Shown here in pieces: positions 1-64,000 of a stretch of DNA of 64,000 nucleotides. The notes under the pieces are model-generated. The model saw only the letters and a list, made by a program, of their open reading frames with translations, did not search any database and was not told the DNA's origin. Both the position numbers and the translations under genes were made by a program. Every line of letters begins with the position of its first letter. Position 1 is the first letter of the stretch. Origin of the DNA: Croceivirga thetidis (GTDB lineage: Bacteria; Bacteroidota; Bacteroidia; Flavobacteriales; Flavobacteriaceae); contig NZ_JAAWWL010000002.1 in assembly GCF_012272815.1 (NCBI RefSeq), positions 526,280-590,279 on the forward strand. Reading direction: 5' to 3'.

Positions 1-483
1 ATGAAAGCCTGCATCTGACGCACGTTTTAAAAGGGAATCTCGAACCTCCCTGTCTTTTGGAGGGTATAATTGAAACCAGCCATTCCCGCCTACTTCTTTT
101 CCAATGATTTCAGGGGTTTCTGTGGCTACCGTACTTAAACAGTAGGGTATGTTCATTCGATGTGCCGTTGCTGCTAAATACAGTTCGGTTTTTGGCCACA
201 TAAGGCCCGTAAGCCCCACTGGCGCAATACCGATGGGGGCGGCGAAAGATTTTCCGAATAAAGTTGTGGTTGCCTCAGCGTTCAATTCCCCTTTGCAAAA
301 CCTGGGATAAAAGCGAAGACTTTGAAAAGCTCTGGTATTTTGAGCCAATAATTGTTCATTTCCAGTTCCAGAATCTAGATATTCCCAAGCAACATTGGGC
401 ATACGTTTTTTAGCTTTTTTTGCCAAATCTGAAATTCTTGGGTAATTGTTGGCTGCCCTTCTAAGCGTCTTATCATAGGTCAT
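1..483 (-). CDS. FMN-dependent alpha-hydroxy-acid dehydrogenase, N-terminal part (window edge)
   Basis: This gene runs off the left edge, so only about 161 N-terminal residues are visible. They match the lactate/glycolate/mandelate oxidising family, which oxidises 2-hydroxy acids to 2-oxo acids with FMN. Recognisable pieces are the early RISDLAKKAKKRMPNVAWEY stretch, the FMN-binding strand APIGIAPVGLTGLMWP, and the strand WFQLYPPKDREV. The ATG at 483 is in a good position for a family N-terminus. The gene is divergent from the SatD-MenB operon, with 161 bp between them. L-lactate dehydrogenase (LldD-like) is the most likely activity, but the substrate-defining C-terminal half, including the catalytic His, is outside the window. 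Confidence 0.9.
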   Translation of the reverse strand, partial: MTYDKTLRRAANNYPRISDLAKKAKKRMPNVAWEYLDSGTGNEQLLAQNTRAFQSLRFYPRFCKGELNAEATTTLFGKSFAAPIGIAPVGLTGLMWPKTELYLAATAHRMNIPYCLSTVATETPEIIGKEVGGNGWFQLYPPKDREVRDSLLKRASDAGFH

Positions 484-567
484 CAGTGAAAAATACTAAA
501 AGCTTAAGGAGTTACTGTTTTTACAAGAATTAAATTTTGGTAATTCACTCGATTAAAACCCAGATAG

Positions 568-641
568 TTTCCGTTTATAGGAAATTTTGTATATTGTTTC
601 CGTTTTTAGGAAAAAAAATAATTTTTTCCATAAATAGGAAA
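568..641 (+). promoter_or_regulatory. Three-copy operator, TTTCC-N7-GGAAA
   Basis: Three 17-bp inverted repeats lie just before the SatD-like gene at 568-584, 597-613 and 625-641. All have arms TTTCC and GGAAA around a 7-bp AT-rich centre (GTTTATA, GTTTTTA, ATAAATA). Start-to-start distances are 29 and 28 bp, and the last copy ends 3 bp before the ATG at 645. Such an array is typical of cooperative repressor binding. The regulator is not identified. The helix-turn-helix-like C-terminus of the first gene makes autoregulation a reasonable guess. Confidence 0.7.
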
Positions 642-644
642 TAA

Positions 645-1283
645 ATGGAAGCTAAGTATCATATTATCATGGCAGATATCATTTCTAGTAGTCAGATTGA
701 CAAAAGAAAAGATTTCATGAAGGATTTTAGAAAATTGATTGATCAAACAAACCAAAACTTCAAAGAAAAAATCCTTTCACCCTTGACAATAACCTTGGGA
801 GATGAGTTTCAAGGTGTAGTTGCAGATACCATCACCTTAATCAAAATGCTCTTTTTCATGGAAGAGCAGATCATCACAAAAAAATATCCGTTCAAATTAC
901 GATATTCAGCAATTTATGGTGAAATTGACACTGAAATAAATACTGTCATTGCGCATGAAATGTACGGTTCAGGATTAACACAAGCTCGCGAAGCCCTAAA
1001 AACCACCAAAGAGACAGGAGATAACTATTTTATTGATTTAAACACACCACAAGACCACCAACTTGAATTGTGCCTTAAACTGTACCAATCAATTAAAAGT
1101 GAGTGGAAAACATCGGAATACGATATTATTGCTGCATTCCTGCAATACAACGATTACAAAGATTTGGAAAAGATAGGACTCTATAAAACGCGATCCGGGG
1201 CATGGAAAAAACGAAAGTCATTGCGAATGGAAGAGTACAATATCATTAAACAACTCGTTTTCAATATAATCGGTTATGCATGA
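645..1283 (+). CDS. SatD-like family protein
   Basis: The 212-residue protein resembles the SatD family, named after a streptococcal acid-tolerance locus; the biochemical role of the family is not known to me. The N-terminus YHIIMADIISSSQI and the segment TLGDEFQGVV, followed by a Y-A-I-Y-G-E strand and an R-E-A-L segment, fit that family and look like a degenerate nucleotide-cyclase-type fold. Residues about 158-205 (YDIIAAFLQY...GAWKKRKSLRMEEY) look like a helix-turn-helix. The stop overlaps the start of the next gene by 8 bp, so the two are translationally coupled. Three operators sit directly upstream. Family assignment is by motif memory and is fairly but not fully secure. Confidence 0.65.
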   Translation: MEAKYHIIMADIISSSQIDKRKDFMKDFRKLIDQTNQNFKEKILSPLTITLGDEFQGVVADTITLIKMLFFMEEQIITKKYPFKLRYSAIYGEIDTEINTVIAHEMYGSGLTQAREALKTTKETGDNYFIDLNTPQDHQLELCLKLYQSIKSEWKTSEYDIIAAFLQYNDYKDLEKIGLYKTRSGAWKKRKSLRMEEYNIIKQLVFNIIGYA

Positions 1284-1632
1284 CTTAAAGTACCAAATAC
1301 TCTATTGGATAATCGTAGAAGTACTATTGATTATCGTATTCTACGCTGTTTCAAAATGGTTAGATCCAAAAAATTCGGGAAAGACCATTCAACAAAAATT
1401 CACCTCTTGGCTGAAAGGATTTTTAGAGCGAATATTCTTGACCTTCTTATTACTAACAAATTTTGAGGGCAGCGCGTTGGTTCTATTCGGGGCCATTAAA
1501 TTGGGTACTAGACTTGAAAGTGATAAAGAGAACAAGGTGAACAACGATTATTTTGTTGTAGGTAACCTTATTTCAATAGCAGCGGCAGTAATCATTTATT
1601 TAATCTTTAATCAAACCATAATACTTGAGTAA
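1276..1632 (+). CDS. Small membrane protein coupled to SatD-like gene
   Basis: A 118-residue protein with a hydrophobic N-terminal helix (about 8-26), a basic loop (KNSGKTIQQKFTSWLKG), a second hydrophobic stretch (about 53-75) and a C-terminal helix (about 95-115). I do not recognise a family with certainty. SatD-like genes are often paired with a small integral membrane protein, and this one occupies that position: it starts inside the end of the upstream gene and lies 5 bp before menB. A role as membrane partner of the SatD-like protein is inferred from position only. Confidence 0.6.
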   Translation: MHDLKYQILYWIIVEVLLIIVFYAVSKWLDPKNSGKTIQQKFTSWLKGFLERIFLTFLLLTNFEGSALVLFGAIKLGTRLESDKENKVNNDYFVVGNLISIAAAVIIYLIFNQTIILE

Positions 1633-1637
1633 AACCT

Positions 1638-2483
1638 ATGAGTACATCTCCCAATTGGCAAACTGCCATAGAATTTGAAGACATAACCTATAAAAAATGT
1701 GATGGTGTGGCACGTATTGCCTTTAACCGACCTGAAGTGCGTAATGCGTTTCGACCTAAAACCACAAGTGAACTCTATAAAGCCTTTTATGACGCACAAG
1801 AAGACACCTCAATAGGAGTGGTGCTTTTATCTGGTGAAGGACCGTCGACAAAAGACGGCGGTTGGGCATTTTGTAGCGGTGGAGACCAAAAGGCTCGTGG
1901 ACATAAGGGCTACGTAGGCGAAGATGGTTATCATAGACTTAATATTCTCGAAGTGCAACGTCTTATCCGCTTTATGCCTAAGGTCGTTATCGCAGTTGTG
2001 CCGGGTTGGGCAGTTGGAGGTGGACACAGCTTGCACGTTGTATGTGATATGACCCTAGCCAGCAAAGAACATGCAATTTTTAAACAGACCGATGCTGATG
2101 TGACCAGTTTTGATGGAGGCTATGGCTCGGCCTATCTGGCTAAAATGGTAGGTCAGAAAAAGGCTCGTGAAATCTTCTTTTTAGGGAGGAACTATTCAGC
2201 TCAAGAGGCCTTCGAAATGGGAATGGTAAACGCCGTTATCCCTCATGAAGAATTGGAAGCAACAGCGTATCAATGGGCACAGGAAGTCTTGGAAAAATCG
2301 CCCACTTCAATAAAAATGCTCAAGTTTGCTATGAATCTTACAGATGACGGTATGGTTGGTCAACAAGTATTCGCAGGAGAGGCTACACGACTTGCATATA
2401 TGACCGACGAAGCTATTGAAGGGCGAAATGCGTTTTTGGAAAAACGTAAACCCGATTTCGGTAAAAACAAATGGATTCCCTAA
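1638..2483 (+). CDS. menB: 1,4-dihydroxy-2-naphthoyl-CoA synthase
   Basis: MenB closes the second ring of the menaquinone head group by converting o-succinylbenzoyl-CoA to 1,4-dihydroxy-2-naphthoyl-CoA in the cytoplasm. The 281-residue crotonase-fold protein carries the CSGGDQKARG loop (residues 79-88), the oxyanion strand PGWAVGGGHSLH, the active-site loop QTDADVTSFDGGYGSA and the C-terminal KRKPDF signature. At position 152 it has Asp where the bicarbonate-dependent E. coli enzyme has Gly, so it should be the bicarbonate-independent type, as in mycobacteria. It is the third gene of the SatD-like operon and is probably co-transcribed. No other men gene is visible here. Confidence 0.96.
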   Translation: MSTSPNWQTAIEFEDITYKKCDGVARIAFNRPEVRNAFRPKTTSELYKAFYDAQEDTSIGVVLLSGEGPSTKDGGWAFCSGGDQKARGHKGYVGEDGYHRLNILEVQRLIRFMPKVVIAVVPGWAVGGGHSLHVVCDMTLASKEHAIFKQTDADVTSFDGGYGSAYLAKMVGQKKAREIFFLGRNYSAQEAFEMGMVNAVIPHEELEATAYQWAQEVLEKSPTSIKMLKFAMNLTDDGMVGQQVFAGEATRLAYMTDEAIEGRNAFLEKRKPDFGKNKWIP

Positions 2484-2528
2484 TTGGGGAATCCATTCTT
2501 CAATCAAAAAAATCAATCTAAATGAAAA

Positions 2529-2924
2529 TCACACTTTCTTTCTCAGTTTTCTGAGTTTTTCTTTGTTTTTAGCCAATTGCATTTCCAACTTGGCCATTTT
2601 TAGCTCCAACTTTTCCCGATCGACATCAGAAAGTTTATTATGTGTGTTGTTATGGCGCTCGTTCAATTTTTCAAGTTTTATGCCATCAGTGCGTATATCA
2701 CTTTCTAATCGGAGGATACTACGTTCCAACTTGTTTTGTTTTTTTAGGGCTTTTACAGTTTTGCGTGCTTCTTTTTCCTCCAGTTTTAACTGGTATTCTG
2801 ATTTTTCAATTCGTTCTGTAACAGTTGTTTTGGGCAAGGAGTCAACAGATGCGGATTCTTCTTGAGCAAACGTAGTGGTAAATACAAATCCAACTAGTGC
2901 TATGGTGTAAATGAGTTTTTTCAT
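2529..2924 (-). CDS. Exported coiled-coil protein, unknown function
   Basis: A 131-residue protein with a clear signal peptide (MKKLIYTIALVGFVFTTTFA, cleavage before QEE), then an acidic/serine stretch and a long charged helix of about 95 residues. The helix is rich in K, E and L in heptad spacing, ending LAKNKEKLRKLRKKV. This points to a periplasmic or envelope coiled coil. No catalytic motif or family name is recognised. It is convergent with menB, 45 bp from its stop. The opposite strand also has a long open frame here, but that one lacks a signal peptide and has shadow-like composition. Confidence 0.75.
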   Translation of the reverse strand: MKKLIYTIALVGFVFTTTFAQEESASVDSLPKTTVTERIEKSEYQLKLEEKEARKTVKALKKQNKLERSILRLESDIRTDGIKLEKLNERHNNTHNKLSDVDREKLELKMAKLEMQLAKNKEKLRKLRKKV

Positions 2925-3002
2925 TGTTCTCGTTTATGGTTTTGACACGATATTCTAAAAAAAGTCACATACCCAAAAAACACAATTTACCGTAAATAAA
3001 AA

Positions 3003-3027
3003 GAGCCCTGACTTTTGGTCAAGGCTC
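3003..3027 (-). terminator. Intrinsic terminator
   Basis: Read on the minus strand the hairpin has a 10-bp stem (GAGCCTTGAC / GTCAGGGCTC, one G-U pair) closing a 5-nt loop, followed by TTTTTATTT. It lies downstream of the beta-lactamase-fold hydrolase and of the coding-like tail at 3076-3183, and 79 bp before the start of the coiled-coil gene. Confidence 0.8.
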
Positions 3028-3075
3028 CTTTACGAGAACACTATATGAAAATGAAAAAATTTACTTGCTTGATTA

Positions 3076-3183
3076 TTACACTGTAAATGTACTACCAGAG
3101 CTCTCGTAAGGGAAATTAATGTTGTGAAGCCACTCTTTCTTGTGGTCAGTTAAGTTAAATACGTTATTACTGAAGATAATTGC
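3076..3183 (-). other. Coding-like tail after the hydrolase stop codon
   Basis: After the TAA of the hydrolase (3184-3186) the same frame stays open for 35 codons to a TAA at 3076, just before the terminator. The translation (including LTDHKKEWLHNINFPYES) has ordinary protein composition but no ATG or obvious alternative start. It could be a gene remnant, a read-through extension or chance. The hydrolase family normally ends near the first stop, so it is not a missing piece of that enzyme. Low confidence. Confidence 0.2.
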
Positions 3184-4512
3184 TTATTCCACTGCAGATA
3201 CTATCCCAGATAATACTTCATTTGCATTGAACGCAGGAGGTTCGGCCAGCCCAGTACGTACAATTACCATTTCTTTTGATGGAATTATAAATACGTATTG
3301 TCCTTGATAGCCATTCATAGAATACATGTCTTTGGGAACATCAGGATAATTTTCTCCATTATTCAGCCAAAAATGAGCACCATAGGTACCATTTGAATTT
3401 GTCGTGGGTTTTGCTATATAATCAATCCATGACTTGTCAAAAAGTTGTTGACCATTCCAAAGGCCTTGATTTAAATATAGCTGTCCGAAACGTGCCCAGT
3501 CGCGGGTATTTGCCCATGCATAACTCGACCCAACATAGTTTCCTTCCAAATCAGCTTCTATTATCATACTATGGGCTCCAATTTTATCAATTAATGCTTC
3601 GTAGGGGAAATCAAGGTATTCTTGATGGCTCCTAAATTGTTGACGCAGGATTCCCGATAATAAGTTGGAAGTGCCAGAAGAATAATTCCAAATCTCTGTC
3701 GGTTTGGCAATGGCCTTTTTAATCCTTTGGGCTTTGGTCATATCAGAATCCAAAAAAAGCATTTTTGTTACATCTGAAATACCGCTATAATCCTCGCTCC
3801 ATTCCAGACCACTTTGCATGCGTAATAAATGGTTCAGGGTAATTTCTTTTCGTTCATCATCTTTCCATTCAGCAATAGGTGCTGGCCAGTCCATATTAAT
3901 CTTACCTTGGTTTTGCAATACGCCATAACAGGTGGCAAGAATGCTCTTTGTCATTGACCAACCAAGTATCGGAGTATCTTTTGTAAATCCTTCTTCATAT
4001 TTTTCGCCGATTAAATGTCCTTTGTACAAAACCAATAGTGTTCTGGTTTTTTGAACTTCCGGATTTGAAAATGCCAATGAAATTGCCTTTTCCAATTTGC
4101 TATAATCTATTTCTGGGAAAAGTGAATCTTTGGGAGGTAGCTGCCCCATAGGATAAGGCAAGGAATCAAATTTTTTGTTTCTATTAGGTTGAAGGTAGTT
4201 TTGATCTTCCTTATAATCTGCATTGACCAAAACACTGCCAAGTCCATTTCTATCGATGGCTTTTCTCTCAAGTAGTCCGTAAACATCAGCTGATGCCCCA
4301 TCTTCACTATACTCGGTAGTTGCCAATTCAATCAAAGGCATTTTTAGGTCGTTTTGATTGATGTATGCCGGAGAATGTCCACCGATTGTTACACTAGATG
4401 CCATATATTTTGAAGCATAGCCCGAAATGATATTTAATTTAGGATAATTGAGATATACAACTACAGCAATTAAAAGGATAAGAAGGAGTAAAATTCGTTT
4501 AAACCATTTCAT
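3184..4512 (-). CDS. Membrane-anchored serine hydrolase, beta-lactamase/6-aminohexanoate-dimer hydrolase family
   Basis: A class C beta-lactamase-fold protein of 442 residues. The start chosen is the ATG at 4512, which gives MKWFKRILLLLILLIAVVVY, a classic N-terminal membrane anchor; the open frame extends upstream but that part has no family resemblance and runs into the divergent gene. The S-x-x-K nucleophile motif is in GWSMTKSILATCYG, the Tyr motif is in IWNYSSGTSNLLSG, and YGAHFWLNNG with YQGQYVFIIPSKEMVIVRTG matches the C-terminal strands. Relatives cleave amides or esters, and the true substrate is unknown. It is divergent, by 49 bp, from the cytochrome/FG-GAP lipoprotein gene, so the two may share control. 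Confidence 0.88.
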   Translation of the reverse strand: MKWFKRILLLLILLIAVVVYLNYPKLNIISGYASKYMASSVTIGGHSPAYINQNDLKMPLIELATTEYSEDGASADVYGLLERKAIDRNGLGSVLVNADYKEDQNYLQPNRNKKFDSLPYPMGQLPPKDSLFPEIDYSKLEKAISLAFSNPEVQKTRTLLVLYKGHLIGEKYEEGFTKDTPILGWSMTKSILATCYGVLQNQGKINMDWPAPIAEWKDDERKEITLNHLLRMQSGLEWSEDYSGISDVTKMLFLDSDMTKAQRIKKAIAKPTEIWNYSSGTSNLLSGILRQQFRSHQEYLDFPYEALIDKIGAHSMIIEADLEGNYVGSSYAWANTRDWARFGQLYLNQGLWNGQQLFDKSWIDYIAKPTTNSNGTYGAHFWLNNGENYPDVPKDMYSMNGYQGQYVFIIPSKEMVIVRTGLAEPPAFNANEVLSGIVSAVE

Positions 4513-4561
4513 ATTAAAGAGGTAAATATTGTACTTTATAGCGATTAAAGATAAGTATTTC

Positions 4562-6055
4562 ATGCCCCATACTTTTAAATTAAAGCGCATCTTAAATAAA
4601 CAAGTATTATTCCTAATTTTTATACTGTTCTCGGCATGTAAAAAAGAAAAACCACAGCGAGAAGTTGCCTTATTCAACCAATACTGTGCGTCTTGCCATT
4701 TGGCTCCAGAAATTAATGATTTACCCAAGGATGTTTGGAAAAACGGTGTGCTTCCTAAGATGGCCGATTTTATGCAAATAGAAGAGATGTATCAAGACCC
4801 TAATATTGTTGATTCCGTATTTAGGCCAAAAATCAAATTAATGGATTGGGTTTTGCTCTCGGAATATATCATTGCCAACGCTCCAGAAGAAATGAACTCG
4901 ATACCTAAAAGGGTACTTCAAAGGCAGGGTCAATTTAAGGAAGTTGCCCATACCTTAGAAAGCAAGGAAGGTGCATATACAACCTTCATGGATTTTGATG
5001 ATTCCTTAAAAACCATTCTTCTAGGGAATACCCTAGGCGAAGTCAATACCTACAATCCAAATCAAAAAGAAACTTCGAATTTGTTCTCTGGAAGTTCCCC
5101 GGTTACGTGGTTTTCAAATAAAGACACGGAGCATGCCATATCAGAAGTTGGGATTCTAGATCCTTCAGAAAGAACCAAAGGAATATTCAGTTTGTTGAAA
5201 GGTGCTGACACCGCTTTTAGCATTGAAAGTCTTCATAGACCGGTTTTTCATAAAATCTTAGACCTTAATAAAGACGGTAAGCAAGAGGTGTTAATTTCAG
5301 AATTTGGAAATAGTGCTGGAAAATTCTCGCTCTTTCATCAAAATGATTCCCTTGAGTATAAACGCAGGGTCTTATTGAATCTTCCTGGTGTGGTCAAAGC
5401 TGAGATAAAGGATTTTGATGCTGATGGGTTTGATGATATTATTGTTATGAGTACCCAGGCTTATGAAGGACTCACAATTTTTTATCAGCGCGAGAATTTA
5501 AAATTTGAAGCGGTCAAGGTATTGGAGTTTAGTTCGGTTTATGGCAGTAGTTGGTTTGAATTAGTTGATTTCGACGGAGACGGTTTTGACGATATTATTA
5601 CTGTAAATGGAGATAATGCAGATTATTCCTATACGCACAAGCCATATCATGGTCTTCGAATTCATTTGAACGACGGCAGCAATCAATTCGAACAACGTTA
5701 TTTTTTCCCAATGTATGGTGCTACTCGAGTTGTAGCAGATGATTTTGATAATGATGGTGATATTGATTTCGGTATTGTCAGCACCTTTCCGGATTATGAA
5801 AACAAACCTGAGCAGACCTTTATCTACCTTAAAAACTTGAATTCAAAACAATTTCAATTTCAACCTGAAATTCTGCATAACCCGAACTCTGCGCGATGGT
5901 TTCTTATGGATACGGGCGATATCGATTCGGATGGTGATATAGACATCATACTAAGTTCTTTCACCTATTCATTTACTCCAGTACCACCTCATATCACGGA
6001 ATTATGGGATTCATCAAATACGGATTTGTTGATTTTGGAAAATAAACTCGAATGA
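4562..6055 (+). CDS. Cytochrome c / FG-GAP repeat lipoprotein
   Basis: A 497-residue exported lipoprotein. The ATG at 4562 places a lipobox (ILFSAC, Cys26) correctly; the frame is open further upstream but without a better start. Residues 42-46 form a haem-binding C-A-S-C-H motif within a short cytochrome-c-like segment. The rest is a beta-propeller with calcium-binding FG-GAP/VCBS loops: DFDADGFDD, DFDGDGFDD, DFDNDGDID and DIDSDGDID. A single haem next to a propeller suggests a surface or periplasmic electron-transfer or binding protein. Such proteins often sit with DUF1080 and other carbohydrate genes in Bacteroidota, as here. The exact substrate is unknown. Confidence 0.85.
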   Translation: MPHTFKLKRILNKQVLFLIFILFSACKKEKPQREVALFNQYCASCHLAPEINDLPKDVWKNGVLPKMADFMQIEEMYQDPNIVDSVFRPKIKLMDWVLLSEYIIANAPEEMNSIPKRVLQRQGQFKEVAHTLESKEGAYTTFMDFDDSLKTILLGNTLGEVNTYNPNQKETSNLFSGSSPVTWFSNKDTEHAISEVGILDPSERTKGIFSLLKGADTAFSIESLHRPVFHKILDLNKDGKQEVLISEFGNSAGKFSLFHQNDSLEYKRRVLLNLPGVVKAEIKDFDADGFDDIIVMSTQAYEGLTIFYQRENLKFEAVKVLEFSSVYGSSWFELVDFDGDGFDDIITVNGDNADYSYTHKPYHGLRIHLNDGSNQFEQRYFFPMYGATRVVADDFDNDGDIDFGIVSTFPDYENKPEQTFIYLKNLNSKQFQFQPEILHNPNSARWFLMDTGDIDSDGDIDIILSSFTYSFTPVPPHITELWDSSNTDLLILENKLE

Positions 6056-6171
6056 TACTTAGAACATGCTTATCGAACTAAAAAGAATGACTCTAGTTTA
6101 GAATATATGGGCAAAATAAGAAATGCAACCAAAAAGCTTAATTTTAAACCAATACCACAGCCTAAAACCCT

Positions 6172-7629
6172 ATGCGAATAAATCTGACGTTACTCACCTT
6201 TTTAATTACAGGTTGGATACTTACCGCTCAAGATGAATTTACTTCACAATTGTATCAAACGTTTAATGATTACAAGGAAAATTCATTACAAAGCAGGAGG
6301 ATAAAATACAGTCAATTACAGCCGCTGATTGAACGAATTAAAAAGAACGGGCTATTCAAAGTCACGAAAGTTGGGGAGTCAATAGAAGGCCGCGATTTGA
6401 ATTTGATTAGCCTAGGAACGGGAAGTACAGATGTTTTTCTTTGGTCACAAATGCATGGTGATGAACCCACCGCAACCATGGCAATATTCGACATTTTCAA
6501 TTTCATTATAGCAGACGGTTTTGCCAAAGAAAAAGAGGAAATTCTTTCCAAGCTAAGGTTGCATTTTATCCCAATGCTCAATCCTGATGGGGCAGAAGTT
6601 TTCTCTAGGCGAAATGTATTAGGTATAGATATCAATCGCGATGCCCTTCGTTTACAATCGCCGGAGGGCAGAACGCTGAAAAAAGTTCGTGACAGTCTAA
6701 ATCCGGTGTTTGGGTTTAACCTACATGACCAAAGCCGTTATTATAACGCAGAGCATACACCAAAACCTGCAACAATATCATATTTGGCCCCAGCTTATAA
6801 TTATGAGAAGGAAATCAACGAAATCAGGGGTAATGCAATGCGTGTAATTGCTTTTATGAATAACATTATCCAAAAATATGCTCCTGGTCAAGTAGGACGT
6901 TATAACGACACCTTCGAGCCAAGGGCTTTTGGCGACAATTTGACCAAATGGGGTACAGGTGTCATCTTAATCGAATCAGGAGGTTTCGCTGGCGACCGGG
7001 AAAAGCAGGAAATTCGAAAATTAAACTATGTTTCTATTCTTTCCGCCTTATATACCATAGCTAATGAAAGCTATAGAGAGATAAATTTGGAAGAATATGA
7101 AAAAATTCCGAGGAATGATAGGAAACTATTTGACTTAAAAATAGAAAATGTCACCTATGAACTCCTAGGCAAAGAGTACGTTCTTGATTTAGGTATAAAC
7201 AGGAACGAAATTGATTTAAAAGGTCATACCGAATTTTATTATAGAAGTGTACTATCCGACCAAGGTGATTTATCAACTTATTATGGATATGAAACCTTTA
7301 ATGCCGAAGGATACAAAATCATAGCTCCAAAGAAAACATCCCAAGCGGAATTTGCCTCTAATTCAAACATGGCAACAAATTTATTAAAAGCGGGTTATGG
7401 TTATCTAGAAATGCAACGAATGCCCAATAGTGATATGGTAAACCTGCCATACCATGTGGTCAATCAAAATTATGAGGTGCCTGAATTTAAATTACAACCA
7501 GGAATTAACCCCACATTTTTCTTAGAGAAGAACGGTATTTTAACCCATGCAGTAATCAATGGTTTTTTATTGCGTTTGGATAAACCATTGGAGAATCAAA
7601 AATTCGGAAACGCCTTAATATTTAAATAA
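6172..7629 (+). CDS. Exported M14-family zinc carboxypeptidase
   Basis: A 485-residue secreted peptidase with signal peptide MRINLTLLTFLITGWILTAQ. The zinc-binding H-x-x-E is in WSQMHGDEPT (His95, Glu98), the third zinc ligand is probably His185 in FNLHDQS, and the catalytic Glu is probably Glu268 in VILIESGGFAGDRE. The DINRD motif near residue 153 is also typical. The catalytic domain ends near residue 300 and the remaining 180 residues look like a beta-rich accessory region. It is followed 5 bp later by a DUF1080 protein, so the two form an operon for extracellular polymer or glycopeptide use. Confidence 0.88.
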   Translation: MRINLTLLTFLITGWILTAQDEFTSQLYQTFNDYKENSLQSRRIKYSQLQPLIERIKKNGLFKVTKVGESIEGRDLNLISLGTGSTDVFLWSQMHGDEPTATMAIFDIFNFIIADGFAKEKEEILSKLRLHFIPMLNPDGAEVFSRRNVLGIDINRDALRLQSPEGRTLKKVRDSLNPVFGFNLHDQSRYYNAEHTPKPATISYLAPAYNYEKEINEIRGNAMRVIAFMNNIIQKYAPGQVGRYNDTFEPRAFGDNLTKWGTGVILIESGGFAGDREKQEIRKLNYVSILSALYTIANESYREINLEEYEKIPRNDRKLFDLKIENVTYELLGKEYVLDLGINRNEIDLKGHTEFYYRSVLSDQGDLSTYYGYETFNAEGYKIIAPKKTSQAEFASNSNMATNLLKAGYGYLEMQRMPNSDMVNLPYHVVNQNYEVPEFKLQPGINPTFFLEKNGILTHAVINGFLLRLDKPLENQKFGNALIFK

Positions 7630-7634
7630 TCAAT

Positions 7635-8258
7635 ATGAAAAATAGCTATCTAATCTTATTGGGCATATTTATTTCCTGTTGGGTAATCAACGCCCAAGAA
7701 ATCAAGGAATTACCACTATTTAATGGAGAGAATCTAGATGGTTGGGTTCAGCATGGAGAAGAGAAATGGTATGTTGAAAACGGGGAGTTGATATGCGAGA
7801 GTGGACCTAAAGCGGCCTATGGTTATCTTTCAACCGAGGAATTCTACGATGATTTTGAACTTACCTTGGAATTTAAACAAGAAGCAAACGGAAATAGTGG
7901 TGTTTTTTTTCGTTCAACTTTTGAAGGGCCCAAAGTCAGTGGATGGCAGGTGGAAGTTGCTCCACCCGGTAAGGACACTGGAGGAATTTATGAGTCCTAT
8001 GGTCGTGGTTGGTTAATAAAACCAGAAGCTGACTTGGATAAATACCTAAAAATGGGGGACTGGAACGAAATGAAAATTAGAGTGCTTGGAGATTTTGTAA
8101 CCACTTGGCTGAATGGCCAGATAATGGTGCAAATCAAAGATGACAAAATAGGTCAGGGCAAGGGAGCCATTGCACTTCAGATTCATGATGGAGGAGGAAT
8201 CAAGGTGAAATGGCGCAATATTCGAATAAAACCAAATCCAGAACTCCCAGCTGAATAA
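7635..8258 (+). CDS. DUF1080 (3-keto-disaccharide hydrolase-type) secreted protein
   Basis: A 207-residue exported protein with a signal peptide ending INAQ. The DUF1080 jelly-roll fold is recognised from LFNGENLDGW, WYVENGELIC, YDDFELTLEFK, GNSGVFFRS and WNEMKIRVLGDFVTTWLNG. Members of this family have been linked to hydrolysis of 3-keto sugars or to glycan binding. A second DUF1080 protein is encoded at 35987-36670. It sits immediately downstream of the M14 peptidase and ends at a strong terminator shared with the OmpA-type gene on the other strand. Confidence 0.9.
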   Translation: MKNSYLILLGIFISCWVINAQEIKELPLFNGENLDGWVQHGEEKWYVENGELICESGPKAAYGYLSTEEFYDDFELTLEFKQEANGNSGVFFRSTFEGPKVSGWQVEVAPPGKDTGGIYESYGRGWLIKPEADLDKYLKMGDWNEMKIRVLGDFVTTWLNGQIMVQIKDDKIGQGKGAIALQIHDGGGIKVKWRNIRIKPNPELPAE

Positions 8259-8267
8259 TATTAAAAA

Positions 8268-8289
8268 AGGGAAGCCCTAAGGCTTCCCT
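8268..8289. terminator. Bidirectional intrinsic terminator
   Basis: A perfect 9-bp stem AGGGAAGCC / GGCTTCCCT with a CTAA loop lies between two convergent genes. On the minus strand it is followed by TTTTTTAA and on the plus strand by a weaker CTTTCG. It therefore ends the DUF1080 gene and the OmpA-like gene. Confidence 0.85.
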
Positions 8290-8317
8290 CTTTCGTCTTA
8301 AGTGTCAGTGTTGTTTT

Positions 8318-9151
8318 TTAAGGCTGTGTTTTGGCTTCTGAATCCAAAAGGGCAAAGAACTTATCCAAATCAGGAATTATAACAATTCTGGTTCTTCTAT
8401 TTTTTGCCATATTGTCGTTATCGGTATTTTCAACCAAAGGTTGGTATTGACTTCTACCAGCTGCAATCAACTGTGTTGGGTCAACATCAAAATCATCTTG
8501 TAGTTTACGAACAACGGATGTTGCACGTTTAACACTTAAATCCCAGTTGTCTTGGAACAAAGGCGTATTAATTGTTCTAGAATCAGTATGACCTTCAACC
8601 ATTACTTCCATACTTGGTTCTGAGTTAATTACCTCAGCCAATTTTCCTAGAATTCCGTCTGCTTTATTACTTATTTTGTAACTACCACTTTTGAATAAAA
8701 GGTTGTCGGCAATGTTGATCATTACAACTGTTTTGTCAACAAAAACGTCAATTTCATCTTCTTGATCGGTCAATGACTTTTTTAAGTTATGGGAAACCGC
8801 TAGGTTGACTTTTTCCTCCATTGTTTTAGCCTCGGCCACTTTTGCAGGATCGATTTCACTTAATGTCTTGTCCAATTTGGCCTTTGTGTCGTTATTCATG
8901 ACAGTACCTTCTTCAATCGTATATTGGCTGTCATTGATTTCTTTTAGAGAGTTGATTTTAGCGTTGTATTCTTCAACCCTTGCTTCAATTTTTGAAAGCT
9001 TAGCTTCCAACTCTTCTTTTTCAACTTGGGTTTTTGAAAGTTGGCTCTGTGTATTGGCCAAGTTAGCTTCAAGGGCAACGTATTTCTTTTTTGAAACACA
9101 AGCAGTAAGCAATAGGGCTGCTGCCGCACTAGAAAGAATTATTTTTTTCAT
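8318..9151 (-). CDS. OmpA-family peptidoglycan-binding lipoprotein
   Basis: A 277-residue outer-membrane lipoprotein (lipobox LLTAC, Cys18). A coiled coil spans about residues 24-72 (KKYVALEANLANTQSQLSK onward). The C-terminal OmpA domain is seen in LLFKSGSYKIS, MEVMVEGHTDSRTI, NWDLSVKRATSVVRKL, LIAAGRSQYQPL and the NRRTRIVI ending. This domain normally binds peptidoglycan non-covalently. It lies downstream of the vWA lipoprotein in the same direction, but a terminator separates the two. The coiled-coil plus OmpA layout is common in flavobacterial envelope proteins. Confidence 0.93.
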   Translation of the reverse strand: MKKIILSSAAAALLLTACVSKKKYVALEANLANTQSQLSKTQVEKEELEAKLSKIEARVEEYNAKINSLKEINDSQYTIEEGTVMNNDTKAKLDKTLSEIDPAKVAEAKTMEEKVNLAVSHNLKKSLTDQEDEIDVFVDKTVVMINIADNLLFKSGSYKISNKADGILGKLAEVINSEPSMEVMVEGHTDSRTINTPLFQDNWDLSVKRATSVVRKLQDDFDVDPTQLIAAGRSQYQPLVENTDNDNMAKNRRTRIVIIPDLDKFFALLDSEAKTQP

Positions 9152-9210
9152 GTTTAGATTTTTTCCTGTTCATAAAGGTTTTACATCATCATTTACGCAC
9201 AGAAACAAAA

Positions 9211-9237
9211 AATGGATTACAACAACTGCAATCCATT
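9211..9237 (-). terminator. Intrinsic terminator of the vWA gene
   Basis: Arms AATGGATT (9211-9218) and AATCCATT (9230-9237) form an 8-bp stem. On the minus strand the stem is followed by TTTTGTTTC. The hairpin lies 31 bp past the stop of the vWA gene and 60 bp before the OmpA-type start. Confidence 0.7.
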
Positions 9238-9267
9238 CCTCATATTTAGCATTTATGCTAGATGTTT

Positions 9268-10359
9268 TTATTCACATCCGCCGGTAAATCCACTAGCGTT
9301 GAATTTAGTTTGAACTGCTCCCTGTCTGGCCCCATCGGTAAGTTGAATCACCAGATTGTTTTCGCCGCTACCATCTCTTTTTGGAGTACAATATTCGAAA
9401 AGATAATAGCTGTTGGCTCGCTCAATTACACGTTCGGATATTTGATTAAAGGTAGTTTCCAATTCTTCTTTATTACTAGCTACTACACTTGCGGTTTTTC
9501 CTATATCCTGTAAAACTTGTTGGTCTATTTCTGCACCGAGACCAATGGTAAAAAAGGAAATATTACTATTTGCACTGTTGACTTTGTTAAGAGCTTCCGA
9601 TTCCGAATAGCGGGAAGCTTGATCGGTACCATCGGTAAAAATTACTACCGATGTAGCCTCAATAACGCTTTGATTGCTACGAATTAAATTCTCAGCAAGG
9701 TCGGTCGATTTAATTACAGCCCCATATAGGTCAGTCGAAGGGTCTGCACTTATATCTTCAGTAATACTATTTATAGCGGTTTTTAAATCAGTAATTGATG
9801 GTGTCAATTCACTTAATAAATGTAATTGGTCCTCACCATCAAACCAGTATATTGCCATTTTAACAGATTCTGTTTCGTTTTGAGGCATTACGTTGTCCAC
9901 AAAACTGGCCGAAGCTGTTTTTAATTCATCAAGGCTATTTTGCAAAACCGAATTACTTAAATCCAATACCAAAAAGGTATTATTACTAAATACTTGAGCA
10001 TTCGGTGAAATTCTTGCTAATGATTCAGAAGAAGAAATGACATTAAAACAGTCATCGTTTCTTCCCTGTTCATAAACCGTGAATTGGTCAGCGGTTAACC
10101 CAGCTACTGGATTACCAACGTTATCGGTTACACGAAAAAGAATAGATACTTTGGCAGGCGGTTCTGCATTTTGTGATTGAATAGATAGAACAAGGTTGTT
10201 CTCTTCAAAGTTCAAACAATTATCCGGATTTTCACCCAGGCCTAATTCATTGTTATTGAGGTCAAAGCGAACATCATCATCAGAGTTTCCACAAGCGACA
10301 ACTAAGAATAAAATCGAAAGAAAAGTAGCCGTGTGGCCCAAGAAAGTTTTCATTTTCAA
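9268..10359 (-). CDS. von Willebrand factor A domain lipoprotein
   Basis: A 363-residue lipoprotein: signal peptide with lipobox LVVAC (Cys23), a beta-sandwich segment (about 50-110, LVLSIQSQNAEPPAKVSILF), then a vWA domain. The metal site (MIDAS) is visible as DLSNS in FLVLDLSNSVLQNS, STDLYGAV and FTDGTDQASRYS. vWA domains bind protein partners through a divalent cation. The last 60 residues (YYLFEYCTPKRDGSGENNL) form another small strand-rich unit with Cys residues. Likely an envelope adhesion or scaffolding protein. Transcribed alone, ended by the hairpin at 9211-9237. Confidence 0.9.
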   Translation of the reverse strand: MKMKTFLGHTATFLSILFLVVACGNSDDDVRFDLNNNELGLGENPDNCLNFEENNLVLSIQSQNAEPPAKVSILFRVTDNVGNPVAGLTADQFTVYEQGRNDDCFNVISSSESLARISPNAQVFSNNTFLVLDLSNSVLQNSLDELKTASASFVDNVMPQNETESVKMAIYWFDGEDQLHLLSELTPSITDLKTAINSITEDISADPSTDLYGAVIKSTDLAENLIRSNQSVIEATSVVIFTDGTDQASRYSESEALNKVNSANSNISFFTIGLGAEIDQQVLQDIGKTASVVASNKEELETTFNQISERVIERANSYYLFEYCTPKRDGSGENNLVIQLTDGARQGAVQTKFNASGFTGGCE

Positions 10360-10538
10360 TAAAGTTTAGGTTCTGCTTTCGTAACGGGATTTTTATTTTG
10401 ATAGTATGAATTAGCATTTTATTAATGTAATTTTAAGAGTTGTCGAATAAACTCGTTTTAATGTAAATCCCATGTTTTTTATTTTTCATGATGTCCATTG
10501 CACTTGTATGTGGGCAAGTCAAAAACGTTGCTGAGCAA

Positions 10539-10738
10539 TTAGGCCATCAAAATTGGGGAGCCAAATGGCGTCAGGCTGATTTCGATTTTTTCACCAGTGA
10601 CCGTTGTAAGTAGCTCATCAATACCAATAACATTAAAATGGTTACTTGGAAAGAAGTACGAGATAAAATAACGAGGTCATAACCTATTTTGAGTTATTCT
10701 AAATGCACTAAAAGAAACGTTAAAAGAGGTTTCCTCCT
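10539..10738 (-). pseudogene. Possible decayed gene in the 10360-10805 gap
   Basis: The 446-bp gap has no intact gene. On the minus strand one frame from about 10738 to the TAA at 10539 reads as ordinary protein (for example SYFFPSNHFNVIGIDELL and VTGEKIEISLTPFGSPILMA). It has no start codon and is broken by one in-frame TGA near 10674. On the plus strand a 41-codon ORF at 10488-10613 overlaps it (VKNVAEQLGHQNWG, vaguely helix-turn-helix-like). Only one of these can have been coding. The minus reading is longer and looks better, but the call is weak. Nothing else was seen in the gap. Confidence 0.25.
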
Positions 10739-10805
10739 GGTTAAACTAAAGCAAATCGTGCCTAATTTTTGGTAATTTCAAACAGCGAACAAAAACCTAA
10801 GAACA

Positions 10806-11267
10806 ATGCCAACGTATGAAATTAAAGTTAACGGAGAAAGTAAATCCGTTGACGTCTCTGCGGATACCCCTTTACTCTGGGTATTGCGTGACCATCTAGA
10901 CCTAGTAGGTACAAAATATGGTTGTGGAATCGGCCAATGCGGTGCTTGTACCGTTCATATTGATGGAACAGCCATGAGAAGTTGCTCTATGACCTTAGCA
11001 CAAGTTGATGGAAAATCGATAACCACAATTGAAGGACTTTCTGAATATGGAACCCATCCTGTACAGGAAGCATGGAAAGAAGTTGACGTACCACAATGCG
11101 GTTACTGCCAAGCTGGACAAATTATGACGGCTTCGGCTTTCCTTGAAAACAATCCGAATCCATCTGAAGAAGATATTAAAAATGCCATGCATGGTAACAT
11201 TTGCAGATGCGGTACCTACAATAGAATCTACAAGGCAGTTGAAAAGGCTGCAGAAAAAATGGGTTAA
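10806..11267 (+). CDS. iorA: Molybdenum hydroxylase [2Fe-2S] subunit (isoquinoline 1-oxidoreductase alpha type)
   Basis: The small electron-transfer subunit of a xanthine-oxidase-family enzyme, 153 residues. The plant-type [2Fe-2S] ligands are Cys40, 45, 48 and 60 ([16 protein letters not shown]). The second, helical [2Fe-2S] site uses Cys98, 101, 133 and 135 ([10 protein letters not shown] and [13 protein letters not shown]). It lies 18 bp upstream of the large subunit and forms a two-subunit enzyme without a separate FAD subunit, which is the IorAB/aldehyde-dehydrogenase type. It is the first gene of a roughly 10-kb operon making its cofactor. The true substrate (N-heterocycle or aldehyde) cannot be told from sequence. 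Confidence 0.92.
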
Positions 11268-11285
11268 CGCAAAACACTGAAGAAA

Positions 11286-13526
11286 ATGGCAACAAATAAA
11301 AATAAACAACTAAGCCGTAGGGCTTTTATGAGAAACACTGCGCTAGCAGGGGGTGGAATGGTTATAGGATTCAATTTATTGCAATCGTGTAAACAAAAGG
11401 TTATTGTTGAGCCACCAGTAGATTTATCGCTTTTGGACTATAAGGATTTCAATGCCTTTATTAAGATTGCAGAGAATGGTGTAGTGACCATTTTTTCACC
11501 AAATCCAGAAATAGGGCAGGGGGTCAAAACCTCAATGCCGATGATTATTGCAGAAGAATTGGATGTTGCATGGAACAATGTTCATGTGGTTCAGGGAAAA
11601 CTTGACCAGGTTAATTTTACCAGACAAGTAGCAGGTGGTAGTCAATCAATTCGTCATGGTTGGGATGCCCTTAGAGAAACTGGTGCGAAGGCCAAGGCAA
11701 TGCTAGTACAGGCTGCAGCAAATCGTTGGGGCATAGAAGCATCTCAATGTTCGGTAAATGAGGGGGTTATCTCAAATACCATCAATAAAGAGACCTTGGG
11801 TTATGGAGATGTAGTTTTAGAAGCAGCTCAATTGGAGGTTCCTGAAGAAGTTACTTTGAAAGCACCCAAGGATTACAAAATAATTGGAAACGACGCTCCC
11901 AATGTTGATATAGATGAAATAGTTACCGGAAAACCATTATTCGGATTGGATTATAAAGCTGAGGGAATGGTATATGCGGCAGTGGTGCGACCCCCTGCGT
12001 TTGGGCAAAAACTAAAGTCTTTTGATGCTACGAAAGCCAAAGACATGCCTGGGGTAATAGATGTGGTGACCATTGGCGAGAAGGCTCGAAAATTGATTGA
12101 AGCCCAGCCGAATATTGCAGGTATCCTTTCAAGTAGTGATAAAATAGTTGTAATCGCTGAAACGACTTGGCAGGCCTTTAAGGCAAAGGAAGCCATTCAA
12201 GCGCAATGGGAAGATGACACTAAAATGGAAAGTACAGATGATCATAACAAAGCTTTGACAGATTTGTTGAATGGATCTGAATTCAATACCATGCGTGAGG
12301 ACGGTAATGTAGATAAGGCTTTTGCTGAAGCCGATGAAATTGTAGAACGAACTTATGAAGCTCCTTTTCTACCACATAATTGCTTGGAACCCATGAATTT
12401 TTATGCAGATGTATCGGATTCTAAGGTTCATCTTGTTGGTCCAATTCAAACACCTGCATGGAAAGCCGGGGCAGTTTCGGCTATGTTGGATAGAAAACCT
12501 GAAGAAATCGAACTTGAAATGACACGCATGGGTGGCGGTTTTGGCCGTCGCTTGTATGGTGATTTTACCTTGGAAGCTGCCGAAATTTCGGATAAAATCA
12601 GAAAACCCGTTAAGGTCGTTTATACTCGAGAAGATGATATGAATGATGGGATTTACCGTATGGCAACCAAATACAAGATTAAAGCTGGTATTAAAGGAGG
12701 TAGGGTTACAGCTTATCATCTAAAAGAGGCCGCAGTTAATTCTAACATGTACGGACTTATTCCTCACTTCTTTCCTGCAGGAGCCATTGAAAATTATAAG
12801 GTTGATGTAGCCTCGTACAAAAGCAATATTACAACTGGAGCATGGCGAGCACCTTATACGAACTTTCTGGCCTTTGCAGAACAGCATTTCTTCGACGAAT
12901 TGGCTGAGATTCTGGAAGTGGATAAAATTCAGATGAGAATTGATTTACTACAAAAGGTCAATGCGGATGCCGATGAGAATATTGCGTATTCACCAGAACG
13001 TATGATTGAAGTGATCAAGACTGCTGTTGATAAATCTGGTTGGGGAACCAAACCAAGCAATGTATACCAAGGCTTTGTGAATTATTATTGTCACAATTCG
13101 CATGTAGCAGAGATTGCTGATGTTGAGATCGAAAATGGTACTCCGGTGGTCAAAAAAGTGACCTGTGTAGTTGATTGCGGCATTGTTGTTAATCCCCTGG
13201 GAGCAAAAAATCAAGCAGAAGGAGGGGTAATCGATGGAATCGGACATTCAATGTATGGAGATTTTAATTTTGAAAATGGTAAACCTTTGGCGAGCAATTT
13301 TGACAAATACCGTTTGATAAGAATGAAAGAGGCACCTGAGGTTGAAGTGCATTTTGTTCAGAACGAGTTGTCACCAACCGGTTTGGGCGAACCGACCCTG
13401 CCGCCTGCCGGAGGAGCAATTGCCAATGCTTTCAAGGCCGCAACCGGTAATCGATTGTTCCAACAACCATTTACAAAGAATCCAGAATTATTAAAGGTCA
13501 AAGAGACCAAAGAAATTATCGGATAA
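11286..13526 (+). CDS. iorB: Molybdenum hydroxylase large subunit (isoquinoline 1-oxidoreductase beta type)
   Basis: A 746-residue molybdopterin-binding subunit. The N-terminus LSRRAFMRNTALAGGG is a Tat signal with the twin Arg pair, so the folded enzyme is exported, carrying its small partner along. Family motifs include GQGVKTSMPMIIAEELDV, MGGGFGRRLYGDF (molybdenum-site loop), TGAWRAPYTNFLAF, and near the C-terminus GLGEPTLPPAGGAIANA, where the Glu is the expected catalytic base. The domain order, with a short AldOx_xan_dh segment at about 225-330, is that of IorB. The adjacent XdhC and MocA genes indicate a molybdopterin-cytosine-dinucleotide cofactor. Confidence 0.92.
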   Translation: MATNKNKQLSRRAFMRNTALAGGGMVIGFNLLQSCKQKVIVEPPVDLSLLDYKDFNAFIKIAENGVVTIFSPNPEIGQGVKTSMPMIIAEELDVAWNNVHVVQGKLDQVNFTRQVAGGSQSIRHGWDALRETGAKAKAMLVQAAANRWGIEASQCSVNEGVISNTINKETLGYGDVVLEAAQLEVPEEVTLKAPKDYKIIGNDAPNVDIDEIVTGKPLFGLDYKAEGMVYAAVVRPPAFGQKLKSFDATKAKDMPGVIDVVTIGEKARKLIEAQPNIAGILSSSDKIVVIAETTWQAFKAKEAIQAQWEDDTKMESTDDHNKALTDLLNGSEFNTMREDGNVDKAFAEADEIVERTYEAPFLPHNCLEPMNFYADVSDSKVHLVGPIQTPAWKAGAVSAMLDRKPEEIELEMTRMGGGFGRRLYGDFTLEAAEISDKIRKPVKVVYTREDDMNDGIYRMATKYKIKAGIKGGRVTAYHLKEAAVNSNMYGLIPHFFPAGAIENYKVDVASYKSNITTGAWRAPYTNFLAFAEQHFFDELAEILEVDKIQMRIDLLQKVNADADENIAYSPERMIEVIKTAVDKSGWGTKPSNVYQGFVNYYCHNSHVAEIADVEIENGTPVVKKVTCVVDCGIVVNPLGAKNQAEGGVIDGIGHSMYGDFNFENGKPLASNFDKYRLIRMKEAPEVEVHFVQNELSPTGLGEPTLPPAGGAIANAFKAATGNRLFQQPFTKNPELLKVKETKEIIG

Positions 13527-13530
13527 GCTT

Positions 13531-13785
13531 ATGAATGTTTTATTGTTCGGGGTTACCAAAGATATCATTGGTAGCCCTTCACTATCTATACCAAGTACTG
13601 CATTTGTAGGAAAAAAATCACCAAGAAATGTTGGAGAACTCCGCAGTTATTTAGGCAATGCTTATCCTGAATTGAAAAAATTAACTTCTCTTGCTATTGC
13701 TGTAAACAATAACTATGCAGATGATGAAAAGGAAATCAATTCTTTTGACGAAATTGCACTGATTCCACCAGTAAGTGGAGGCTGA
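13531..13785 (+). CDS. moaD: Molybdopterin synthase small subunit (MoaD/ThiS fold)
   Basis: An 84-residue ubiquitin-fold sulfur carrier ending IALIPPVSGG. The C-terminal Gly-Gly is adenylated by MoeB and converted to a thiocarboxylate that supplies sulfur for the dithiolene of molybdopterin. MNVLLFGVTKDIIG and FDEIALIPPVSGG are the conserved ends. It starts 4 bp after iorB. Its large partner MoaE is not encoded in this window. MoeB is encoded about 3 kb downstream in the same operon. Confidence 0.9.
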   Translation: MNVLLFGVTKDIIGSPSLSIPSTAFVGKKSPRNVGELRSYLGNAYPELKKLTSLAIAVNNNYADDEKEINSFDEIALIPPVSGG

Positions 13786-13788
13786 TTT

Positions 13789-14421
13789 ATGAAGAATTAC
13801 TTAAAAAAAACCATTTGCTTGGATTTTGATTCGAAAGAAGTACAAGCACTAATTGCAGAGTTCAAAACAAACGATATTGACGAAATTGAAAAGGCTAAGG
13901 GCATATACCTTAAAATTCGTGATGAATGGAGGTACAACCCCTACTCAATAAGTTTTGATGCTGAAAAATATAAGGCAAGTACGATTGCGCAAAGGGATGA
14001 AGGGCATTGTGTTGACAAGGCAATATTATTGGCGGCATGTCTTCGTGGACTAAATATCCCTTCTAGGCTACGATTTGCAAAGGTTACAAATCATATTGCT
14101 GTTGAAAAGTTGACAGAACGATTTGGTACGAATGTTTTGACTCCACATGGGATGGTCGAAGTGTATTTGAATCAAAAGTGGTTGAAAGCAACACCTGCTT
14201 TCAATAAAGAACTTTGCGAAATGTGTAATGTTAAGCCCTTAGAATTTGATGGTGAAAACGATTCAATGTTTCAAGAATATAATGGTGATGGCCAACAGTT
14301 CATGGAATATTTAGAAGATTATGGACATTTTGATGATGTTCCATTAACGTTTATGCGAGATAATATGATGGAGCATTATCCAGAAGTATTTAATTCCAAT
14401 AAGGTTGACTATAGTTTTTAG
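13789..14421 (+). CDS. Transglutaminase-like cysteine protein embedded in the molybdopterin operon
   Basis: A 210-residue cytoplasmic protein of the transglutaminase-like superfamily. Cys74 in DEGHCVDKAILLAACLRGL and His120 in PHGMVEVYLNQKW match two members of the catalytic triad. The third position, usually Asp in a D-P motif, reads ATPAFNK here (Thr135-Pro136), so the standard triad is incomplete. It begins 3 bp after moaD and ends 5 bp before moaA, so it is surely co-transcribed. Papain-like transglutaminase proteins can be peptidases or peptide transferases. A role in processing the enzyme or its carrier protein is only a guess from position. Confidence 0.75.
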   Translation: MKNYLKKTICLDFDSKEVQALIAEFKTNDIDEIEKAKGIYLKIRDEWRYNPYSISFDAEKYKASTIAQRDEGHCVDKAILLAACLRGLNIPSRLRFAKVTNHIAVEKLTERFGTNVLTPHGMVEVYLNQKWLKATPAFNKELCEMCNVKPLEFDGENDSMFQEYNGDGQQFMEYLEDYGHFDDVPLTFMRDNMMEHYPEVFNSNKVDYSF

Positions 14422-14426
14422 GCATT

Positions 14427-15413
14427 ATGTTGGTAGATAATCATGGTAGGAAAATTAACTATCTGCGATTAGCAGTCACAGACCGCTGTAATTTGCGCTG
14501 CAATTATTGTATGCCGGCAGAAGGCATCAATTTTGCAAAACGAGAAGAATTATTGACCACATTAGAGTTGAAACAAGTAGCAAAGGTTCTAGTCGAAATG
14601 GGAATTGAAAAAATAAGGCTAACAGGCGGGGAACCATTTGTTCGAAAGGATATCATGGATTTACTTGCATTCCTTTCACATCTCGAAGGGTTGAAAGATA
14701 TCTCAATAACCACAAATGCCACACTTATTGGAAAGCATTTAGACGAACTCAAGCAGCTCGGAATTAAAAACATCAATGTAAGTCTAGATGCAATCAAAAA
14801 AGAAACCTTTGAACATATAACGCGAAGAAACTCCTATGAAATCGTTCGTGAAAACTTATTTAGATTATTGAACGAGGATTTCAATGTTCGTGTGAATTTT
14901 ATTGTGCTACAAGGGCAAAACGAACAGGATATTATCCCAATTTTGAATGAATTTAAAGACTACCCGGTAGGCATACGTTTTTTGGAAGAAATGCCGTTTA
15001 ATGGCGGTACAAAAAGCTTCGGAAGTATTCATTGGGACCATAAAAAAATCTTAGAGTACATCACGGATTACTTTCCAAATTACCAGAAATTAGATTCCCC
15101 AAAAACCTCTACTTCAGTAAATTATAAAATAGATGGGCATCAGGGTACGTTTGGAATTATTCCTTCCTTTAGCAGAACTTTTTGTGGGAGTTGTAATCGC
15201 TTACGTGTAACGGCTAAAGGAGACGTTATAACCTGTTTATATGGCAAACCCAAAACTAATCTCAGAGAAATAATTCGCGGCAACGATTCCTTCGATAAAA
15301 TTAAAATGGAGGTTGAAAGGGTAATAGGAGAAAGAGCTAAAACTGGTTTTGAGGCTCAAAAAGAGCATGAAAACAAAGTATTTGAGAGTAGTATGACTTC
15401 AATTGGTGGATAA
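14427..15413 (+). CDS. moaA: GTP 3',8-cyclase
   Basis: The radical-SAM enzyme that, with MoaC, begins molybdopterin synthesis from GTP. At 328 residues it is full length. The SAM [4Fe-4S] cluster is held by Cys21, Cys25 and Cys28 (CNLRCNYCMPAEG). The second cluster is in the C-terminal FCGSCNRLRVTAKGDVITCLYG. RLTGGEPFVRKD is the GGEP motif. The protein ends with the Gly-Gly typical of functional MoaA. MoaC is not in the window. The downstream lipoprotein starts 4 bp after the stop. Confidence 0.96.
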   Translation: MLVDNHGRKINYLRLAVTDRCNLRCNYCMPAEGINFAKREELLTTLELKQVAKVLVEMGIEKIRLTGGEPFVRKDIMDLLAFLSHLEGLKDISITTNATLIGKHLDELKQLGIKNINVSLDAIKKETFEHITRRNSYEIVRENLFRLLNEDFNVRVNFIVLQGQNEQDIIPILNEFKDYPVGIRFLEEMPFNGGTKSFGSIHWDHKKILEYITDYFPNYQKLDSPKTSTSVNYKIDGHQGTFGIIPSFSRTFCGSCNRLRVTAKGDVITCLYGKPKTNLREIIRGNDSFDKIKMEVERVIGERAKTGFEAQKEHENKVFESSMTSIGG

Positions 15414-15417
15414 GAAA

Positions 15418-15915
15418 ATGACAAGGGTATTTAGTTTTTTCTTATTGGTACTTCTAGTATTTGGTTGCAATAAAAAAGACCAATCTTCTATTGCGGTACC
15501 TACCGATGGTTCCTTTACAATTGAAAAAGAAAAAGAGGCTATACTAAATACTTTAAATAACGAAACCAAAGCTGCTTTTCAAAGGAACTATCAAGAATGG
15601 CAAGCGTATTGGGTTCATGATGAAGATATAACCAAAGTCTATATTGATATTTCAGAACGTTCCTTTTCAGAGTCAATTGGTTGGAAGGAAATAAGTCAAT
15701 TTGTTAAAACATTTTTTGAAGAACATCCCGAACCTGAGCCAGTACCAGAGTTATTGGATAAAATCGATGTTCGATTATATGGTAATGGGGCTTGGGTCAC
15801 TTACATGCAGAACGATTCTATTCGTGGATTAAAAAAGGAAACAAGACTGATGGAAAAGGTAGGAGGGGAATGGAAAATAGCCGGAATGCAAACAACGATT
15901 TATGGCTTCGATTAG
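15418..15915 (+). CDS. NTF2/SnoaL-like lipoprotein
   Basis: A 165-residue protein starting at the ATG at 15418, which gives MTRVFSFFLLVLLVFGCNKK, a lipoprotein signal with its Cys at residue 17; an earlier TTG in frame would only add residues. The mature part (LNNETKAAFQRNYQEWQAYW, ENGAW-like YGNGAWVTYMQND, TRLMEKVGGEWKIAGMQTT) matches the nuclear-transport-factor-2/DUF4440 fold used by many small binding proteins and hydratases. Function is unknown. It sits between moaA and mobA in a tight operon, with its end overlapping the mobA start by 14 bp. Confidence 0.75.
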   Translation: MTRVFSFFLLVLLVFGCNKKDQSSIAVPTDGSFTIEKEKEAILNTLNNETKAAFQRNYQEWQAYWVHDEDITKVYIDISERSFSESIGWKEISQFVKTFFEEHPEPEPVPELLDKIDVRLYGNGAWVTYMQNDSIRGLKKETRLMEKVGGEWKIAGMQTTIYGFD

Positions 15916-16516
15916 CAATGAGGCATATCATGTAAAATTATACGGACTTATTCTTTGTGGTGGGTTAAGTACTCGGATGGGCAAGGACAAAGATGAGTTA
16001 AAATATCACGGCATTCCACAAAGCAGGTATATGTTTGAATTGGCTTCTAACTGCTGTGAGCAAACGTTTTATAGTGTTCGAGAAGACCAAAAATCCTCCT
16101 ATAATGGGTTACCTAAAATTATTGATCGAGACGAATATCAAGGTCCATTAAATGGAATTTTGAGTGCGCATGAAGAATTTCCTAAGGTTGCATGGTTGGT
16201 ATTGGCCTGTGATCTACCATTACTGAATTTGCCTAATATTCAAAACCTAGTATTGCAAAGAGACAATTCTAAAAACGCTACTGTTTTTTCAAAAAGGGAA
16301 GATAATTTACCTGAGCCTTTGGTAGCCATTTGGGAACCAAAGGGACTGCGAAATTTGAAAAACAATATTGCAGAGAAAAGGGCATTCGGTCCTAGACAAT
16401 TTTTGAGAAGTACTGAAATCGCTTTTGTTTATCCTTCCGATGAAAATGTCCTATTTAATGCAAATTCAATGGAGCAGTTCGAACAAGCTCAATTACATTT
16501 AAAAAGTAAGGATTGA
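15902..16516 (+). CDS. mobA: Molybdenum cofactor guanylyltransferase-like protein
   Basis: A 204-residue nucleotidyltransferase. LILCGGLSTRMGKDKDELKY is the MobA form of the L-x-G-G-x-S-x-R-M-G-x-D-K signature, and VAWLVLACDLPLLNL is the metal-binding loop. MobA normally joins GMP to molybdopterin, whereas the operon enzyme is expected to need the CMP form made by MocA (20535-21134). Both being present is notable. The ATG at 15902 lies within the end of the preceding gene. GTP specificity is inferred from the sequence signature only. Confidence 0.82.
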   Translation: MASISNEAYHVKLYGLILCGGLSTRMGKDKDELKYHGIPQSRYMFELASNCCEQTFYSVREDQKSSYNGLPKIIDRDEYQGPLNGILSAHEEFPKVAWLVLACDLPLLNLPNIQNLVLQRDNSKNATVFSKREDNLPEPLVAIWEPKGLRNLKNNIAEKRAFGPRQFLRSTEIAFVYPSDENVLFNANSMEQFEQAQLHLKSKD

Positions 16517-17583
16517 CCAACAGGTATATTAGACATACCAGTCTTTCTAGTTTTGGTGTACAGGGCCAAACTAAATTATCCAAGGCTTCCATTCTAATTG
16601 TTGGTCTTGGAGGTCTAGGTATACCTGCTGCCCAATATTTAAACGCAATGGGAGTGGGCGAAATAGGTCTTGTAGAAAACGATATTATAGCCCTTCATAA
16701 TCTTCAACGTCAAGTTCTTTATTCAGAAAACGATATCGGCAAATCGAAACTGGATGTAACTTTACATAAACTTCAAGAGCAAAACCAATCAACAGCGTTT
16801 AAGACTTTCGATGCTTACTTAACTCCAGAGAATGCATTGGAAATAATAGCACAGTTTGATTTAGTTATTGATGCAACTGACAATTTTGAATCGCGTTATT
16901 TAATTAACGACGCCTGTGTTATTCTAGATAAACCTTTTGTTTACGGTGCTTTACATGCCTTCGAAGGTCAAATTTCCGTGTTTAATTTTGAAGAAGGGCC
17001 AACTTATAGATGCTTATTCCCTGTTCAGCCTGGTATTGATGAGATTCCAAATTGTGATGATAACGGGGTATTGGGTATTCTCCCAGGTATTATTGGATCC
17101 CTTCAGGCACTTGAAGCTGTAAAAGTGATTACTGGTATAGGTGCTGTTCTTTCAGGTAAGCTTCTTCTTTTTGATGGTTTGAGTCAAACGACCCAAAAAA
17201 TCAATTTTAATTTAAACCCTATAAATAAAGGAATATCCCATCTTAAAGAAAGTTATCATGCAACATCATGTACGAATATTAAAAATATTTCAGCGGAAGA
17301 GTTCATTGAAATTTCAGAAAGGGAGTCCATTCAAATAATTGATGTGCGTTCAGACACTGAATTTGGAAATGGATACTGGAAAGGCGCCAAGAATATCCCC
17401 TTATCAGATATAGACAAGCGATTGGAAGAATTCGATTTCAATGATGAGATTTATTTGCTTTGTCAATCGGGTATCCGCAGTCAGAAAGCCTACGAGCTTC
17501 TTACCACATTGAGGCCCTCAGCAAAGCTTATTAATGTGGCCGGAGGCATGAACAACCTAGAACTTCATGTTGGCTCAAACTGA
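16513..17583 (+). CDS. moeB: MoeB/ThiF-type adenylyltransferase with C-terminal rhodanese domain
   Basis: A 356-residue two-domain enzyme. Residues 1-245 are an E1-like domain: the ATP loop ILIVGLGGLGIPAAQY, then NLQRQVLYSENDIGKSK and DATDNFESRY. Residues about 250-356 are a rhodanese domain with active Cys in YLLCQSGIRSQKAYE. It should adenylate the MoaD tail and pass it sulfur. The first zinc CxxC of E. coli MoeB reads T-Y-R-C here, and no clear second pair is seen, so the structural zinc may be absent. The start appears to be a TTG at 16513 that overlaps the mobA stop (ATTGA); there is no suitable ATG. Confidence 0.9.
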   Translation: MTNRYIRHTSLSSFGVQGQTKLSKASILIVGLGGLGIPAAQYLNAMGVGEIGLVENDIIALHNLQRQVLYSENDIGKSKLDVTLHKLQEQNQSTAFKTFDAYLTPENALEIIAQFDLVIDATDNFESRYLINDACVILDKPFVYGALHAFEGQISVFNFEEGPTYRCLFPVQPGIDEIPNCDDNGVLGILPGIIGSLQALEAVKVITGIGAVLSGKLLLFDGLSQTTQKINFNLNPINKGISHLKESYHATSCTNIKNISAEEFIEISERESIQIIDVRSDTEFGNGYWKGAKNIPLSDIDKRLEEFDFNDEIYLLCQSGIRSQKAYELLTTLRPSAKLINVAGGMNNLELHVGSN

Positions 17584-18343
17584 GATTATATTGCTGGCTA
17601 CCGCCTTTTTTTTGGTAGCGCTATTGTATTCCAGTGTTGGTTTTGGCGGCGGATCAAGTTATTTGGCACTATTAGCTTTGGTCTTCGCTAACTTCTTTAT
17701 GATTCGTAGCTCTGCATTGCTGTGCAATCTTGTTGTGGTTTCTGGAAGTAGTTTTCTCTATTTTCAAAGAGGTCACCTACAATTCAAAAAGTTCGTCCCA
17801 TTCTTAATAACTAGTATTCCTTTAGCCTTTGTGGGGGCATTATTTAAATTAAAGGAGCATTTTTTCTTTATTCTTTTGGGCATCAGTCTTCTTTTTGCTG
17901 CTTTTGCTCTCGTCTTACAGACTTTAAAGTTAAAAGGTGAATATCAGCCAAGTTCATATTCAAAATACCTATCCTATTTACTGGGCGGCGCTGTTGGCTT
18001 TTTATCAGGAATGGTAGGTATTGGGGGTGGAATATTTCTAGCTCCTATTTTAAATCATATGAAGTGGGATAAGCCATTAGTTATAGCCGCATTAGCCAGT
18101 TTTTTTATTTTGGTGAATTCGATTTCCGGAATTTTAGGTCTGTTGTTTGCAGATACATTTATTGTACCCACCCCAGATATTTGGTTTTTAATTGTTGCTG
18201 TCTTTCTAGGCGGACAATTAGGGGCAAGATTAAGTTTGGGTAAATTATCTGGTAAAACCATTCGATTATTGACCGCATTATTGGTTTTGGTAGTGGGCAT
18301 TCGGGTCTTACTAAAAAATGGTTTTCAACTAACAATATTTTAA
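17567..18343 (+). CDS. TauE/SafE-family membrane permease
   Basis: A 258-residue integral membrane protein with about eight hydrophobic segments. Glycine-rich SVGFGGGSSYLALLAL near the N-terminus and GFLSGMVGIGGGIFLAPILN in the middle are the two duplicated TauE signature loops. The family exports sulfite, sulfonates or organosulfur anions. Its start overlaps the moeB stop by 17 bp and its own stop abuts moeA, so it is a true member of the cofactor operon. A role in sulfur-anion or molybdate handling is inferred from the operon, not from sequence. Confidence 0.85.
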   Translation: MLAQTEIILLATAFFLVALLYSSVGFGGGSSYLALLALVFANFFMIRSSALLCNLVVVSGSSFLYFQRGHLQFKKFVPFLITSIPLAFVGALFKLKEHFFFILLGISLLFAAFALVLQTLKLKGEYQPSSYSKYLSYLLGGAVGFLSGMVGIGGGIFLAPILNHMKWDKPLVIAALASFFILVNSISGILGLLFADTFIVPTPDIWFLIVAVFLGGQLGARLSLGKLSGKTIRLLTALLVLVVGIRVLLKNGFQLTIF

Positions 18344-19534
18344 ATGATATCATTTAAAGAAGCAGAACAAATAGTTTTAAGGAATCTCATGGATTTAGGT
18401 AAAGAATTGGTTCCTTTAGAAAATAGTGTTGGTCGGGTCTTAGCTGAAAAGATTTATGCCGACCGGGATTTCCCTCCATTTGATAGGGTAACCAAAGATG
18501 GTATTGCCATTAGATTTCAGTCATACGAAAATGGCAATAAGTTGTTTAAAATTCAGGAAACTGCCGCTGCCGGTAGTGCCCAAGTAACCTTAAGCCACCC
18601 TAACGACTGTATTGAAGTAATGACCGGAGCTATGCTTCCTAAAGGAACGGATACGGTAATAATGTATGAAAATCTTTTGTTGAAAGATGGTAATGCAATA
18701 GTGGAAATCGCTCCTCAAAAAAGTCAAGACGTTCATTCAAAAGGTTCTGATGAGCATAGCGGAAGTGTTTTGTTGGACTCAGGCAATCTAATTACACCGG
18801 CTGAGATAGGGGTATTGGCCACTGTGGGCAAATCAGAAGTAAAAGTAAAAAAGTTACCAAAGATTGCTATTGTTTCGACAGGTGATGAGTTGGTGAACAT
18901 TGATGAGATACCAGAACCACATCAGATTAGAAAATCCAATTCATGGTCGCTGAAGGCTGCTTTAAAAAGTCAAGGGATAATAGGTGAATTATTGCATTTT
19001 AGGGATTCAAAAGAAGCTCTTTTAGAGGGCTTAGGAAAGGCAATTGATAATTATGATGTTCTTCTTTTAAGTGGTGGTGTATCCAAAGGAAAATTTGATT
19101 ATCTACCTGAGGTATTGGAGAAGTTAGGAGTCAAAAAACTATTTCATAGAGTATTGCAACGACCTGGAAAACCATTTTGGTTTGGCCTTAACGATTTTTG
19201 CACATTATTTGCCTTCCCTGGTAATCCGGCTTCTACGTTTGCAAACTTTCATGTATATTTTTTACCCTGGCTAAGAAGTTCATTTGGAGCGCAGACCGAT
19301 AGGTGTCACGCTGTATTAAATGAGCGTTTTGAAAATACCACAGATTTAACAAGATTTATTTTGGCAGATGCACAGTTGTCTCAAGGAACAATAAAAACTA
19401 ATTTAGTAAAGGACAACGGTTCAGGAGATTTAACTAGCCTAGCAAGATCAAATGGATTAATTTGTTTTGATTCCAATCGCAATTATGAAGTAGGGGAGTT
19501 GGTTCCTTTTTATCCAACAAAAAAGATTTTGTAA
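18344..19534 (+). CDS. moeA: Molybdopterin molybdenumtransferase
   Basis: MoeA inserts molybdate into adenylylated molybdopterin in the cytoplasm. The 396-residue protein has the N-terminal ISFKEAEQIVLRNL and DRDFPPFDRVTKDGIAI, the domain III motif IVSTGDELVNI, LLLSGGVSKGKFDYLPEVL, and FAFPGNPASTF, with a C-terminal beta-barrel. The length is normal for the family. It starts directly after the TauE stop and ends immediately before xdhC (TAAATG junctions), as expected for tight coupling. MogA/MoaB, which makes its adenylylated substrate, is not encoded in this window. Confidence 0.95.
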   Translation: MISFKEAEQIVLRNLMDLGKELVPLENSVGRVLAEKIYADRDFPPFDRVTKDGIAIRFQSYENGNKLFKIQETAAAGSAQVTLSHPNDCIEVMTGAMLPKGTDTVIMYENLLLKDGNAIVEIAPQKSQDVHSKGSDEHSGSVLLDSGNLITPAEIGVLATVGKSEVKVKKLPKIAIVSTGDELVNIDEIPEPHQIRKSNSWSLKAALKSQGIIGELLHFRDSKEALLEGLGKAIDNYDVLLLSGGVSKGKFDYLPEVLEKLGVKKLFHRVLQRPGKPFWFGLNDFCTLFAFPGNPASTFANFHVYFLPWLRSSFGAQTDRCHAVLNERFENTTDLTRFILADAQLSQGTIKTNLVKDNGSGDLTSLARSNGLICFDSNRNYEVGELVPFYPTKKIL

Positions 19535-20542
19535 ATGACACATGAGCTAAAACGAATAATTCAAGAATATGAGGAAGCGCTTCAATCTGGAATTGCAGCA
19601 GTACTAGCTACCGTTGTTGCTCTTGATGGGTCTTCATATAGACGACCAGGCGTTCGAATGCTTTTACTTGAAAATGGCAAAATGGTCGGAGCTGTAAGTG
19701 GAGGCTGTGTGGAAAAAGAGATTTATCGACAAGCCGAAAGCGTATTTAAATCGAAAATTGCTAAAGTAATGACCTATGATGGTAGGTATCGGCTAGGTTG
19801 TGAAGGCATACTATATATTTTGTTGGAGCCTATTTCAATGACAACCAAGGCACTGGGACTATTGCAATTGAGTCTGGCTAAACGTAAACCTTTTGAGATT
19901 AAATCTTTTTTTGAAAAAGAATTCTCAGAAAGTGAGAATTTCGGGTCGGTCATTAACTTTTCCAATGTTTCCCATCCCTTTAATAGTGGTTTTAAACCGA
20001 ATTTAAAATTAGATACGTTTACCCAGAAATTACAACCTTGCTTTCGACTCATTTTAATAGGAGCTGAACACGATACCGTACAGTTATGTTCAATGGCGGC
20101 CTTAACGGGATGGGAGGTCACCGTAGTTGTCCATCCTAAAGAGGAAAAATCTATTCAAGATTTTCCTGGCGCTTCTGAACTGATTGCTAATGAGGGTGAT
20201 AATTTGGATTTTGATTTGGATGATGAAACTGCTGTCGTACTAATGACTCATAGTTATGTGAAAGACTTGAAATATCTCATAGCACTTAAGGATAAAAAGC
20301 CAGCTTACTTTGGTTTATTAGGGCCTGCACGAAGACGTGAAAAACTTTTTGATGAGTTAATGGAATTACACCCAGAACTAGAACTTGAATTTATTGAGTT
20401 GATTCACGGACCCGCGGGATTGGATATTGGAGCAGAGACGCCACAAGAAATAGCATTATCAGTATTAGCCGAAATTATTGGAGTGGTCAATAAAAAAGAA
20501 GTGAATTCCTTAAAAGAAAAGGAAGGACGTATTCATGCCTAA
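19535..20542 (+). CDS. xdhC: XdhC/CoxI-family maturation factor
   Basis: A 335-residue protein of the XdhC/CoxI/PaoD type, which binds the finished molybdopterin dinucleotide, promotes its sulfuration and inserts it into hydroxylases. The N-terminal domain holds VLATVVALDGSSYRRPGVRML and GAVSGGCVEKEIYRQ; the C-terminal Rossmann-like domain holds LIGAEHDTVQLCSMAALTGW and ends with GPAGLDIGAETPQEIALSVL. Its presence supports assigning IorAB as a sulfurated MCD-type enzyme. It overlaps the mocA start by 8 bp. Confidence 0.93.
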   Translation: MTHELKRIIQEYEEALQSGIAAVLATVVALDGSSYRRPGVRMLLLENGKMVGAVSGGCVEKEIYRQAESVFKSKIAKVMTYDGRYRLGCEGILYILLEPISMTTKALGLLQLSLAKRKPFEIKSFFEKEFSESENFGSVINFSNVSHPFNSGFKPNLKLDTFTQKLQPCFRLILIGAEHDTVQLCSMAALTGWEVTVVVHPKEEKSIQDFPGASELIANEGDNLDFDLDDETAVVLMTHSYVKDLKYLIALKDKKPAYFGLLGPARRREKLFDELMELHPELELEFIELIHGPAGLDIGAETPQEIALSVLAEIIGVVNKKEVNSLKEKEGRIHA

Positions 20543-21134
20543 GGTAGCTGTTTTAGTATTAGCGGCAGGTGCATCTACTCGAATGGGCAAACCTAAGCAA
20601 TTGTTACCTTGGAAAAATACGACCCTCTTAGGACATGTAATCTCGAATTTAAGGGTAGTGTCAAAACACATTTTGGTTGTTTTAGGGGCAAATCATGAAA
20701 AAATTCTTCCAACACTACCATCTTACCTTGAAAGCGTAATTAATATTGCATGGCAGTCAGGAATGGGCACATCAATAGCTTTGGGAGTAGGGGAACTCGA
20801 AAAATCTGTAAATCCAGAAGCTATTTTAATATGTTTGGTTGATCAACCATTGATTGATGCCGAACTCTTTAAAAAGATTATTGATTTGCATAATCTAAAC
20901 CCTTCAAAGATTATCGCCACTACATATGTTGGTGGCAAAGGAGTACCTGCACTTTTTCCTAAAAAGTATTTTAATGCTCTAAAACAATTCAGTGCTGATT
21001 ATGGTGCAAGACATTTTTTAAAGAGCAATAAAAATGAAGTCATTCCATTTGATTCGGATGGTAAGGCCGTAGATTTGGATACTCCTGCAAATTATGATGC
21101 ATATTGGAAAAAACACGGCCGAGAACTATTGTAA
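20535..21134 (+). CDS. mocA: Molybdenum cofactor cytidylyltransferase-like protein
   Basis: A 199-residue nucleotidyltransferase with VAVLVLAAGASTRMGKPKQLLPWKNTTLLGHVI, the MocA signature, and LICLVDQPLIDAELFKKII, the D-Q-P metal loop characteristic of this group rather than the D-x-P loop of MobA. MocA attaches CMP to molybdopterin, giving the MCD cofactor of IorB-type enzymes. It is the last gene of the molybdenum operon. The next gene starts 49 bp on and is functionally different. Confidence 0.92.
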   Translation: MPKVAVLVLAAGASTRMGKPKQLLPWKNTTLLGHVISNLRVVSKHILVVLGANHEKILPTLPSYLESVINIAWQSGMGTSIALGVGELEKSVNPEAILICLVDQPLIDAELFKKIIDLHNLNPSKIIATTYVGGKGVPALFPKKYFNALKQFSADYGARHFLKSNKNEVIPFDSDGKAVDLDTPANYDAYWKKHGRELL

Positions 21135-21182
21135 AAACACAACAAAACACGTATTTTGAATAACACTTAAATCTTGAACAAA

Positions 21183-22025
21183 ATGAAAATAAAAACATTT
21201 TTAATCACCCTCTTTGCTGTGTCTTTGGTATTTGTGGGGTGTATGAATTCTGGCAAAAAGAAAGAAGCTGAAACTAAAACAGAAGAGGTTACCTACGAAC
21301 CAAATTATGTTGGGAATGAAGTGACCTATTCCAATGATAGCATAACCATGAAGGGTTACATTGCGTTTGATGAAAACGCTACTGAAAAAAAACCTGGAGT
21401 TTTGGTTGTACATGAGTGGTGGGGCCATAATGACTATTCGAGACAACGTGCAGATATGCTAGCTGAATTGGGATATACTGCTTTAGCGGTCGATATGTAC
21501 GGTGATGGAAAAAATGCAGAGCACCCAGAGGATGCAGGTAAGTTTGCTGGTATGGTGATGTCAAATATGCCTTCTGCCAAAAGCAGATTTATGGCAGCCA
21601 TGAACGAACTTAAGAATCATCCCTCGGTCGATCCCGATAACATAGCTGCCATTGGGTATTGTTTTGGAGGTAGTGTAGTGTTAACCATGGCCAATGCAGG
21701 AATGGATTTAGATGCCGTAGCTGCTTTTCATAGTGGTGTTGGTTTACCAGTTATGCCCAACGAGGACCTTAAAGCCAAGGTTTTGGTCTGCAATGGGGCT
21801 GATGATCCCTTTATAGCTCCAGAATCGGTGGAAGCCTTCAAAGTAAAAATGGACAGTATTAATGCTGATTATAAATACATTGCCTATGAAGGGGCCAAAC
21901 ATTCGTTTACCAGTAAAGAGGCGAATGCAAATGGAGAAAAATTCGGACTCCCTTTGGAGTATAATGCGGAAGCTGACCAAAAATCGTGGCAGGAATTACA
22001 AAACCTGTTGAATGAAGTTTTTTAA
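21183..22025 (+). CDS. Dienelactone hydrolase-family lipoprotein
   Basis: A 280-residue alpha/beta hydrolase starting at the ATG at 21183, which gives MKIKTFLITLFAVSLVFVGC, a lipoprotein signal. The nucleophile is the Cys in IGYCFGGSVV, the acid is in CNGADDPFIAPES and the His is in YEGAKHSFTS; the oxyanion region reads VVHEWWGHNDYSR. The Cys-His-Asp triad is that of dienelactone hydrolases, which open lactones or cleave small esters. The lipobox puts it in the envelope, which is common for the Bacteroidota branch. Whether it belongs to the molybdenum operon is unclear. Confidence 0.92.
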   Translation: MKIKTFLITLFAVSLVFVGCMNSGKKKEAETKTEEVTYEPNYVGNEVTYSNDSITMKGYIAFDENATEKKPGVLVVHEWWGHNDYSRQRADMLAELGYTALAVDMYGDGKNAEHPEDAGKFAGMVMSNMPSAKSRFMAAMNELKNHPSVDPDNIAAIGYCFGGSVVLTMANAGMDLDAVAAFHSGVGLPVMPNEDLKAKVLVCNGADDPFIAPESVEAFKVKMDSINADYKYIAYEGAKHSFTSKEANANGEKFGLPLEYNAEADQKSWQELQNLLNEVF

Positions 22026-22050
22026 TGCCTTCAGAGCGATAGAAACAAAA

Positions 22051-22072
22051 AAGCCTGCAATTAAGCAGACTT
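22051..22072 (-). terminator. Intrinsic terminator overlapping a small-gene stop codon
   Basis: Read on the minus strand, AAGTCTGC / GCAGGCTT pair over 8 bp (one G-U) around a TTAATT loop and are followed by TTTTG. The loop contains the stop codon of the 45-residue gene at 22061-22198. On the plus strand the pairing has a C-A mismatch, so the hairpin is better suited to the minus transcript. Confidence 0.7.
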
Positions 22073-22198
22073 TTTAAGTTCTTTTGGTTTTGTATTGGGT
22101 TGAATATCCTGAAAAATTCCACAGGCTATTTGCCTTTTAGCCAAATGACGTGATTGCGATTTGGAAAGCTTTTCTATTTGAGGATTTAAAAATTTCAT
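22061..22198 (-). CDS. Small basic protein of 45 residues, unknown function
   Basis: A short gene whose protein begins MKFLNPQIEKLSKSQSRHLA and ends NTKPKELKKSA. It is rich in Lys, Ser and Gln, has one Cys, and has no signal peptide or membrane segment. Support comes from the ATG, the natural composition, and a minus-strand terminator folded over its stop codon. It is downstream of the repeat microprotein on the same strand but separated from it by another terminator, so it probably has its own promoter. I recognise no family. Confidence 0.5.
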   Translation of the reverse strand: MKFLNPQIEKLSKSQSRHLAKRQIACGIFQDIQPNTKPKELKKSA

Positions 22199-22240
22199 AT
22201 GAAGGTAAACGCAGAATTTCGCAAAAAAGTACAACTAAAA

Positions 22241-22261
22241 AAACCTGACTATGTCAGGTTT
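22241..22261 (-). terminator. Intrinsic terminator of the repeat microprotein gene
   Basis: A perfect 9-bp stem AAACCTGAC / GTCAGGTTT closes on a 3-nt loop. On the minus strand it runs into TTTTAG, giving a long T tract. It lies 30 bp past the stop of the SKPGGG-repeat gene at 22291-22464. Confidence 0.75.
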
Positions 22262-22290
22262 ATCTTTTTCTATTTGGTCAGGCCTTATGG

Positions 22291-22464
22291 TTAAGGTTTA
22301 ATACCCCCTCCAGGTTTTGAAACAGCTCCTTGTGGTTTAATTCCTCCTCCTGGTTTTGATACAGCGCCCTGTGGCTTTATACCTCCTCCAGGTTTAGATG
22401 TGGCCGCTTGCGGTTTAATGCCACCTCCTGGTTTGGAAGTCGCCTTTTTTTCTTTGTCGCTCAT
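22291..22464 (-). CDS. 57-residue tandem-repeat microprotein (SKPGGGIKPQ repeats)
   Basis: The protein starts MSDKEKKAT and then consists of four tandem copies of a 13-residue unit, S-K-P-G-G-G-I-K-P-Q-(A/G)-A-(T/V), the last ending after I-K-P. It has no Cys, no signal peptide and is strongly basic and glycine-rich. The DNA units differ at many third positions (Ser is TCC, TCT, TCA, TCA; the Gly triplets all differ) while the residues hardly change, so selection seems to act on the peptide. A terminator follows. It is divergent from the TPR/caspase/TIR gene set and shares the upstream region with its promoter. No known family is recognised. A repeat-core precursor peptide, an antitoxin-like partner or a nucleic-acid-binding peptide are possibilities. 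Confidence 0.65.
   Translation of the reverse strand: MSDKEKKATSKPGGGIKPQAATSKPGGGIKPQGAVSKPGGGIKPQGAVSKPGGGIKP
22294..22437 (-). repeat. 39-bp tandem repeat, 3.7 units, in a coding sequence
   Basis: Units occupy 22399-22437, 22360-22398, 22321-22359 and a 27-bp partial unit at 22294-22320. Each encodes one 13-residue module of the microprotein. The unit length is a multiple of three, there are no spacers, and the differences are largely synonymous. Confidence 0.85.
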
Positions 22465-22484
22465 CTTTCAAGTGTTTACGTTTG
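22454..22484 (+). promoter_or_regulatory. Bacteroidota-type promoter for the TPR/caspase/TIR gene set
   Basis: A -7 element TACGTTTG (22477-22484) matches TAnnTTTG exactly. A -33 element TTG (22454-22456, within TTTG) lies 20 bp upstream. Transcription would start near 22491, about 80 nt before the ATG at 22570. The -33 element overlaps the first codons of the divergent microprotein gene. Activity of this promoter would run against that gene's 5' end. Confidence 0.7.
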
Positions 22485-22488
22485 ATTA

Positions 22489-22503
22489 TCACTATATTAG
22501 TGA
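22489..22503. promoter_or_regulatory. Palindrome at the predicted transcription start
   Basis: TCACTA-TAT-TAGTGA is a perfect 15-bp palindrome starting 5 bp after the -7 element, across the expected +1. Its position suits a repressor site for the plus-strand set. It also lies 25 bp upstream of the microprotein start on the other strand, so a single regulator could control both directions. The regulator is unknown. Confidence 0.5.
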
Positions 22504-22569
22504 AAAATACCAATCAAACCAAATTAAGTTCCTAATAATCAGTTAGTAGGAATTTTCGCCAATAGATAA

Positions 22570-24555
22570 ATGAACATTAAGGAATTCATCAAAGAATGCC
22601 AAAAATGGGACGTTTTCAAAAAACTCTCGATTTATATTGTAACAAGTTGGCTTCTTATACAAGTGTTGGGTTCTACATGGGAGTCCTTGGGCCTTCCCAA
22701 GGTAGTTAATACTTATCTCTTACTCATATTATTGGTTGGGTTTCCATTTTACATATTTTTTGTTTGGAAGTATCAGATTTCGCCTTACATAAAACAAAGT
22801 GTTGCCGATCCTGAAGCTTTGGATATCGATAATTCCTATAAAAGGAGGTTTCAACGCATTTATTTTGGCGCCCTTTCCATTGTTGCCTTATTTGCCCTTT
22901 TAGGAGTGGCCTCCATTGCGAAAAATAAATTGAGAAACACGAACAACTTTCCTGAATTTGAAGAAAGTAATAAAATAGCTGTTCTTAAATTCGACAACAA
23001 TACCGGTAATGCTGAATATGATATCGTTGGTAAAATGGCAGCAGATTGGCTGATGCACGGCATAACCCAATACAAAGCAGGCCAAGTTGTATCTCCAAAG
23101 ATTATTGAAGATTATACCGAAGTTCTTAAATCATCTTACAGTGGTGAAGGCAACGAAAATGTAATAACCAAATTCATTAAACCTTCTAAGGTCATCAATG
23201 GGGATTTCTATTTGAAAGATGGGGATTTGGTCATGCAATGTGCCATTACCGATGGATTGATGAACAAGACCTTGATTTCTTTTGACTATACGGTATGCGA
23301 CATTGATAATTCATTGAACTGTATTGAAGACTTAAAACAGAGTGCCTTGACATATCTTATTCAAGGTGATTCATTAGATGCCTTGAATCTTCAGGAGACG
23401 CCTCCAAAATTTGATGCATATCGTTATAAGCTCGAAGCAGAAGAAAAATATGCTGGTCAACCTAATCGATATCTTGAATTATTGAACAAAGCCATTGCTG
23501 CTGACCCTAATTATTTTGAACCAAAAGTATTGAGGGTAGTACATTTTTATAATGAAGAAAAATATTCCATTGCCGATTCATTACTAAGAGATTTGGCCTT
23601 TAACTCAAGAGGGACAGAAAGACAGGCAAATCTTTTGAGAATGTACAGGTCTTTATTGGACGGGAATAATCGCAATGCCACTTCATATTTTGAACGTGAA
23701 TATAATTATGCGCCCTTCCATTTATCGTCGAACAGTACAATGATGGTACTAACACAACAATATATTAATAGACCCGCATACATTGATGATATTTTTAATG
23801 CCATCGATATGGCCCGACTTGATGTTTTAGGCTGTACGCATTGCCAGTATAGATATTATATAAAGGCTTTCGCCTTAATAGAACTTGATAAACCAAATGA
23901 AGCCGTAGCGCTCTTAGAACCGCTGGTTTTAAAAAATAGGGGACTTGCACTACTTAAGAAGGCGTTATTGGTGGCATATACCAGATCAGGAAATCTGGAA
24001 AAAGTAAATAGTTTTCTAAAGGATATAGAGGTTTATAATGAACACGACATTCTATTGAATTCAAACCTTACCGTTGGCCGGGAACTACTTTTACAGGGTA
24101 AGAAAATGGAAGCGGAGCCTTATTTTCAAAAAGTATTGGCAGAACACGGCAGCCATTCTGAACTTGAAATAATGGCTGAAGCCAATTACTATTTAGAAAA
24201 TTTTACTGTTGCCTCAGAAATTTTATTCTCCTTGCAAGAGAACGACAGTGACCTAACCCCATATTCTTTAAGTATGCTTGCAGTTTCATTGGAGAAATCC
24301 AATCAAAAGAGCAAAGCAAAAGAGGTCCTGACATTACTGGAAGAATTTCAAGGGCCCTATTTGTTTGGAACCGTGGATTATGCCTTAGCACGTTACCATG
24401 CTTCTGACGAAGACCGTGAAAAAACAATTTACCATTTAAAAAGAGCTGTTGCGTCAGGTGCACAATTTGAACCTGATAGTTTTAAGAACGACCCCCATTT
24501 TAATTTTTTAAAAGACTCACCAGAGTTCAATAACATTTTAACCTTTTGGCATTAA
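22570..24555 (+). CDS. Membrane-anchored TPR protein with FlgO/TolB-like domain
   Basis: A 661-residue protein. Three membrane segments are seen at about 17-37, 46-66 and 97-116. They are followed by a TolB-N/FlgO-like alpha-beta domain (about 135-240, starting SNKIAVLKFDNNTGNAEYDIVGKMAADWLMHGI) and then a long series of TPR-like helix pairs to the C-terminus (for example YLELLNKAIAADPNYFEPKVL and EKTIYHLKRAVASGAQFEPD). This layout occurs in Bacteroidota proteins that carry an N-terminal cyclase or DNA-binding domain, which is absent here. It is the first gene of the set with the caspase-like and TIR genes, 12 bp before the next, and may be the membrane sensor or scaffold. Confidence 0.75.
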   Translation: MNIKEFIKECQKWDVFKKLSIYIVTSWLLIQVLGSTWESLGLPKVVNTYLLLILLVGFPFYIFFVWKYQISPYIKQSVADPEALDIDNSYKRRFQRIYFGALSIVALFALLGVASIAKNKLRNTNNFPEFEESNKIAVLKFDNNTGNAEYDIVGKMAADWLMHGITQYKAGQVVSPKIIEDYTEVLKSSYSGEGNENVITKFIKPSKVINGDFYLKDGDLVMQCAITDGLMNKTLISFDYTVCDIDNSLNCIEDLKQSALTYLIQGDSLDALNLQETPPKFDAYRYKLEAEEKYAGQPNRYLELLNKAIAADPNYFEPKVLRVVHFYNEEKYSIADSLLRDLAFNSRGTERQANLLRMYRSLLDGNNRNATSYFEREYNYAPFHLSSNSTMMVLTQQYINRPAYIDDIFNAIDMARLDVLGCTHCQYRYYIKAFALIELDKPNEAVALLEPLVLKNRGLALLKKALLVAYTRSGNLEKVNSFLKDIEVYNEHDILLNSNLTVGRELLLQGKKMEAEPYFQKVLAEHGSHSELEIMAEANYYLENFTVASEILFSLQENDSDLTPYSLSMLAVSLEKSNQKSKAKEVLTLLEEFQGPYLFGTVDYALARYHASDEDREKTIYHLKRAVASGAQFEPDSFKNDPHFNFLKDSPEFNNILTFWH

Positions 24556-24567
24556 AAAAATATAATT

Positions 24568-25068
24568 ATGGATTGGACAACATTAACTGCTTTAGTTGAG
24601 CATCTGGCTTGGCCTATCACTGTTGTGGTTTCGCTTTTGGTATTCAAAAAAAATATTTCAGGAACTTTTAACCGATTGGGGTCTTTTTCAGCTGGGTCGC
24701 AAGGCATAAGCGCTAGTTTTGTTCAGGAAAAAATAGCAGCGGCGAAAAACTTGGCGAAAGGTATTCAACCCAATAGTCAATCCAAATCGACAAGTATTCG
24801 TCCCCAAGGCCCATACTCCGAACTAAAAAAGTTGGAACATTCCCTGCATGGAAGACTAGCCGAAATAGCAACAAAGAATCAAATCGACCATACTCAAATG
24901 AACAATTCAGAACTGGCTGATAAGTTGAAGGGTGTAGGTATTATATCAATTCAAGACTTCAAATTAATTGAGGCTTTTATGGAGATTGAAAAAGCTGCCG
25001 ATGATTCGTTGACCTATCAACAACTAAATGAAATAAAAGAAGTTTTCCAAGAAATAAAATTCAACTAA
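24568..25068 (+). CDS. Small membrane protein with C-terminal helical domain
   Basis: A 166-residue protein with one N-terminal membrane helix (about 10-25, HLAWPITVVVSLLVFKK), a variable linker rich in Ser and Gln, and a helical domain (about 88-166) containing LEHSLHGRLAEIATKN and ELADKLKGVGIISIQDFKLI. That domain resembles the C-terminal bundle seen in other membrane proteins of unknown function. It contains no catalytic signature. Its stop codon shares bases with the caspase gene start (TAATG), so the two are translated together and probably act together. Confidence 0.65.
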   Translation: MDWTTLTALVEHLAWPITVVVSLLVFKKNISGTFNRLGSFSAGSQGISASFVQEKIAAAKNLAKGIQPNSQSKSTSIRPQGPYSELKKLEHSLHGRLAEIATKNQIDHTQMNNSELADKLKGVGIISIQDFKLIEAFMEIEKAADDSLTYQQLNEIKEVFQEIKFN

Positions 25069-27263
25069 TGGCACAACTAGAAAATTGTTATGCTTTGTTG
25101 ATAGGAATTGGAGCAGACCTACCGATAACGGTTCGTGATGCCAGGGCCGTATACAATATTCTTGCTGATGAAGCCTATGCAGGCTATCCTGCTGAAAATA
25201 TAATTCTAATTACAGAAGAGCAAGCTACACGAAAAGGAATCCTAGATGCTCTAGATGAGTTGATTGCCAAAACTTCAGAGGATTCTTCTGTCTTATTATT
25301 CTATTCGGGTCATGGCGGATTATATGAACCTTGGAATCAATTTTATTTGGTTCCGCATGGTTTCGATGAAGTGGAATACGAAACAACTTGGGTTAAGGCC
25401 GAAGAACTTCGTGAAAAAATCAGCAAAATCAAATCTCGAAGATTGGTTTTCTTTTTGGATTGTTGTCATGCAGCAGGTATGACTCAATCTCTCAATATGT
25501 CAGAATCTGCCAAGCCGCAAAAAGAATTGGGCCAAGCAGAGGGATTAGCCCAGCATATTGACGATGGCCGAGGCATGTCAATTGTTTCTTCCTGTCGCGA
25601 AGATCAACTATCATACATTATGGATGGCGACCACAATAGCCTTTATACCAAATGCCTGCAAGAAGTATTGAAAGCTGAACATAAAAAACAGTTTGAGGAG
25701 CCTTTTATTCGAATATCCGAAGTTGTACAGTACATTTTTAGAAAAGTACCCGAACGAAATCCAGCACAAAGGCCCTACGCGAACCTTCAGATTTATGATG
25801 ATTTTATTTTGAGTTGTGTTCCAAAGGATAGGCAGTCTGCTGTTTTGCAAGAATCCAGTGAGCCAGATGTTGTTCAAGCTCCAAAAAACGAAGCTCAGGA
25901 AATGGTTACGGTTTTCCGCGAAACACCAGGTGCTAATAATGCCATTTTATTTGTTCATGGGTTTTCAGGTGAAAGTGCCGATAGTTTTGGTGATATCCCC
26001 AATTTGTTAATGCAGGAATCAAGCTTGGAGGGTTGGGACATGTTTCCTTTAGGTTACAGCGAGTACGTCAAACCTGAAAAAGGCAAGGAGGTTTGGGCTT
26101 CAGTAAACGATATTGAACGTATTGCAGATTACATGGCCACTAGCCTGAAATACAAATTCGACAAGTACGATAGAATAGCAATTATAGGTTATAGTTTGGG
26201 TGGATTAGTCGCTCAAAAAGCAATTCTGGATAGCTCAAATGATGTTTTGGACCGTATTTCTCACTTGGTATTATTCGGTAGTCCAAATAACGGCCTTAGT
26301 GAAAAAGAAACTGAGAAAATTTGGAACAAGAAGAATTCTGATTTGGCAGCAAACAATTCCTTTATAAAAAATTTGAGGGATAAATGGAGTCAAAAATTTG
26401 ATTCGACCTATCCTTTTGATTTAAAAGTAGTGGCCGCAACCCAAGATGAATTCATTCCTCTAGAGTCTAATTTTTCACATTTTCCTGAAGAAAACTGTTA
26501 CACAGTTGCGGGGAGTCATTTGAACATGGTAAAGGTTTATGACAAAGAAAATGATGCCTTCCATCTCATCGAAAACTCTTTAAACAACACTACTTTTTTC
26601 AATATGTTCACTTCAGCTGAGGACATAAATATTACGCTGGGTGAATATGAAGCCGTCATCAAGAAGTTACTACCTCAAAAAAATGACCTTGACCCAAGGG
26701 GGGTAAAACAACTGGTCTTTGCTTTGGAAGGGTTAAGTAGACATGAAGAGGCCGTTGAAATACTATTGAATCACGACGGATCTAAAGACAATAGCGATTT
26801 GCTTGGCATGCTTGGCGGTAGACTTAAACGCAGTTATTTGGAAAACTTTTCAGGTAAAACGGCGCAAGACAGTGCGGAATGTTACAAAAAAGGATTGGCT
26901 ATTGCGGAGGAAAGGAGTAACAAAGGACAAATTTATTATCATGCCATAAACCTAGCCTTTCTTAGCTTGGTCGCAATGGAAGATATTGGCGAAATGGAAT
27001 ATTACGCCTCAAAAGCCCTAGAAGCTGCGGAAAATGATTCAAGAGAAAGTTTATGGAAACTCGCTACACTTGGAGAGGCCAATCTCTATCTCAATAATTT
27101 GGAGAAGGCGAAAAGTTTTTACGAAAAAGCATCTGAAATGGCGGGCATAAGGGAAAAAATATCAATCCACACAAATGCTTACAAAGCATATGTGTGCTTG
27201 ACTCAAAGCACGAGTGAGGAAGATGATTTTGTAAAATTTCTAAAGGCCAAATTCTTAAGTTAG
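25068..27263 (+). CDS. Caspase-like peptidase / alpha-beta hydrolase / TPR fusion
   Basis: A 731-residue cytoplasmic fusion. Residues 1-250 are a C14 caspase p20-like domain: catalytic His82 in LLFYSGHGG and Cys133 in VFFLDCCHAAG. Residues about 285-500 are an alpha/beta hydrolase: oxyanion strand NAILFVHGFSG, nucleophile Ser376 in IIGYSLGGL, acid Asp460 in ATQDEFIPLES, base His484 in VAGSHLNMV. This resembles lipase/PGAP1-like esterases. Residues about 530-731 are TPR-like helices (EGLSRHEEAVEILLNHDG, GEANLYLNNLEKAKSFYEKA). All key residues of both enzymes are present. With a TIR protein two genes on, it looks like an effector of a conflict or suicide system. Confidence 0.88.
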   Translation: MAQLENCYALLIGIGADLPITVRDARAVYNILADEAYAGYPAENIILITEEQATRKGILDALDELIAKTSEDSSVLLFYSGHGGLYEPWNQFYLVPHGFDEVEYETTWVKAEELREKISKIKSRRLVFFLDCCHAAGMTQSLNMSESAKPQKELGQAEGLAQHIDDGRGMSIVSSCREDQLSYIMDGDHNSLYTKCLQEVLKAEHKKQFEEPFIRISEVVQYIFRKVPERNPAQRPYANLQIYDDFILSCVPKDRQSAVLQESSEPDVVQAPKNEAQEMVTVFRETPGANNAILFVHGFSGESADSFGDIPNLLMQESSLEGWDMFPLGYSEYVKPEKGKEVWASVNDIERIADYMATSLKYKFDKYDRIAIIGYSLGGLVAQKAILDSSNDVLDRISHLVLFGSPNNGLSEKETEKIWNKKNSDLAANNSFIKNLRDKWSQKFDSTYPFDLKVVAATQDEFIPLESNFSHFPEENCYTVAGSHLNMVKVYDKENDAFHLIENSLNNTTFFNMFTSAEDINITLGEYEAVIKKLLPQKNDLDPRGVKQLVFALEGLSRHEEAVEILLNHDGSKDNSDLLGMLGGRLKRSYLENFSGKTAQDSAECYKKGLAIAEERSNKGQIYYHAINLAFLSLVAMEDIGEMEYYASKALEAAENDSRESLWKLATLGEANLYLNNLEKAKSFYEKASEMAGIREKISIHTNAYKAYVCLTQSTSEEDDFVKFLKAKFLS

Positions 27264-27281
27264 AATTTAGTACATTTCAAG

Positions 27282-27506
27282 ATGAAGCGATTTTCACCTA
27301 AAATTTCTCCTAAGCTAACTTTTGTTGAAGCTATAAAAAAGCCAATACCCATTAAATGTGCCCAAATTCAGGAACCCTTTATTGTTGAAACAATGGAAGG
27401 GGAGCTTCAAGGTAAAAAGGGTGATTGGCTAATGATAGGCGTAAATGGGGAAATGTATCCTTGCGACAAAGATATTTTTGAAAAAACATATGATATTCAA
27501 CCGTAA
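27282..27506 (+). CDS. PGDYG-domain small protein
   Basis: A 74-residue protein, residues 30-74 of which match the PGDYG domain: IVETMEGELQGKKGDWLMIG followed by GEMYPCDKDIFEKTY. The domain is a small beta fold often found alone or in phage-linked proteins, with no established activity. Here it lies 18 bp after the caspase-like gene and 31 bp before the TIR gene, in the same direction. A substrate- or partner-recognition role in the set is inferred. Confidence 0.75.
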   Translation: MKRFSPKISPKLTFVEAIKKPIPIKCAQIQEPFIVETMEGELQGKKGDWLMIGVNGEMYPCDKDIFEKTYDIQP

Positions 27507-27537
27507 TTCCTAATTAATAACCAAACCGACCAAAACC

Positions 27538-28740
27538 ATGGCTGACAATAAAATTTTCTTCAGTTATTCAAGAGACAACTCTGAATTTGTAATAGAACTT
27601 GCCAAAGAACTTCGTGAGGCCGGAGCTACAATTTGGCTAGATCAATTGGATATAAAACCTGGTACGCGCTGGGACCGCTCCATTGAAGAAGCACTGAAAT
27701 CATCGAATACCTTATTGGTCATCCTATCAAAGTCGTCAGTAGAATCGCATAATGTAATGGATGAAGTTTCTTATGCGCTAGAAGAGGGTAGAACCGTGGT
27801 TCCCGTACTTTTGGAAGAGTGCGAAATTCCTTTTCGCCTGAGAAGGCTTCAATACGCTGATTTTACACAGGGTAATGAAAAGGGAATTCAAACTTTAATT
27901 AAATCGCTTAACCTTGAAAGTGATGTTGCCAACAAACTGGTCGACATTGCTGCGGAGGCAGAAAGCACCAAAAAAGCGGACAACAAACCGAAACCAGCCC
28001 CTGAAAAACCAAAAGAAGAACCGAAATCCAAGGCTAAAGCGGACCCTATCGTAGCCCCTTTGGAAGAACCAAAAGTGGTTACCCATAAACCAGAACCTCC
28101 AAAAAAAACCTCCACACCACCAACACCAGCTAAAAAATCAAATTCTAAAATTGTTCCCGCCATTCTTGGGGCCTTAGTTGTCGGTGCGTTGATTTATTTT
28201 GTTCCTAAATTGATGAACGGAGATGAAGCAGCTGTGACTGAAGATTCTTCTAATGTGGAGAATACAGAAACGCCAACAATTTCCCCTCCAGAAAGTGGTG
28301 GGACCAATACAAGTATAACAGAAGAAGAACCAGAAGAACCCGCAGTTGATGAAGCGAGTATTGCTTGGAAACTTGCAAAAGAGCAAAATGAAATAGAAGG
28401 TTACCTATTCTATCTCAATAAATATCCAGATATGGACGAGGCCCGCAAAATGGACTTTGAAGGTTCTATCAAGGCGCTTTATTCTAAAGAGGGATACATT
28501 CAATATTCACAGTCAAATGGTGTTTCTTATTTTGAAAAGGTATATCCTCAGAATACTCCTTCGGTACCGCCAATTGAAGGGTATTTGATTAAAATAGACC
28601 AAAGCAGAAACGTAAAAGGCGGGGCATATGGCACATCAGGTTTTAATAGAAGACTAGGCGTGCTTGAAAAGGATGACTATGCCATTATTAAAGAAGTGAT
28701 TCCAAGTGGAACGGCCTATTGGGTGAAAATCAGTTACTGA
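27538..28740 (+). CDS. TIR-domain protein with transmembrane segment
   Basis: A 400-residue protein. Residues 4-125 are a TIR domain: IFFSYSRDNSEFVIELAKEL, IWLDQLDIKPGTRWDRSIEE and SKSSVESHNVMDEVSYALEE; Glu76 is in the position of the catalytic Glu of NAD-cleaving TIRs. Residues about 140-203 are a Lys/Pro/Glu-rich linker, 205-223 a membrane helix, 230-275 an acidic linker and 275-400 a C-terminal domain (IAWKLAKEQNEIEGYLFYLN, and GYLIKIDQSRNVKGGAYG). The C-terminal part would lie across the membrane. The protein could therefore sense an envelope signal and act inside the cell. It ends 11 bp inside the convergent GntR gene. Confidence 0.88.
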   Translation: MADNKIFFSYSRDNSEFVIELAKELREAGATIWLDQLDIKPGTRWDRSIEEALKSSNTLLVILSKSSVESHNVMDEVSYALEEGRTVVPVLLEECEIPFRLRRLQYADFTQGNEKGIQTLIKSLNLESDVANKLVDIAAEAESTKKADNKPKPAPEKPKEEPKSKAKADPIVAPLEEPKVVTHKPEPPKKTSTPPTPAKKSNSKIVPAILGALVVGALIYFVPKLMNGDEAAVTEDSSNVENTETPTISPPESGGTNTSITEEEPEEPAVDEASIAWKLAKEQNEIEGYLFYLNKYPDMDEARKMDFEGSIKALYSKEGYIQYSQSNGVSYFEKVYPQNTPSVPPIEGYLIKIDQSRNVKGGAYGTSGFNRRLGVLEKDDYAIIKEVIPSGTAYWVKISY

Positions 28741-29380
28741 TAGTTCCGTTGAGACATTTTAATTGGCGAATAATATGTTCCAAAATAGCCAACCACTTAA
28801 GCTTTAATATAAGTGCGGCGGTTGGCATATTGTTTTCTTCTACAGCTCTCAATATACCTTCATTTTTGTTGTCAATAGAATCATAGAAAGAAGCATCGGT
28901 TACGAAATATTGTTCGTAGAACAACATTCTTGTTCTCAGATATTCCAAAATATTGGTTAGAATCTGATTTGAATTCTTAGTGACCAATTTATGAAACTCA
29001 AAGTGTGCATTGATTCGAGAACCCAAAGTGTAGGTTCGCTGTAGTTTTAAAAGTTGATTTTTAAGCGATTTTATATAGGCTTCCGTAATGATGACATTAT
29101 CCATGGCCAAAACCTCGAGTTCAGCTACGGTTTTATATAACTCAGAGGCTTCTTTCTCGGTTAGTTTAGGTATAAGAAACAGCTCTTTATCAATAAAAGA
29201 AACGACTCCGCCCAATTCAAGTTTACGCAGTACTTTTCGAACCTGAGAGGTTTCGTGTCCAATATCTTTTGCTACTTTTCGTATCTTAATTTCGTGGTCG
29301 AGCCTTAAGTTTCCGAACTGTAGTTCACGAATTAGATAGTCCCATAACTTTTCTTGTATGACATGTTCCTCTGTCTTCAA
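28730..29380 (-). CDS. GntR-family transcriptional regulator (FCD type)
   Basis: A 216-residue regulator with an N-terminal winged helix (residues 5-70, including KIRKVAKDIGHETSQVRKVLRKLELGG split over the recognition helix) and an all-helical effector domain (ELYKTVAELEVLAMDNV, HFEFHKLVTKNSNQIL, HKLI-type positions). FCD regulators bind small acids or sugars, and metal-binding His residues are only partly evident here. It is divergent from the trehalase gene, with 131 bp between, and is the likely regulator of that gene. Its 3' end overlaps the TIR gene end to end by 11 bp, with no terminator between them. Confidence 0.85.
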   Translation of the reverse strand: MKTEEHVIQEKLWDYLIRELQFGNLRLDHEIKIRKVAKDIGHETSQVRKVLRKLELGGVVSFIDKELFLIPKLTEKEASELYKTVAELEVLAMDNVIITEAYIKSLKNQLLKLQRTYTLGSRINAHFEFHKLVTKNSNQILTNILEYLRTRMLFYEQYFVTDASFYDSIDNKNEGILRAVEENNMPTAALILKLKWLAILEHIIRQLKCLNGTISN

Positions 29381-29478
29381 ATCTGATTTTTGATTGCGTA
29401 ATTCCTTTAAATTACTTCAATTTCCGGAACATTGGGCAATAGCATCAAAAAGCTTCGATAAATGTGCCACAGTTTACG

Positions 29479-29505
29479 TTATATTTAGGGCTTAGTTATA
29501 TTTAG
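29479..29505 (+). promoter_or_regulatory. Direct repeat TTATATTTAG before trehalase
   Basis: Two identical 10-bp copies (29479-29488 and 29496-29505), 17 bp apart, end 6 bp before the trehalase ATG at 29512. TATATTTA is close to the TAnnTTTG -7 box, so one copy may be promoter and the pair may be a regulator site. Binding by the divergent GntR protein is a guess. Confidence 0.35.
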
Positions 29506-29511
29506 TATATC

Positions 29512-31101
29512 ATGAAATACAACTTTATTATTCTAGGCCTATTTCTAGTAACCCTTGGTTCTTGTAAAAATGTTACGACGAAACAGGAGCCCACTACTTT
29601 TTATGAAACCGAACTTTTTAAAGATGTTCAGTTAGCGGCGCTGTATAAAGACTCCAAGACCTTTGTTGATTTAGTTCCTAAAGAGAATTTTATCACTTTA
29701 GAACAGAAATACCTAGCCGCAAAAGACCTTAAGGGCTTTGACCTCCAGTTATTCGTAAATGAAAATTTTGAAGATCGTTCAATGGCGTCCTTAAAATTTG
29801 AAACAGATACCACTAAAACAATGTATGAACATATCGAGGTGATGTGGAGTAAATTAAAACGAGGGCCCGATACAAGAATAGAAAATTCTTCAAGAATACC
29901 GTTGCCCAAAGAATACGTCGTTCCTGGGGGAAGGTTTCAAGAAATATATTATTGGGATAGCTATTTCACCATTGAGGGCTTATTAGCCTCAGGCCGTTGG
30001 GATTTAGCCAAGAGCATGGTTGATAATTTTTCTTTCCTAATTGATTCCATTGGTTTTATACCAAATGGCACTAGGGACTATTTTGAAACACGTTCCCAAC
30101 CACCTTTTTTCTCATTGATGGTGAATGCCCTTTCAGAAGAGCGTGAAAACATGCCGCTCTATTACGTTGAACAAATGTCCAAGGAATATGCCTTTTTTAT
30201 GGAATCCGAGCTGATAACGGAAAACTTTACAGCAGATAATCACTTGGTGCGTATGGATGATAATGGGCAATGGCTAAACCGATATTTTGATAAGGGATAT
30301 ACACCTCGGCCAGAAGCCTATAAAGAAGACCTGCACCTTGCTCAAGAACTTACTGATGAAAATGAAAAGGAGCAATTATACAATGACTTGAGGTCGGCAG
30401 CGGAATCCGGATGGGATTTTAGTTCGAGATGGTTTGCAGGAGCGGATTTTTCTACCACCCAAACCACCAATATTATTCCTGTAGATTTAAACTGTCTTTT
30501 GTTCAATTTGGAAATGACCCTTTCGAAGGCAGCTGAACAAAAAGGGGATAGGGATTTGGCAGAGCGCTTCCGTGACCGATTTAGAAAACGCAGAAGATTG
30601 ATGAACACTTATCTATGGAACGAGGAAGCGGGTTTTTACATGGATTATAATTTTGTAACCTATAAACCTACAGGACATTTGACCTTGGCAGGGGCTTTCC
30701 CTTTATTCTTTAAACTGGCGAATCGTGACCAAGCCGAAAAAATAAAAAATGTTCTAATGGAACAGTTCCTAAAAGACGGTGGTTTGGTAACCACATTAAA
30801 TAACTCTGGTCAACAATGGGATGCGCCAAACGGCTGGGCTCCCTTACAATGGATGGCCGTAAAAGGTCTTTTAATTTATGGCTATGAGAAAGAAGCGATT
30901 GAAATTATGGAAAGATGGTTGGCCTTAAACGAAAAAGTCTTTAAGAATACTGGAAAAATGATGGAGAAATATAACGTTGAAGATTTGACACTTCTTTCTG
31001 GTGGTGGGGAATATGAAACGCAAGATGGTTTTGGATGGACAAATGGTGTGGCCGTTGGTTTCAAAAAAATTCTAGATGAACTAAAGTCAAAAGAAAATTG
31101 A
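29512..31101 (+). CDS. treA: Trehalase, GH37 family lipoprotein
   Basis: A 529-residue lipoprotein (lipobox TLGSC, Cys19) that hydrolyses trehalose to two glucoses in the periplasm or at the surface. Both trehalase signatures are present: PGGRFQEIYYWDSYFTIEGL and QQWDAPNGWAPLQWM. The catalytic acid is expected in the ESGWDFSSRWF region and the base in EKYNVEDLTLLSGGGEYETQ. DGFGWTNGV near the C-terminus is also diagnostic. The divergent GntR gene may control it. The following small gene is coupled by an overlapping TTG start. Confidence 0.95.
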   Translation: MKYNFIILGLFLVTLGSCKNVTTKQEPTTFYETELFKDVQLAALYKDSKTFVDLVPKENFITLEQKYLAAKDLKGFDLQLFVNENFEDRSMASLKFETDTTKTMYEHIEVMWSKLKRGPDTRIENSSRIPLPKEYVVPGGRFQEIYYWDSYFTIEGLLASGRWDLAKSMVDNFSFLIDSIGFIPNGTRDYFETRSQPPFFSLMVNALSEERENMPLYYVEQMSKEYAFFMESELITENFTADNHLVRMDDNGQWLNRYFDKGYTPRPEAYKEDLHLAQELTDENEKEQLYNDLRSAAESGWDFSSRWFAGADFSTTQTTNIIPVDLNCLLFNLEMTLSKAAEQKGDRDLAERFRDRFRKRRRLMNTYLWNEEAGFYMDYNFVTYKPTGHLTLAGAFPLFFKLANRDQAEKIKNVLMEQFLKDGGLVTTLNNSGQQWDAPNGWAPLQWMAVKGLLIYGYEKEAIEIMERWLALNEKVFKNTGKMMEKYNVEDLTLLSGGGEYETQDGFGWTNGVAVGFKKILDELKSKEN

Positions 31102-31643
31102 GTAAAGCATCGAAGAACTTTTTTACTGCGGATAAGATTTTTGGCTTGACCGCAATGCTTATCAGCTTTGTAACACTCATAATATTCGTTAGGCAAACCA
31201 ATATTATGGATAAGCAAAGTCGACTTTCGGCCTTGCCCTATCTTATGGTGGAGCAAAGTACCAACAGTAGTGAGTTTAAGGTGCAATTTACTTTGGTTAA
31301 CCATGGTGTAGGTCCTGCAATTATTGAGGGCAGAAAAATAATATATAACGGAAAGGAATACGACCAAGATTTTCATCAATTCATGACCCAAAGCATACCT
31401 GAATTAAAAAGTATTAAACCAATTAATTGGCACAATATTTATAAGGGCCAAGCCATTCCTTCAAATGGAAGGGTGGTAATGTTTGCAATAGGTGGAGATG
31501 AAGAGAAGTTCAATGAATTCATGAATGTGCTACGTACATTCAAAGACAGCAACACTTTTGAGTTTGAATTTGACTACCGTTCCGTTTATGGGGATAAATG
31601 GAGAATTACCAATCAAAATACGGTTCCGGTTCCTATTGAATAA
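31098..31643 (+). CDS. Single-pass membrane protein of unknown function
   Basis: A 181-residue protein apparently starting from the TTG at 31098, which overlaps the trehalase stop (TTGAG); no ATG is better placed. Residues 10-28 (KIFGLTAMLISFVTLIIFVR) form a membrane helix. The remainder is beta-rich (LPYLMVEQSTNSSEFKVQFTL, NHGVGPAIIEGRKIIYNG, FEFDYRSVYGDKWRI), with the feel of an immunoglobulin-like extracytoplasmic domain. I do not know the family. The frame is well filled with ordinary residues, and the tight coupling supports it as a real gene. Confidence 0.65.
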   Translation: MSKASKNFFTADKIFGLTAMLISFVTLIIFVRQTNIMDKQSRLSALPYLMVEQSTNSSEFKVQFTLVNHGVGPAIIEGRKIIYNGKEYDQDFHQFMTQSIPELKSIKPINWHNIYKGQAIPSNGRVVMFAIGGDEEKFNEFMNVLRTFKDSNTFEFEFDYRSVYGDKWRITNQNTVPVPIE

Positions 31644-31716
31644 TAATACCCTTAGTCGTTTCTTTTCCCTCTTCTTTTACTTACCTTTCCTTATCGAACA
31701 ACTAAAACCTTCCTAT

Positions 31717-34700
31717 ATGAAATCTCTTACTGTTAAAGGGCTCATTTATGCGTTATTGCTATTGTTTTTAATTCCAGGTTATTCGCAAGAAAAGGAAAAG
31801 GATAATAATCCTTTTAGTGGATTGGAGTTTAGAAATATAGGCCCTGCCTTAACCTCTGGAAGAATAGCGGATATTGCCATTCACCCACAAAACGAAAACG
31901 TATGGTATATAGCCGTTGGTTCTGGCGGCGTATGGAAAACTGAAAATGCAGGTACCACTTTTAAACCCATTTTTGATAAGCAGAGCGTCTATTCAATAGG
32001 TTGCGTTACCATCGACCCTTCAAATCCAAGTACGGTTTGGGTGGGTACCGGAGAAAATGTCGGTGGTCGCCATGTCGGTTTTGGAGATGGAATATATGTC
32101 AGTCATGATGATGGTAAAACCTGGAAGCATATGGGTTTAAAAAACTCTGAGCATCTTTCAAAAATCATAGTCCATCCTGATAATTCAAATAAAATCTATG
32201 TAGCGTCTCAAGGCCCTTTATGGAGTAAAGGTGGAGAACGAGGGTTTTATCGTTCAGAAGATGGCGGTAAAACTTGGACTCGAACCTTGGGTAATGGAGA
32301 ATGGACAGGGGTTACCGATATGGTCATGAATCCTGATGATCCAGAAGTACTATTCGCGGCTACATGGGATAGACATCGAACCGTAGCTGCCTACATGGGT
32401 GGTGGTCCAGGTTCTGGTATCCACAAATCCATTGATGGCGGTAAAACATGGACCAAACTTAGCAATGGTATCCCAAAATCAAATCTTGGTAAAATAGGAC
32501 TAGCACTTTCACCTTTTGATTCAGAGACGATTTATGCAGCTATTGAATTGGATAGAACAAAAGGGGGCTTATACATTTCTAAAAATGGCGGGACAGCTTG
32601 GTCCAAGCAATCTGATGCGGTCTCAGGAGGTACTGGTCCTCACTATTATCAAGAGTTATATGCTTCTCCACACCAAGAAGGAAAACTGTATTTAATGAGC
32701 AATTATGTTCAGGTTTCTGATGACCATGGTAAGAACTTTTCGTTCATGAACGAAGAGAACAAACATGTAGATAGTCACGCAATGGCTTTTAAATCGAATG
32801 ACCCGAACTATGTCCTTTTTGGCACGGATGGGGGTTTATACGAGTCATATGATTTGACCAAGACGTGGCATTATTTCGCAAATCTACCAGTTACTCAGTA
32901 TTATAAAGTTGCAGTTGACGATTCCAAACCATTTTATAATATCTATGGCGGAACGCAAGACAATGGATCTCATGGTGGGCCATCAAGAACTTTACGTGAA
33001 GATGGCATTTTAAACCAAGATTGGTGGATCACCCTCGGGGCAGACGGCCACCAATCAGCAACGGAACCGGGTAATCCTGATATTACCTATGGTGAGTTTC
33101 AGCAAGGGTGGTTATGGCGAATCGACCAGACGACAATGGAGACCGTCTTTATTCAACCACAACCGGCCACGGGTGACCCACATGAACGCTTTAATTGGGA
33201 TGCACCAATTTTGGTCAGTCCTCATAATCCAACACGACTATATTTTGCATCCTACCGCGTTTGGAAATCAGAAAATAGGGGTGATGACTGGACTGCAATA
33301 TCGCCCGATTTAACCCGTAACGAAGAACGGATAACCTTACCAATATTGGGTAGGCAGCAAAGTTGGGACAATCCCTGGGATGTAGGAGCGATGAGCGAAT
33401 ACAACACCATAACCTCCTTGTCAGAATCTCCTGTTCAAGAAGGATTATTGTATGCTGGCACTGATGATGGCATTCTACAGGTTTCTGAAGATGGAGGTGC
33501 CAACTGGCGTAAAATAATGCTTGGTTCAATTAAAGATGTCCCTAGTCGCGCTTTTGTAAATGATGTCAGGGCCGATTTGTACGATGCCAATTCGGTTTAC
33601 TTGGTCTTGGACAACCATAAAGAGGGTGATTACAGACCATTTATCCTAAAAAGTAGCGATAAAGGTAGAACCTGGAGCAAAATCAATGGCAATCTCCCGA
33701 ATAAGTTATTGACCTGGCGAATTGTACAGGACCATAAGGATAAGAACTTGTTGTTTGCGGCAACTGAATTTGGTATCTATTTCACAAAAAACGGTGGTGT
33801 AAATTGGCAGAAATTAAAAGGCGGCGTGCCAACGATTTCTTTCCGTGATATTACCATTCAAAGAAGGGAAAACGATTTGGTAGCTGCGTCTTTTGGACGT
33901 GGGTATTTTGTTCTTGACGATATTTCTCCAATCCGCGAATACGATTCTTCAAAATCAACAGCAGTGCAACTGTTTCAACCAAGAACGGCATATTGGTATA
34001 TTCCTATTGCAGGCATGTACGGACAAGGTGACAATACTTATAAGGCCGACAACCCGCCTTATGGCGCCATGATTTCGTACTATTTACCAGAAAAGTACGA
34101 GTCGGCAAAAGCCAAAAGAACCAAGAAAGAGAAAGAACTTAATAAGGAGAACACTTCAATTCCTTTCCCGGGTTGGTCAGCTTTGGCCAGCGAAAAGAAT
34201 ATTCCAGCACCTGTATTGAAAATGATGATTAAAGATTCAAATGGTGAAGTGGTGAATATGATTGATGCGACCAATAAAAAAGGTTTTAACCGAATTAACT
34301 GGGATTTGTCCTATGCAAACAGAACAGGTATTCCGTTGAAAGCACCAAGACCAAATGAGTCGGTTGGAGGATTTGGAGCCCCCTTCAAGGCATTACCTGG
34401 CAACTACACAGGAACCTTGTACCTAGTTGAAGATGGTGCAATGAAACAGCTGGCAGAGCCTATTGATATAAAGGTAGAACGGTTGAAAGAAGGAGCATTA
34501 CCTTCCAAATCAACGGAAACTATCGATGCTTTTAGAAGTTCTTACCAAGAGTTCAGACAAGACTTACTCTTGGCAAATTCAGCTCTTGAAAAAGGTCAAA
34601 AACGAATTGGAGCGATGAAAAGGGCTTTTGCGCAAGCTACCAATCCAACAGAATCATTGTTCAAAGAATTAACTTCCTTAGAAAAAGAACTGAATAAAAT

Positions 34701-34959
34701 CGACGAAATCATGAACGGTAATGCTGCCAAGAACGAAATCGGTGAACGAAACCCACCAACGCCTGGCGATGGTAGTTTTGTTGGTATTGTAGCCTTAATG
34801 AATACCTATGGACCAACCGGCAACCAAACAAAGGCTTTTGAGCGAGCCGTATCACAATTGGCGAACGTGAAATCTGGTTTGACAGAAATTATGACACAGT
34901 CGATGCCGAAATTGGAGCGGTCATTAAAAGTTGCAGGTGCTCCAGCCATAGAAAATTAA
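31717..34959 (+). CDS. Secreted sortilin/BNR-repeat protein
   Basis: A 1080-residue exported protein. The start at 31717 gives the signal peptide MKSLTVKGLIYALLLLFLIPGYSQ; the frame is open for 64 codons upstream but that part overlaps the previous gene. The body is a large beta-propeller of VPS10/BNR type with repeated Asp-box turns such as SHDDGKTW, SEDGGKTWTR, SIDGGKTWTK, SEDGGANW, SSDKGRTWSK and TKNGGVNW. The last 250 residues hold a beta-sandwich and a helical bundle (EFRQDLLLANSALEKGQKRI). Such proteins are called glycosyl-hydrolase-like, but no enzyme activity is established. It follows the trehalase operon by 73 bp and may be transcribed separately. Confidence 0.9.
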   Translation: MKSLTVKGLIYALLLLFLIPGYSQEKEKDNNPFSGLEFRNIGPALTSGRIADIAIHPQNENVWYIAVGSGGVWKTENAGTTFKPIFDKQSVYSIGCVTIDPSNPSTVWVGTGENVGGRHVGFGDGIYVSHDDGKTWKHMGLKNSEHLSKIIVHPDNSNKIYVASQGPLWSKGGERGFYRSEDGGKTWTRTLGNGEWTGVTDMVMNPDDPEVLFAATWDRHRTVAAYMGGGPGSGIHKSIDGGKTWTKLSNGIPKSNLGKIGLALSPFDSETIYAAIELDRTKGGLYISKNGGTAWSKQSDAVSGGTGPHYYQELYASPHQEGKLYLMSNYVQVSDDHGKNFSFMNEENKHVDSHAMAFKSNDPNYVLFGTDGGLYESYDLTKTWHYFANLPVTQYYKVAVDDSKPFYNIYGGTQDNGSHGGPSRTLREDGILNQDWWITLGADGHQSATEPGNPDITYGEFQQGWLWRIDQTTMETVFIQPQPATGDPHERFNWDAPILVSPHNPTRLYFASYRVWKSENRGDDWTAISPDLTRNEERITLPILGRQQSWDNPWDVGAMSEYNTITSLSESPVQEGLLYAGTDDGILQVSEDGGANWRKIMLGSIKDVPSRAFVNDVRADLYDANSVYLVLDNHKEGDYRPFILKSSDKGRTWSKINGNLPNKLLTWRIVQDHKDKNLLFAATEFGIYFTKNGGVNWQKLKGGVPTISFRDITIQRRENDLVAASFGRGYFVLDDISPIREYDSSKSTAVQLFQPRTAYWYIPIAGMYGQGDNTYKADNPPYGAMISYYLPEKYESAKAKRTKKEKELNKENTSIPFPGWSALASEKNIPAPVLKMMIKDSNGEVVNMIDATNKKGFNRINWDLSYANRTGIPLKAPRPNESVGGFGAPFKALPGNYTGTLYLVEDGAMKQLAEPIDIKVERLKEGALPSKSTETIDAFRSSYQEFRQDLLLANSALEKGQKRIGAMKRAFAQATNPTESLFKELTSLEKELNKIDEIMNGNAAKNEIGERNPPTPGDGSFVGIVALMNTYGPTGNQTKAFERAVSQLANVKSGLTEIMTQSMPKLERSLKVAGAPAIEN

Positions 34960-35069
34960 AATGTAACGAATAGATTGAACATCTACAGAAATGGTCATTT
35001 GCTTAGATAAAAATGATTCATTCTTGTGGATGTTCTTTTCTTTGCAATTAGATTAGCTGATTCAAAACG

Positions 35070-35990
35070 ATGGAAAAAAAATCTAACCAAACCCTGTTTG
35101 TCATACTCGCTTTTTTTTCCATTTATGTCATATGGGGATCAACTTATTTGCTGAATAAGATTGCAGTAGCCGAAATACCACCATTTTTCTTGGCAGGCAT
35201 ACGATTTATAACTGCTGGCCTTTTAATTTTCGGCATTGCGAAACTCTCTGGAAAATCTATTTCAATTACAAAACATCAGCTAAGAAATACCATTATAGCA
35301 GGATTTCTTTTTCTAAGTTTTGGTAATGGGATTGTGGTTTGGGCCTTGAAGTTCGTTGATAGTAATTTTGCCGCATTACAGATTTCAGCACAACCACTTG
35401 TTATTCTATTAATGATGTGGGCTTTACAAGGTAAAAAGATTCAACCCATGTCGATTTTTGGTATCATTTTGGGTATGCTTGGGATTTATCTTTTGGTAAG
35501 TCAGAAAAACATCTTGGCACAAGAGAACTCTTTGGTGGGAATGCTTATGATTTTCGCAGCGATGCTTTCATGGGGCTATGGTAGCCTGTACATAGGCAAA
35601 GCCGATATGCCAAAAAATTATTTTGTCAATACCGGTTATCAGATGTTTACAGGAGGTATCATGCTAGGGTTATTTAGTTTGGTTTTTGGAGAGGAATGGT
35701 CATTTGTTAATGATTGGTCCACTAAAACCCAATGGTCAATGCTCTTGTTGGTCATTTTTGGCAGTATTGTCGCTTTTACTTCATTTAACTATCTCCTTAA
35801 AATGGTTTCACCAGAAAAAGTAGCAACAAATACGTACGTAAACCCAATAGTAGCCATGATTCTTGGCTGGTATTTTCTAAATGAACAAATTACTGCGCAA
35901 TCTGTGGTGGCCGCAATAATACTGCTGACGGGAGTTTACTTTATAAATACCAAAAAGAGACTAACAATCTTAAATCGATTTAAAAAATGA
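35070..35990 (+). CDS. EamA/DMT-superfamily transporter
   Basis: A 306-residue membrane protein with about ten transmembrane helices in two homologous EamA halves. The first half shows FSIYVIWGSTYLLNKIAV and PPFFLAGIRFITAGLLIF; the second half shows AAMLSWGYGSLYIGKADMP and GWYFLNEQITAQSVVAAIILLTGVYF. This is the YedA/RhaT-like exporter group, which moves amino acids or other metabolites. The stop overlaps the start of the DUF1080 gene by 4 bp (ATGATAA), so the two are co-expressed. Substrate unknown. Confidence 0.9.
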   Translation: MEKKSNQTLFVILAFFSIYVIWGSTYLLNKIAVAEIPPFFLAGIRFITAGLLIFGIAKLSGKSISITKHQLRNTIIAGFLFLSFGNGIVVWALKFVDSNFAALQISAQPLVILLMMWALQGKKIQPMSIFGIILGMLGIYLLVSQKNILAQENSLVGMLMIFAAMLSWGYGSLYIGKADMPKNYFVNTGYQMFTGGIMLGLFSLVFGEEWSFVNDWSTKTQWSMLLLVIFGSIVAFTSFNYLLKMVSPEKVATNTYVNPIVAMILGWYFLNEQITAQSVVAAIILLTGVYFINTKKRLTILNRFKK

Positions 35991-36670
35991 TAAGAATTAG
36001 CCTAACCTTAGTTCTCTTAATCTTCCTATCGTCTTGTGCTGAAGATTCAAAATCATTGTTTAATGGAAAAGACTTGAATGGTTGGTCAATGGATGTACCG
36101 ATGAAAGATTCCATACCCAATGCTCCAGAATCCTTTATTGTAAGGGATGGCATGTTGGTCTCACTTGGCGAACCAAGGGGGCATCTAGTGACCGATTCCA
36201 TCTATAAGAACTATCGCCTTGAAGTTGAATATCGATTTCCAGGAGAACCTGGAAATTGTGGTGTATTGGTACACGCATCGACGCCAAGGGCTTTATACAA
36301 GATGTTTCCAAAATCACTTGAGGTTCAAATGGAACACCAAAACGCTGGCGATTTTTGGGTAATTGTTGAAGATATTGAAGTTGATAATATGGTTCAACAG
36401 CGAGGACCAAAAGAAGAATGGGGTATTACTGAAGGAACAAATAGACGCATTAAAAACCGAACAGATGATTCAGAAAGGCCATTGGGCAAATGGAATTCAA
36501 TGACAATTGAATGTTTTGAAGACCAAGTTAAAGTTTGGGTTAATGGTACCGTGGTCAATTATGGTTATAATGCCACGGTTTCTGAAGGAAAAATTGCCTT
36601 GCAAGCTGAAGGGGCAGAAGTGGAATTTCGAAAATTGGTCATTACTTCCATTGCTAAATTGACTGAATAG
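35987..36670 (+). CDS. DUF1080-family lipoprotein
   Basis: A 227-residue lipoprotein (lipobox FLSSC, Cys17) of the same DUF1080 fold as the protein at 7635-8258, but only moderately similar to it. Motifs are SLFNGKDLNGWSM, FIVRDGMLVSLGEPRGHLVT, NYRLEVEYRFPGEPGNCGVL, WNSMTIECFEDQVKVWVNG and GKIALQAEGAEVEFRKLVI. Possible roles are 3-keto-glycoside hydrolysis or glycan binding in the envelope. The gene overlaps the transporter gene at its start. Confidence 0.9.
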   Translation: MIRISLTLVLLIFLSSCAEDSKSLFNGKDLNGWSMDVPMKDSIPNAPESFIVRDGMLVSLGEPRGHLVTDSIYKNYRLEVEYRFPGEPGNCGVLVHASTPRALYKMFPKSLEVQMEHQNAGDFWVIVEDIEVDNMVQQRGPKEEWGITEGTNRRIKNRTDDSERPLGKWNSMTIECFEDQVKVWVNGTVVNYGYNATVSEGKIALQAEGAEVEFRKLVITSIAKLTE

Positions 36671-36800
36671 CAAACAGATGGTTCATTCTTGTACATTTCA
36701 CTACATTAAATGTACAGTCCATTACATCCGATTTTTTTTGAAGACCCTTGCTGATGATATTTGTGCCATCATCAATCAAAAAGTGAACAATCAATCATCA

Positions 36801-36830
36801 AAACGTCCACTTTGACCGAAGTGGACGTTT
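36801..36830 (+). terminator. Strong hairpin just upstream of the SDHHKA-repeat gene
   Basis: A perfect 12-bp stem AAACGTCCACTT / AAGTGGACGTTT closes on a 6-nt loop TGACCG and is followed by ATTTT. It would end transcription from the DUF1080 operon. Because it ends only 20 bp before the ATG at 36851, a promoter cannot easily fit between, so the hairpin may also act as a leader attenuator for the next gene. Confidence 0.7.
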
Positions 36831-36850
36831 ATTTTAAAAAACGAACAATC

Positions 36851-38299
36851 ATGTCACAAGCATCAAAAATTATCATTTCCTTTTTAGTAAAACTCATCGT
36901 TCTAGCAGTTTTTCTAATTCCATCTGACTCAAATGCCCAACGCCGAAGTACTTCGGTCAATATCAATAGTAATGGCAAGACCACAATCTCTATAAAAAAT
37001 GGATTGGGTAATAATTTTGCCATTGAATACAAGGGTGAAATTGAACTTGCCAACGACGATTCAGATATCGTCTCAATCTCTAGGGGAGGATATTTCGAAA
37101 TTAAAAAAACTGCTTTCGGTAGTCGTAGAAAAGTATTTATTGAACCCAATGGTTCCGGTGGGCTAATTAAAAAATATTACACCGGAGGTTCCCAACAAAG
37201 CTTTGATCCAGAAGGTAAAAAATGGCTTTCTGAAGTTTTGTTCGAGGTCGTCCGAACGACAACACTCGGGGCAGAAAAAAGAGTAGATCGGATTTATAAA
37301 AAAGAAGGATATTATCCTGTTTTAAAATTTGTGGATGAAATTTCAAGCGATCATGTCAAATCAAGGTATTTGAAATTATTGCTGGAAAAAAAATTAGATG
37401 AACGCGGATTGATTGGAGCCCTCAAGCGGGTAGCCGATATCGACTCTGATCACCATAAGGCTGAAATCTTGAAACACAGTTCAAGGGCGTTTTTGACTTC
37501 TGAAGCGGTAACGGCCTCATATATTGAAACTACAGGTAAGATCAATTCAGACCATCACAAAGCCGAAGTTTTGAAACGTTCAATAGAAGATAGGGCTATT
37601 TCAGACAATCAAATGAAGGCACTTTTTCAAATTACAGATGATATAAATTCAGATCACCATAAGGCCAGTGTGTTAACTAAAGTTTTGAATAGTAGAACCT
37701 TGAATGCTGAAAACACAAAACTATTGATAGCCACCGCCAATTCGATTAACTCTGATCACCACAAGGCCAACGTATTAAAAAGGGCTTTATCCAGCAAAGA
37801 ACTATCATCAAGTTCATACCATACCTTGATTTCATCGATGGATAATATCAATTCCGATCATCATATGGCCAGTGTGTTCAATGAGCTATTGCGCAATAAC
37901 TTAAATGATGAAGCCTTGGCCCATTTGTTAAAGCAGGTGAAACAAAATATATCATCAGATATGCACCAAGCGACCGTACTTAAAAAAGTTGTCCAAGAAC
38001 AAGATGTTAAGGGTGTTATGGATTCATTTCTTTCGGCCTTACAATCGGTTAATTCGGATCACCATAAAGCTGAAGTATTCAAAGCACTGGCACGTCATTC
38101 GTATTCGGACAATGACCTTATTTCAATTTTAGAAACCACTAAAAATATAAACTCAGATCACCATCATGCTGAAATCCTTATCGCTTTTGCACCAATGGTC
38201 AGAGGAAAGTCAGAACGGGTTTTGGATGCCTATCACGATTCGAGTGACGCCATATCCTCAGACGCTCATTTGGGCAGAACATTAAAAGCATTGAGATAA
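36851..38299 (+). CDS. Exported SDHHKA-repeat protein
   Basis: A 482-residue protein starting at the ATG at 36851 (a signal peptide follows: SFLVKLIVLAVFLIPSDSNA). Residues 35-160 are a beta-rich domain (TSVNINSNGKTTISIKNGLG, KVFIEPNGSGGLIKKYY). Residues about 160-480 are nine to ten helical repeats of roughly 36 residues, each carrying I-N-S-D-H-H-K-A-(E/S/N)-V-L-K or a close variant. Similar SD-x-x-KA repeats occur after the metallopeptidase domain of some Bacteroidota BlaR1-like proteins. Whether the paired His bind metal is unknown. The gene is 53 bp upstream of the LytS/LytTR operon and may feed signals to it. Confidence 0.75.
   Translation: MSQASKIIISFLVKLIVLAVFLIPSDSNAQRRSTSVNINSNGKTTISIKNGLGNNFAIEYKGEIELANDDSDIVSISRGGYFEIKKTAFGSRRKVFIEPNGSGGLIKKYYTGGSQQSFDPEGKKWLSEVLFEVVRTTTLGAEKRVDRIYKKEGYYPVLKFVDEISSDHVKSRYLKLLLEKKLDERGLIGALKRVADIDSDHHKAEILKHSSRAFLTSEAVTASYIETTGKINSDHHKAEVLKRSIEDRAISDNQMKALFQITDDINSDHHKASVLTKVLNSRTLNAENTKLLIATANSINSDHHKANVLKRALSSKELSSSSYHTLISSMDNINSDHHMASVFNELLRNNLNDEALAHLLKQVKQNISSDMHQATVLKKVVQEQDVKGVMDSFLSALQSVNSDHHKAEVFKALARHSYSDNDLISILETTKNINSDHHHAEILIAFAPMVRGKSERVLDAYHDSSDAISSDAHLGRTLKALR
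37340..38275 (+). repeat. About 105-111-bp coding repeats (INSDHHKA modules)
   Basis: Coding repeats of the preceding CDS. Cores read ISSDHVKS, IDSDHHKA, INSDHHKA (three to four times), INSDHHMA, ISSDMHQA, VNSDHHKA, INSDHHHA and ISSDAHLG, spaced by about 35-37 codons. The nucleotide copies are diverged and the SDHH core is the best conserved part. Borders are approximate. Confidence 0.75.
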
Positions 38300-38316
38300 A
38301 CCGCTAAGAAATAACA

Positions 38317-38354
38317 ATACCACCAAGGCAAACTAATTGCTAAATTGGTGGTAT
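38317..38354 (+). promoter_or_regulatory. Inverted repeat covering the LytS start codon
   Basis: Perfect 10-bp arms ATACCACCAA (38317-38326) and TTGGTGGTAT (38345-38354) flank 18 nt that can pair further (GCAA with TTGC). The right arm contains the first two bases of the ATG at 38353. In RNA this would bury the start site. In DNA it is a candidate operator. A second in-frame ATG at 38392 would fall outside the hairpin. Confidence 0.5.
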
Positions 38355-39384
38355 GGCAATTCAGTTACGACAACTATTTTACCAACCAACCATGCGAAAG
38401 CACCTGGGCCTGCTATTTATTGGATTCATATTAGGTGTATTAACCTTTGGATTTATCAATTTTCAAAAGGAATTACATAATGTGGATTTACTAATGAGCG
38501 GGCTTTTAGGTGTTCTGGTGAGCTATAGCATATTTCACTCCAACAAACCACTCAATTCGGTCTTTGACTGGAAGTCGTATACAGGTTTTCGATTACTATT
38601 GGGTATATTATTTCACACAGCTATCGGATTTACCTTGATTTGGTTAGGAACTTGGCTGGTTCGAGGTAACGGTTTTTTTGAGGCCATTTCCCTAGAAACC
38701 GGACTTAAATTGGGAATTTTACTTTTCTGTGCTGCCATCATTTACAACATTATTTATTTTGCTTTTTTCTCATACAACCAATTTGCACGCAATCAAGTTG
38801 CTGAACTCAAAACGGAACGTAAGCAAGCTGAACTTCAATTGGAAACTTTAAAATCACAATTAAGCCCTCACTTTCTTTTCAACTGTATCAATTCACTTTC
38901 TTTTCTGTTTCATGATGATGTTGAAAAAGCAGAAAGCTTTATTCGGTCAATGGCGAACTCGTATCAATATACCTTGGAAAATTGCAGAAGTTCCTTGATT
39001 TCACTGAAACAAGAATTGGACTTTTTAGAGTCGTATTCATTTCTTCTGAAGACTCGTTTTAATGGAATGTTTGAACTAAAGTATGATTTAAATGATAAGC
39101 ATCTTTCTAGTAAAATACCACCTTTGACCTTACAATTATTGGTTGAAAACGCAATAAAACACAACAAGCTAAGTGTGGAGAACCCAATATTAATCCAGAT
39201 AAAAGGATACGAATCAACATTGTCTGTATCTAATACCAAAGCAGCAACATCGATTGCCAAAAAAACGACTGGCATTGGATTAAAAAATATAGATAAACGC
39301 TATAAAATTTTAGCAAAAAAGGGAATTACCATACAGAATGATTCCCAATTCAACGTACTATTACCTATGTTAACGAATGAATAG
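38353..39384 (+). CDS. LytS-type sensor histidine kinase
   Basis: A 343-residue membrane kinase: four hydrophobic segments at about 18-36, 46-62, 80-102 and 118-140, then a short coiled coil and a His_kinase domain. The phospho-acceptor is His173 in LKSQLSPHFLFNCINSLSFL. The ATP-binding N box is LQLLVENAIKHNKLS and the G-like motif is TTGIGLKNIDKRY. An alternative start at 38392 (MRKHLGLLFIGF) would also leave all membrane segments. It overlaps the next gene by 8 bp. The natural output partner is the LytTR regulator at 40392. Confidence 0.9.
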   Translation: MAIQLRQLFYQPTMRKHLGLLFIGFILGVLTFGFINFQKELHNVDLLMSGLLGVLVSYSIFHSNKPLNSVFDWKSYTGFRLLLGILFHTAIGFTLIWLGTWLVRGNGFFEAISLETGLKLGILLFCAAIIYNIIYFAFFSYNQFARNQVAELKTERKQAELQLETLKSQLSPHFLFNCINSLSFLFHDDVEKAESFIRSMANSYQYTLENCRSSLISLKQELDFLESYSFLLKTRFNGMFELKYDLNDKHLSSKIPPLTLQLLVENAIKHNKLSVENPILIQIKGYESTLSVSNTKAATSIAKKTTGIGLKNIDKRYKILAKKGITIQNDSQFNVLLPMLTNE

Positions 39385-40411
39385 GCTCTTCGTACATAAT
39401 CCATGGTTTCGCCTGTTCGGACCACTTTTTAGTGGTACGTTAGTGTATTTGCTATTACTATTGATAAACGATTCGGTTCTATCCATTAATGAAGATTTTC
39501 TAAGTCAGGAACTATTCGTTTGTATTGCATTGGCGTATTTGAGTCAGGAGTTTTTGAGACTAAGCTTGTTAATCTTTGGACGATTTGATTTAGAAAATCG
39601 ACCTTTTCTACGGGTGGTCCTACAATTGATGGTCTCTTTAATACTGACCGTAGTTTTGGTTACTGGGGCTGTATATCTGTACTTCTCAAAAGTTCTTTTT
39701 TACGAACCCAATTTCAGGGAGCTCTTAATCTTCAATAGTATTTTTTCCTTCATAACGCTGCTTTATGTTGTGCTTTATTTCGGACATTATTTTTTATATC
39801 GGAGAAATACTTCAAAAATTAAGCGTGAAGAACTCGCTCTAAACGAAGTAGACCATGCATTCAACCATTATGTAAAAGGAATCAATCCTAGCTTATTGTT
39901 TGAAAGCCTGGAGGCCATGTTGGTAGAAATGAAGTCAAATCCAGATAGGGCAGAGGAACTTTCAGACCGGTTTTCAGAAGTGTATCGTTATATGCTTTCC
40001 AAAAGAAAACAAGAGGTGGTCACCATAAATGAAGAAATGACCGTGGCAAAACATTTAATTCGGTTATTCAATCACCTGCCCTATAGAAAAGTTGAACTTG
40101 AGAATTTAGTTAAAAGTGGATTTCAAGTATTGCCAACCACCATTTTAGTTCTTATCCAAAATATCGTGCGATCTACGATTGTCTCTGAGAAACAGAAGCT
40201 CTCGATTAAATTTGATGAAGTAGGGGAGATGCTTACCATATCCTACAAACCGGAAGAAAAATTGCAATTGTCATTTAACCAGTATTCCATCAAAGACCTT
40301 TCTAAAAGCTATAGCTACTATACTGAGAAACCCATTTCAATACATATGGATGGAACCATGAGAATAATTGCACTACCAAAACTAAATTTAGATGAACGTA
40401 GCAATAATTGA
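39377..40411 (+). CDS. LytS-like pseudo-histidine kinase
   Basis: A 344-residue membrane protein with the same design as the gene before it: about four membrane segments (roughly 13-30, 47-67, 80-102, 116-140) and a cytoplasmic region aligning with His_kinase. The equivalent of the acceptor motif S-P-H-F-L-F-N reads NPSLLFESLEAML, with Ser172 in place of His. The N box is reduced to LVLIQNIVRSTIVSEK and no glycine-rich ATP motif is seen. It should not autophosphorylate. The overlaps with both neighbours (8 and 20 bp) suggest it works as a partner or regulator of the active kinase. Confidence 0.8.
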   Translation: MNRLFVHNPWFRLFGPLFSGTLVYLLLLLINDSVLSINEDFLSQELFVCIALAYLSQEFLRLSLLIFGRFDLENRPFLRVVLQLMVSLILTVVLVTGAVYLYFSKVLFYEPNFRELLIFNSIFSFITLLYVVLYFGHYFLYRRNTSKIKREELALNEVDHAFNHYVKGINPSLLFESLEAMLVEMKSNPDRAEELSDRFSEVYRYMLSKRKQEVVTINEEMTVAKHLIRLFNHLPYRKVELENLVKSGFQVLPTTILVLIQNIVRSTIVSEKQKLSIKFDEVGEMLTISYKPEEKLQLSFNQYSIKDLSKSYSYYTEKPISIHMDGTMRIIALPKLNLDERSNN

Positions 40412-41150
40412 AGACGAACCTTTGGCTGCAGAAAAGCTCAAAAGATATCTTGGCAAATACGATAGTTCCATTACAGTGCTAACCGTCCTCAATTCTTTGG
40501 AAACCGCGATTTCTTGGATAAAGGATAACAATGGTAACGTTGACCTCTATTTTATGGATGTGCAATTAATTGATGGACTGAGCTTTCAAATTTTTAGTTC
40601 CGTTTCCATTAACAAACCAGTCATTTTTACAACGGCTTTCGATGAGTATGCAATTGATGCTTTTAAAGTAAACAGTATCGATTATTTATTGAAACCAATT
40701 ACGTTTACCGACTTATCTAGGTCTTTGGAGAAATTAAAGACTTTGGAGCAACAGTTCTCAAATGCAAAAGCTATAACACCAATAATCAACGAATTATCAA
40801 AAAAAACTTTTAAAGACCGGTTTTTGATTCGCATTGGAAATCATTTACGGTCCATTTTAACTAATGATATTTCAGCCTTTTATGCAGAGGGTAGGGACGT
40901 TTGTTTGGTAACATTAGAAGGGAAGGAATATCCTGTTGAATATACAATTGACACCTTAAAAGAACTCTTGGACCCAAAAGACTTTTTCAGGGTAAACCGA
41001 AGCTATTTGGTTTCCTTGCCGGCAATTGTGGATGTTGTGGTTTATTCAAATCGAAGATTAAAGTTAAGTCTTAAGAATTCCTTCAATCGTGAGATTATAG
41101 TAAGTCGTGAGAGGGTTGCAGACTTTAAGCAATGGTTTGAGGGCAATTGA
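40392..41150 (+). CDS. LytTR-family response regulator
   Basis: A 252-residue regulator. The receiver domain (1-115) has acidic pocket residues in MNVAIIEDEPLAAEKL, phospho-acceptor Asp56 in DLYFMDVQLIDGL, Thr in VIFTTAFDEYAIDAF and Lys in YLLKPI. The LytTR DNA-binding domain (about 148-250) is seen in DRFLIRIGNHLRSI, DISAFYAEGRDVCLV and FFRVNRSYLVSL. Such regulators bind spaced direct repeats. Its likely kinase is the LytS protein at 38353, with the pseudokinase as a modulator. The gene starts within the end of the pseudokinase gene. Confidence 0.93.
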   Translation: MNVAIIEDEPLAAEKLKRYLGKYDSSITVLTVLNSLETAISWIKDNNGNVDLYFMDVQLIDGLSFQIFSSVSINKPVIFTTAFDEYAIDAFKVNSIDYLLKPITFTDLSRSLEKLKTLEQQFSNAKAITPIINELSKKTFKDRFLIRIGNHLRSILTNDISAFYAEGRDVCLVTLEGKEYPVEYTIDTLKELLDPKDFFRVNRSYLVSLPAIVDVVVYSNRRLKLSLKNSFNREIIVSRERVADFKQWFEGN

Positions 41151-41199
41151 AGTAAGACATTTGCCTGAAATATAATACCTTAGGTGAAAACTATTCCTT

Positions 41200-42840
41200 A
41201 TGAAATCGCTTTCACTTTCCGTAATCCTTCTTTTAATTTTTGCTTGTCAACCCGCAGAACGCTTTGAAACTGTACTTCAAAACGGTTTGATTTATGATGG
41301 CGACGGGGGTGAACCATATTTGGCCGACTTCGGAATTAATAAAGACACTATTGCCCATATCGGGGAACCAAATTCATTACAAGGTGATATCGTAATTGCA
41401 CTTGATGGACTTGCCACGGCTCCAGGATTCATTAATATGTTGAGTTGGGCAAATGTATCCTTACTTGAAGATGGTCGTTCCCAAAGTGATATACGTCAAG
41501 GAGTGACCTTGGAAGTTATGGGAGAGGGCCGTTCAATGGGTCCTTTAAATGCCGAAATGAAAAAGAATATGCAAGAAAACCAAGGTGATATAAAGTTCGA
41601 TGTAAAATGGAATACCCTAGGTGAATACCTGCAGTATCTAGAAGATAAGGGAGTCTCAACAAATGTGGCCTCCTTTGTGGGTAACGGAACATTAAGAACC
41701 CATGTTATAGGTTTTGAAAATAGACCTGCTACTGCCGATGAAATGAACCAAATGAAAGAGCTTACAAAACAAGCCATGCAAGAGGGTGCCGTAGGTATTT
41801 CGAGTGCTTTATTATATGCACCAAGTATGTATGCTGATGCCGAAGAATTGATTGAATTGGCAAAGGTGGCTTCAGCGTATGACGGGATGTACATCTCACA
41901 CATTAGAAATGAAGGTGACCAACTTTTGGAAAGTATTGACGAACTGATACAAATAGCTACAGAAGCCAATATTCGTTCAGAAGTCTATCATTTAAAAGCC
42001 TCTGCTCCTCAAAATTGGCGGAAGCTGGATACTGCAATTACAAAAATTGAAAATGCTCGGGCAAAAGGATTGCCTATCACTGCAGATATTTATACTTACA
42101 ATGCCAGTTCAACTGGTTTACACGTGCAATTGCCTGATTGGGCACGAGAAAATGGAATCTCAGCCATGTTGGAACGTTTGGCAGATTCGGAAAACCGCAA
42201 AAAGGCCATTGAAGAATTGGAATTCAGAAATACACCGGAAACTATTTTATTGGTTGGTTTCCGTTCTCAAGAATTACGAAAATATGTAGGCAAGTATTTG
42301 AATGAGGTAGCTGAAGAATGGGGCAAGAGTCCTGAAGAAACCTTAGTGGATCTTTTACTAAAAGACCAAAGTAGAATTCAGGTTGTCTATTTTTCAATGT
42401 CCGAGGAGAATATCAAAAAGAAAGTTGCCATCCCTTGGGTCAGCTTTTGTTCAGATGCTGGTTCATATACCAACGAAGGTGTTTTCATTAAACAAAGTAC
42501 CCACCCAAGGTCTTACGGGTCATTCATTAGGGTGCTTGGCAAATTTTCTAGGGATGAAGGCGTAATATCCCTAGAAGAGGGTATTCGAAAATTGACTTCT
42601 TTACCAGCAGACAACTTAAAGCTAAAGAAAAGGGGTAGGCTAGCTGTTGGTAATTTTGCTGACATCACCATTTTTGATCCGGCTACTGTCAATGACAATG
42701 CCACTTTTACAGAACCACATCAATATGCCGATGGCATTGTTCATGTGTTCGTCAATGGCGAACAGGTACTTAAAAATGGAGAACATACCGGGGCAATGCC
42801 TGGGAAATTTGTCAAAGGACCCGGTTATTCTGGTAATTAA
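41200..42840 (+). CDS. Amidohydrolase-superfamily lipoprotein, D-aminoacylase-like, atypical metal site
   Basis: A 546-residue lipoprotein (lipobox LIFAC, Cys16) with the D-aminoacylase fold: VLQNGLIYDGDGGEPYLADFGI, GVTLEVMGEG, MYISHIRNEGDQ, VYHLKAS, and the C-terminal FADITIFDPATV. The normal first metal ligands H-x-H after the PGFI strand are missing; it reads APGFINMLSWAN (residues 74-85). The Cys position of D-aminoacylase lies in a Gly-Glu-Gly loop here. The later His residues are kept. It may use one metal, or may have another activity. I recall relatives with the same change, so this is probably a subfamily feature. The gene stands alone, 49 bp after the LytTR gene. Confidence 0.82.
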   Translation: MKSLSLSVILLLIFACQPAERFETVLQNGLIYDGDGGEPYLADFGINKDTIAHIGEPNSLQGDIVIALDGLATAPGFINMLSWANVSLLEDGRSQSDIRQGVTLEVMGEGRSMGPLNAEMKKNMQENQGDIKFDVKWNTLGEYLQYLEDKGVSTNVASFVGNGTLRTHVIGFENRPATADEMNQMKELTKQAMQEGAVGISSALLYAPSMYADAEELIELAKVASAYDGMYISHIRNEGDQLLESIDELIQIATEANIRSEVYHLKASAPQNWRKLDTAITKIENARAKGLPITADIYTYNASSTGLHVQLPDWARENGISAMLERLADSENRKKAIEELEFRNTPETILLVGFRSQELRKYVGKYLNEVAEEWGKSPEETLVDLLLKDQSRIQVVYFSMSEENIKKKVAIPWVSFCSDAGSYTNEGVFIKQSTHPRSYGSFIRVLGKFSRDEGVISLEEGIRKLTSLPADNLKLKKRGRLAVGNFADITIFDPATVNDNATFTEPHQYADGIVHVFVNGEQVLKNGEHTGAMPGKFVKGPGYSGN

Positions 42841-42933
42841 CATTGAATTTCATCGATTTCAAGGTAAATAAGACACTAATCAATTGTCTATAGCGTTGCC
42901 TAAGCACAAACCCTTTAAATCTTAAATCAAACG

Positions 42934-43716
42934 ATGAAACTTACTAAGGCAATTTTAGGTTCGGCATTATTGGTCAGTTCTTTGATTTTCACTTCTTGTT
43001 CGGAAGACGAGGATGTAGTAGTCAATGGAGAAAATGAGGCGCAATTATCCCAGGCCGAGGTCCAATCCTTATTGGAAACCGAAGATGTTATTTCTGTTGT
43101 TGATACTGCGCTAACTGATTTGTACAATCAAGCCGGTGGAACGTTAAAGAGTAGTAAAAATGAGTGCTATAGCGCGGAATACACCGACAATGGTTTTACC
43201 GCAACATTCAACAATTGCGTATTGAATGGTACTGAAAACGTTAATGGAACTTTAGTGGTAACCTACAGTGCTTCTGAGCAATCGGTGGCATATACGGCAT
43301 CATTTACTGATTTCTATGTTGGAGATATTCGAATTGTGGGTACGCGAACCTATGAGTTCAATGCTGAAGATCCCGAAAGTGCGTTGTCCTTTTCAGTAAC
43401 CAGTAATATATCAGTAGAATTGGCTGATGGCAGTACATTGACTGAAAGCGGCACAAAAACTTTTGCGATTTTATTTGAAGAAGGGCAGGATACTTTATTC
43501 AACCTTTCAGGGGAATGGACGGTAACCCTAGATGGAAATACTTACGGAATTTCAGGTAGTGTTTCCAAACAATTGAATTGTGAATATTGGTCTTCTGGCG
43601 TATTGGACATTAGTAAAAATGGATTGGCCATTGATGTTGATTTTGGTGATGGTACCTGCGACAACAAGGCTACGGTTATTTATCCTAACGGAGCGACTGA
43701 AGAAATCGATTTATAA
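42934..43716 (+). CDS. Hypothetical beta-rich lipoprotein
   Basis: A 260-residue lipoprotein (lipobox FTSC, Cys22) with an acidic N-terminal stretch after the Cys (SEDEDVVVNGENE), as is common for surface-exposed Bacteroidota lipoproteins. A short helical region (about 38-70) precedes a beta-strand-rich body with a repeated N-G-T/V-T-Y-S pattern (FNNCVLNGTENVNGTLVVTY, GTRTYEFNAED). Cys pairs (ECYS, NNC, LNCEYW, GTCD) may form disulfides. No family name is recognised. Ends at the terminator at 43742-43775. Confidence 0.75.
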   Translation: MKLTKAILGSALLVSSLIFTSCSEDEDVVVNGENEAQLSQAEVQSLLETEDVISVVDTALTDLYNQAGGTLKSSKNECYSAEYTDNGFTATFNNCVLNGTENVNGTLVVTYSASEQSVAYTASFTDFYVGDIRIVGTRTYEFNAEDPESALSFSVTSNISVELADGSTLTESGTKTFAILFEEGQDTLFNLSGEWTVTLDGNTYGISGSVSKQLNCEYWSSGVLDISKNGLAIDVDFGDGTCDNKATVIYPNGATEEIDL

Positions 43717-43741
43717 TACAATACCATAAATAGACAATCGG

Positions 43742-43775
43742 CCCTTTCCAATTCGTTTTGGAAAGGGTTTTTTTG
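43742..43775 (+). terminator. Intrinsic terminator
   Basis: A 10-bp stem CCCTTTCCAA / TTGGAAAGGG with a 6-nt loop TTCGTT is followed by eight T residues. It lies 26 bp past the stop of the lipoprotein gene at 42934-43716. Confidence 0.9.
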
Positions 43776-43828
43776 TTGGTATCATTTTTGATAAAACATT
43801 GAAAAGGTGTAACTTAAAAAGAAAAAGG

Positions 43829-44401
43829 ATGATGCGAGCGATTTTGGTTGTATTGGTTGTAGCACTAACCTCATGCGCAGGTTCTAAAAAAGCAATAACA
43901 GCCGAGCAAATGATGGAATTGGAAGGTTTTGTAAGATCTGGTGACTTTACTTTCGAGGCACAATGGGCCTTTCCGCGAATGTCCAATGGCATGGTGGCGG
44001 TGAGCAATGCAGGACTTTTAATGCCCAATAGCAATGCAGGAAGAATAGACCTATTAGGAAACACCAATTTCATTACGTTCGAAAATGACAGCATAAATAC
44101 CTATTTGCCATATTTCGGAGAACGTCAAATGGGCGGCACCTATGGTAACCAAAATGTTGGAATACAGTTTAAGGGGTTACCTGAAGACCTGATCATTAAA
44201 CCTAATGCAAAGAATACAGGTATCCTAGTAGCATTTACTGGTCTTGATGGCACAGAATCCTATCAAGTTACCATGGATGTTTTTCCCAATAAAAAATCAT
44301 ATGTAACGGTCAACAGTTCGCACCGTTTTCCAATTGGCTATTCGGGTAGTGTTAGAGACAACTCAAAATCAAAGGATACCGCAGAAACGATTTTCGATTA
44401 A
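43829..44401 (+). CDS. DUF4251-family lipoprotein
   Basis: A 190-residue lipoprotein. The start at 43829 (MMRAILVVLVVALTSCAGSK) follows an AAAAAGG ribosome site and gives a correct lipobox; a TTG thirty bases upstream would spoil the signal and lies near the terminator. The mature part matches DUF4251, seen in FTFEAQWAFPRMSNG, GRIDLLGNTNFITFENDSI, TYLPYFGERQMGGTYG and the end SYVTVNSSHRFPIGYSG. Members are Bacteroidota envelope proteins of unknown role. The fold is probably a small beta-barrel. Confidence 0.85.
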   Translation: MMRAILVVLVVALTSCAGSKKAITAEQMMELEGFVRSGDFTFEAQWAFPRMSNGMVAVSNAGLLMPNSNAGRIDLLGNTNFITFENDSINTYLPYFGERQMGGTYGNQNVGIQFKGLPEDLIIKPNAKNTGILVAFTGLDGTESYQVTMDVFPNKKSYVTVNSSHRFPIGYSGSVRDNSKSKDTAETIFD

Positions 44402-44458
44402 GATATCGTTGGATTTTTTCAACCAGTTCTTAGTATTTTCGTTGAAAGAACTATTTCA

Positions 44459-45649
44459 ATGAAAACCTTTTTTCAAGTATTGGCCTTAATCATGGTCGTT
44501 TTAGTTGTTGCTTCTTGCAAGGATAAAAAGGCAACTGAAGAAAAAGAAATGCAGATCGTGGCACCTTATAGTGGTGATTTACCCTTAGATAGTTTAATAC
44601 TCCCTAAAGGATTTAAGGTTGATGTTTTTGTTGATGGCCTTGATGGCGCGCGATCCATGGCAATGGGTGATGACGGAACGCTTTTCGTGGGTACACGTAC
44701 CGAAGGCACCTTGTATGCCCTTCCTGACAAGGATAAAGACTACAGGGCTGATAGAATCGTTGTTTTGGATACTGGCATGAACGTACCAAATGGATTGGCG
44801 TTTCGAAAAGGTGCTTTGTTTGTTGCAGAAGTAGATCGTCTGTTGCGATTTGATGGAATAGAGGAAAATCTTGATGAAACCCCTGAACCCGCTGTGGTCT
44901 ATGATGATTACCCAGATAAATTTCACCATGGCTGGAAGTATATTGCCTTTGGTCCTGATGACAAATTATATGTACCGGTTGGTGCACCATGTAACATCTG
45001 CGATAGTACTACGGTTGATGAGCGTTATGCTACGATTACCCGAATGAATCCTGATGGCAGTGATAGAGAAATCTTTGCCCATGGAGTGCGAAATACGGTT
45101 GGTTTCACCTGGCATCCTGAGACCAAAGAACTTTGGTTTACCGATAATGGTCGTGATATGATGGGGGATGATATTCCTCCTTGTGAATTGAACAGAGCCT
45201 CAGAAATCGGTCAGCATTTTGGTTATCCCTTTTGTCATGGTGGTACGGTCAAAGACCCGGAATTTGGGAATTTAAGACCTTGTGATGACTTTGTAGCTCC
45301 TGCAAAACCTTTGGATGCACACGTTGCACCACTGGGTGTGAAGTTTTATCGTGGCGATATGTTCCCTAGCAAATACAAAGACTACGTTTTTGTGGCGGAA
45401 CATGGCTCGTGGAACCGCTCCAAGAAATCGGGCTATCGCATTATGATGTTGAAGCTCGAAGATGACAAAATCGTAAGCTACGAACCCTTTATTGAAGGCT
45501 GGTTGAACCACGACACCCAAGAACGATGGGGTAGGCCGGTTGATATGTTGGTTCTTGATGATGGTTCCATGCTGATTTCTGACGATTTTGGTGATGCCAT
45601 TTACCGAATTACCTATGAGGATGATGCAGTGGCCGGGAATTTCAACTAA
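44459..45649 (+). CDS. Sorbosone/glucose dehydrogenase-like propeller lipoprotein
   Basis: A 396-residue lipoprotein (lipobox VVASC, Cys20) with the six-bladed propeller of PQQ-dependent sugar dehydrogenases. Motifs are LPKGFKVDVFVDGLDGARSM, GTRTEGTLYALPD, LDTGMNVPNGLAFRKGALFVAE, YIAFGPDDKLYVPVGAPCN, HGVRNTVGFTWHPETKELWFTDNGRD and FVAEHGSWNRS. A Cys-rich loop (CNICDST) is inserted. Family members bind PQQ and calcium and oxidise aldose sugars, though many Bacteroidota homologues are unproven. It appears to be transcribed alone. Confidence 0.9.
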   Translation: MKTFFQVLALIMVVLVVASCKDKKATEEKEMQIVAPYSGDLPLDSLILPKGFKVDVFVDGLDGARSMAMGDDGTLFVGTRTEGTLYALPDKDKDYRADRIVVLDTGMNVPNGLAFRKGALFVAEVDRLLRFDGIEENLDETPEPAVVYDDYPDKFHHGWKYIAFGPDDKLYVPVGAPCNICDSTTVDERYATITRMNPDGSDREIFAHGVRNTVGFTWHPETKELWFTDNGRDMMGDDIPPCELNRASEIGQHFGYPFCHGGTVKDPEFGNLRPCDDFVAPAKPLDAHVAPLGVKFYRGDMFPSKYKDYVFVAEHGSWNRSKKSGYRIMMLKLEDDKIVSYEPFIEGWLNHDTQERWGRPVDMLVLDDGSMLISDDFGDAIYRITYEDDAVAGNFN

Positions 45650-45784
45650 GGATACCTCCAAATTATTTTAAGCCGCTTGCATTTTGGTAATCAATTGATA
45701 GCCTGAGCCCTAAATGTGAAAATTTTAGGCGGTCAATTTTTATATTCCTTAAAAAATAGAACACCAACGTCTAATTTACTCGTA

Positions 45785-45808
45785 TTACCGTATACCTTTG
45801 GGCGGTAA
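45785..45808 (+). promoter_or_regulatory. Promoter -7 box inside an inverted repeat
   Basis: TACCTTTG (45793-45800) matches the Bacteroidota -7 element exactly. It is framed by the inverted repeat TTACCG (45785-45790) and CGGTAA (45803-45808). A clear -33 TTG at the right distance was not found, which is often true of activated promoters. The site lies 37 bp before the ATG at 45845, so a bound protein would control the MORN/DUF2490 operon. Confidence 0.5.
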
Positions 45809-45844
45809 GTTGCTTAAAACTTATTTCATTACGAGAACGAAGAA

Positions 45845-47776
45845 ATGACCTTGAACATAAAACCCACAGGGCCGAATTTTATGGTTTGGCTGCTGCTTTT
45901 TTTTACTGTTTTTCGGTTAGATGCCCAAAACGTAAAACGTTACAACGGCACCTATACGGTCGATGGCTACACGGGCACCGCAAATTTCAATTACAAGCTT
46001 ATCGAAGGGGATACTATCCTACACGGTCCCTTTCAGTTTCAACGAGCCAATCCTGGTACTGCCTTAAACAAAACCGATGCGTTCTTCGGCATATTGGGTT
46101 CCTTTGAAAATGGTGTTCCAAATGGTTATTGGAAGTTCCAATTTGGGGAATTCAAATCTGGAGAAAAATCAGAATTGGTCGGATTCGAATACCGCGTAAG
46201 CGTTAGTGGTATTCAATTGGAAGCTGGTGGTAACTTAAAAAACGGCAAACCTGATGGTGAATGGGTCTTTACGGAGCAAGAAATCAAGGATTCCGAAACC
46301 CATAAAACACTTTTCAGAAGCAGTATAACCTTTGAAAACGGCTTGCCCCAGCAAAGCTTTCGAATTGAGAACGAAGAATTGACCTTATTGGGTCGGTTTC
46401 TAAGAAATGGAAAAGCCCATGATAGCTGGTCGTGTTTGGGCACCTCAGTAGAATCAACAGAAAATTGGATTTTCAACTCAGGGGCACTTTCCAGAATTGA
46501 AAAAGAAGATGAAGATAGTTCCCAAGTTTATCGCTTTCCTAAAATTCCTAATAATAGAAAGACACAAATCGCACTCAACAAAGAATACCTGAACATTCTC
46601 AATGCGGCCAAAGAAGATAGTGAACCTTTTACAAGCAACACCATGGCTTTGCTTGTAGAAAATGCAGCCTACTACAAAAAAATCAATACGTTATTGAACC
46701 TTCTTGGAGAGGCCTCTTTTGAACCCAATATGATGGTTGACGTTCCTTATTTTCCGATGGACTCATTGGAAACTTCAAAGGCTGAATCCGTTGCGGATAA
46801 AATCGAAAAATCCTTCAAAGAATACAAGGCGCTTATTGACAACTCACAGCTGAACCTATTAAAACGCTCTGATGCTGAAGTTGCAGCGCTAACCAGAAAT
46901 TTGGAGGCATTGGGGCGGTCTTTTATTGTACCATTGAATAGAATTGCCGAATCCCAGTCCGAAGGGGTGCTGTCATTTCTAAATAGGGAGGTTTTGCTAA
47001 CAAAACTATTTCCTGATGGATTACCCAGCACCACATTAAATATTGCAGGGCAGGGGAGTTCCTATTCAGGACCAAATGCCGATACCTTCAGTTTTGAAGG
47101 TGATTTTTGGCAATCGGTTACGCAAATGACGGAATATGCATCCTTATGTCTTACCGATATTGGTACACGCTTGTCACGAAAAATATCCAATGTTGAGGAC
47201 CAAGAGGAGCTTATTCAGTTGGAAAACGAAATGGTTTCGCTTTCTGATAGTCTAAAACAACGTCTCGAGGCAGCTACCGAACTACCTGAAATTTACAAGA
47301 AGGGTATCGCTGCATTGATTGAAAATGGGGAATTGCAACTGGCCGAATACGCTAAGCTAAAGAACAAAGATGCTCGATTGGAACAGGCCAGACAGGTAGT
47401 CGCTTGTTTAAATGACCTGCACACCTTGACCGATGTCTTGCTCCAATTGCCACAACGAAGCCAAGAAATCAAAAATGCCTATCAAGACGATGTCTGGAAC
47501 CCCTTTATGGCCACCATAATGAAGGAAGACATCAAAAAGCGTATAACATCGGCATATGAAAATGTTTTGCTTCCTTATGTTTTGGATACCTTAACCCAAG
47601 AAGAAGTCTGTTCCCAAGTTGGAAACATCAAACAATTATTGGATTCCGCGTACGAGAAGGTATTGGGCTTACGCGACGAGGATACCTCAAAACTGGAGCG
47701 AAAGCTCAGACGTGAAAAGAATGCAGAAACGGTCATTGAACTGTTCGGCCTTTATCAATTACCAAAAGACGAGTAG
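45845..47776 (+). CDS. Exported MORN-variant repeat protein with helical C-terminus
   Basis: A 643-residue protein with an N-terminal export signal (FMVWLLLFFTVFRLDAQ). Residues 30-240 contain MORN-2-like repeats of the type N-G-x-P-x-G-x-W (ENGVPNGYWKFQFGEF, KNGKPDGEWVFTEQE, RNGKAHDSWSCLGTS). From about residue 250 to the end it is mostly charged helix, with long coiled-coil-like segments (ESVADKIEKSFKEYKALIDN, LIQLENEMVSLSDSLKQRL). It has no catalytic motif. It is the first of three genes in a tight operon ending in a second MORN protein, suggesting an envelope scaffold. Confidence 0.7.
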   Translation: MTLNIKPTGPNFMVWLLLFFTVFRLDAQNVKRYNGTYTVDGYTGTANFNYKLIEGDTILHGPFQFQRANPGTALNKTDAFFGILGSFENGVPNGYWKFQFGEFKSGEKSELVGFEYRVSVSGIQLEAGGNLKNGKPDGEWVFTEQEIKDSETHKTLFRSSITFENGLPQQSFRIENEELTLLGRFLRNGKAHDSWSCLGTSVESTENWIFNSGALSRIEKEDEDSSQVYRFPKIPNNRKTQIALNKEYLNILNAAKEDSEPFTSNTMALLVENAAYYKKINTLLNLLGEASFEPNMMVDVPYFPMDSLETSKAESVADKIEKSFKEYKALIDNSQLNLLKRSDAEVAALTRNLEALGRSFIVPLNRIAESQSEGVLSFLNREVLLTKLFPDGLPSTTLNIAGQGSSYSGPNADTFSFEGDFWQSVTQMTEYASLCLTDIGTRLSRKISNVEDQEELIQLENEMVSLSDSLKQRLEAATELPEIYKKGIAALIENGELQLAEYAKLKNKDARLEQARQVVACLNDLHTLTDVLLQLPQRSQEIKNAYQDDVWNPFMATIMKEDIKKRITSAYENVLLPYVLDTLTQEEVCSQVGNIKQLLDSAYEKVLGLRDEDTSKLERKLRREKNAETVIELFGLYQLPKDE

Positions 47777-48595
47777 ATGAAAGGGCTGTTTCCATACATC
47801 ATAATTTTGCTGTTAATGGTTCCATTGACCCCAACCATGGCTCAAGAAGGGGAGGTGTTGCCAGCAGAATCAGAATTTAAAGATCCAAAGACACGTATTT
47901 GGTTCAATACCTATGGCAAGATTCGTATTTCAAAACGATTGTTTTGGGATGCCCAAACACATTTGCGATTGGAGGAGACCGAAGCTACCCCATTTTTTGG
48001 TCAGGTAGGCCAAATGTATAACCGACACGCCATCGGCTACATCTACAACAAACGTATCAACTTTAGTTTAGGGGGCGTGCTACGTATTAATTTCAATACG
48101 GACGAAGATTCGATGGACCGTAATGTGGTCCCAGAATTTCGTATTTGGCACCAGTACCAATTTGCGCAACCGGTTTATTCAGCCATGATTTACCATCGTA
48201 TTAGAATAGAACATCGCTGGACACAAGGTTTTGAAGAGAATTCCGAATACATCTTCAGAAATCGCTGGCGCTATATGTTTCGAGCCAAGATTCCCCTGAA
48301 CAGTCACAAACTGGAACCGAAAACGCTTTATGTTTCCCCCGAGTCGGAATTGATCATGCAAAGTGGCAAGGCCGTAGTTGGGAGCGTTATGGAAGATTTG
48401 CGATTGACGACAACCTTAGGTTACATTGTTAACCCGCGATTGACCTTTGCTGCCGGTGCGATGTACTCTCACGGACAAACCTTGGCAAACCCGGGTGAAT
48501 TCAAGCAGAATTGGACAATTCGGCTGCATTGTTACTTCTCTCCAGACATTAGAAAGGTTAAAAATAAGTTACCTGCAATCCATTTGGACGATTAG
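47777..48595 (+). CDS. DUF2490-family outer-membrane beta-barrel protein
   Basis: A 272-residue exported protein (signal ending PTMAQ) that fits DUF2490: WFNTYGKIRISKRLFWDAQT, LRLEETEATPFFGQVGQMYN, HRIRIEHRWTQGF, YIFRNRWRYMFRAKIPL and alternating hydrophobic strands to the C-terminal CYFSPDIRKVK. The pattern is of a small outer-membrane beta-barrel with about ten to twelve strands. It starts at the base after the previous stop. Function is unknown; its place between two MORN proteins suggests a joint envelope assembly. Confidence 0.8.
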   Translation: MKGLFPYIIILLLMVPLTPTMAQEGEVLPAESEFKDPKTRIWFNTYGKIRISKRLFWDAQTHLRLEETEATPFFGQVGQMYNRHAIGYIYNKRINFSLGGVLRINFNTDEDSMDRNVVPEFRIWHQYQFAQPVYSAMIYHRIRIEHRWTQGFEENSEYIFRNRWRYMFRAKIPLNSHKLEPKTLYVSPESELIMQSGKAVVGSVMEDLRLTTTLGYIVNPRLTFAAGAMYSHGQTLANPGEFKQNWTIRLHCYFSPDIRKVKNKLPAIHLDD

Positions 48596-48631
48596 CACCG
48601 TATATGCCCTATACAACAAAGCACACCTTAA

Positions 48632-49522
48632 ATGAACAAGAAGCAACGCAATTTAGTCCTTTACCTGGCTGTTAGCCTTTTGGTAGGCTTTCTTTTGTTC
48701 ACGCTGTTAAAGGTAAACGCCTTACAAGAACAGCTTGAATTGCAGCAGCAAAAAGAATTGAGCCTCACTAATGCGATGTCAACACAAGACAATTTGAGTC
48801 AGATCGATTCGATGTTGGTTGATGGCGAAGATTACACAGCGGCATTGTTGGCCTATCAGGCGAAATTTCAAAATGAAGGTGATGTCAACCAACAATTGGC
48901 ATGGCGAATGGCAGTTGCAGAAAAATTAATGCGTTTGAACGTACAGCAGGCTGCAATTGCATCAAATACAGAGGAAGCTGAAGAAATTAGTGTTACAAAT
49001 ACCATATCCCCCGATTTGCTACAAAAGCAAGATTCTTTGCGGTTTGCGCTTGAAAAGACCAAATTGCAATTATCACGCATTCGTAAGCAAATGCAACAGA
49101 AGTCCTTTGGTGAGTACTTGACGTTCTCAACTGCAAAAGGCAACCAGCTTCATTATGTAGGTGGAGTAAAACATGGCATGGCCAATGGTTTTGGCATCGC
49201 CATTTTAAATTCAGGTAGCCGTTACAAAGGTGAATGGCGCGATAACCTTCGTCATGGTCACGGTACCTTCTATTGGGCAGATGGACAGTACTACGAAGGG
49301 GAATATGCCAACGACAAACGTAATGGTGAAGGTACCTACTACTGGCCGAATGGTGAGAAATACGTGGGTAACTGGAAAAACGACGAGCGTTGGGGTTCAG
49401 GTGTTTTCTATGACAAGGATGGTAATACCATAGCCGACGGTATCTGGAAAGGTGACAAACTTGTAGAACAGAGCAAGAAAAGAAAAAAGGAGACCGAAAC
49501 CATGGTTACCGTCTCCTTGTAA
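48632..49522 (+). CDS. Membrane-anchored MORN-repeat protein
   Basis: A 296-residue protein with an N-terminal membrane helix (about 7-27, NLVLYLAVSLLVGFLLFTLL), a coiled-coil region (about 30-165, with a break near 60-110) and four to five MORN repeats at about 177-275: MANGFGIAILNSGSRYKGEW, RHGHGTFYWADGQYYEGEY, RNGEGTYYWPNGEKYVGNW and RWGSGVFYDKDGN. MORN repeats bind lipids or proteins. The last codons overlap the terminator of the convergent sensor-kinase gene, so the ETETMVTVSL tail is partly shaped by that hairpin. Confidence 0.88.
   Translation: MNKKQRNLVLYLAVSLLVGFLLFTLLKVNALQEQLELQQQKELSLTNAMSTQDNLSQIDSMLVDGEDYTAALLAYQAKFQNEGDVNQQLAWRMAVAEKLMRLNVQQAAIASNTEEAEEISVTNTISPDLLQKQDSLRFALEKTKLQLSRIRKQMQQKSFGEYLTFSTAKGNQLHYVGGVKHGMANGFGIAILNSGSRYKGEWRDNLRHGHGTFYWADGQYYEGEYANDKRNGEGTYYWPNGEKYVGNWKNDERWGSGVFYDKDGNTIADGIWKGDKLVEQSKKRKKETETMVTVSL
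49487..49518 (-). terminator. Terminator of the sensor kinase, inside the MORN coding sequence
   Basis: Arms AAGGAGAC (49487-49494) and GTCTCCTT (49511-49518) pair over 8 bp, with a 16-nt interior that is itself nearly palindromic (AACCATGGTT). On the minus strand the stem is followed by TTTTCTTTTC. It begins 12 bp past the kinase stop and lies wholly within the last codons of the opposite gene. Confidence 0.75.
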
Positions 49523-49529
49523 GTGTGCC

Positions 49530-52500
49530 TTAGCTTTTCGTAGCTTGAGTTTGGATTGAAGATTTTAATTCTTTCTTGTCAATGGTGATGGGCAATTGTA
49601 CCACAAAAGTGGAACCTTTTCCTTTTCCTTCGGAAGTAGCCCAGATATCACCACCGTGCGATTCAATGATTTTTTGCACCATGTAAAGGCCTAAACCGGA
49701 ACCTTCTACGCTGCCGTCAAAACGTTCAAAGGGTGTAAACAGCTTATCCAAGGCCCGTTTATCCATACCGGAACCGTTGTCGATAATCGCAAATTCATTG
49801 TAATGTGCCCTGCGTTTGGCTTCTACCTTGACCACAGGGAGTTTTTGGTCTCCCATGAATTTAATGGCATTATCAATCAAGTTTTCGAAGACCTGAAGAA
49901 TTCGATTGTGATCGCCAAAAATTTCGGGTAATTCGGCATCTACGATGAGACTGGTATTGTTTTCCAACAATCGTCCCATTACTAGGTTAGAAGCCAAATC
50001 TAGTACTTCATTGGTGTCAAGTACCTCCATTCGGTTTTCGATTTTACCCAATCGGGCAATTTCTGAAATGTCGGTGATAAGATTGGTCATGGTATCACAG
50101 GTCTCATCGATATACTTGATGTAATCCTTCAATTCAGGTTTGTCCTCAATATCAAGTTCCATGGGTATTAGGCTTGCAATACCCTTAATACTGTTTAATG
50201 GACTCTTTAAATCGTGCGATACCGCAAACGCAAAGCGCTGTATCTCCTCATTACGGGTGGTTAGGGTATCGGCCGCCTTGAGCAGCTTTTTCTTTTGCAA
50301 TCGCAGTTCTTTGGTACGAGCGGCGATTTCCGTTTCCAGTCGTACCTGGTAACGCTCCATCTTGGTCACTCGAGATTGGTGTATTTTAAAAGCGCTGAAC
50401 AACACCATACCAATCAATAGCGAACGGAACCACCAGGTCTGCCAAAAGGGTGGGGTAATGGTCAGGTGCAAGGTTCGTTCGTTATCGACCCAGACACCGT
50501 CTGAGTTGGTTGATTTTATGCGTAGAATGTATTCGCCAGGGCTCAAATTGGTATAGGTGGCATGTTTATCATCACCAACGTAGTTCCATTCCGTTTCAAA
50601 GTTTTCGAGAAAATACGCAAAGCTTACGCGTTCAGGATGACGGTAGGTGAGGGCGTGAAACTCAAAATTCAACACATCGAGGTTATAAGCTAGGGTCATG
50701 GAATCTGTCTGGCTGATATCGTTGGTCAACACCTTCAATTCATCACCAGGTAGCACTTCCTTATTAAAGATTTTAAGCTTTGAGATAAAGATATTCGGCT
50801 TGGTCTGCCGACGTTTTACTTCCTCTGGTGTGAAAATATTGAATCCGCCACTACCACCGAACGCCAGTTCGCCAGTGGAAGTAAGAATACTGGACGCCGC
50901 ATTGAATTCATTGCCTTGCAATCCATCATTCACATCATAATCCACAAAGGCTTCGTTTTTATAATCGAAACGGGTAATGCCATTACCGGTACTCAGCCAT
51001 AAAAATCCACTCTTATCTTGAATGATACCACGTATGGCATCGTCCTTTAGGCCTTCAGCCTTGGTAATGGCCACGAACCTATCGGTCAAGGGCTGGTAAC
51101 GGTTTAGTCCTGCTTGGGTTCCAACCCAAATATGCCCCTCGTTGTCTTGAAAAAGAGTGTTTACAAAATCATTGCTGATGGTACGCTTTTCGTGCATGCT
51201 ATGGTAGTGCACAGGGGTAAACCGGTTATTTTCCTCAACAACTTTAAACAGACCTTTGGTTTGGGTTCCGACCCATATCTGACCTTGTTCATCTTCCAAT
51301 AAACGTGCAATGGTAGCAGCTTCGGAACCGTCCTTTTCAGAACGAAGGCTCACGTGTCGATACTTCTCGGTTTTGGGATGGTATACATGCACGCCCCCAA
51401 AAAGGGTCACAAACCACATGCGGCCTTTACGGTCTTGATGTATGTCTATAACGTTGTTTGAACCTAAAAAAGAGTTCTCCTTAGTCCAGGTTTCAAATTT
51501 TTTGGTCTTAGGGTCGAATATGGCCACTCCATTCGCCCAAGAACCGACCCATAGGCGTTTTTGGTCGTCTTCAAAAAGTGTCAGAACCACATCGGAATGT
51601 AATTTTCCGTTGGAAAGGGAGTAGTGCTCATAGGTATTGGCTTCACGGTCCCAATAATTGAGTCCACCGCCGTCGGTACCAATCCATAAATTGCCCTTAC
51701 TATCTTCCTTAAAACAGTTGACAATATTGTTGCTGAGGGAGTTGGAACCAAAAGGGTCTTTCTGTAGGTGCCTAAATTTTCGGTATTCGGTATCGTAAAA
51801 GCTGAGGCCATTTTTGTAAGGGCCCATCCACATCACTCCATTTTTGGCACGGTATACCACCCAAATGGAATTCCCCGAAATGGAATTCGGCTTGCTGACC
51901 GACGATTTGTAATGGTTTAGGTTGTTCCAATCGGGACTTAAAATGTACAACCCATCATTTTCAGTACCCATCCAAATGTTTTGGTCGGCATCTTCGGCCA
52001 CACTGGCAATCTTCACACCCTTGCTGATTTCTTTACGTTCAGTTTTAAAGGAATAATCGTCCAATACGGAAAGTTGTATCAATTCACCGTCGTGTGAACC
52101 CAATAAGAACCCTGAATCATCGGCTTCTATCGCATAGCTCAGGTTCTGTAGACCATCGATTTGGGTAATCACCTGTAAATCATTACTAATCAAGTATATG
52201 GATGCTTGAGTAATGATCAGTAATTTATCCTGCAAAACCGGAAATACCTCTACTATATAATGGTTGCTTGGACCACCTTTGACAATTTCATCAAAAATGA
52301 CCTGTTTGGTTTCACCCGTTTTTATATTGTAACGATAGACCCCTTCGCTATCGGTTCCCAACCATAAATAATCATCCTGTCGTGCAATCGCCCCAAAGTA
52401 TTTGCCCTGTAAGAACTGTGATTCGGCAACGAACGGGTAGGGGGTAACCACGTTTAAATCGCTCTGATAGAGGTTTAAACCTTGATTGGTACCAATGTAG

Positions 52501-52796
52501 AGGTTGCCTTCTGCATCTTCGTAAAGCTTTTCAACATAGCCATCGGTTAGCCCAATTTTGCCATCAAGGGTCTTTTCAAAGATTTTAAAAGAAGTGCCGT
52601 CGTATCGGTTGAGCCCGTTAGGCGTACCGACCCAAAGAAAACCATTTCGGTCTTCCAGTAGTTGGGTGGCAGAACTTTGCGACATGCCCGTGCGAATATG
52701 CTGCAGGCTAAAGTCTTCAATAATTGGTGTAGGTTGTTGAGCTGAGAGGTTGCTAAAGATTTGGGAAACAATTGCAATGATTACAAAATGTTTCAT
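49530..52796 (-). CDS. Two-component propeller sensor histidine kinase
   Basis: A 1088-residue membrane sensor. A signal peptide (to about residue 19) is followed by two seven-bladed propellers of Reg_prop repeats (for example EDRNGFLWVGTPNGLNRYDG, EDSKGNLWIGTDGGGLNYWD, QDNEGHIWVGTQAGLNRYQP), a Y_Y_Y domain (about 690-770, FAYFLENFETEWNYVG), one membrane helix (about 780-800) and a kinase core. The acceptor is His861 in FAVSHDLKSPLNS. The ATP site is visible as NLIDNAIKF, IDNGSGMDKR and EGSGLGLYMV. No receiver or DNA-binding domain is fused, unlike the hybrid form. The partner regulator is not adjacent. Confidence 0.93.
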   Translation of the reverse strand: MKHFVIIAIVSQIFSNLSAQQPTPIIEDFSLQHIRTGMSQSSATQLLEDRNGFLWVGTPNGLNRYDGTSFKIFEKTLDGKIGLTDGYVEKLYEDAEGNLYIGTNQGLNLYQSDLNVVTPYPFVAESQFLQGKYFGAIARQDDYLWLGTDSEGVYRYNIKTGETKQVIFDEIVKGGPSNHYIVEVFPVLQDKLLIITQASIYLISNDLQVITQIDGLQNLSYAIEADDSGFLLGSHDGELIQLSVLDDYSFKTERKEISKGVKIASVAEDADQNIWMGTENDGLYILSPDWNNLNHYKSSVSKPNSISGNSIWVVYRAKNGVMWMGPYKNGLSFYDTEYRKFRHLQKDPFGSNSLSNNIVNCFKEDSKGNLWIGTDGGGLNYWDREANTYEHYSLSNGKLHSDVVLTLFEDDQKRLWVGSWANGVAIFDPKTKKFETWTKENSFLGSNNVIDIHQDRKGRMWFVTLFGGVHVYHPKTEKYRHVSLRSEKDGSEAATIARLLEDEQGQIWVGTQTKGLFKVVEENNRFTPVHYHSMHEKRTISNDFVNTLFQDNEGHIWVGTQAGLNRYQPLTDRFVAITKAEGLKDDAIRGIIQDKSGFLWLSTGNGITRFDYKNEAFVDYDVNDGLQGNEFNAASSILTSTGELAFGGSGGFNIFTPEEVKRRQTKPNIFISKLKIFNKEVLPGDELKVLTNDISQTDSMTLAYNLDVLNFEFHALTYRHPERVSFAYFLENFETEWNYVGDDKHATYTNLSPGEYILRIKSTNSDGVWVDNERTLHLTITPPFWQTWWFRSLLIGMVLFSAFKIHQSRVTKMERYQVRLETEIAARTKELRLQKKKLLKAADTLTTRNEEIQRFAFAVSHDLKSPLNSIKGIASLIPMELDIEDKPELKDYIKYIDETCDTMTNLITDISEIARLGKIENRMEVLDTNEVLDLASNLVMGRLLENNTSLIVDAELPEIFGDHNRILQVFENLIDNAIKFMGDQKLPVVKVEAKRRAHYNEFAIIDNGSGMDKRALDKLFTPFERFDGSVEGSGLGLYMVQKIIESHGGDIWATSEGKGKGSTFVVQLPITIDKKELKSSIQTQATKS

Positions 52797-52987
52797 TTGG
52801 GGGATTTAAAGATTGGATGATACTGGTTGATGATGTGAAAAAAGAACAAATGGGAGGGGAAGTCAACTTTTTGTAGTGGCGCTCTTAAAAATTGTTGTGA
52901 AAGTGGTGAATTTCGACATGACCAAAAATTGTGGATAACTCCCTTGCAAACCCTTGTCTATACAAGTATTTAGAGGGAATCGCTGGC

Positions 52988-53012
52988 CCTAAAAAATCTC
53001 GTTATTTTTAGG
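52988..53012 (+). promoter_or_regulatory. Inverted repeat upstream of the cyclase gene
   Basis: Arms CCTAAAAA (52988-52995) and TTTTTAGG (53005-53012) flank 9 nt and end 27 bp before the ATG at 53040. The hairpin or operator could regulate the cyclase. No T tract follows, so it is not a good terminator. The rest of the 243-bp gap between kinase and cyclase shows no gene. Confidence 0.4.
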
Positions 53013-53039
53013 TCATCGAAAACCACGAAAACTAAGGCG

Positions 53040-54131
53040 ATGATATCACCCAAATTACGGTGGAACCTGGGTCGAATTCTACCTTTCGGAATCATTTGGC
53101 TGTTTGTCAATTGGGTCTTTATCCTGTCTGATACTATGGCTTTGGGTGACAATCCATCTCCTGATGGTACGGTGGGCTTTACCAAAGAAGTTTTGGTCTT
53201 TGCCAGCGTAATATCGTTTTTGATTGGATTAGTTGTGGGCTTCACTGAATTAATATTTGTCAACCGTTTATTTCGCCGTTTTAGCCTTTGGAAGACTGTA
53301 ATTGGCAAGTTTCTGCTCTATGGGTTCTTGTTTGCGGCCATTCTATATTTAGCATATCCCGTGGCAGCAAGTTTGGAGTTGGGTGTACCCGTTACAGATG
53401 CCGCGGTGGTGGAAAAAGCATCGTTTTTTTGGGGCAGTTATGCTTTCTGGAGTACCGTAATTCAGGTATCGTTCAGTTTGTTACTTTGCTTCGTATACGC
53501 TGCCATCAGTGAGAATCTGGGGTTATTGGTCTTGGTGAATCTGTTTACCGGAAAATACCACAGCCCAAAGCAGGAAGAACGCATCTTTTTGTTTTTGGAC
53601 ATGTACGATTCTACAAGTATTGCCGAAGCTTTGGGACATACCCGCTATTTTGAATTCTTACAGCGGTATTACGATGATATGGCCGATGCCATAATACGTA
53701 CTAGAGGAGAGGTCTACCAGTATATTGGGGATGAGATTGTGATTACCTGGCCAAAACACAAGGGATTACCGAATATGAACTGTATTCGTTGTTTTTTCGA
53801 AATGAAGGCCGATTTGGAGCAAAAACATTCGAAATACCAGGCAGATTTTGGTGCGATACCAAAATTTAAAGGAGGCATGCACATGGGAACAGTAACCACA
53901 GGTGAAGTTGGCGCGTTGAAGAAAGAGATTGTGTATACAGGCGATGTATTAAATACATCAGCGCGAATTCAAGGCCTGTGCAAGGAATTGAATCAAGAGT
54001 TTTTGATTTCTAAAGAGTTGTATGAGAGGTTGGCTATTGCAGAAGTATTCAAAGCAACGGTTTTAGGAACTCATAATTTACGTGGAAAACAAAAGGATAT
54101 AGAAATCTACACAATATCAGAAAAGGAGTAG
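53040..54131 (+). CDS. Membrane class III adenylate/guanylate cyclase
   Basis: A 363-residue protein with four membrane helices (about 12-30, 50-76, 88-108, 130-165) followed by a class III cyclase domain (about 180-363). The two metal-binding Asp are in IFLFLDMYDSTSIAEAL (Asp187) and VYQYIGDEIVITWP (Asp231). The C-terminal dimer motif YTGDVLNTSARIQGLCKEL carries the expected Asn and Arg. It should make cAMP or cGMP at the inner face of the membrane. The specificity residue cannot be settled here. It is divergent from the sensor-kinase gene. Confidence 0.9.
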   Translation: MISPKLRWNLGRILPFGIIWLFVNWVFILSDTMALGDNPSPDGTVGFTKEVLVFASVISFLIGLVVGFTELIFVNRLFRRFSLWKTVIGKFLLYGFLFAAILYLAYPVAASLELGVPVTDAAVVEKASFFWGSYAFWSTVIQVSFSLLLCFVYAAISENLGLLVLVNLFTGKYHSPKQEERIFLFLDMYDSTSIAEALGHTRYFEFLQRYYDDMADAIIRTRGEVYQYIGDEIVITWPKHKGLPNMNCIRCFFEMKADLEQKHSKYQADFGAIPKFKGGMHMGTVTTGEVGALKKEIVYTGDVLNTSARIQGLCKELNQEFLISKELYERLAIAEVFKATVLGTHNLRGKQKDIEIYTISEKE

Positions 54132-54268
54132 TTCCCACAGATTACGAAATAATCTATTTGACATAATATAAATTATAGTACAAATGCTTATATGGGTAAA
54201 ACTGCGCCAATACCACCGTATTTGATATAATATCTGATATAACTTCATCTGAGCGATTTTTATTATGT

Positions 54269-54514
54269 CTATCTGACATAGATTGGTTTTTCACTTTCTT
54301 TCTTAACATTATCGAAAAAACCTTGATCTTCCATCCATCTATCATTAAACACTTTGTCAATGTCATTATAACCATTATCTGGAGAGTACATTACTATTTT
54401 TGAACCCTTGGCAATAAATTCTTTAATTCATAAAATCCATACGTAGCAGCGCGTAAAAACTGCGTTAAAAACGTAGCCTATTTTTTGACCAAATTGTTCT
54501 TTTCCAAATTGCAT
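54269..54514 (-). pseudogene. Frameshifted small gene in the 54132-54628 gap
   Basis: Reading leftward, three frames join into one natural protein: MQFGKEQFGQKIGYVFNAVF from the ATG at 54514, then RAATYGFYELK one frame over, then EFIAKGSKIVMYSPDNGYND continuing to KKESEKPIYVR and a TAG at 54269. Two single-base shifts near 54450 and 54420 would explain it. The joined product of about 80 residues matches nothing I know. Recent decay or sequence error are both possible. Left of it (54154-54268) another frame is open but ends without a convincing start. Nothing further is seen in the gap. Confidence 0.4.
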
Positions 54515-54581
54515 TAAATTGAAATCGAATTGGAATTAATTTTTTGAGATATAGACTTGATTAGAAAATCTGGAAACAAAA

Positions 54582-54606
54582 AAGCCCACCTAAAACAGAT
54601 GGGCTT
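54582..54606 (-). terminator. Intrinsic terminator of the cold-shock gene
   Basis: AAGCCCA (54582-54588) pairs with TGGGCTT (54600-54606) around an 11-nt loop. On the minus strand the stem is followed by TTTTGTTTCC. It lies 23 bp past the cold-shock stop. Confidence 0.8.
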
Positions 54607-54628
54607 AAAAGAAATTAGTTTTATGAAT

Positions 54629-54820
54629 TTAGATGACCTTTACGTTAACTGCATTCAATCCTTTTTTTCCTTGCTCTAAATCAAACTCAACGTGGTCACC
54701 TTCGCGAATTTCGTCGATTAATCCAGAAACATGTACAAAGTGCTCTTTATCCGCACCTTCCTCATTAATGAAACCAAAACCTTTGGTGTCGTTGAAGAAC
54801 TTTACTGTTCCTTTACTCAT
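54629..54820 (-). CDS. cspA: Cold-shock-domain protein
   Basis: A 63-residue single-domain cold-shock protein. RNP-1 is KGFGFINEEG and RNP-2 is EHFVHVSGL; the start MSKGTVKFFNDTKGFGFI is highly typical of Bacteroidota. It binds single-stranded RNA and DNA and melts RNA structure. It is a little shorter than E. coli CspA. Upstream, CACCTTTG (complement of 54845-54852) is one base off the TAnnTTTG -7 box and would leave a leader of about 20 nt. The gene is transcribed alone and ends at a hairpin. Confidence 0.96.
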   Translation of the reverse strand: MSKGTVKFFNDTKGFGFINEEGADKEHFVHVSGLIDEIREGDHVEFDLEQGKKGLNAVNVKVI

Positions 54821-55065
54821 TTTATGTGTTTAAATATTAAGGTGCAAAGGTGGGGCTTATTATTGGTTAATCAGTGATTTATTCTAGAAGTCCCAAAGAT
54901 TTAATTTGTAAACCATTTTAAAATTGTCCAAAACTGACTAAGTACTTCAATTTAATGGAATGATTTAAGGTCGAACTTGACATTAACCTATTACCAAACA
55001 ATACCACCAGCTTCCAATTCGTTATTTTTAAAATCGAGATTTCTTCTTAACTATATACAGCAGTT

Positions 55066-58000
55066 TTGCGACTTAAAAAGCGTTGGAAACGATTACTATT
55101 AGCACTGATTGCAGTGCCCCTACTTGCTTTTGGCGGTCTCCTACTCTATGTGCAAAGCAACCAAGCCGAAATCCTTAAAAACGAAATCGCAAAACTCAAT
55201 GAAACCTATAAGGGACGAATCACTGTTGGTACAAGTCGGGTCTCTTTCTGGAGTAATTTTCCGGACCTCTCCATTAAAGTGTATGATGTAAAAATCTTTG
55301 AGACCAAGGCCAATGATGCTCCGGTCATTATGGAGGTCAATGACCTTTATGTGGGCTTTAACCTTTGGGACATGGCCACAGGTAACTACGAGATACACTC
55401 CATACTGGTTCGTGACGGGGTTTTTAATATCGTGATACACGAAGACAATACCACCAACCTCCAAAATTCATTGGTCACTGCCACCGAAGAAAGTTCTGAG
55501 GCCACCAATTTTCAGTTAAAACGAATCCGCCTAAAAAATCTGGATGTTCATACCCTAGATGAAGCCACCAACACTGATGTGGAAAAGTTCATCTATGAGG
55601 CCAAAGGGGGTTTTAAAATTGAAGATAACATCATCGCAGGCCATATTGATACAGAGCTTGAACTCAACATCATTCAAAATGGCGATACAACCTTTATTCG
55701 TAAAAAACACTTTGAAATCCATACCGATGTCGCCTTTAACGAAGCTACGGGGGTGTTGAACATTGCCCCATCCGGTATTCTGATGGAGAACGGTGATTTT
55801 GACATTCAGGGTAGTATCGCTACCAAAAACGATGTCGACTTGGACCTAAGCATTAAAGGGACCAAACCCAATTTTGATATGCTTATCGCCTTTGCCCCTG
55901 CCGATGTGATTCCCTTTTTAGAGAAATACAACAACGCTGGTGAAATCTATTTCAATGCCAGTATCAAAGGTCCCGCCAATAAAGGCAATAGCCCGGCCAT
56001 CAATGCTGAATTCGGTGCTGGAAAGGCCTTTTTGGAAAATACGGCCCGTGCTAAGAAAATTGACGAAATGGGCTTTAAGGGCCATTTTACCAATGGTGCC
56101 CAGCACAATGCCAGTACCATGGAATTTTCGGTGACCGATATGACGGCTTCATTGGAAGAAGGTGAATTTAAGGGCAACCTCTTTGTCAAGAATTTTGAGG
56201 CCCCTGAAGTGGACTTGCAATTGGAAGCCGACTTTAACCTTGATTTTATCGCCGAGTTCTTTGAACTGCAACAGGTAGAAAACGCTTCGGGAAACGTTCG
56301 GGTACAATTGAATTTTCACGATATCGTGGATGTTGACAATCCGCAAATGGCCTTGCAGCAATTGAACCAGGCCTACTTTGCAGCTTTGCAAGTGGAAGAT
56401 TTGCACCTGGAAGCGGAGAACCTACCCGTTCCCCTCGACTCCCTAAATGTGGACTTGATTATGAATGGCAAAGAAGCGACGCTTAAGCAGTTCGATTTGA
56501 TCATGGGCAATTCAGACCTTTCCATAAATGGATTTCTATCAGACCTGCCTTCAATTGTACACCATACGGCCACGCCAGTAACCGCCCATTTGGATATTAC
56601 TTCCAAATCGCTTGATATCGCTGAACTGACGGGATTTTCTGCCCAAGATTCCATACAAACCGGTTTTGATGAACAGGTCGAAAATCTAAGCCTTGGGCTT
56701 TCCTTTGTTGCCGCTGCTAAGGATTTTACGGAATCCAACTATTTACCCCGAGGGGAATTCTTTATCGATAGTCTTTACGCCGAATTAAAGCATTACCCAC
56801 ATCAACTGCACGACTTTCATTCAGATATACTTATCGATGATACAGATTTAAAAATCGTAGACTTCAGTGGGTATATTGACGATAGTGATTTCCACTTTGA
56901 TGGACTGATACATGACTATGCTTTTTGGATGCAACCCGAACGCAATGGTGATGTGGATTTGGATGTGAACCTTACCTCAAAGAAATTGCGCTTGGAGGAT
57001 GTTTTCTCGTACAAGGGTGAAAATTACGTACCCGAAGAATACCGTCATGAGATTTTTGATGACCTGGCCCTACACTTTAGCTCAAAAATGCACTATGCCG
57101 ATTCTGCACTGCAATCTGTGGCCATAACCCTTGATAAGCTGGATACCAAGATGGAACTCCACCCCCAACGTTTTCATGACTTTAAGGGTACTATCCAATA
57201 TGAAAATGAGCACCTGTTAATCAAAGATTTTCATGGAGAAATTGGTTCCACCACATTTAATGTGGATTTGGATTACTTCTTGGGAGAAGATGAAACCATA
57301 AAAAAACGGGATAACTACATAGCGGTTCAAGCCAATTATATTGATTACGATGCCTTGTTCGATTTTGAGTTGAGTCCACCCGATTCCACGCAAACCAAAA
57401 CCGCCACTTTAGGGGATGTTCCCGAGCATGCCGCAGCATTTAACATCTACGAACTGCCATTTACCAACATGCGCTTTAAAGCGGATATCGCCCATTTTAT
57501 ATACCATCGTATCGACCTTCAGAACATCAAGGCCGATTTGCGAACTACGCCAGACCATTACCTCTATGTGGATACCCTAAGCATGAATGCTGCAGGTGGT
57601 AACATTCAATTGAGCGGTTATTTTAATGGTAGTGACCCGGAACACATCTATATGAAGCCCGATTTGAAAATGACCAATGTAGACTTGGACAAATTGCTGT
57701 TCAAGTTTGAAAACTTTGGACAAGACCATCTGGTTTCTGAAAACCTACAGGGTAAGCTCACTTCTAACATTAGCGGAATGATTAGAGTGTATCCTGATTT
57801 GGTGCCCGATTTGGACCAATCCACCCTAGAAATGGACGTTAAAGTGCTTGACGGTAAACTCAAGAACTACGACCCTATGTTGGCCCTATCGGATTATATG
57901 GGCGATAAAAACCTTCAAAACATCCGATTCGATACGTTACAGAACCGTTTGACCATTGACAAGGGTACCATCAACATTCCTGCCATGACCATAGAGTCTA

Positions 58001-58263
58001 GTCTTGGACATATGGAACTTTCCGGCACCCATGATAGCAATCAGAATATTGACTATTACCTGCGTATCCCATGGAAGACCGTTCGTCAGGCCACTTGGCA
58101 AAAACTCTTCGGAAATAAAAAAGACTCCGTAGCCACTGAAGAACAGGTTGATGAAATCGTAGAAGTCGACCCGAACCGTAAGACCAAGTTCTTAAACATT
58201 AAGGTCCAGGGCACCCTCGATGACTACAAAATATCCTTGGGCAAGAAGAAAGACGGTCGTTGA
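55066..58263 (+). CDS. AsmA-family protein
   Basis: A 1065-residue envelope protein that apparently starts at the TTG at 55066, since the frame has no ATG nearby and a stop lies 16 bp upstream. An N-terminal membrane helix (about 10-29, LLLALIAVPLLAFGGLLLYV) is followed by a long, repetitive beta-strand body. AsmA motifs are seen at both ends: LNETYKGRITVGTSRVSFWS with FPDLSIKVYDVKI, and the C-terminal LQNIRFDTLQNRLTIDKGTI with MELSGTHDSNQNIDYYLRIP. AsmA/TamB-type proteins bridge the periplasm and help move lipids to the outer membrane. Single gene. Confidence 0.87.
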   Translation: MRLKKRWKRLLLALIAVPLLAFGGLLLYVQSNQAEILKNEIAKLNETYKGRITVGTSRVSFWSNFPDLSIKVYDVKIFETKANDAPVIMEVNDLYVGFNLWDMATGNYEIHSILVRDGVFNIVIHEDNTTNLQNSLVTATEESSEATNFQLKRIRLKNLDVHTLDEATNTDVEKFIYEAKGGFKIEDNIIAGHIDTELELNIIQNGDTTFIRKKHFEIHTDVAFNEATGVLNIAPSGILMENGDFDIQGSIATKNDVDLDLSIKGTKPNFDMLIAFAPADVIPFLEKYNNAGEIYFNASIKGPANKGNSPAINAEFGAGKAFLENTARAKKIDEMGFKGHFTNGAQHNASTMEFSVTDMTASLEEGEFKGNLFVKNFEAPEVDLQLEADFNLDFIAEFFELQQVENASGNVRVQLNFHDIVDVDNPQMALQQLNQAYFAALQVEDLHLEAENLPVPLDSLNVDLIMNGKEATLKQFDLIMGNSDLSINGFLSDLPSIVHHTATPVTAHLDITSKSLDIAELTGFSAQDSIQTGFDEQVENLSLGLSFVAAAKDFTESNYLPRGEFFIDSLYAELKHYPHQLHDFHSDILIDDTDLKIVDFSGYIDDSDFHFDGLIHDYAFWMQPERNGDVDLDVNLTSKKLRLEDVFSYKGENYVPEEYRHEIFDDLALHFSSKMHYADSALQSVAITLDKLDTKMELHPQRFHDFKGTIQYENEHLLIKDFHGEIGSTTFNVDLDYFLGEDETIKKRDNYIAVQANYIDYDALFDFELSPPDSTQTKTATLGDVPEHAAAFNIYELPFTNMRFKADIAHFIYHRIDLQNIKADLRTTPDHYLYVDTLSMNAAGGNIQLSGYFNGSDPEHIYMKPDLKMTNVDLDKLLFKFENFGQDHLVSENLQGKLTSNISGMIRVYPDLVPDLDQSTLEMDVKVLDGKLKNYDPMLALSDYMGDKNLQNIRFDTLQNRLTIDKGTINIPAMTIESSLGHMELSGTHDSNQNIDYYLRIPWKTVRQATWQKLFGNKKDSVATEEQVDEIVEVDPNRKTKFLNIKVQGTLDDYKISLGKKKDGR

Positions 58264-58315
58264 TTTTCAAATTCCTTTTTTGGAGTATCAGTTCGAAGAA
58301 AGAAAACTATAACAC

Positions 58316-58924
58316 TTACTCAAAACATTGCGTTTCGCAGAATTCATAAAGGTCCCAAACGGTTTTAAGTTGTGTATTCTTTTTCTGGAGTTCTAATTGC
58401 AGTTCGGGACAATCGAAAAAGTAGGCCCTTAATTTTTTCTTTTTAAAACCGAAAAGACCCTGTGTCACCCTAAGCATTTCTCTTGAACCTGGTCTGTAAA
58501 AAAACGGAACGGATTCTACATACGAATTGTCGTCATGAACGAATTCCTGTTCGTAATACATAAGATTTTCCGAATGCGCTATTAGGCGTAAAAATGCCCT
58601 TGGAGAGTCATTATCAGTGTAATACCGAAACTTTAAAAAATCACTTTCCTCGCGAAATGGTACTGCCTCATAATTTCTTCCTTCATACCCATAACCAAGA
58701 ATATCATTTGGTCCGTATCGCTTGGTTCTTGACTTCCCTTCGCTTTTAAATCGCACTTTATCGTATAGCGACACAAAAGGCTCTGGGGAACGGTCTTTCA
58801 ATAGGCCATAAATGGTATCCCCACTTTTTTCAATGATGTATCCCTCATTAAAATTTCGCTTTTGCGCATCCAACGTACAAGTAATACAAACCAGTAACAG
58901 GAAAACAAAGAATCTTTTTATCAT
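58316..58924 (-). CDS. Hypothetical exported protein
   Basis: A 202-residue protein with a clear signal peptide (MIKRFFVFLLLVCITCTLDAQ). The mature part begins NEGYIIEKSGDTIYGLLKDR, a motif shared by many small Bacteroidota exported proteins of unknown function. The remainder is beta-rich with aromatic strands (FLRLIAHSENLMYYEQEF) and a Lys-rich hairpin (LFGFKKKKLRAYFFDCP), and it has two C-terminal Cys. It is convergent with the AsmA gene, 52 bp away. A long inverted repeat lies directly upstream of its start. Confidence 0.75.
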   Translation of the reverse strand: MIKRFFVFLLLVCITCTLDAQKRNFNEGYIIEKSGDTIYGLLKDRSPEPFVSLYDKVRFKSEGKSRTKRYGPNDILGYGYEGRNYEAVPFREESDFLKFRYYTDNDSPRAFLRLIAHSENLMYYEQEFVHDDNSYVESVPFFYRPGSREMLRVTQGLFGFKKKKLRAYFFDCPELQLELQKKNTQLKTVWDLYEFCETQCFE

Positions 58925-58938
58925 AGCGCTAATGGTAT

Positions 58939-58984
58939 TTGATTTTGGTCATTGTTATACCCCCAAATGGTGTACCAAAATCAA
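58939..58984 (-). promoter_or_regulatory. 11-bp inverted repeat upstream of the exported hypothetical
   Basis: TTGATTTTGGT (58939-58949) and ACCAAAATCAA (58974-58984) are perfect 11-bp arms 24 nt apart. The repeat ends 14 bp upstream of the ATG at 58924. It could be a leader hairpin or a paired regulator site. Its length also fits a tiny mobile-element remnant, but no second copy was noticed in the window. Confidence 0.45.
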
Positions 58985-59080
58985 TCCACAATGATGCGCT
59001 TCAACCCAATTTTTCGGTTACTAGTAGAAAAGTTGACATTATCAGAACATCAGAATTTAAATATTACAATTAGATGAATT

Positions 59081-62000
59081 CTATTCAAATAGTTGCCGAA
59101 CCTCTCCTTGTATTTTTTCAGGTGCCTCCGCTATAAAGTATTCGAGTAAATCCATTGAAGTGGTATAACGATTGGTTTGTGATTTGATATCTCCAGAATA
59201 ACTACGCCAATCAGTAATAAACCGATTTAAGGCTTTATTTACTTGGTCCTCCCCTATTAATTCTTGCAATTGATACATTGCCAAAACCCCTTTGTTGTAA
59301 TAAACAAAGTCCTGATTTTCGACCAAAGTCAATGATTGCTCTACTTTGGCTTTCTTTCGCTCTTTTTCGTAGATTTCTTGCTGCAAGTCTAGAAATTGCT
59401 GAACTTTTTCCTTAGGATAATTCGCTTTCAATACCATGAGGGCTCCATACTGTGCCATGGTTTCCAGAACAAAATTTTTGCCTTGAACGTTGGCGGCCTC
59501 CACTTGCATACCGAACCATTGATGGGCCATTTCATGTGCCGTGATATAAAAGGCCATATCCGCATCAGTTTCATCATCAATATCCAGTACAAATCCCAAA
59601 GCCTCTGAAAAAGGTATGGTATTCGGCAACGATTGTGCATAATCCGCGTATCTCGGAACTTCCATTATTCGCAATTGTTCATAAGGATACGGACTGAAGT
59701 TTGTACTGTAGTAATCTAATGAGGCCTTCATGCCTTTCATCATCCTATCCAAGGTGTAAGTATGACTTTTGTGATGGTAAATTTCCAAGGCCACAGGTTT
59801 GGAAATATAGTCTGAAGCCTGCCAGGTGTCTTTTTTTACTTCATATTCTGCCGAAACAATAGCATAAAAATTTATGATGGGCTGTTCGTTGGTATAAACG
59901 AAATAGTTGCGCCCATTTTCACTCCATTTTTTTTCAAGCTTTCCAGGAGCTATGGCCGTTTGACCTTCTGAAGTTCCCAATTTTACTCTAAGCATAGTTC
60001 CATCGGAATCACTTCCAGAGCGCGCATTAACCAATTCGTTCTTGTCGTTAATAAGAGCCTTATCCCTTCTTTTCGGTAATCCCATCTCTTTCCGTTCATC
60101 GGGGCTGTTAAGCTCGTATTTTCGGTTATAGCCCAAACTTGGAAGTATCGAATTGTTTAAAAAACTACCATTGTATACCAGTTGGGTATCCGAGACATCG
60201 TTTTCAAAACCTTTAGGATGAAAACTTTGCTCGAAATTCAATTGAATTGAAGATTCCGGTTGCAAGGGCTTTTGTAACTGGTACATGGTATAATCAAATT
60301 TTGCATAGGTACTATCTGCTACTGCCCCACCTTCGAATTCAACATTAACTAAATCAACATGCGATGCCAATAGCTTTTGAATATGGATTTCGTTAATTGG
60401 CTTCTCCGTTGTATTGGTAAGTTGGTAGGAACCTTTTAGGTCATAACTCCGGGTCTCTGGGTATAACTCCATATCGAGGTTTATTGCGGTTATTTTAGGT
60501 TGGGATATATATTCCAATGGTTTTAAGGTCCGCTCATAGTTGGCACGAAATTCTTGTTCTTCTGCCGCTGTCCAATAGGTATTCAACACATTGGTATTGT
60601 AAAAAATATAAGAGCCCAGTATTAGGAAGACAACTATTAACGAAATGGCAATCCGTTTGGTCGTATTCGATAATCTATAGGTTATGGTTTTAATTCGTTT
60701 CCACAATTCGGTTTCCTCACCACGCCTCAATACCAGTGAAGCACCAATCAAAATCAAAATCCCAAAAACCATCCAGTACGCCTTCACCCAGAGATAGGGT
60801 TGTAAAAAATGGCCATAACCGTTCATCTCAGAATAAATACCCAATGGTTTGCCTCCGAACTTATAAAGACTATGATTGAAACCTAGTGCTTCGGAACCTA
60901 CGTTCAGAATAAAAAACATCAATGAAAGCAAGATGCCGATGAACTTGTTCTTGCTGACAACTTGAAAGAAAAAGGCAATAAAGGTGTACAGGCTAAGAAA
61001 AGGCAAAATCTCTACGAAGAAGCCTGAAAAGTAGACTCCCAATTCAAATTCATAAAATCCCATACTGGCTTGAAGCAGAATGCCTGCAATAATTAAACAA
61101 GCCATCAAAACAATGTAAATGCCATTTAGGGCCAAGTATTTAGCAGCTAAAACTACCAAGTTGCTTACCGGTGTCGCATCATTAAGAAGATATTGTTTGA
61201 CTGCGCGTTCTTTCCAAACCAACTGCCCTGAATAGAACAATAAAATAACCACAAAAAAGTACAGTGACATTTCTTGTAGCTCAGCGATTATGAAGTGTGT
61301 GGCTGGATAACTGTTCACCCCATAAACAGTGCCCAAATTCACCGAGTTAATCGCAATAATCAGTACTCCACAAATAACAATGGCCCAAAATGCAGTTTCT
61401 TTTAGGAGAGAAAATATGTGAAATTTTGTGAGTTCTAGTAGTTGGGTGAATTCGCCCCTCAAGCTAAAATTCAAGTATACTTCTGGTTTTGTCATTGTTG
61501 GAATGGAAACCATTTTTTCGACAGTGTCTTGAGTAACCTTCTGCGCACGACTTTTTTTGTTGGGCAGACTGAATGAAAATCTTTGATAACCAATCAATAG
61601 CATTATCCCTCCAAGGGTCAACCATAGCAGTTTGTTGTACAAAAGAATTCCCGATAGCGAAATCCCATAGCTATTTAGTTCCTCTATAGACCAATCCTCG
61701 GTAAACTGGGTTAAGGTCGTCAGTGAAAAGGGGTCAAGAAGTCCCTGTAGGTATTCATTGGTGATGGCTTTGGTCAATAAAAAGAGTACGAACATCACCA
61801 CTCCTTGAGTATAAACCAGCAATAGTCTTTTACTCAACATACCGGTTACAAAAAATAAAGCGGCACCAAAAAACAGTATTGGCAAAACCACTACAACAAA
61901 GCACTCTACATAACTCCAAGCATTAAAGGGTCGTAATTTGTCAACTTCATGCCAAGGCAAAAAATAACCGAGCATCATACCAAATAACAATCCACTAAAA

Positions 62001-62341
62001 ATGAACAGTAATACCGCAAAAGAGCCCAAAAATCGACCCAAGAGATAGTCCCGCTTTGTAATTGGATTCGAATACAACAAGGACTGAATAGCATATTGGG
62101 AATCACGTAAAACGGGAACGCCCATAATCATGGACACCAGAATCATAAAAATTCCAGTCGTGGCCCCCATGGTTTTGGCAATAACCAAAGGAGCGTTCTT
62201 TTTCACCAAGCCTATTTCGACACCCTGAAAGATAAAGTCGATTCCAACAATGGAAAACAGCATAAGAAACACAAAGAATACATAGGTCTCTGGCCGTTTA
62301 CTACGATATCTTAGTTCAAATTTTAAATGTTCTTTCCACAT
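59081..62341 (-). CDS. ABC permease fused to M1-family peptidase
   Basis: A 1086-residue membrane protein. Residues 1-560 contain about twelve membrane helices in an ABC-2-type permease arrangement (FELRYRSKRPETYVFFVFLM, RDSQYAIQSLLYSNPITKRD, WKERAVKQYLLNDATPVSNL). After a last helix at about 572-590, residues 610-1086 form an extracytoplasmic M1-like domain. The zinc site is HEMAHQW (936-942) with Glu960, 19 residues after the second His; classical M1 enzymes have 18, and I recall this subfamily sharing the longer spacing. The GAMEN exopeptidase motif is replaced by RIMEVPRYADYAQS. It is 6 bp downstream of its ATPase. Confidence 0.9.
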   Translation of the reverse strand: MWKEHLKFELRYRSKRPETYVFFVFLMLFSIVGIDFIFQGVEIGLVKKNAPLVIAKTMGATTGIFMILVSMIMGVPVLRDSQYAIQSLLYSNPITKRDYLLGRFLGSFAVLLFIFSGLLFGMMLGYFLPWHEVDKLRPFNAWSYVECFVVVVLPILFFGAALFFVTGMLSKRLLLVYTQGVVMFVLFLLTKAITNEYLQGLLDPFSLTTLTQFTEDWSIEELNSYGISLSGILLYNKLLWLTLGGIMLLIGYQRFSFSLPNKKSRAQKVTQDTVEKMVSIPTMTKPEVYLNFSLRGEFTQLLELTKFHIFSLLKETAFWAIVICGVLIIAINSVNLGTVYGVNSYPATHFIIAELQEMSLYFFVVILLFYSGQLVWKERAVKQYLLNDATPVSNLVVLAAKYLALNGIYIVLMACLIIAGILLQASMGFYEFELGVYFSGFFVEILPFLSLYTFIAFFFQVVSKNKFIGILLSLMFFILNVGSEALGFNHSLYKFGGKPLGIYSEMNGYGHFLQPYLWVKAYWMVFGILILIGASLVLRRGEETELWKRIKTITYRLSNTTKRIAISLIVVFLILGSYIFYNTNVLNTYWTAAEEQEFRANYERTLKPLEYISQPKITAINLDMELYPETRSYDLKGSYQLTNTTEKPINEIHIQKLLASHVDLVNVEFEGGAVADSTYAKFDYTMYQLQKPLQPESSIQLNFEQSFHPKGFENDVSDTQLVYNGSFLNNSILPSLGYNRKYELNSPDERKEMGLPKRRDKALINDKNELVNARSGSDSDGTMLRVKLGTSEGQTAIAPGKLEKKWSENGRNYFVYTNEQPIINFYAIVSAEYEVKKDTWQASDYISKPVALEIYHHKSHTYTLDRMMKGMKASLDYYSTNFSPYPYEQLRIMEVPRYADYAQSLPNTIPFSEALGFVLDIDDETDADMAFYITAHEMAHQWFGMQVEAANVQGKNFVLETMAQYGALMVLKANYPKEKVQQFLDLQQEIYEKERKKAKVEQSLTLVENQDFVYYNKGVLAMYQLQELIGEDQVNKALNRFITDWRSYSGDIKSQTNRYTTSMDLLEYFIAEAPEKIQGEVRQLFE

Positions 62342-62347
62342 GGCTGG

Positions 62348-63220
62348 TTAGTTTTGAATATTGATTTGATTGAAGTACACATCCTCCAAACTGCTATCGA
62401 CAGCTACAAAACCGTCACCTGGAATTTTGTCACTGACGATTTGAATTAGCGGTTTCCCAAGGAAGCGTTTTTCACTAATGACCTGATAGCTGTTTTTATA
62501 ATTCGCTAATTCATCTTGCCTAATAGTTTTCTGATATATCCTTCCTTTCAAATCTTCAATTAGTTGTATCGGATTTCCTTGTAATACCACATTACCCGCA
62601 TTGATTATTGCCATTTGGGTACATAATTCCTTTACATCATCAACAATATGAGTTGAAAGCACAACTATGGTATTTTCCGCTATTTCGCTTAAAAGGTTAT
62701 AAAAACGATTACGCTCCTTTGGATCTAGACCTGCTGTGGGTTCATCTACAATCAACAACTTAGGATTATTGAGTATCGCCTGTGCGATTCCGAAACGTTG
62801 TTTCATTCCACCTGAAAAACCTCCTAAATGTTGATTTCTGACCTCATACAAATTGGTTTTTTGCAAAACGAAAGCCACCAGCTCCTTTCGCTGCTTTTTA
62901 GCTGTTATTCCTTTCAGTACAGCAAAATGATTCAACAATACCTCGGCTGTCATTTTAGGATACAGACCAAATTGTTGTGGTAGATACCCCAACACCTTTC
63001 TTAGCTCTTGCTTTTCGGATTGTACATTGAGGGCACCTAATTTGATACTTCCTGAATCTGCATCCTGCAGGGTGGCTACAGTGCGCATTAAAGTGGATTT
63101 GCCTGCACCATTTGGGCCCAGCAGTCCGAACATACCAGTTGGAATTTCCAAGGATACATTTTGTAGGGCCTGCACTCCATTTGCATAGGTTTTATTGAGG
63201 TTCTCAATGACCAATTTCAT
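62348..63220 (-). CDS. ABC transporter ATP-binding protein
   Basis: A 290-residue ATPase of the ABC-2/CcmA type. Walker A is GPNGAGKST, the Q-loop is GYLPQQFGLYPKMTAEV, the signature is GGFSGGMKQRFGIAQAIL, Walker B with D-loop is LLIVDEPTAGLDPKER, and the switch His is in VVLSTHIVDDV. About 70 residues beyond the core form the C-terminal extension common to this group. It should drive the permease-peptidase protein encoded 6 bp downstream. A clear promoter lies upstream. It is divergent from a LytS kinase gene at 63430, which may sense the same signal. Confidence 0.94.
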   Translation of the reverse strand: MKLVIENLNKTYANGVQALQNVSLEIPTGMFGLLGPNGAGKSTLMRTVATLQDADSGSIKLGALNVQSEKQELRKVLGYLPQQFGLYPKMTAEVLLNHFAVLKGITAKKQRKELVAFVLQKTNLYEVRNQHLGGFSGGMKQRFGIAQAILNNPKLLIVDEPTAGLDPKERNRFYNLLSEIAENTIVVLSTHIVDDVKELCTQMAIINAGNVVLQGNPIQLIEDLKGRIYQKTIRQDELANYKNSYQVISEKRFLGKPLIQIVSDKIPGDGFVAVDSSLEDVYFNQINIQN

Positions 63221-63246
63221 AACTGTTCGTTTTATGATTGTTGCTG

Positions 63247-63274
63247 CAAACGTATTTGCAAACTCCTATGCCAA
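63247..63274 (-). promoter_or_regulatory. Bacteroidota-type promoter for the ABC operon
   Basis: On the minus strand TTG (complement of 63272-63274) is followed after 17 bp by TACGTTTG (complement of 63247-63254), an exact match to the -33/-7 consensus. The predicted leader is about 20 nt before the ATG at 63220. Confidence 0.7.
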
Positions 63275-63429
63275 CATAGTTTTTGGGATAGAAGACTTGT
63301 CAACTGTGGTGTTCGTTTTATCAGGTAGGATGAAGGGCGTTTGTCACTGATTTTAGTACGTTTCCTAGTTGATTTTGAACGTTCATCAACTTATTTGCCA
63401 GCGGTCATGAAATGAAGTAATATTGATTA

Positions 63430-64000
63430 ATGCTAGCACCTTTTTCCATTTTGAAATCAGTTTTGTCAATCCGCGTATTACGGGTAGTTCTGGTCGTACT
63501 TGGCGTTATTATTGTTTTTTTTAATGACTCCCTTGGGAAGATTGAAGGTTTTGTTGAATTCCTTTTATTCTATTTCATAGTTGCTCTTATTGCGCTTTTT
63601 CATTGGTTATTTGTAAACATCCGATTTATCATCAACCTTAAAAACGAAAAGACCAAAACAGAGTTGATGCATTTACAATCACAGGTGAACCCACATTTCT
63701 TTTTTAATATGTTGAACAACCTGTATGGGTTGGTTGACAAAGACAGTGAAAAGGCAAAGATGCTGATTCTAAAGCTGTCAGATATGATGCGCTACAGTAT
63801 TTATGAAGGACAAAAAACACAAGTGACCCTTGGCGAAGAAATTGAGTTTTTACAGAACTATATAGCGCTACATAAAATGCGCTACCACAAGAACATTGAA
63901 GTTGTCGTTAAACAAAATGTAGCCAACGAAAAAGTAAAAATAGCTCCACTCCTATTTATTATTTTGGTTGAAAATGCGTTTAAGCACGGTGTGGAAAAGT
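63430..64000 (+). CDS. LytS-type sensor histidine kinase, N-terminal part (window edge)
   Basis: The first 190 residues of a membrane kinase from the ATG at 63430. Two hydrophobic segments (about 15-31 and 40-62) precede the His_kinase domain; the acceptor His is in LMHLQSQVNPHFFFNMLNNL. The segments LKLSDMMRYSIYEGQKTQVT and EIEFLQNYIALHKMRY are characteristic, and the N box PLLFIILVENAFKHGVEK lies at the edge. The gene is divergent from the ABC permease-peptidase operon by 209 bp. A LytTR partner gene is expected to follow beyond the window. Confidence 0.93.
   Translation, partial: MLAPFSILKSVLSIRVLRVVLVVLGVIIVFFNDSLGKIEGFVEFLLFYFIVALIALFHWLFVNIRFIINLKNEKTKTELMHLQSQVNPHFFFNMLNNLYGLVDKDSEKAKMLILKLSDMMRYSIYEGQKTQVTLGEEIEFLQNYIALHKMRYHKNIEVVVKQNVANEKVKIAPLLFIILVENAFKHGVEK

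Follow-up and report, generated by a model that had tools for sequence, protein, structure and literature searches.

The 64,000-nucleotide stretch of Croceivirga thetidis DNA analysed here (the window) encodes a 57-aa repeat microprotein that belongs to a family of small peptides encoded divergently from the gene for a membrane TPR protein, which is followed at most peptide loci by a caspase gene. Selection acts on the peptide sequence, and its core motif recurs within other proteins of the same loci. The reading that we favour, with a probability of about 0.42, is that the free peptide may serve as a soluble, multivalent mimic of the caspase recognition site, that is, as a decoy or pseudosubstrate. 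The initial annotation of the window missed the genome-to-genome variation of the peptide around a common core motif, its tie to the caspase and the TPR protein and not to the TIR gene, and the recurrence of the motif in stretches of the system's own membrane proteins that are cytosolic by predicted topology. The features concerned are the following:

22241..22261, both strands: terminator-like hairpin 3' of the microprotein gene, whose stem has 9 pairs and whose tail is T-rich
22291..22464, minus strand: repeat microprotein, 57 aa, with four SKPGGGIKP units (22411-22437, 22372-22398, 22333-22359 and 22294-22320)
22490..22506: conserved element CACTATATTAGTGAAAA, an imperfect palindrome found in the intergenic region of peptide loci
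22570..24555, plus strand: membrane TPR protein, 661 aa, with three predicted TM helices followed by a CadC-periplasmic-domain-like and TPR region
24568..25068, plus strand: cl3, small membrane protein, 166 aa, with one TM helix and no library match
24781..24807, plus strand: SKSTSIRPQ motif in the predicted cytosolic linker of cl3, resembling the SKPGGGIKPQ of the microprotein
25068..27263, plus strand: caspase with alpha/beta hydrolase and TPR-S regions, 731 aa, with His82/Cys133 and Asp131 two residues before the Cys
27282..27506, plus strand: PGDYG-like protein, 74 aa, a sub-threshold Pfam match
27538..28740, plus strand: TIR protein, 400 aa, whose linker is K/P-rich and which has a hydrophobic segment around residue 206

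Translation of the minus-strand ORF gives MSDKEKKAT followed by four SKPGGGIKP units at 13-residue spacing. The Ser codons of these units read TCC, TCT, TCA and TCA, and the four glycine triplets each differ at the DNA level. TRF finds no other tandem array in the window than this repeat, for which it gives a period of 39, 3.7 copies and 76% matches; among the four copies pS is 0.75 and pN 0.21. Translation, codons and TRF thus confirm the 57-codon ORF with four synonymously diverged units that had first been described; the impression that the microprotein is unannotated is also supported, and neither the peptide nor cl3 has a match in Pfam, PADLOC or NCBIfam. An RNA feature at this locus was rejected, an Rfam scan having returned no match anywhere in the window. 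Tau-like KPGGG matches in the literature are unrelated to the microprotein.

The microprotein gene is separated from the TPR gene by a 105-bp gap and, as proposed from the outset, lies head to head with a TIR/caspase gene set across a common control region, the intergenic region being conserved across loci. The element CACTATATTAGTGAAAA is found within 4 mismatches in 48/78 peptide loci and 0/9 peptide-less loci, occurs nowhere else in the window when up to 3 mismatches are allowed, and is absent from the Aequorivita-type loci. On the peptide strand, TTTG stands about 20 bases before TAATATAG, an arrangement which we take to be a Bacteroidota-type promoter, and CACTATATTAGTGAAAA itself is the probable promoter or operator of the microprotein gene. 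The terminator anticipated about 30 bp past the microprotein stop corresponds to the terminator-like hairpin listed above.

A sequence search with the microprotein matched 5/396 other genomes of the family at E<=1e-3 and 0/10 genomes of the same genus. All five matches are system loci in which the peptide is divergent from, and adjoins, a relative of the TPR gene at 22570-24555. A weak match in G017 falls inside a 367-aa gene. Candidate orphan peptides were likewise discarded: of seven genomes matched in one peptide search, six are system loci, and the match in G219 is due to chance, an acyltransferase gene there having a linker rich in repeats.

The locus set was built from relatives of the TPR gene and not from the peptide. 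Such relatives were found in 19/199 family genomes, and in 40/397 with a 12-sequence profile. The 79 named loci, among the best 80 of 87 stretches, are nearly all from Flavobacteriaceae (Aequorivita, Lutibacter, Robiginitalea, Muriicola and Eudoraea, among others), the rest being a few MAGs for which no name beyond Bacteroidetes is given and one with the name Cytophagaceae. Draws from the order (2/296) and the phylum (2/247) recovered only the window's genome and G187, and since the entries listed in these draws all belong to the same family, absence from other families is poorly supported. The 116 loci were reduced to 90 by identity of residues 11-110, and to 87 by the removal of L025 (same as L135) and of L123 and L125 (which lack the start).

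A small ORF that belongs to the peptide family and points away from the TPR gene is present at 78/87 of these non-redundant loci (63/72 after dereplication at 80% identity), and the search for homologues suggested by the initial annotation thus finds that they exist and keep frame. The distance from peptide start to TPR-gene start has a median of 108 bp (5-95% range 102-134; outliers include L086, at 75, and L116, at 167). The nine peptide-less loci, called by hand, comprise L090, L067, L128 and L143, with no candidate ORF; L092 and L063, with an ORF lacking the motif; and L084, L099 and L038, in which the ORF is a 294-aa hydrolase-like gene and which are second copies of tandem TPR genes or have the same arrangement. 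Tandem TPR genes of which one has a peptide are seen in L049 (G214) and L084 (Muriicola), the peptide-less copy facing the 294-aa hydrolase-like gene. Two complete tandem units, each with a TPR gene, a caspase and its own repeat peptide (SEKGDGGGRDPQ versus KPGGTIDPGGQ), occupy positions 4259-13645 of L042 (G095).

Expectation-maximisation on the 77 distinct peptides yielded the motif [SP]-K-[PDST]-G-x-x-[IV]-[NKD]-P-[KG] (K 0.87, G 0.89, I 0.74, P 0.80). Lys occupies the second core position in 68/78 best units; peptides of the L054/L057/L113/L056 group are without this Lys, and the five loci with a motif score below 4 bits (L093, L055, L124, L119 and L105) all have repetitive or K/G-rich peptides. 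The residue after the motif Lys is Pro at 35 of the 78 loci, Asp at 10, Ser at 7, Thr at 7 and Glu at 3, and is not assignable at 16. The peptides measure 29-296 aa, are net positive in 65/78 cases, contain Cys in 2/78, and have no hydrophobic segment, the best Kyte-Doolittle mean over 15 residues being 0.61. Copy number ranges from 1 (35 loci by our count) to about 34 (L094); most long arrays have a period of 8, and many single-copy peptides have about eight residues after the Lys at the C-terminus.

The longest array, that of L094 (Muriicola sp. Z0-33), is a 296-aa peptide of about 34 KSKxGPVI units in which SKSGPVI alternates with SKDGPVI (period 16), and its divergent ORF lies 105 bp upstream of the TPR gene. 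The L115/L147 peptide has 20-odd KDGGGINP units followed by a C-terminal KKSWWSRIFGS that is confined to this peptide type and might possibly bind membranes or proteins.

Among the 57 automatically detected arrays, some of which are low-complexity stretches, pN is below pS in 56 (pooled dN/dS 0.16), the exception being L080, a low-complexity stretch; the 17 arrays with at least seven copies have pN of 0.03-0.14 and pS of 0.27-0.91. The excess of pS means that copies are kept alike inside a locus, yet differ strongly between loci, and the early suggestion that the peptide rather than the DNA is kept holds across the family.

Beyond the gap, the window gene order is TPR gene, cl3, caspase, PGDYG-like gene and TIR gene. 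In a set of 21 context loci that counts the window as one, the companions of the TPR gene are the caspase at 19 loci, a TIR-type family at 15, and cl3 and the PGDYG-like gene at 8 each. At 72/78 peptide loci, a caspase gene starts no more than 0.9 kb after the TPR gene. The six peptide loci without a nearby caspase are L101, L074, L054, L056, L057 and L113; G230 (L039), whose peptide is the same as that of L057, has cl3 and a caspase 5-6 kb downstream, behind unrelated genes, and L101, with no caspase in 5 kb, retains a 29-aa peptide remnant and has lost CACTATATTAGTGAAAA. Peptide-less loci with at least 1.4 kb of downstream sequence have a caspase in 0/5 cases; L063, L038 and L099 offer too little sequence for a judgement, and L084 has a caspase behind its second TPR copy. 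Fisher's test on 72/6 versus 0/5 gives p = 1.6e-5, or 8.4e-5 with L084 counted as a caspase carrier, values that overstate independence because the loci are related.

We read these distributions as placing the peptide with the TPR protein and the caspase, cl3, PGDYG and TIR being frequent and not constant companions, and we are highly confident that the microprotein forms part of a membrane-TPR/caspase gene set that often also includes TIR. Distance-matrix tests gave partial r of 0.274 for the caspase and 0.275 for the TPR protein (both p 0.003) and do not distinguish which is the peptide's partner. No transporter, CRISPR gene or modification enzyme is among the genes recurring at the loci, and PADLOC returned generic caspase and TIR matches only. 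From the caspase and TIR genes, we infer that the gene set acts in defence.

In L052 (G183), the TPR gene is fragmented at 8038-10197, the caspase, PGDYG-like and TIR-type genes remain, and a peptide ending in KPGVIIRPVGD is still present; the flanks are as in the window, where a gene run that by eye appears molybdenum-cofactor-like (14427-21134) precedes the caspase set and has six genes in the same order in L052. Within the genus, 7/10 other genomes have a dienelactone-hydrolase-like gene, and the other seven window query genes are unmatched in the 3.8-kb stretches concerned, which demonstrates neither insertion nor loss. A viral origin was rejected after the caspase found no relative in a single scan of viral contigs.

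The window caspase matches the Pfam models C14 (76.8 bits), TPR-S (52.7 bits) and DUF676 (hydrolase; 26.7 bits), all above cut-off. Its closest solved sequence is the plant metacaspase AtMC4 (E 1.8e-5), and its AlphaFold model (mean pLDDT 80.2, pTM 0.52) has MALT1 as top Foldseek match. An alignment of 72 caspases, 71 from peptide loci plus that of L084, places the family with metacaspase/paracaspase-type proteins by its caspase fold with a His/Cys dyad: the His, the Cys and the Asp two before the Cys are present in 72/72, and a Ser two before the His in 70/72. In AtMC4, Asp137 and Ser84, together with Asp352 and Ser350, form a pocket for Lys225, which blocks the active site (PMC7206013). The Asp two before the Cys of the window caspase aligns with the pocket Asp of AtMC4. 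Because the S1 Asp and Ser match this pocket, and because orthocaspases cut after basic residues (PMC6426788), the window caspase, by analogy, likely prefers Lys or Arg.

Both membrane proteins of the set have charge distributions from which a topology can be predicted. In the TPR protein, K+R averages 4.5 for the N-terminus and 6.1 for the loop between TM2 and TM3, the two remaining segments averaging 1.1 and 2.0, so the TPR part is predicted to be periplasmic by the positive-inside rule; the CadC periplasmic domain (3ly8) is among its Foldseek matches, at rank 22 with a TM-score of 0.51 by target. In cl3, mean K+R is 0.94 before the TM helix and 3.21 after it, with more after it in 31/33 proteins, and the C-terminal part is therefore predicted to be cytosolic.

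The peptide motif recurs in the C-terminal linker of cl3. The locus's own 10-residue unit is found exactly in cl3 of L127, L103, L115, L132 and L146, and with one change in cl3 of L131, L109 and L141, two of these eight loci being recovered by an independent search with one peptide; over all 33 loci, 17 cl3 linkers score above shuffled versions of themselves at p<0.05. When own units were compared with swapped units against the own cl3, the observed match was reached in 0/5000 permutations for the 33 loci, 0/5000 for the other 25, 4/5000 inside the eight close relatives and 0/5000 for 17 representatives below 60% identity. The effect stays when permutation is restricted to close relatives over all loci (2/5000). 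Outside the expanded clade, the self-match was reached in 3933/5000 permutations at the strictest stratification and in 2 and 7/5000 at looser ones, and a partial Mantel test on the cl3 motif region gave r = 0.001 (p = 0.51). Relatedness between the loci is a partial confounder of this motif sharing.

Where the caspase is short and cl3 is missing, a comparable site occurs elsewhere: the predicted cytosolic loop of the TPR protein contains an ASSKSGI(D/E)- or SKSGIxI-type motif in 8/11 such loci, in 0/33 loci with cl3 and in 0/9 peptide-less loci (self versus swap, 6/5000, or 758/5000 under the strictest stratification). Two Lutibacter caspases have SKSGITI/L in the p20-p10 linker, the place at which metacaspases are cleaved, and their peptide reads PKTGITIEPK; over 71 caspase linkers, the self-swap test is weak (163/5000), and 3/71 beat their shuffles at p<0.05. 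Swap tests on whole proteins were not significant for the TPR protein (280/2000), the caspase (464), PGDYG (843) or the second TIR-family gene (371). The TIR proteins gave a significant swap test (1/2000), their best matches lacked a convincing site, and this candidate was not used. The remaining loci without cl3 gave three weak internal matches, none of them convincing, and no convincing internal site was found in the Aequorivita- and Robiginitalea-type loci. Taken together, we consider it probable that the peptide mimics a motif recognised inside the system.

Under the decoy reading, each repeat would present one copy of a recognition motif, Lys-x-Gly-x-x-Ile-x-Pro, that would also be displayed by the cytosolic linker of cl3 or, where cl3 is absent, by the cytosolic loop of the TPR protein. 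The microprotein, presumably made from its own promoter, would compete with these membrane-anchored sites for the cognate caspase, which would be kept away from them for as long as the sensor stays silent and the peptide is present. The caspase active site appears the most likely reader of the motif, because the motif has a conserved Lys and the predicted pocket is fit for Lys, and we infer that the caspase would bind the motif and be inhibited by that binding. Of the 37 loci in the Lys-Pro class, 19 have cl3, and the cl3 sites picked by eye in this class have Ser, Asn, Gly, Thr or Asp after the Lys; in L138, a Lys-Pro lies five residues before the cl3 site. Most proteases do not cut before Pro, and the presence of Lys-Pro in the peptide but of another residue at the cl3 sites favours a hard-to-cut decoy over a substrate in this class. 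In the Lys-Asp, Lys-Ser, Lys-Thr and Lys-Glu lineages, the peptide could be cut, and decoy and substrate both fit.

The same data bear on several other readings. The motif might instead bind a non-catalytic surface, such as the TPR-S, hydrolase or cl3 domain, so that the array clusters caspases or membrane proteins; the span of copy numbers, the TPR-S region of the caspase and the presence of the motif in both peptide and membrane proteins agree with such a docking scaffold. We nonetheless hold it to be unlikely: the active site is suggested by the conserved Lys and, in two caspases, by the motif in the inter-subunit linker, and 35/78 peptides have a single copy. Release of a signal is a further option, in which the caspase would cut the array at its lysines and the resulting identical octapeptides (xGxxIxPK/G) would be sensed, after lysis, by the periplasmic TPR domain of neighbouring cells. 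The period of 8, the eight or so residues that follow the Lys in many single-copy peptides, the predicted location of the TPR domain and the lack of hydrophobic segments all suit such a precursor; Pro after Lys in 35/78 loci, the occurrence of the motif on the cytosolic side of membrane proteins, for which a signal has no need, and the absence of a transporter among the recurring genes make it unlikely. Plant metacaspases release danger peptides, and by analogy a bacterial alarm-peptide system can be imagined in which the caspase would free lineage-particular octapeptides from the cytosolic repeat protein at death for kin cells to read through an extracytoplasmic TPR receptor, a scenario that we regard as quite improbable.

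The RiPP precursor entertained in the initial annotation, if taken to have modification enzymes encoded elsewhere, would explain repeated cores behind a short leader-like N-terminus, but it is highly improbable in view of the absence of a modification enzyme among the recurring genes, the scarcity of Cys (2/78) and the sharing of the motif with membrane proteins. That the ORF is a functionless low-complexity artefact aligned by chance with the gene start is hardly credible: low complexity and variation between genomes would be expected of one, but not its recurrence in 78/87 loci at a near-constant distance (median 108 bp), with a conserved element and pN far below pS.

Among described systems, Type IV Thoeris combines a TIR protein with a caspase-like protease that is activated by N7-cADPR (Rousset et al., 2025, as cited in PMC12847820). 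The window has both proteins in one gene set; it differs in that the caspase also has hydrolase and TPR-S regions, in that a membrane TPR protein and a repeat peptide are its constant companions, and in that at some caspase loci no TIR gene was detected in the sequence searched, which there spans 5 kb or less. Craspase, the type III-E CRISPR protease Csx29 with its substrate Csx30, also pairs a caspase-type protease with a dedicated neighbouring substrate; Csx30 has 565 residues, is folded and acts as an inhibitor of a sigma factor (PMC10028731), whereas CRISPR genes are absent from the recurring genes here. For the EACC1-associated caspase conflict systems (NCBIfam NF047832), the window caspase domain scores 83.3 bits, below the cut-off of 140, and no EACC1 model matched any of the six window proteins scanned. 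Metacaspases and paracaspases such as AtMC4 and MALT1 share the fold, the catalytic dyad and the Asp two before the Cys; AtMC4 is self-inhibited in cis by a linker Lys in its active site, whereas a separate multi-copy peptide would act in trans here. The short peptide gene beside a TPR gene is reminiscent of RRNPP pairs, whose receptors are cytosolic and Gram-positive. In contrast, the TPR part here is predicted by positive-inside counts to lie outside the cytosol, and the peptide looks unexported, all 78 peptides lacking a hydrophobic stretch by Kyte-Doolittle mean.

We found no description of a peptide of this kind in the open-licence papers searched, and if the decoy reading is true, the microprotein would be a trans-acting caspase inhibitor in bacteria, tunable by copy number, none having been described in that literature. 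If the proposed recognition holds, the lineage-specific sequence of each peptide would provide a ready substrate or inhibitor for its cognate caspase, and caspase specificity would be readable from the genome.
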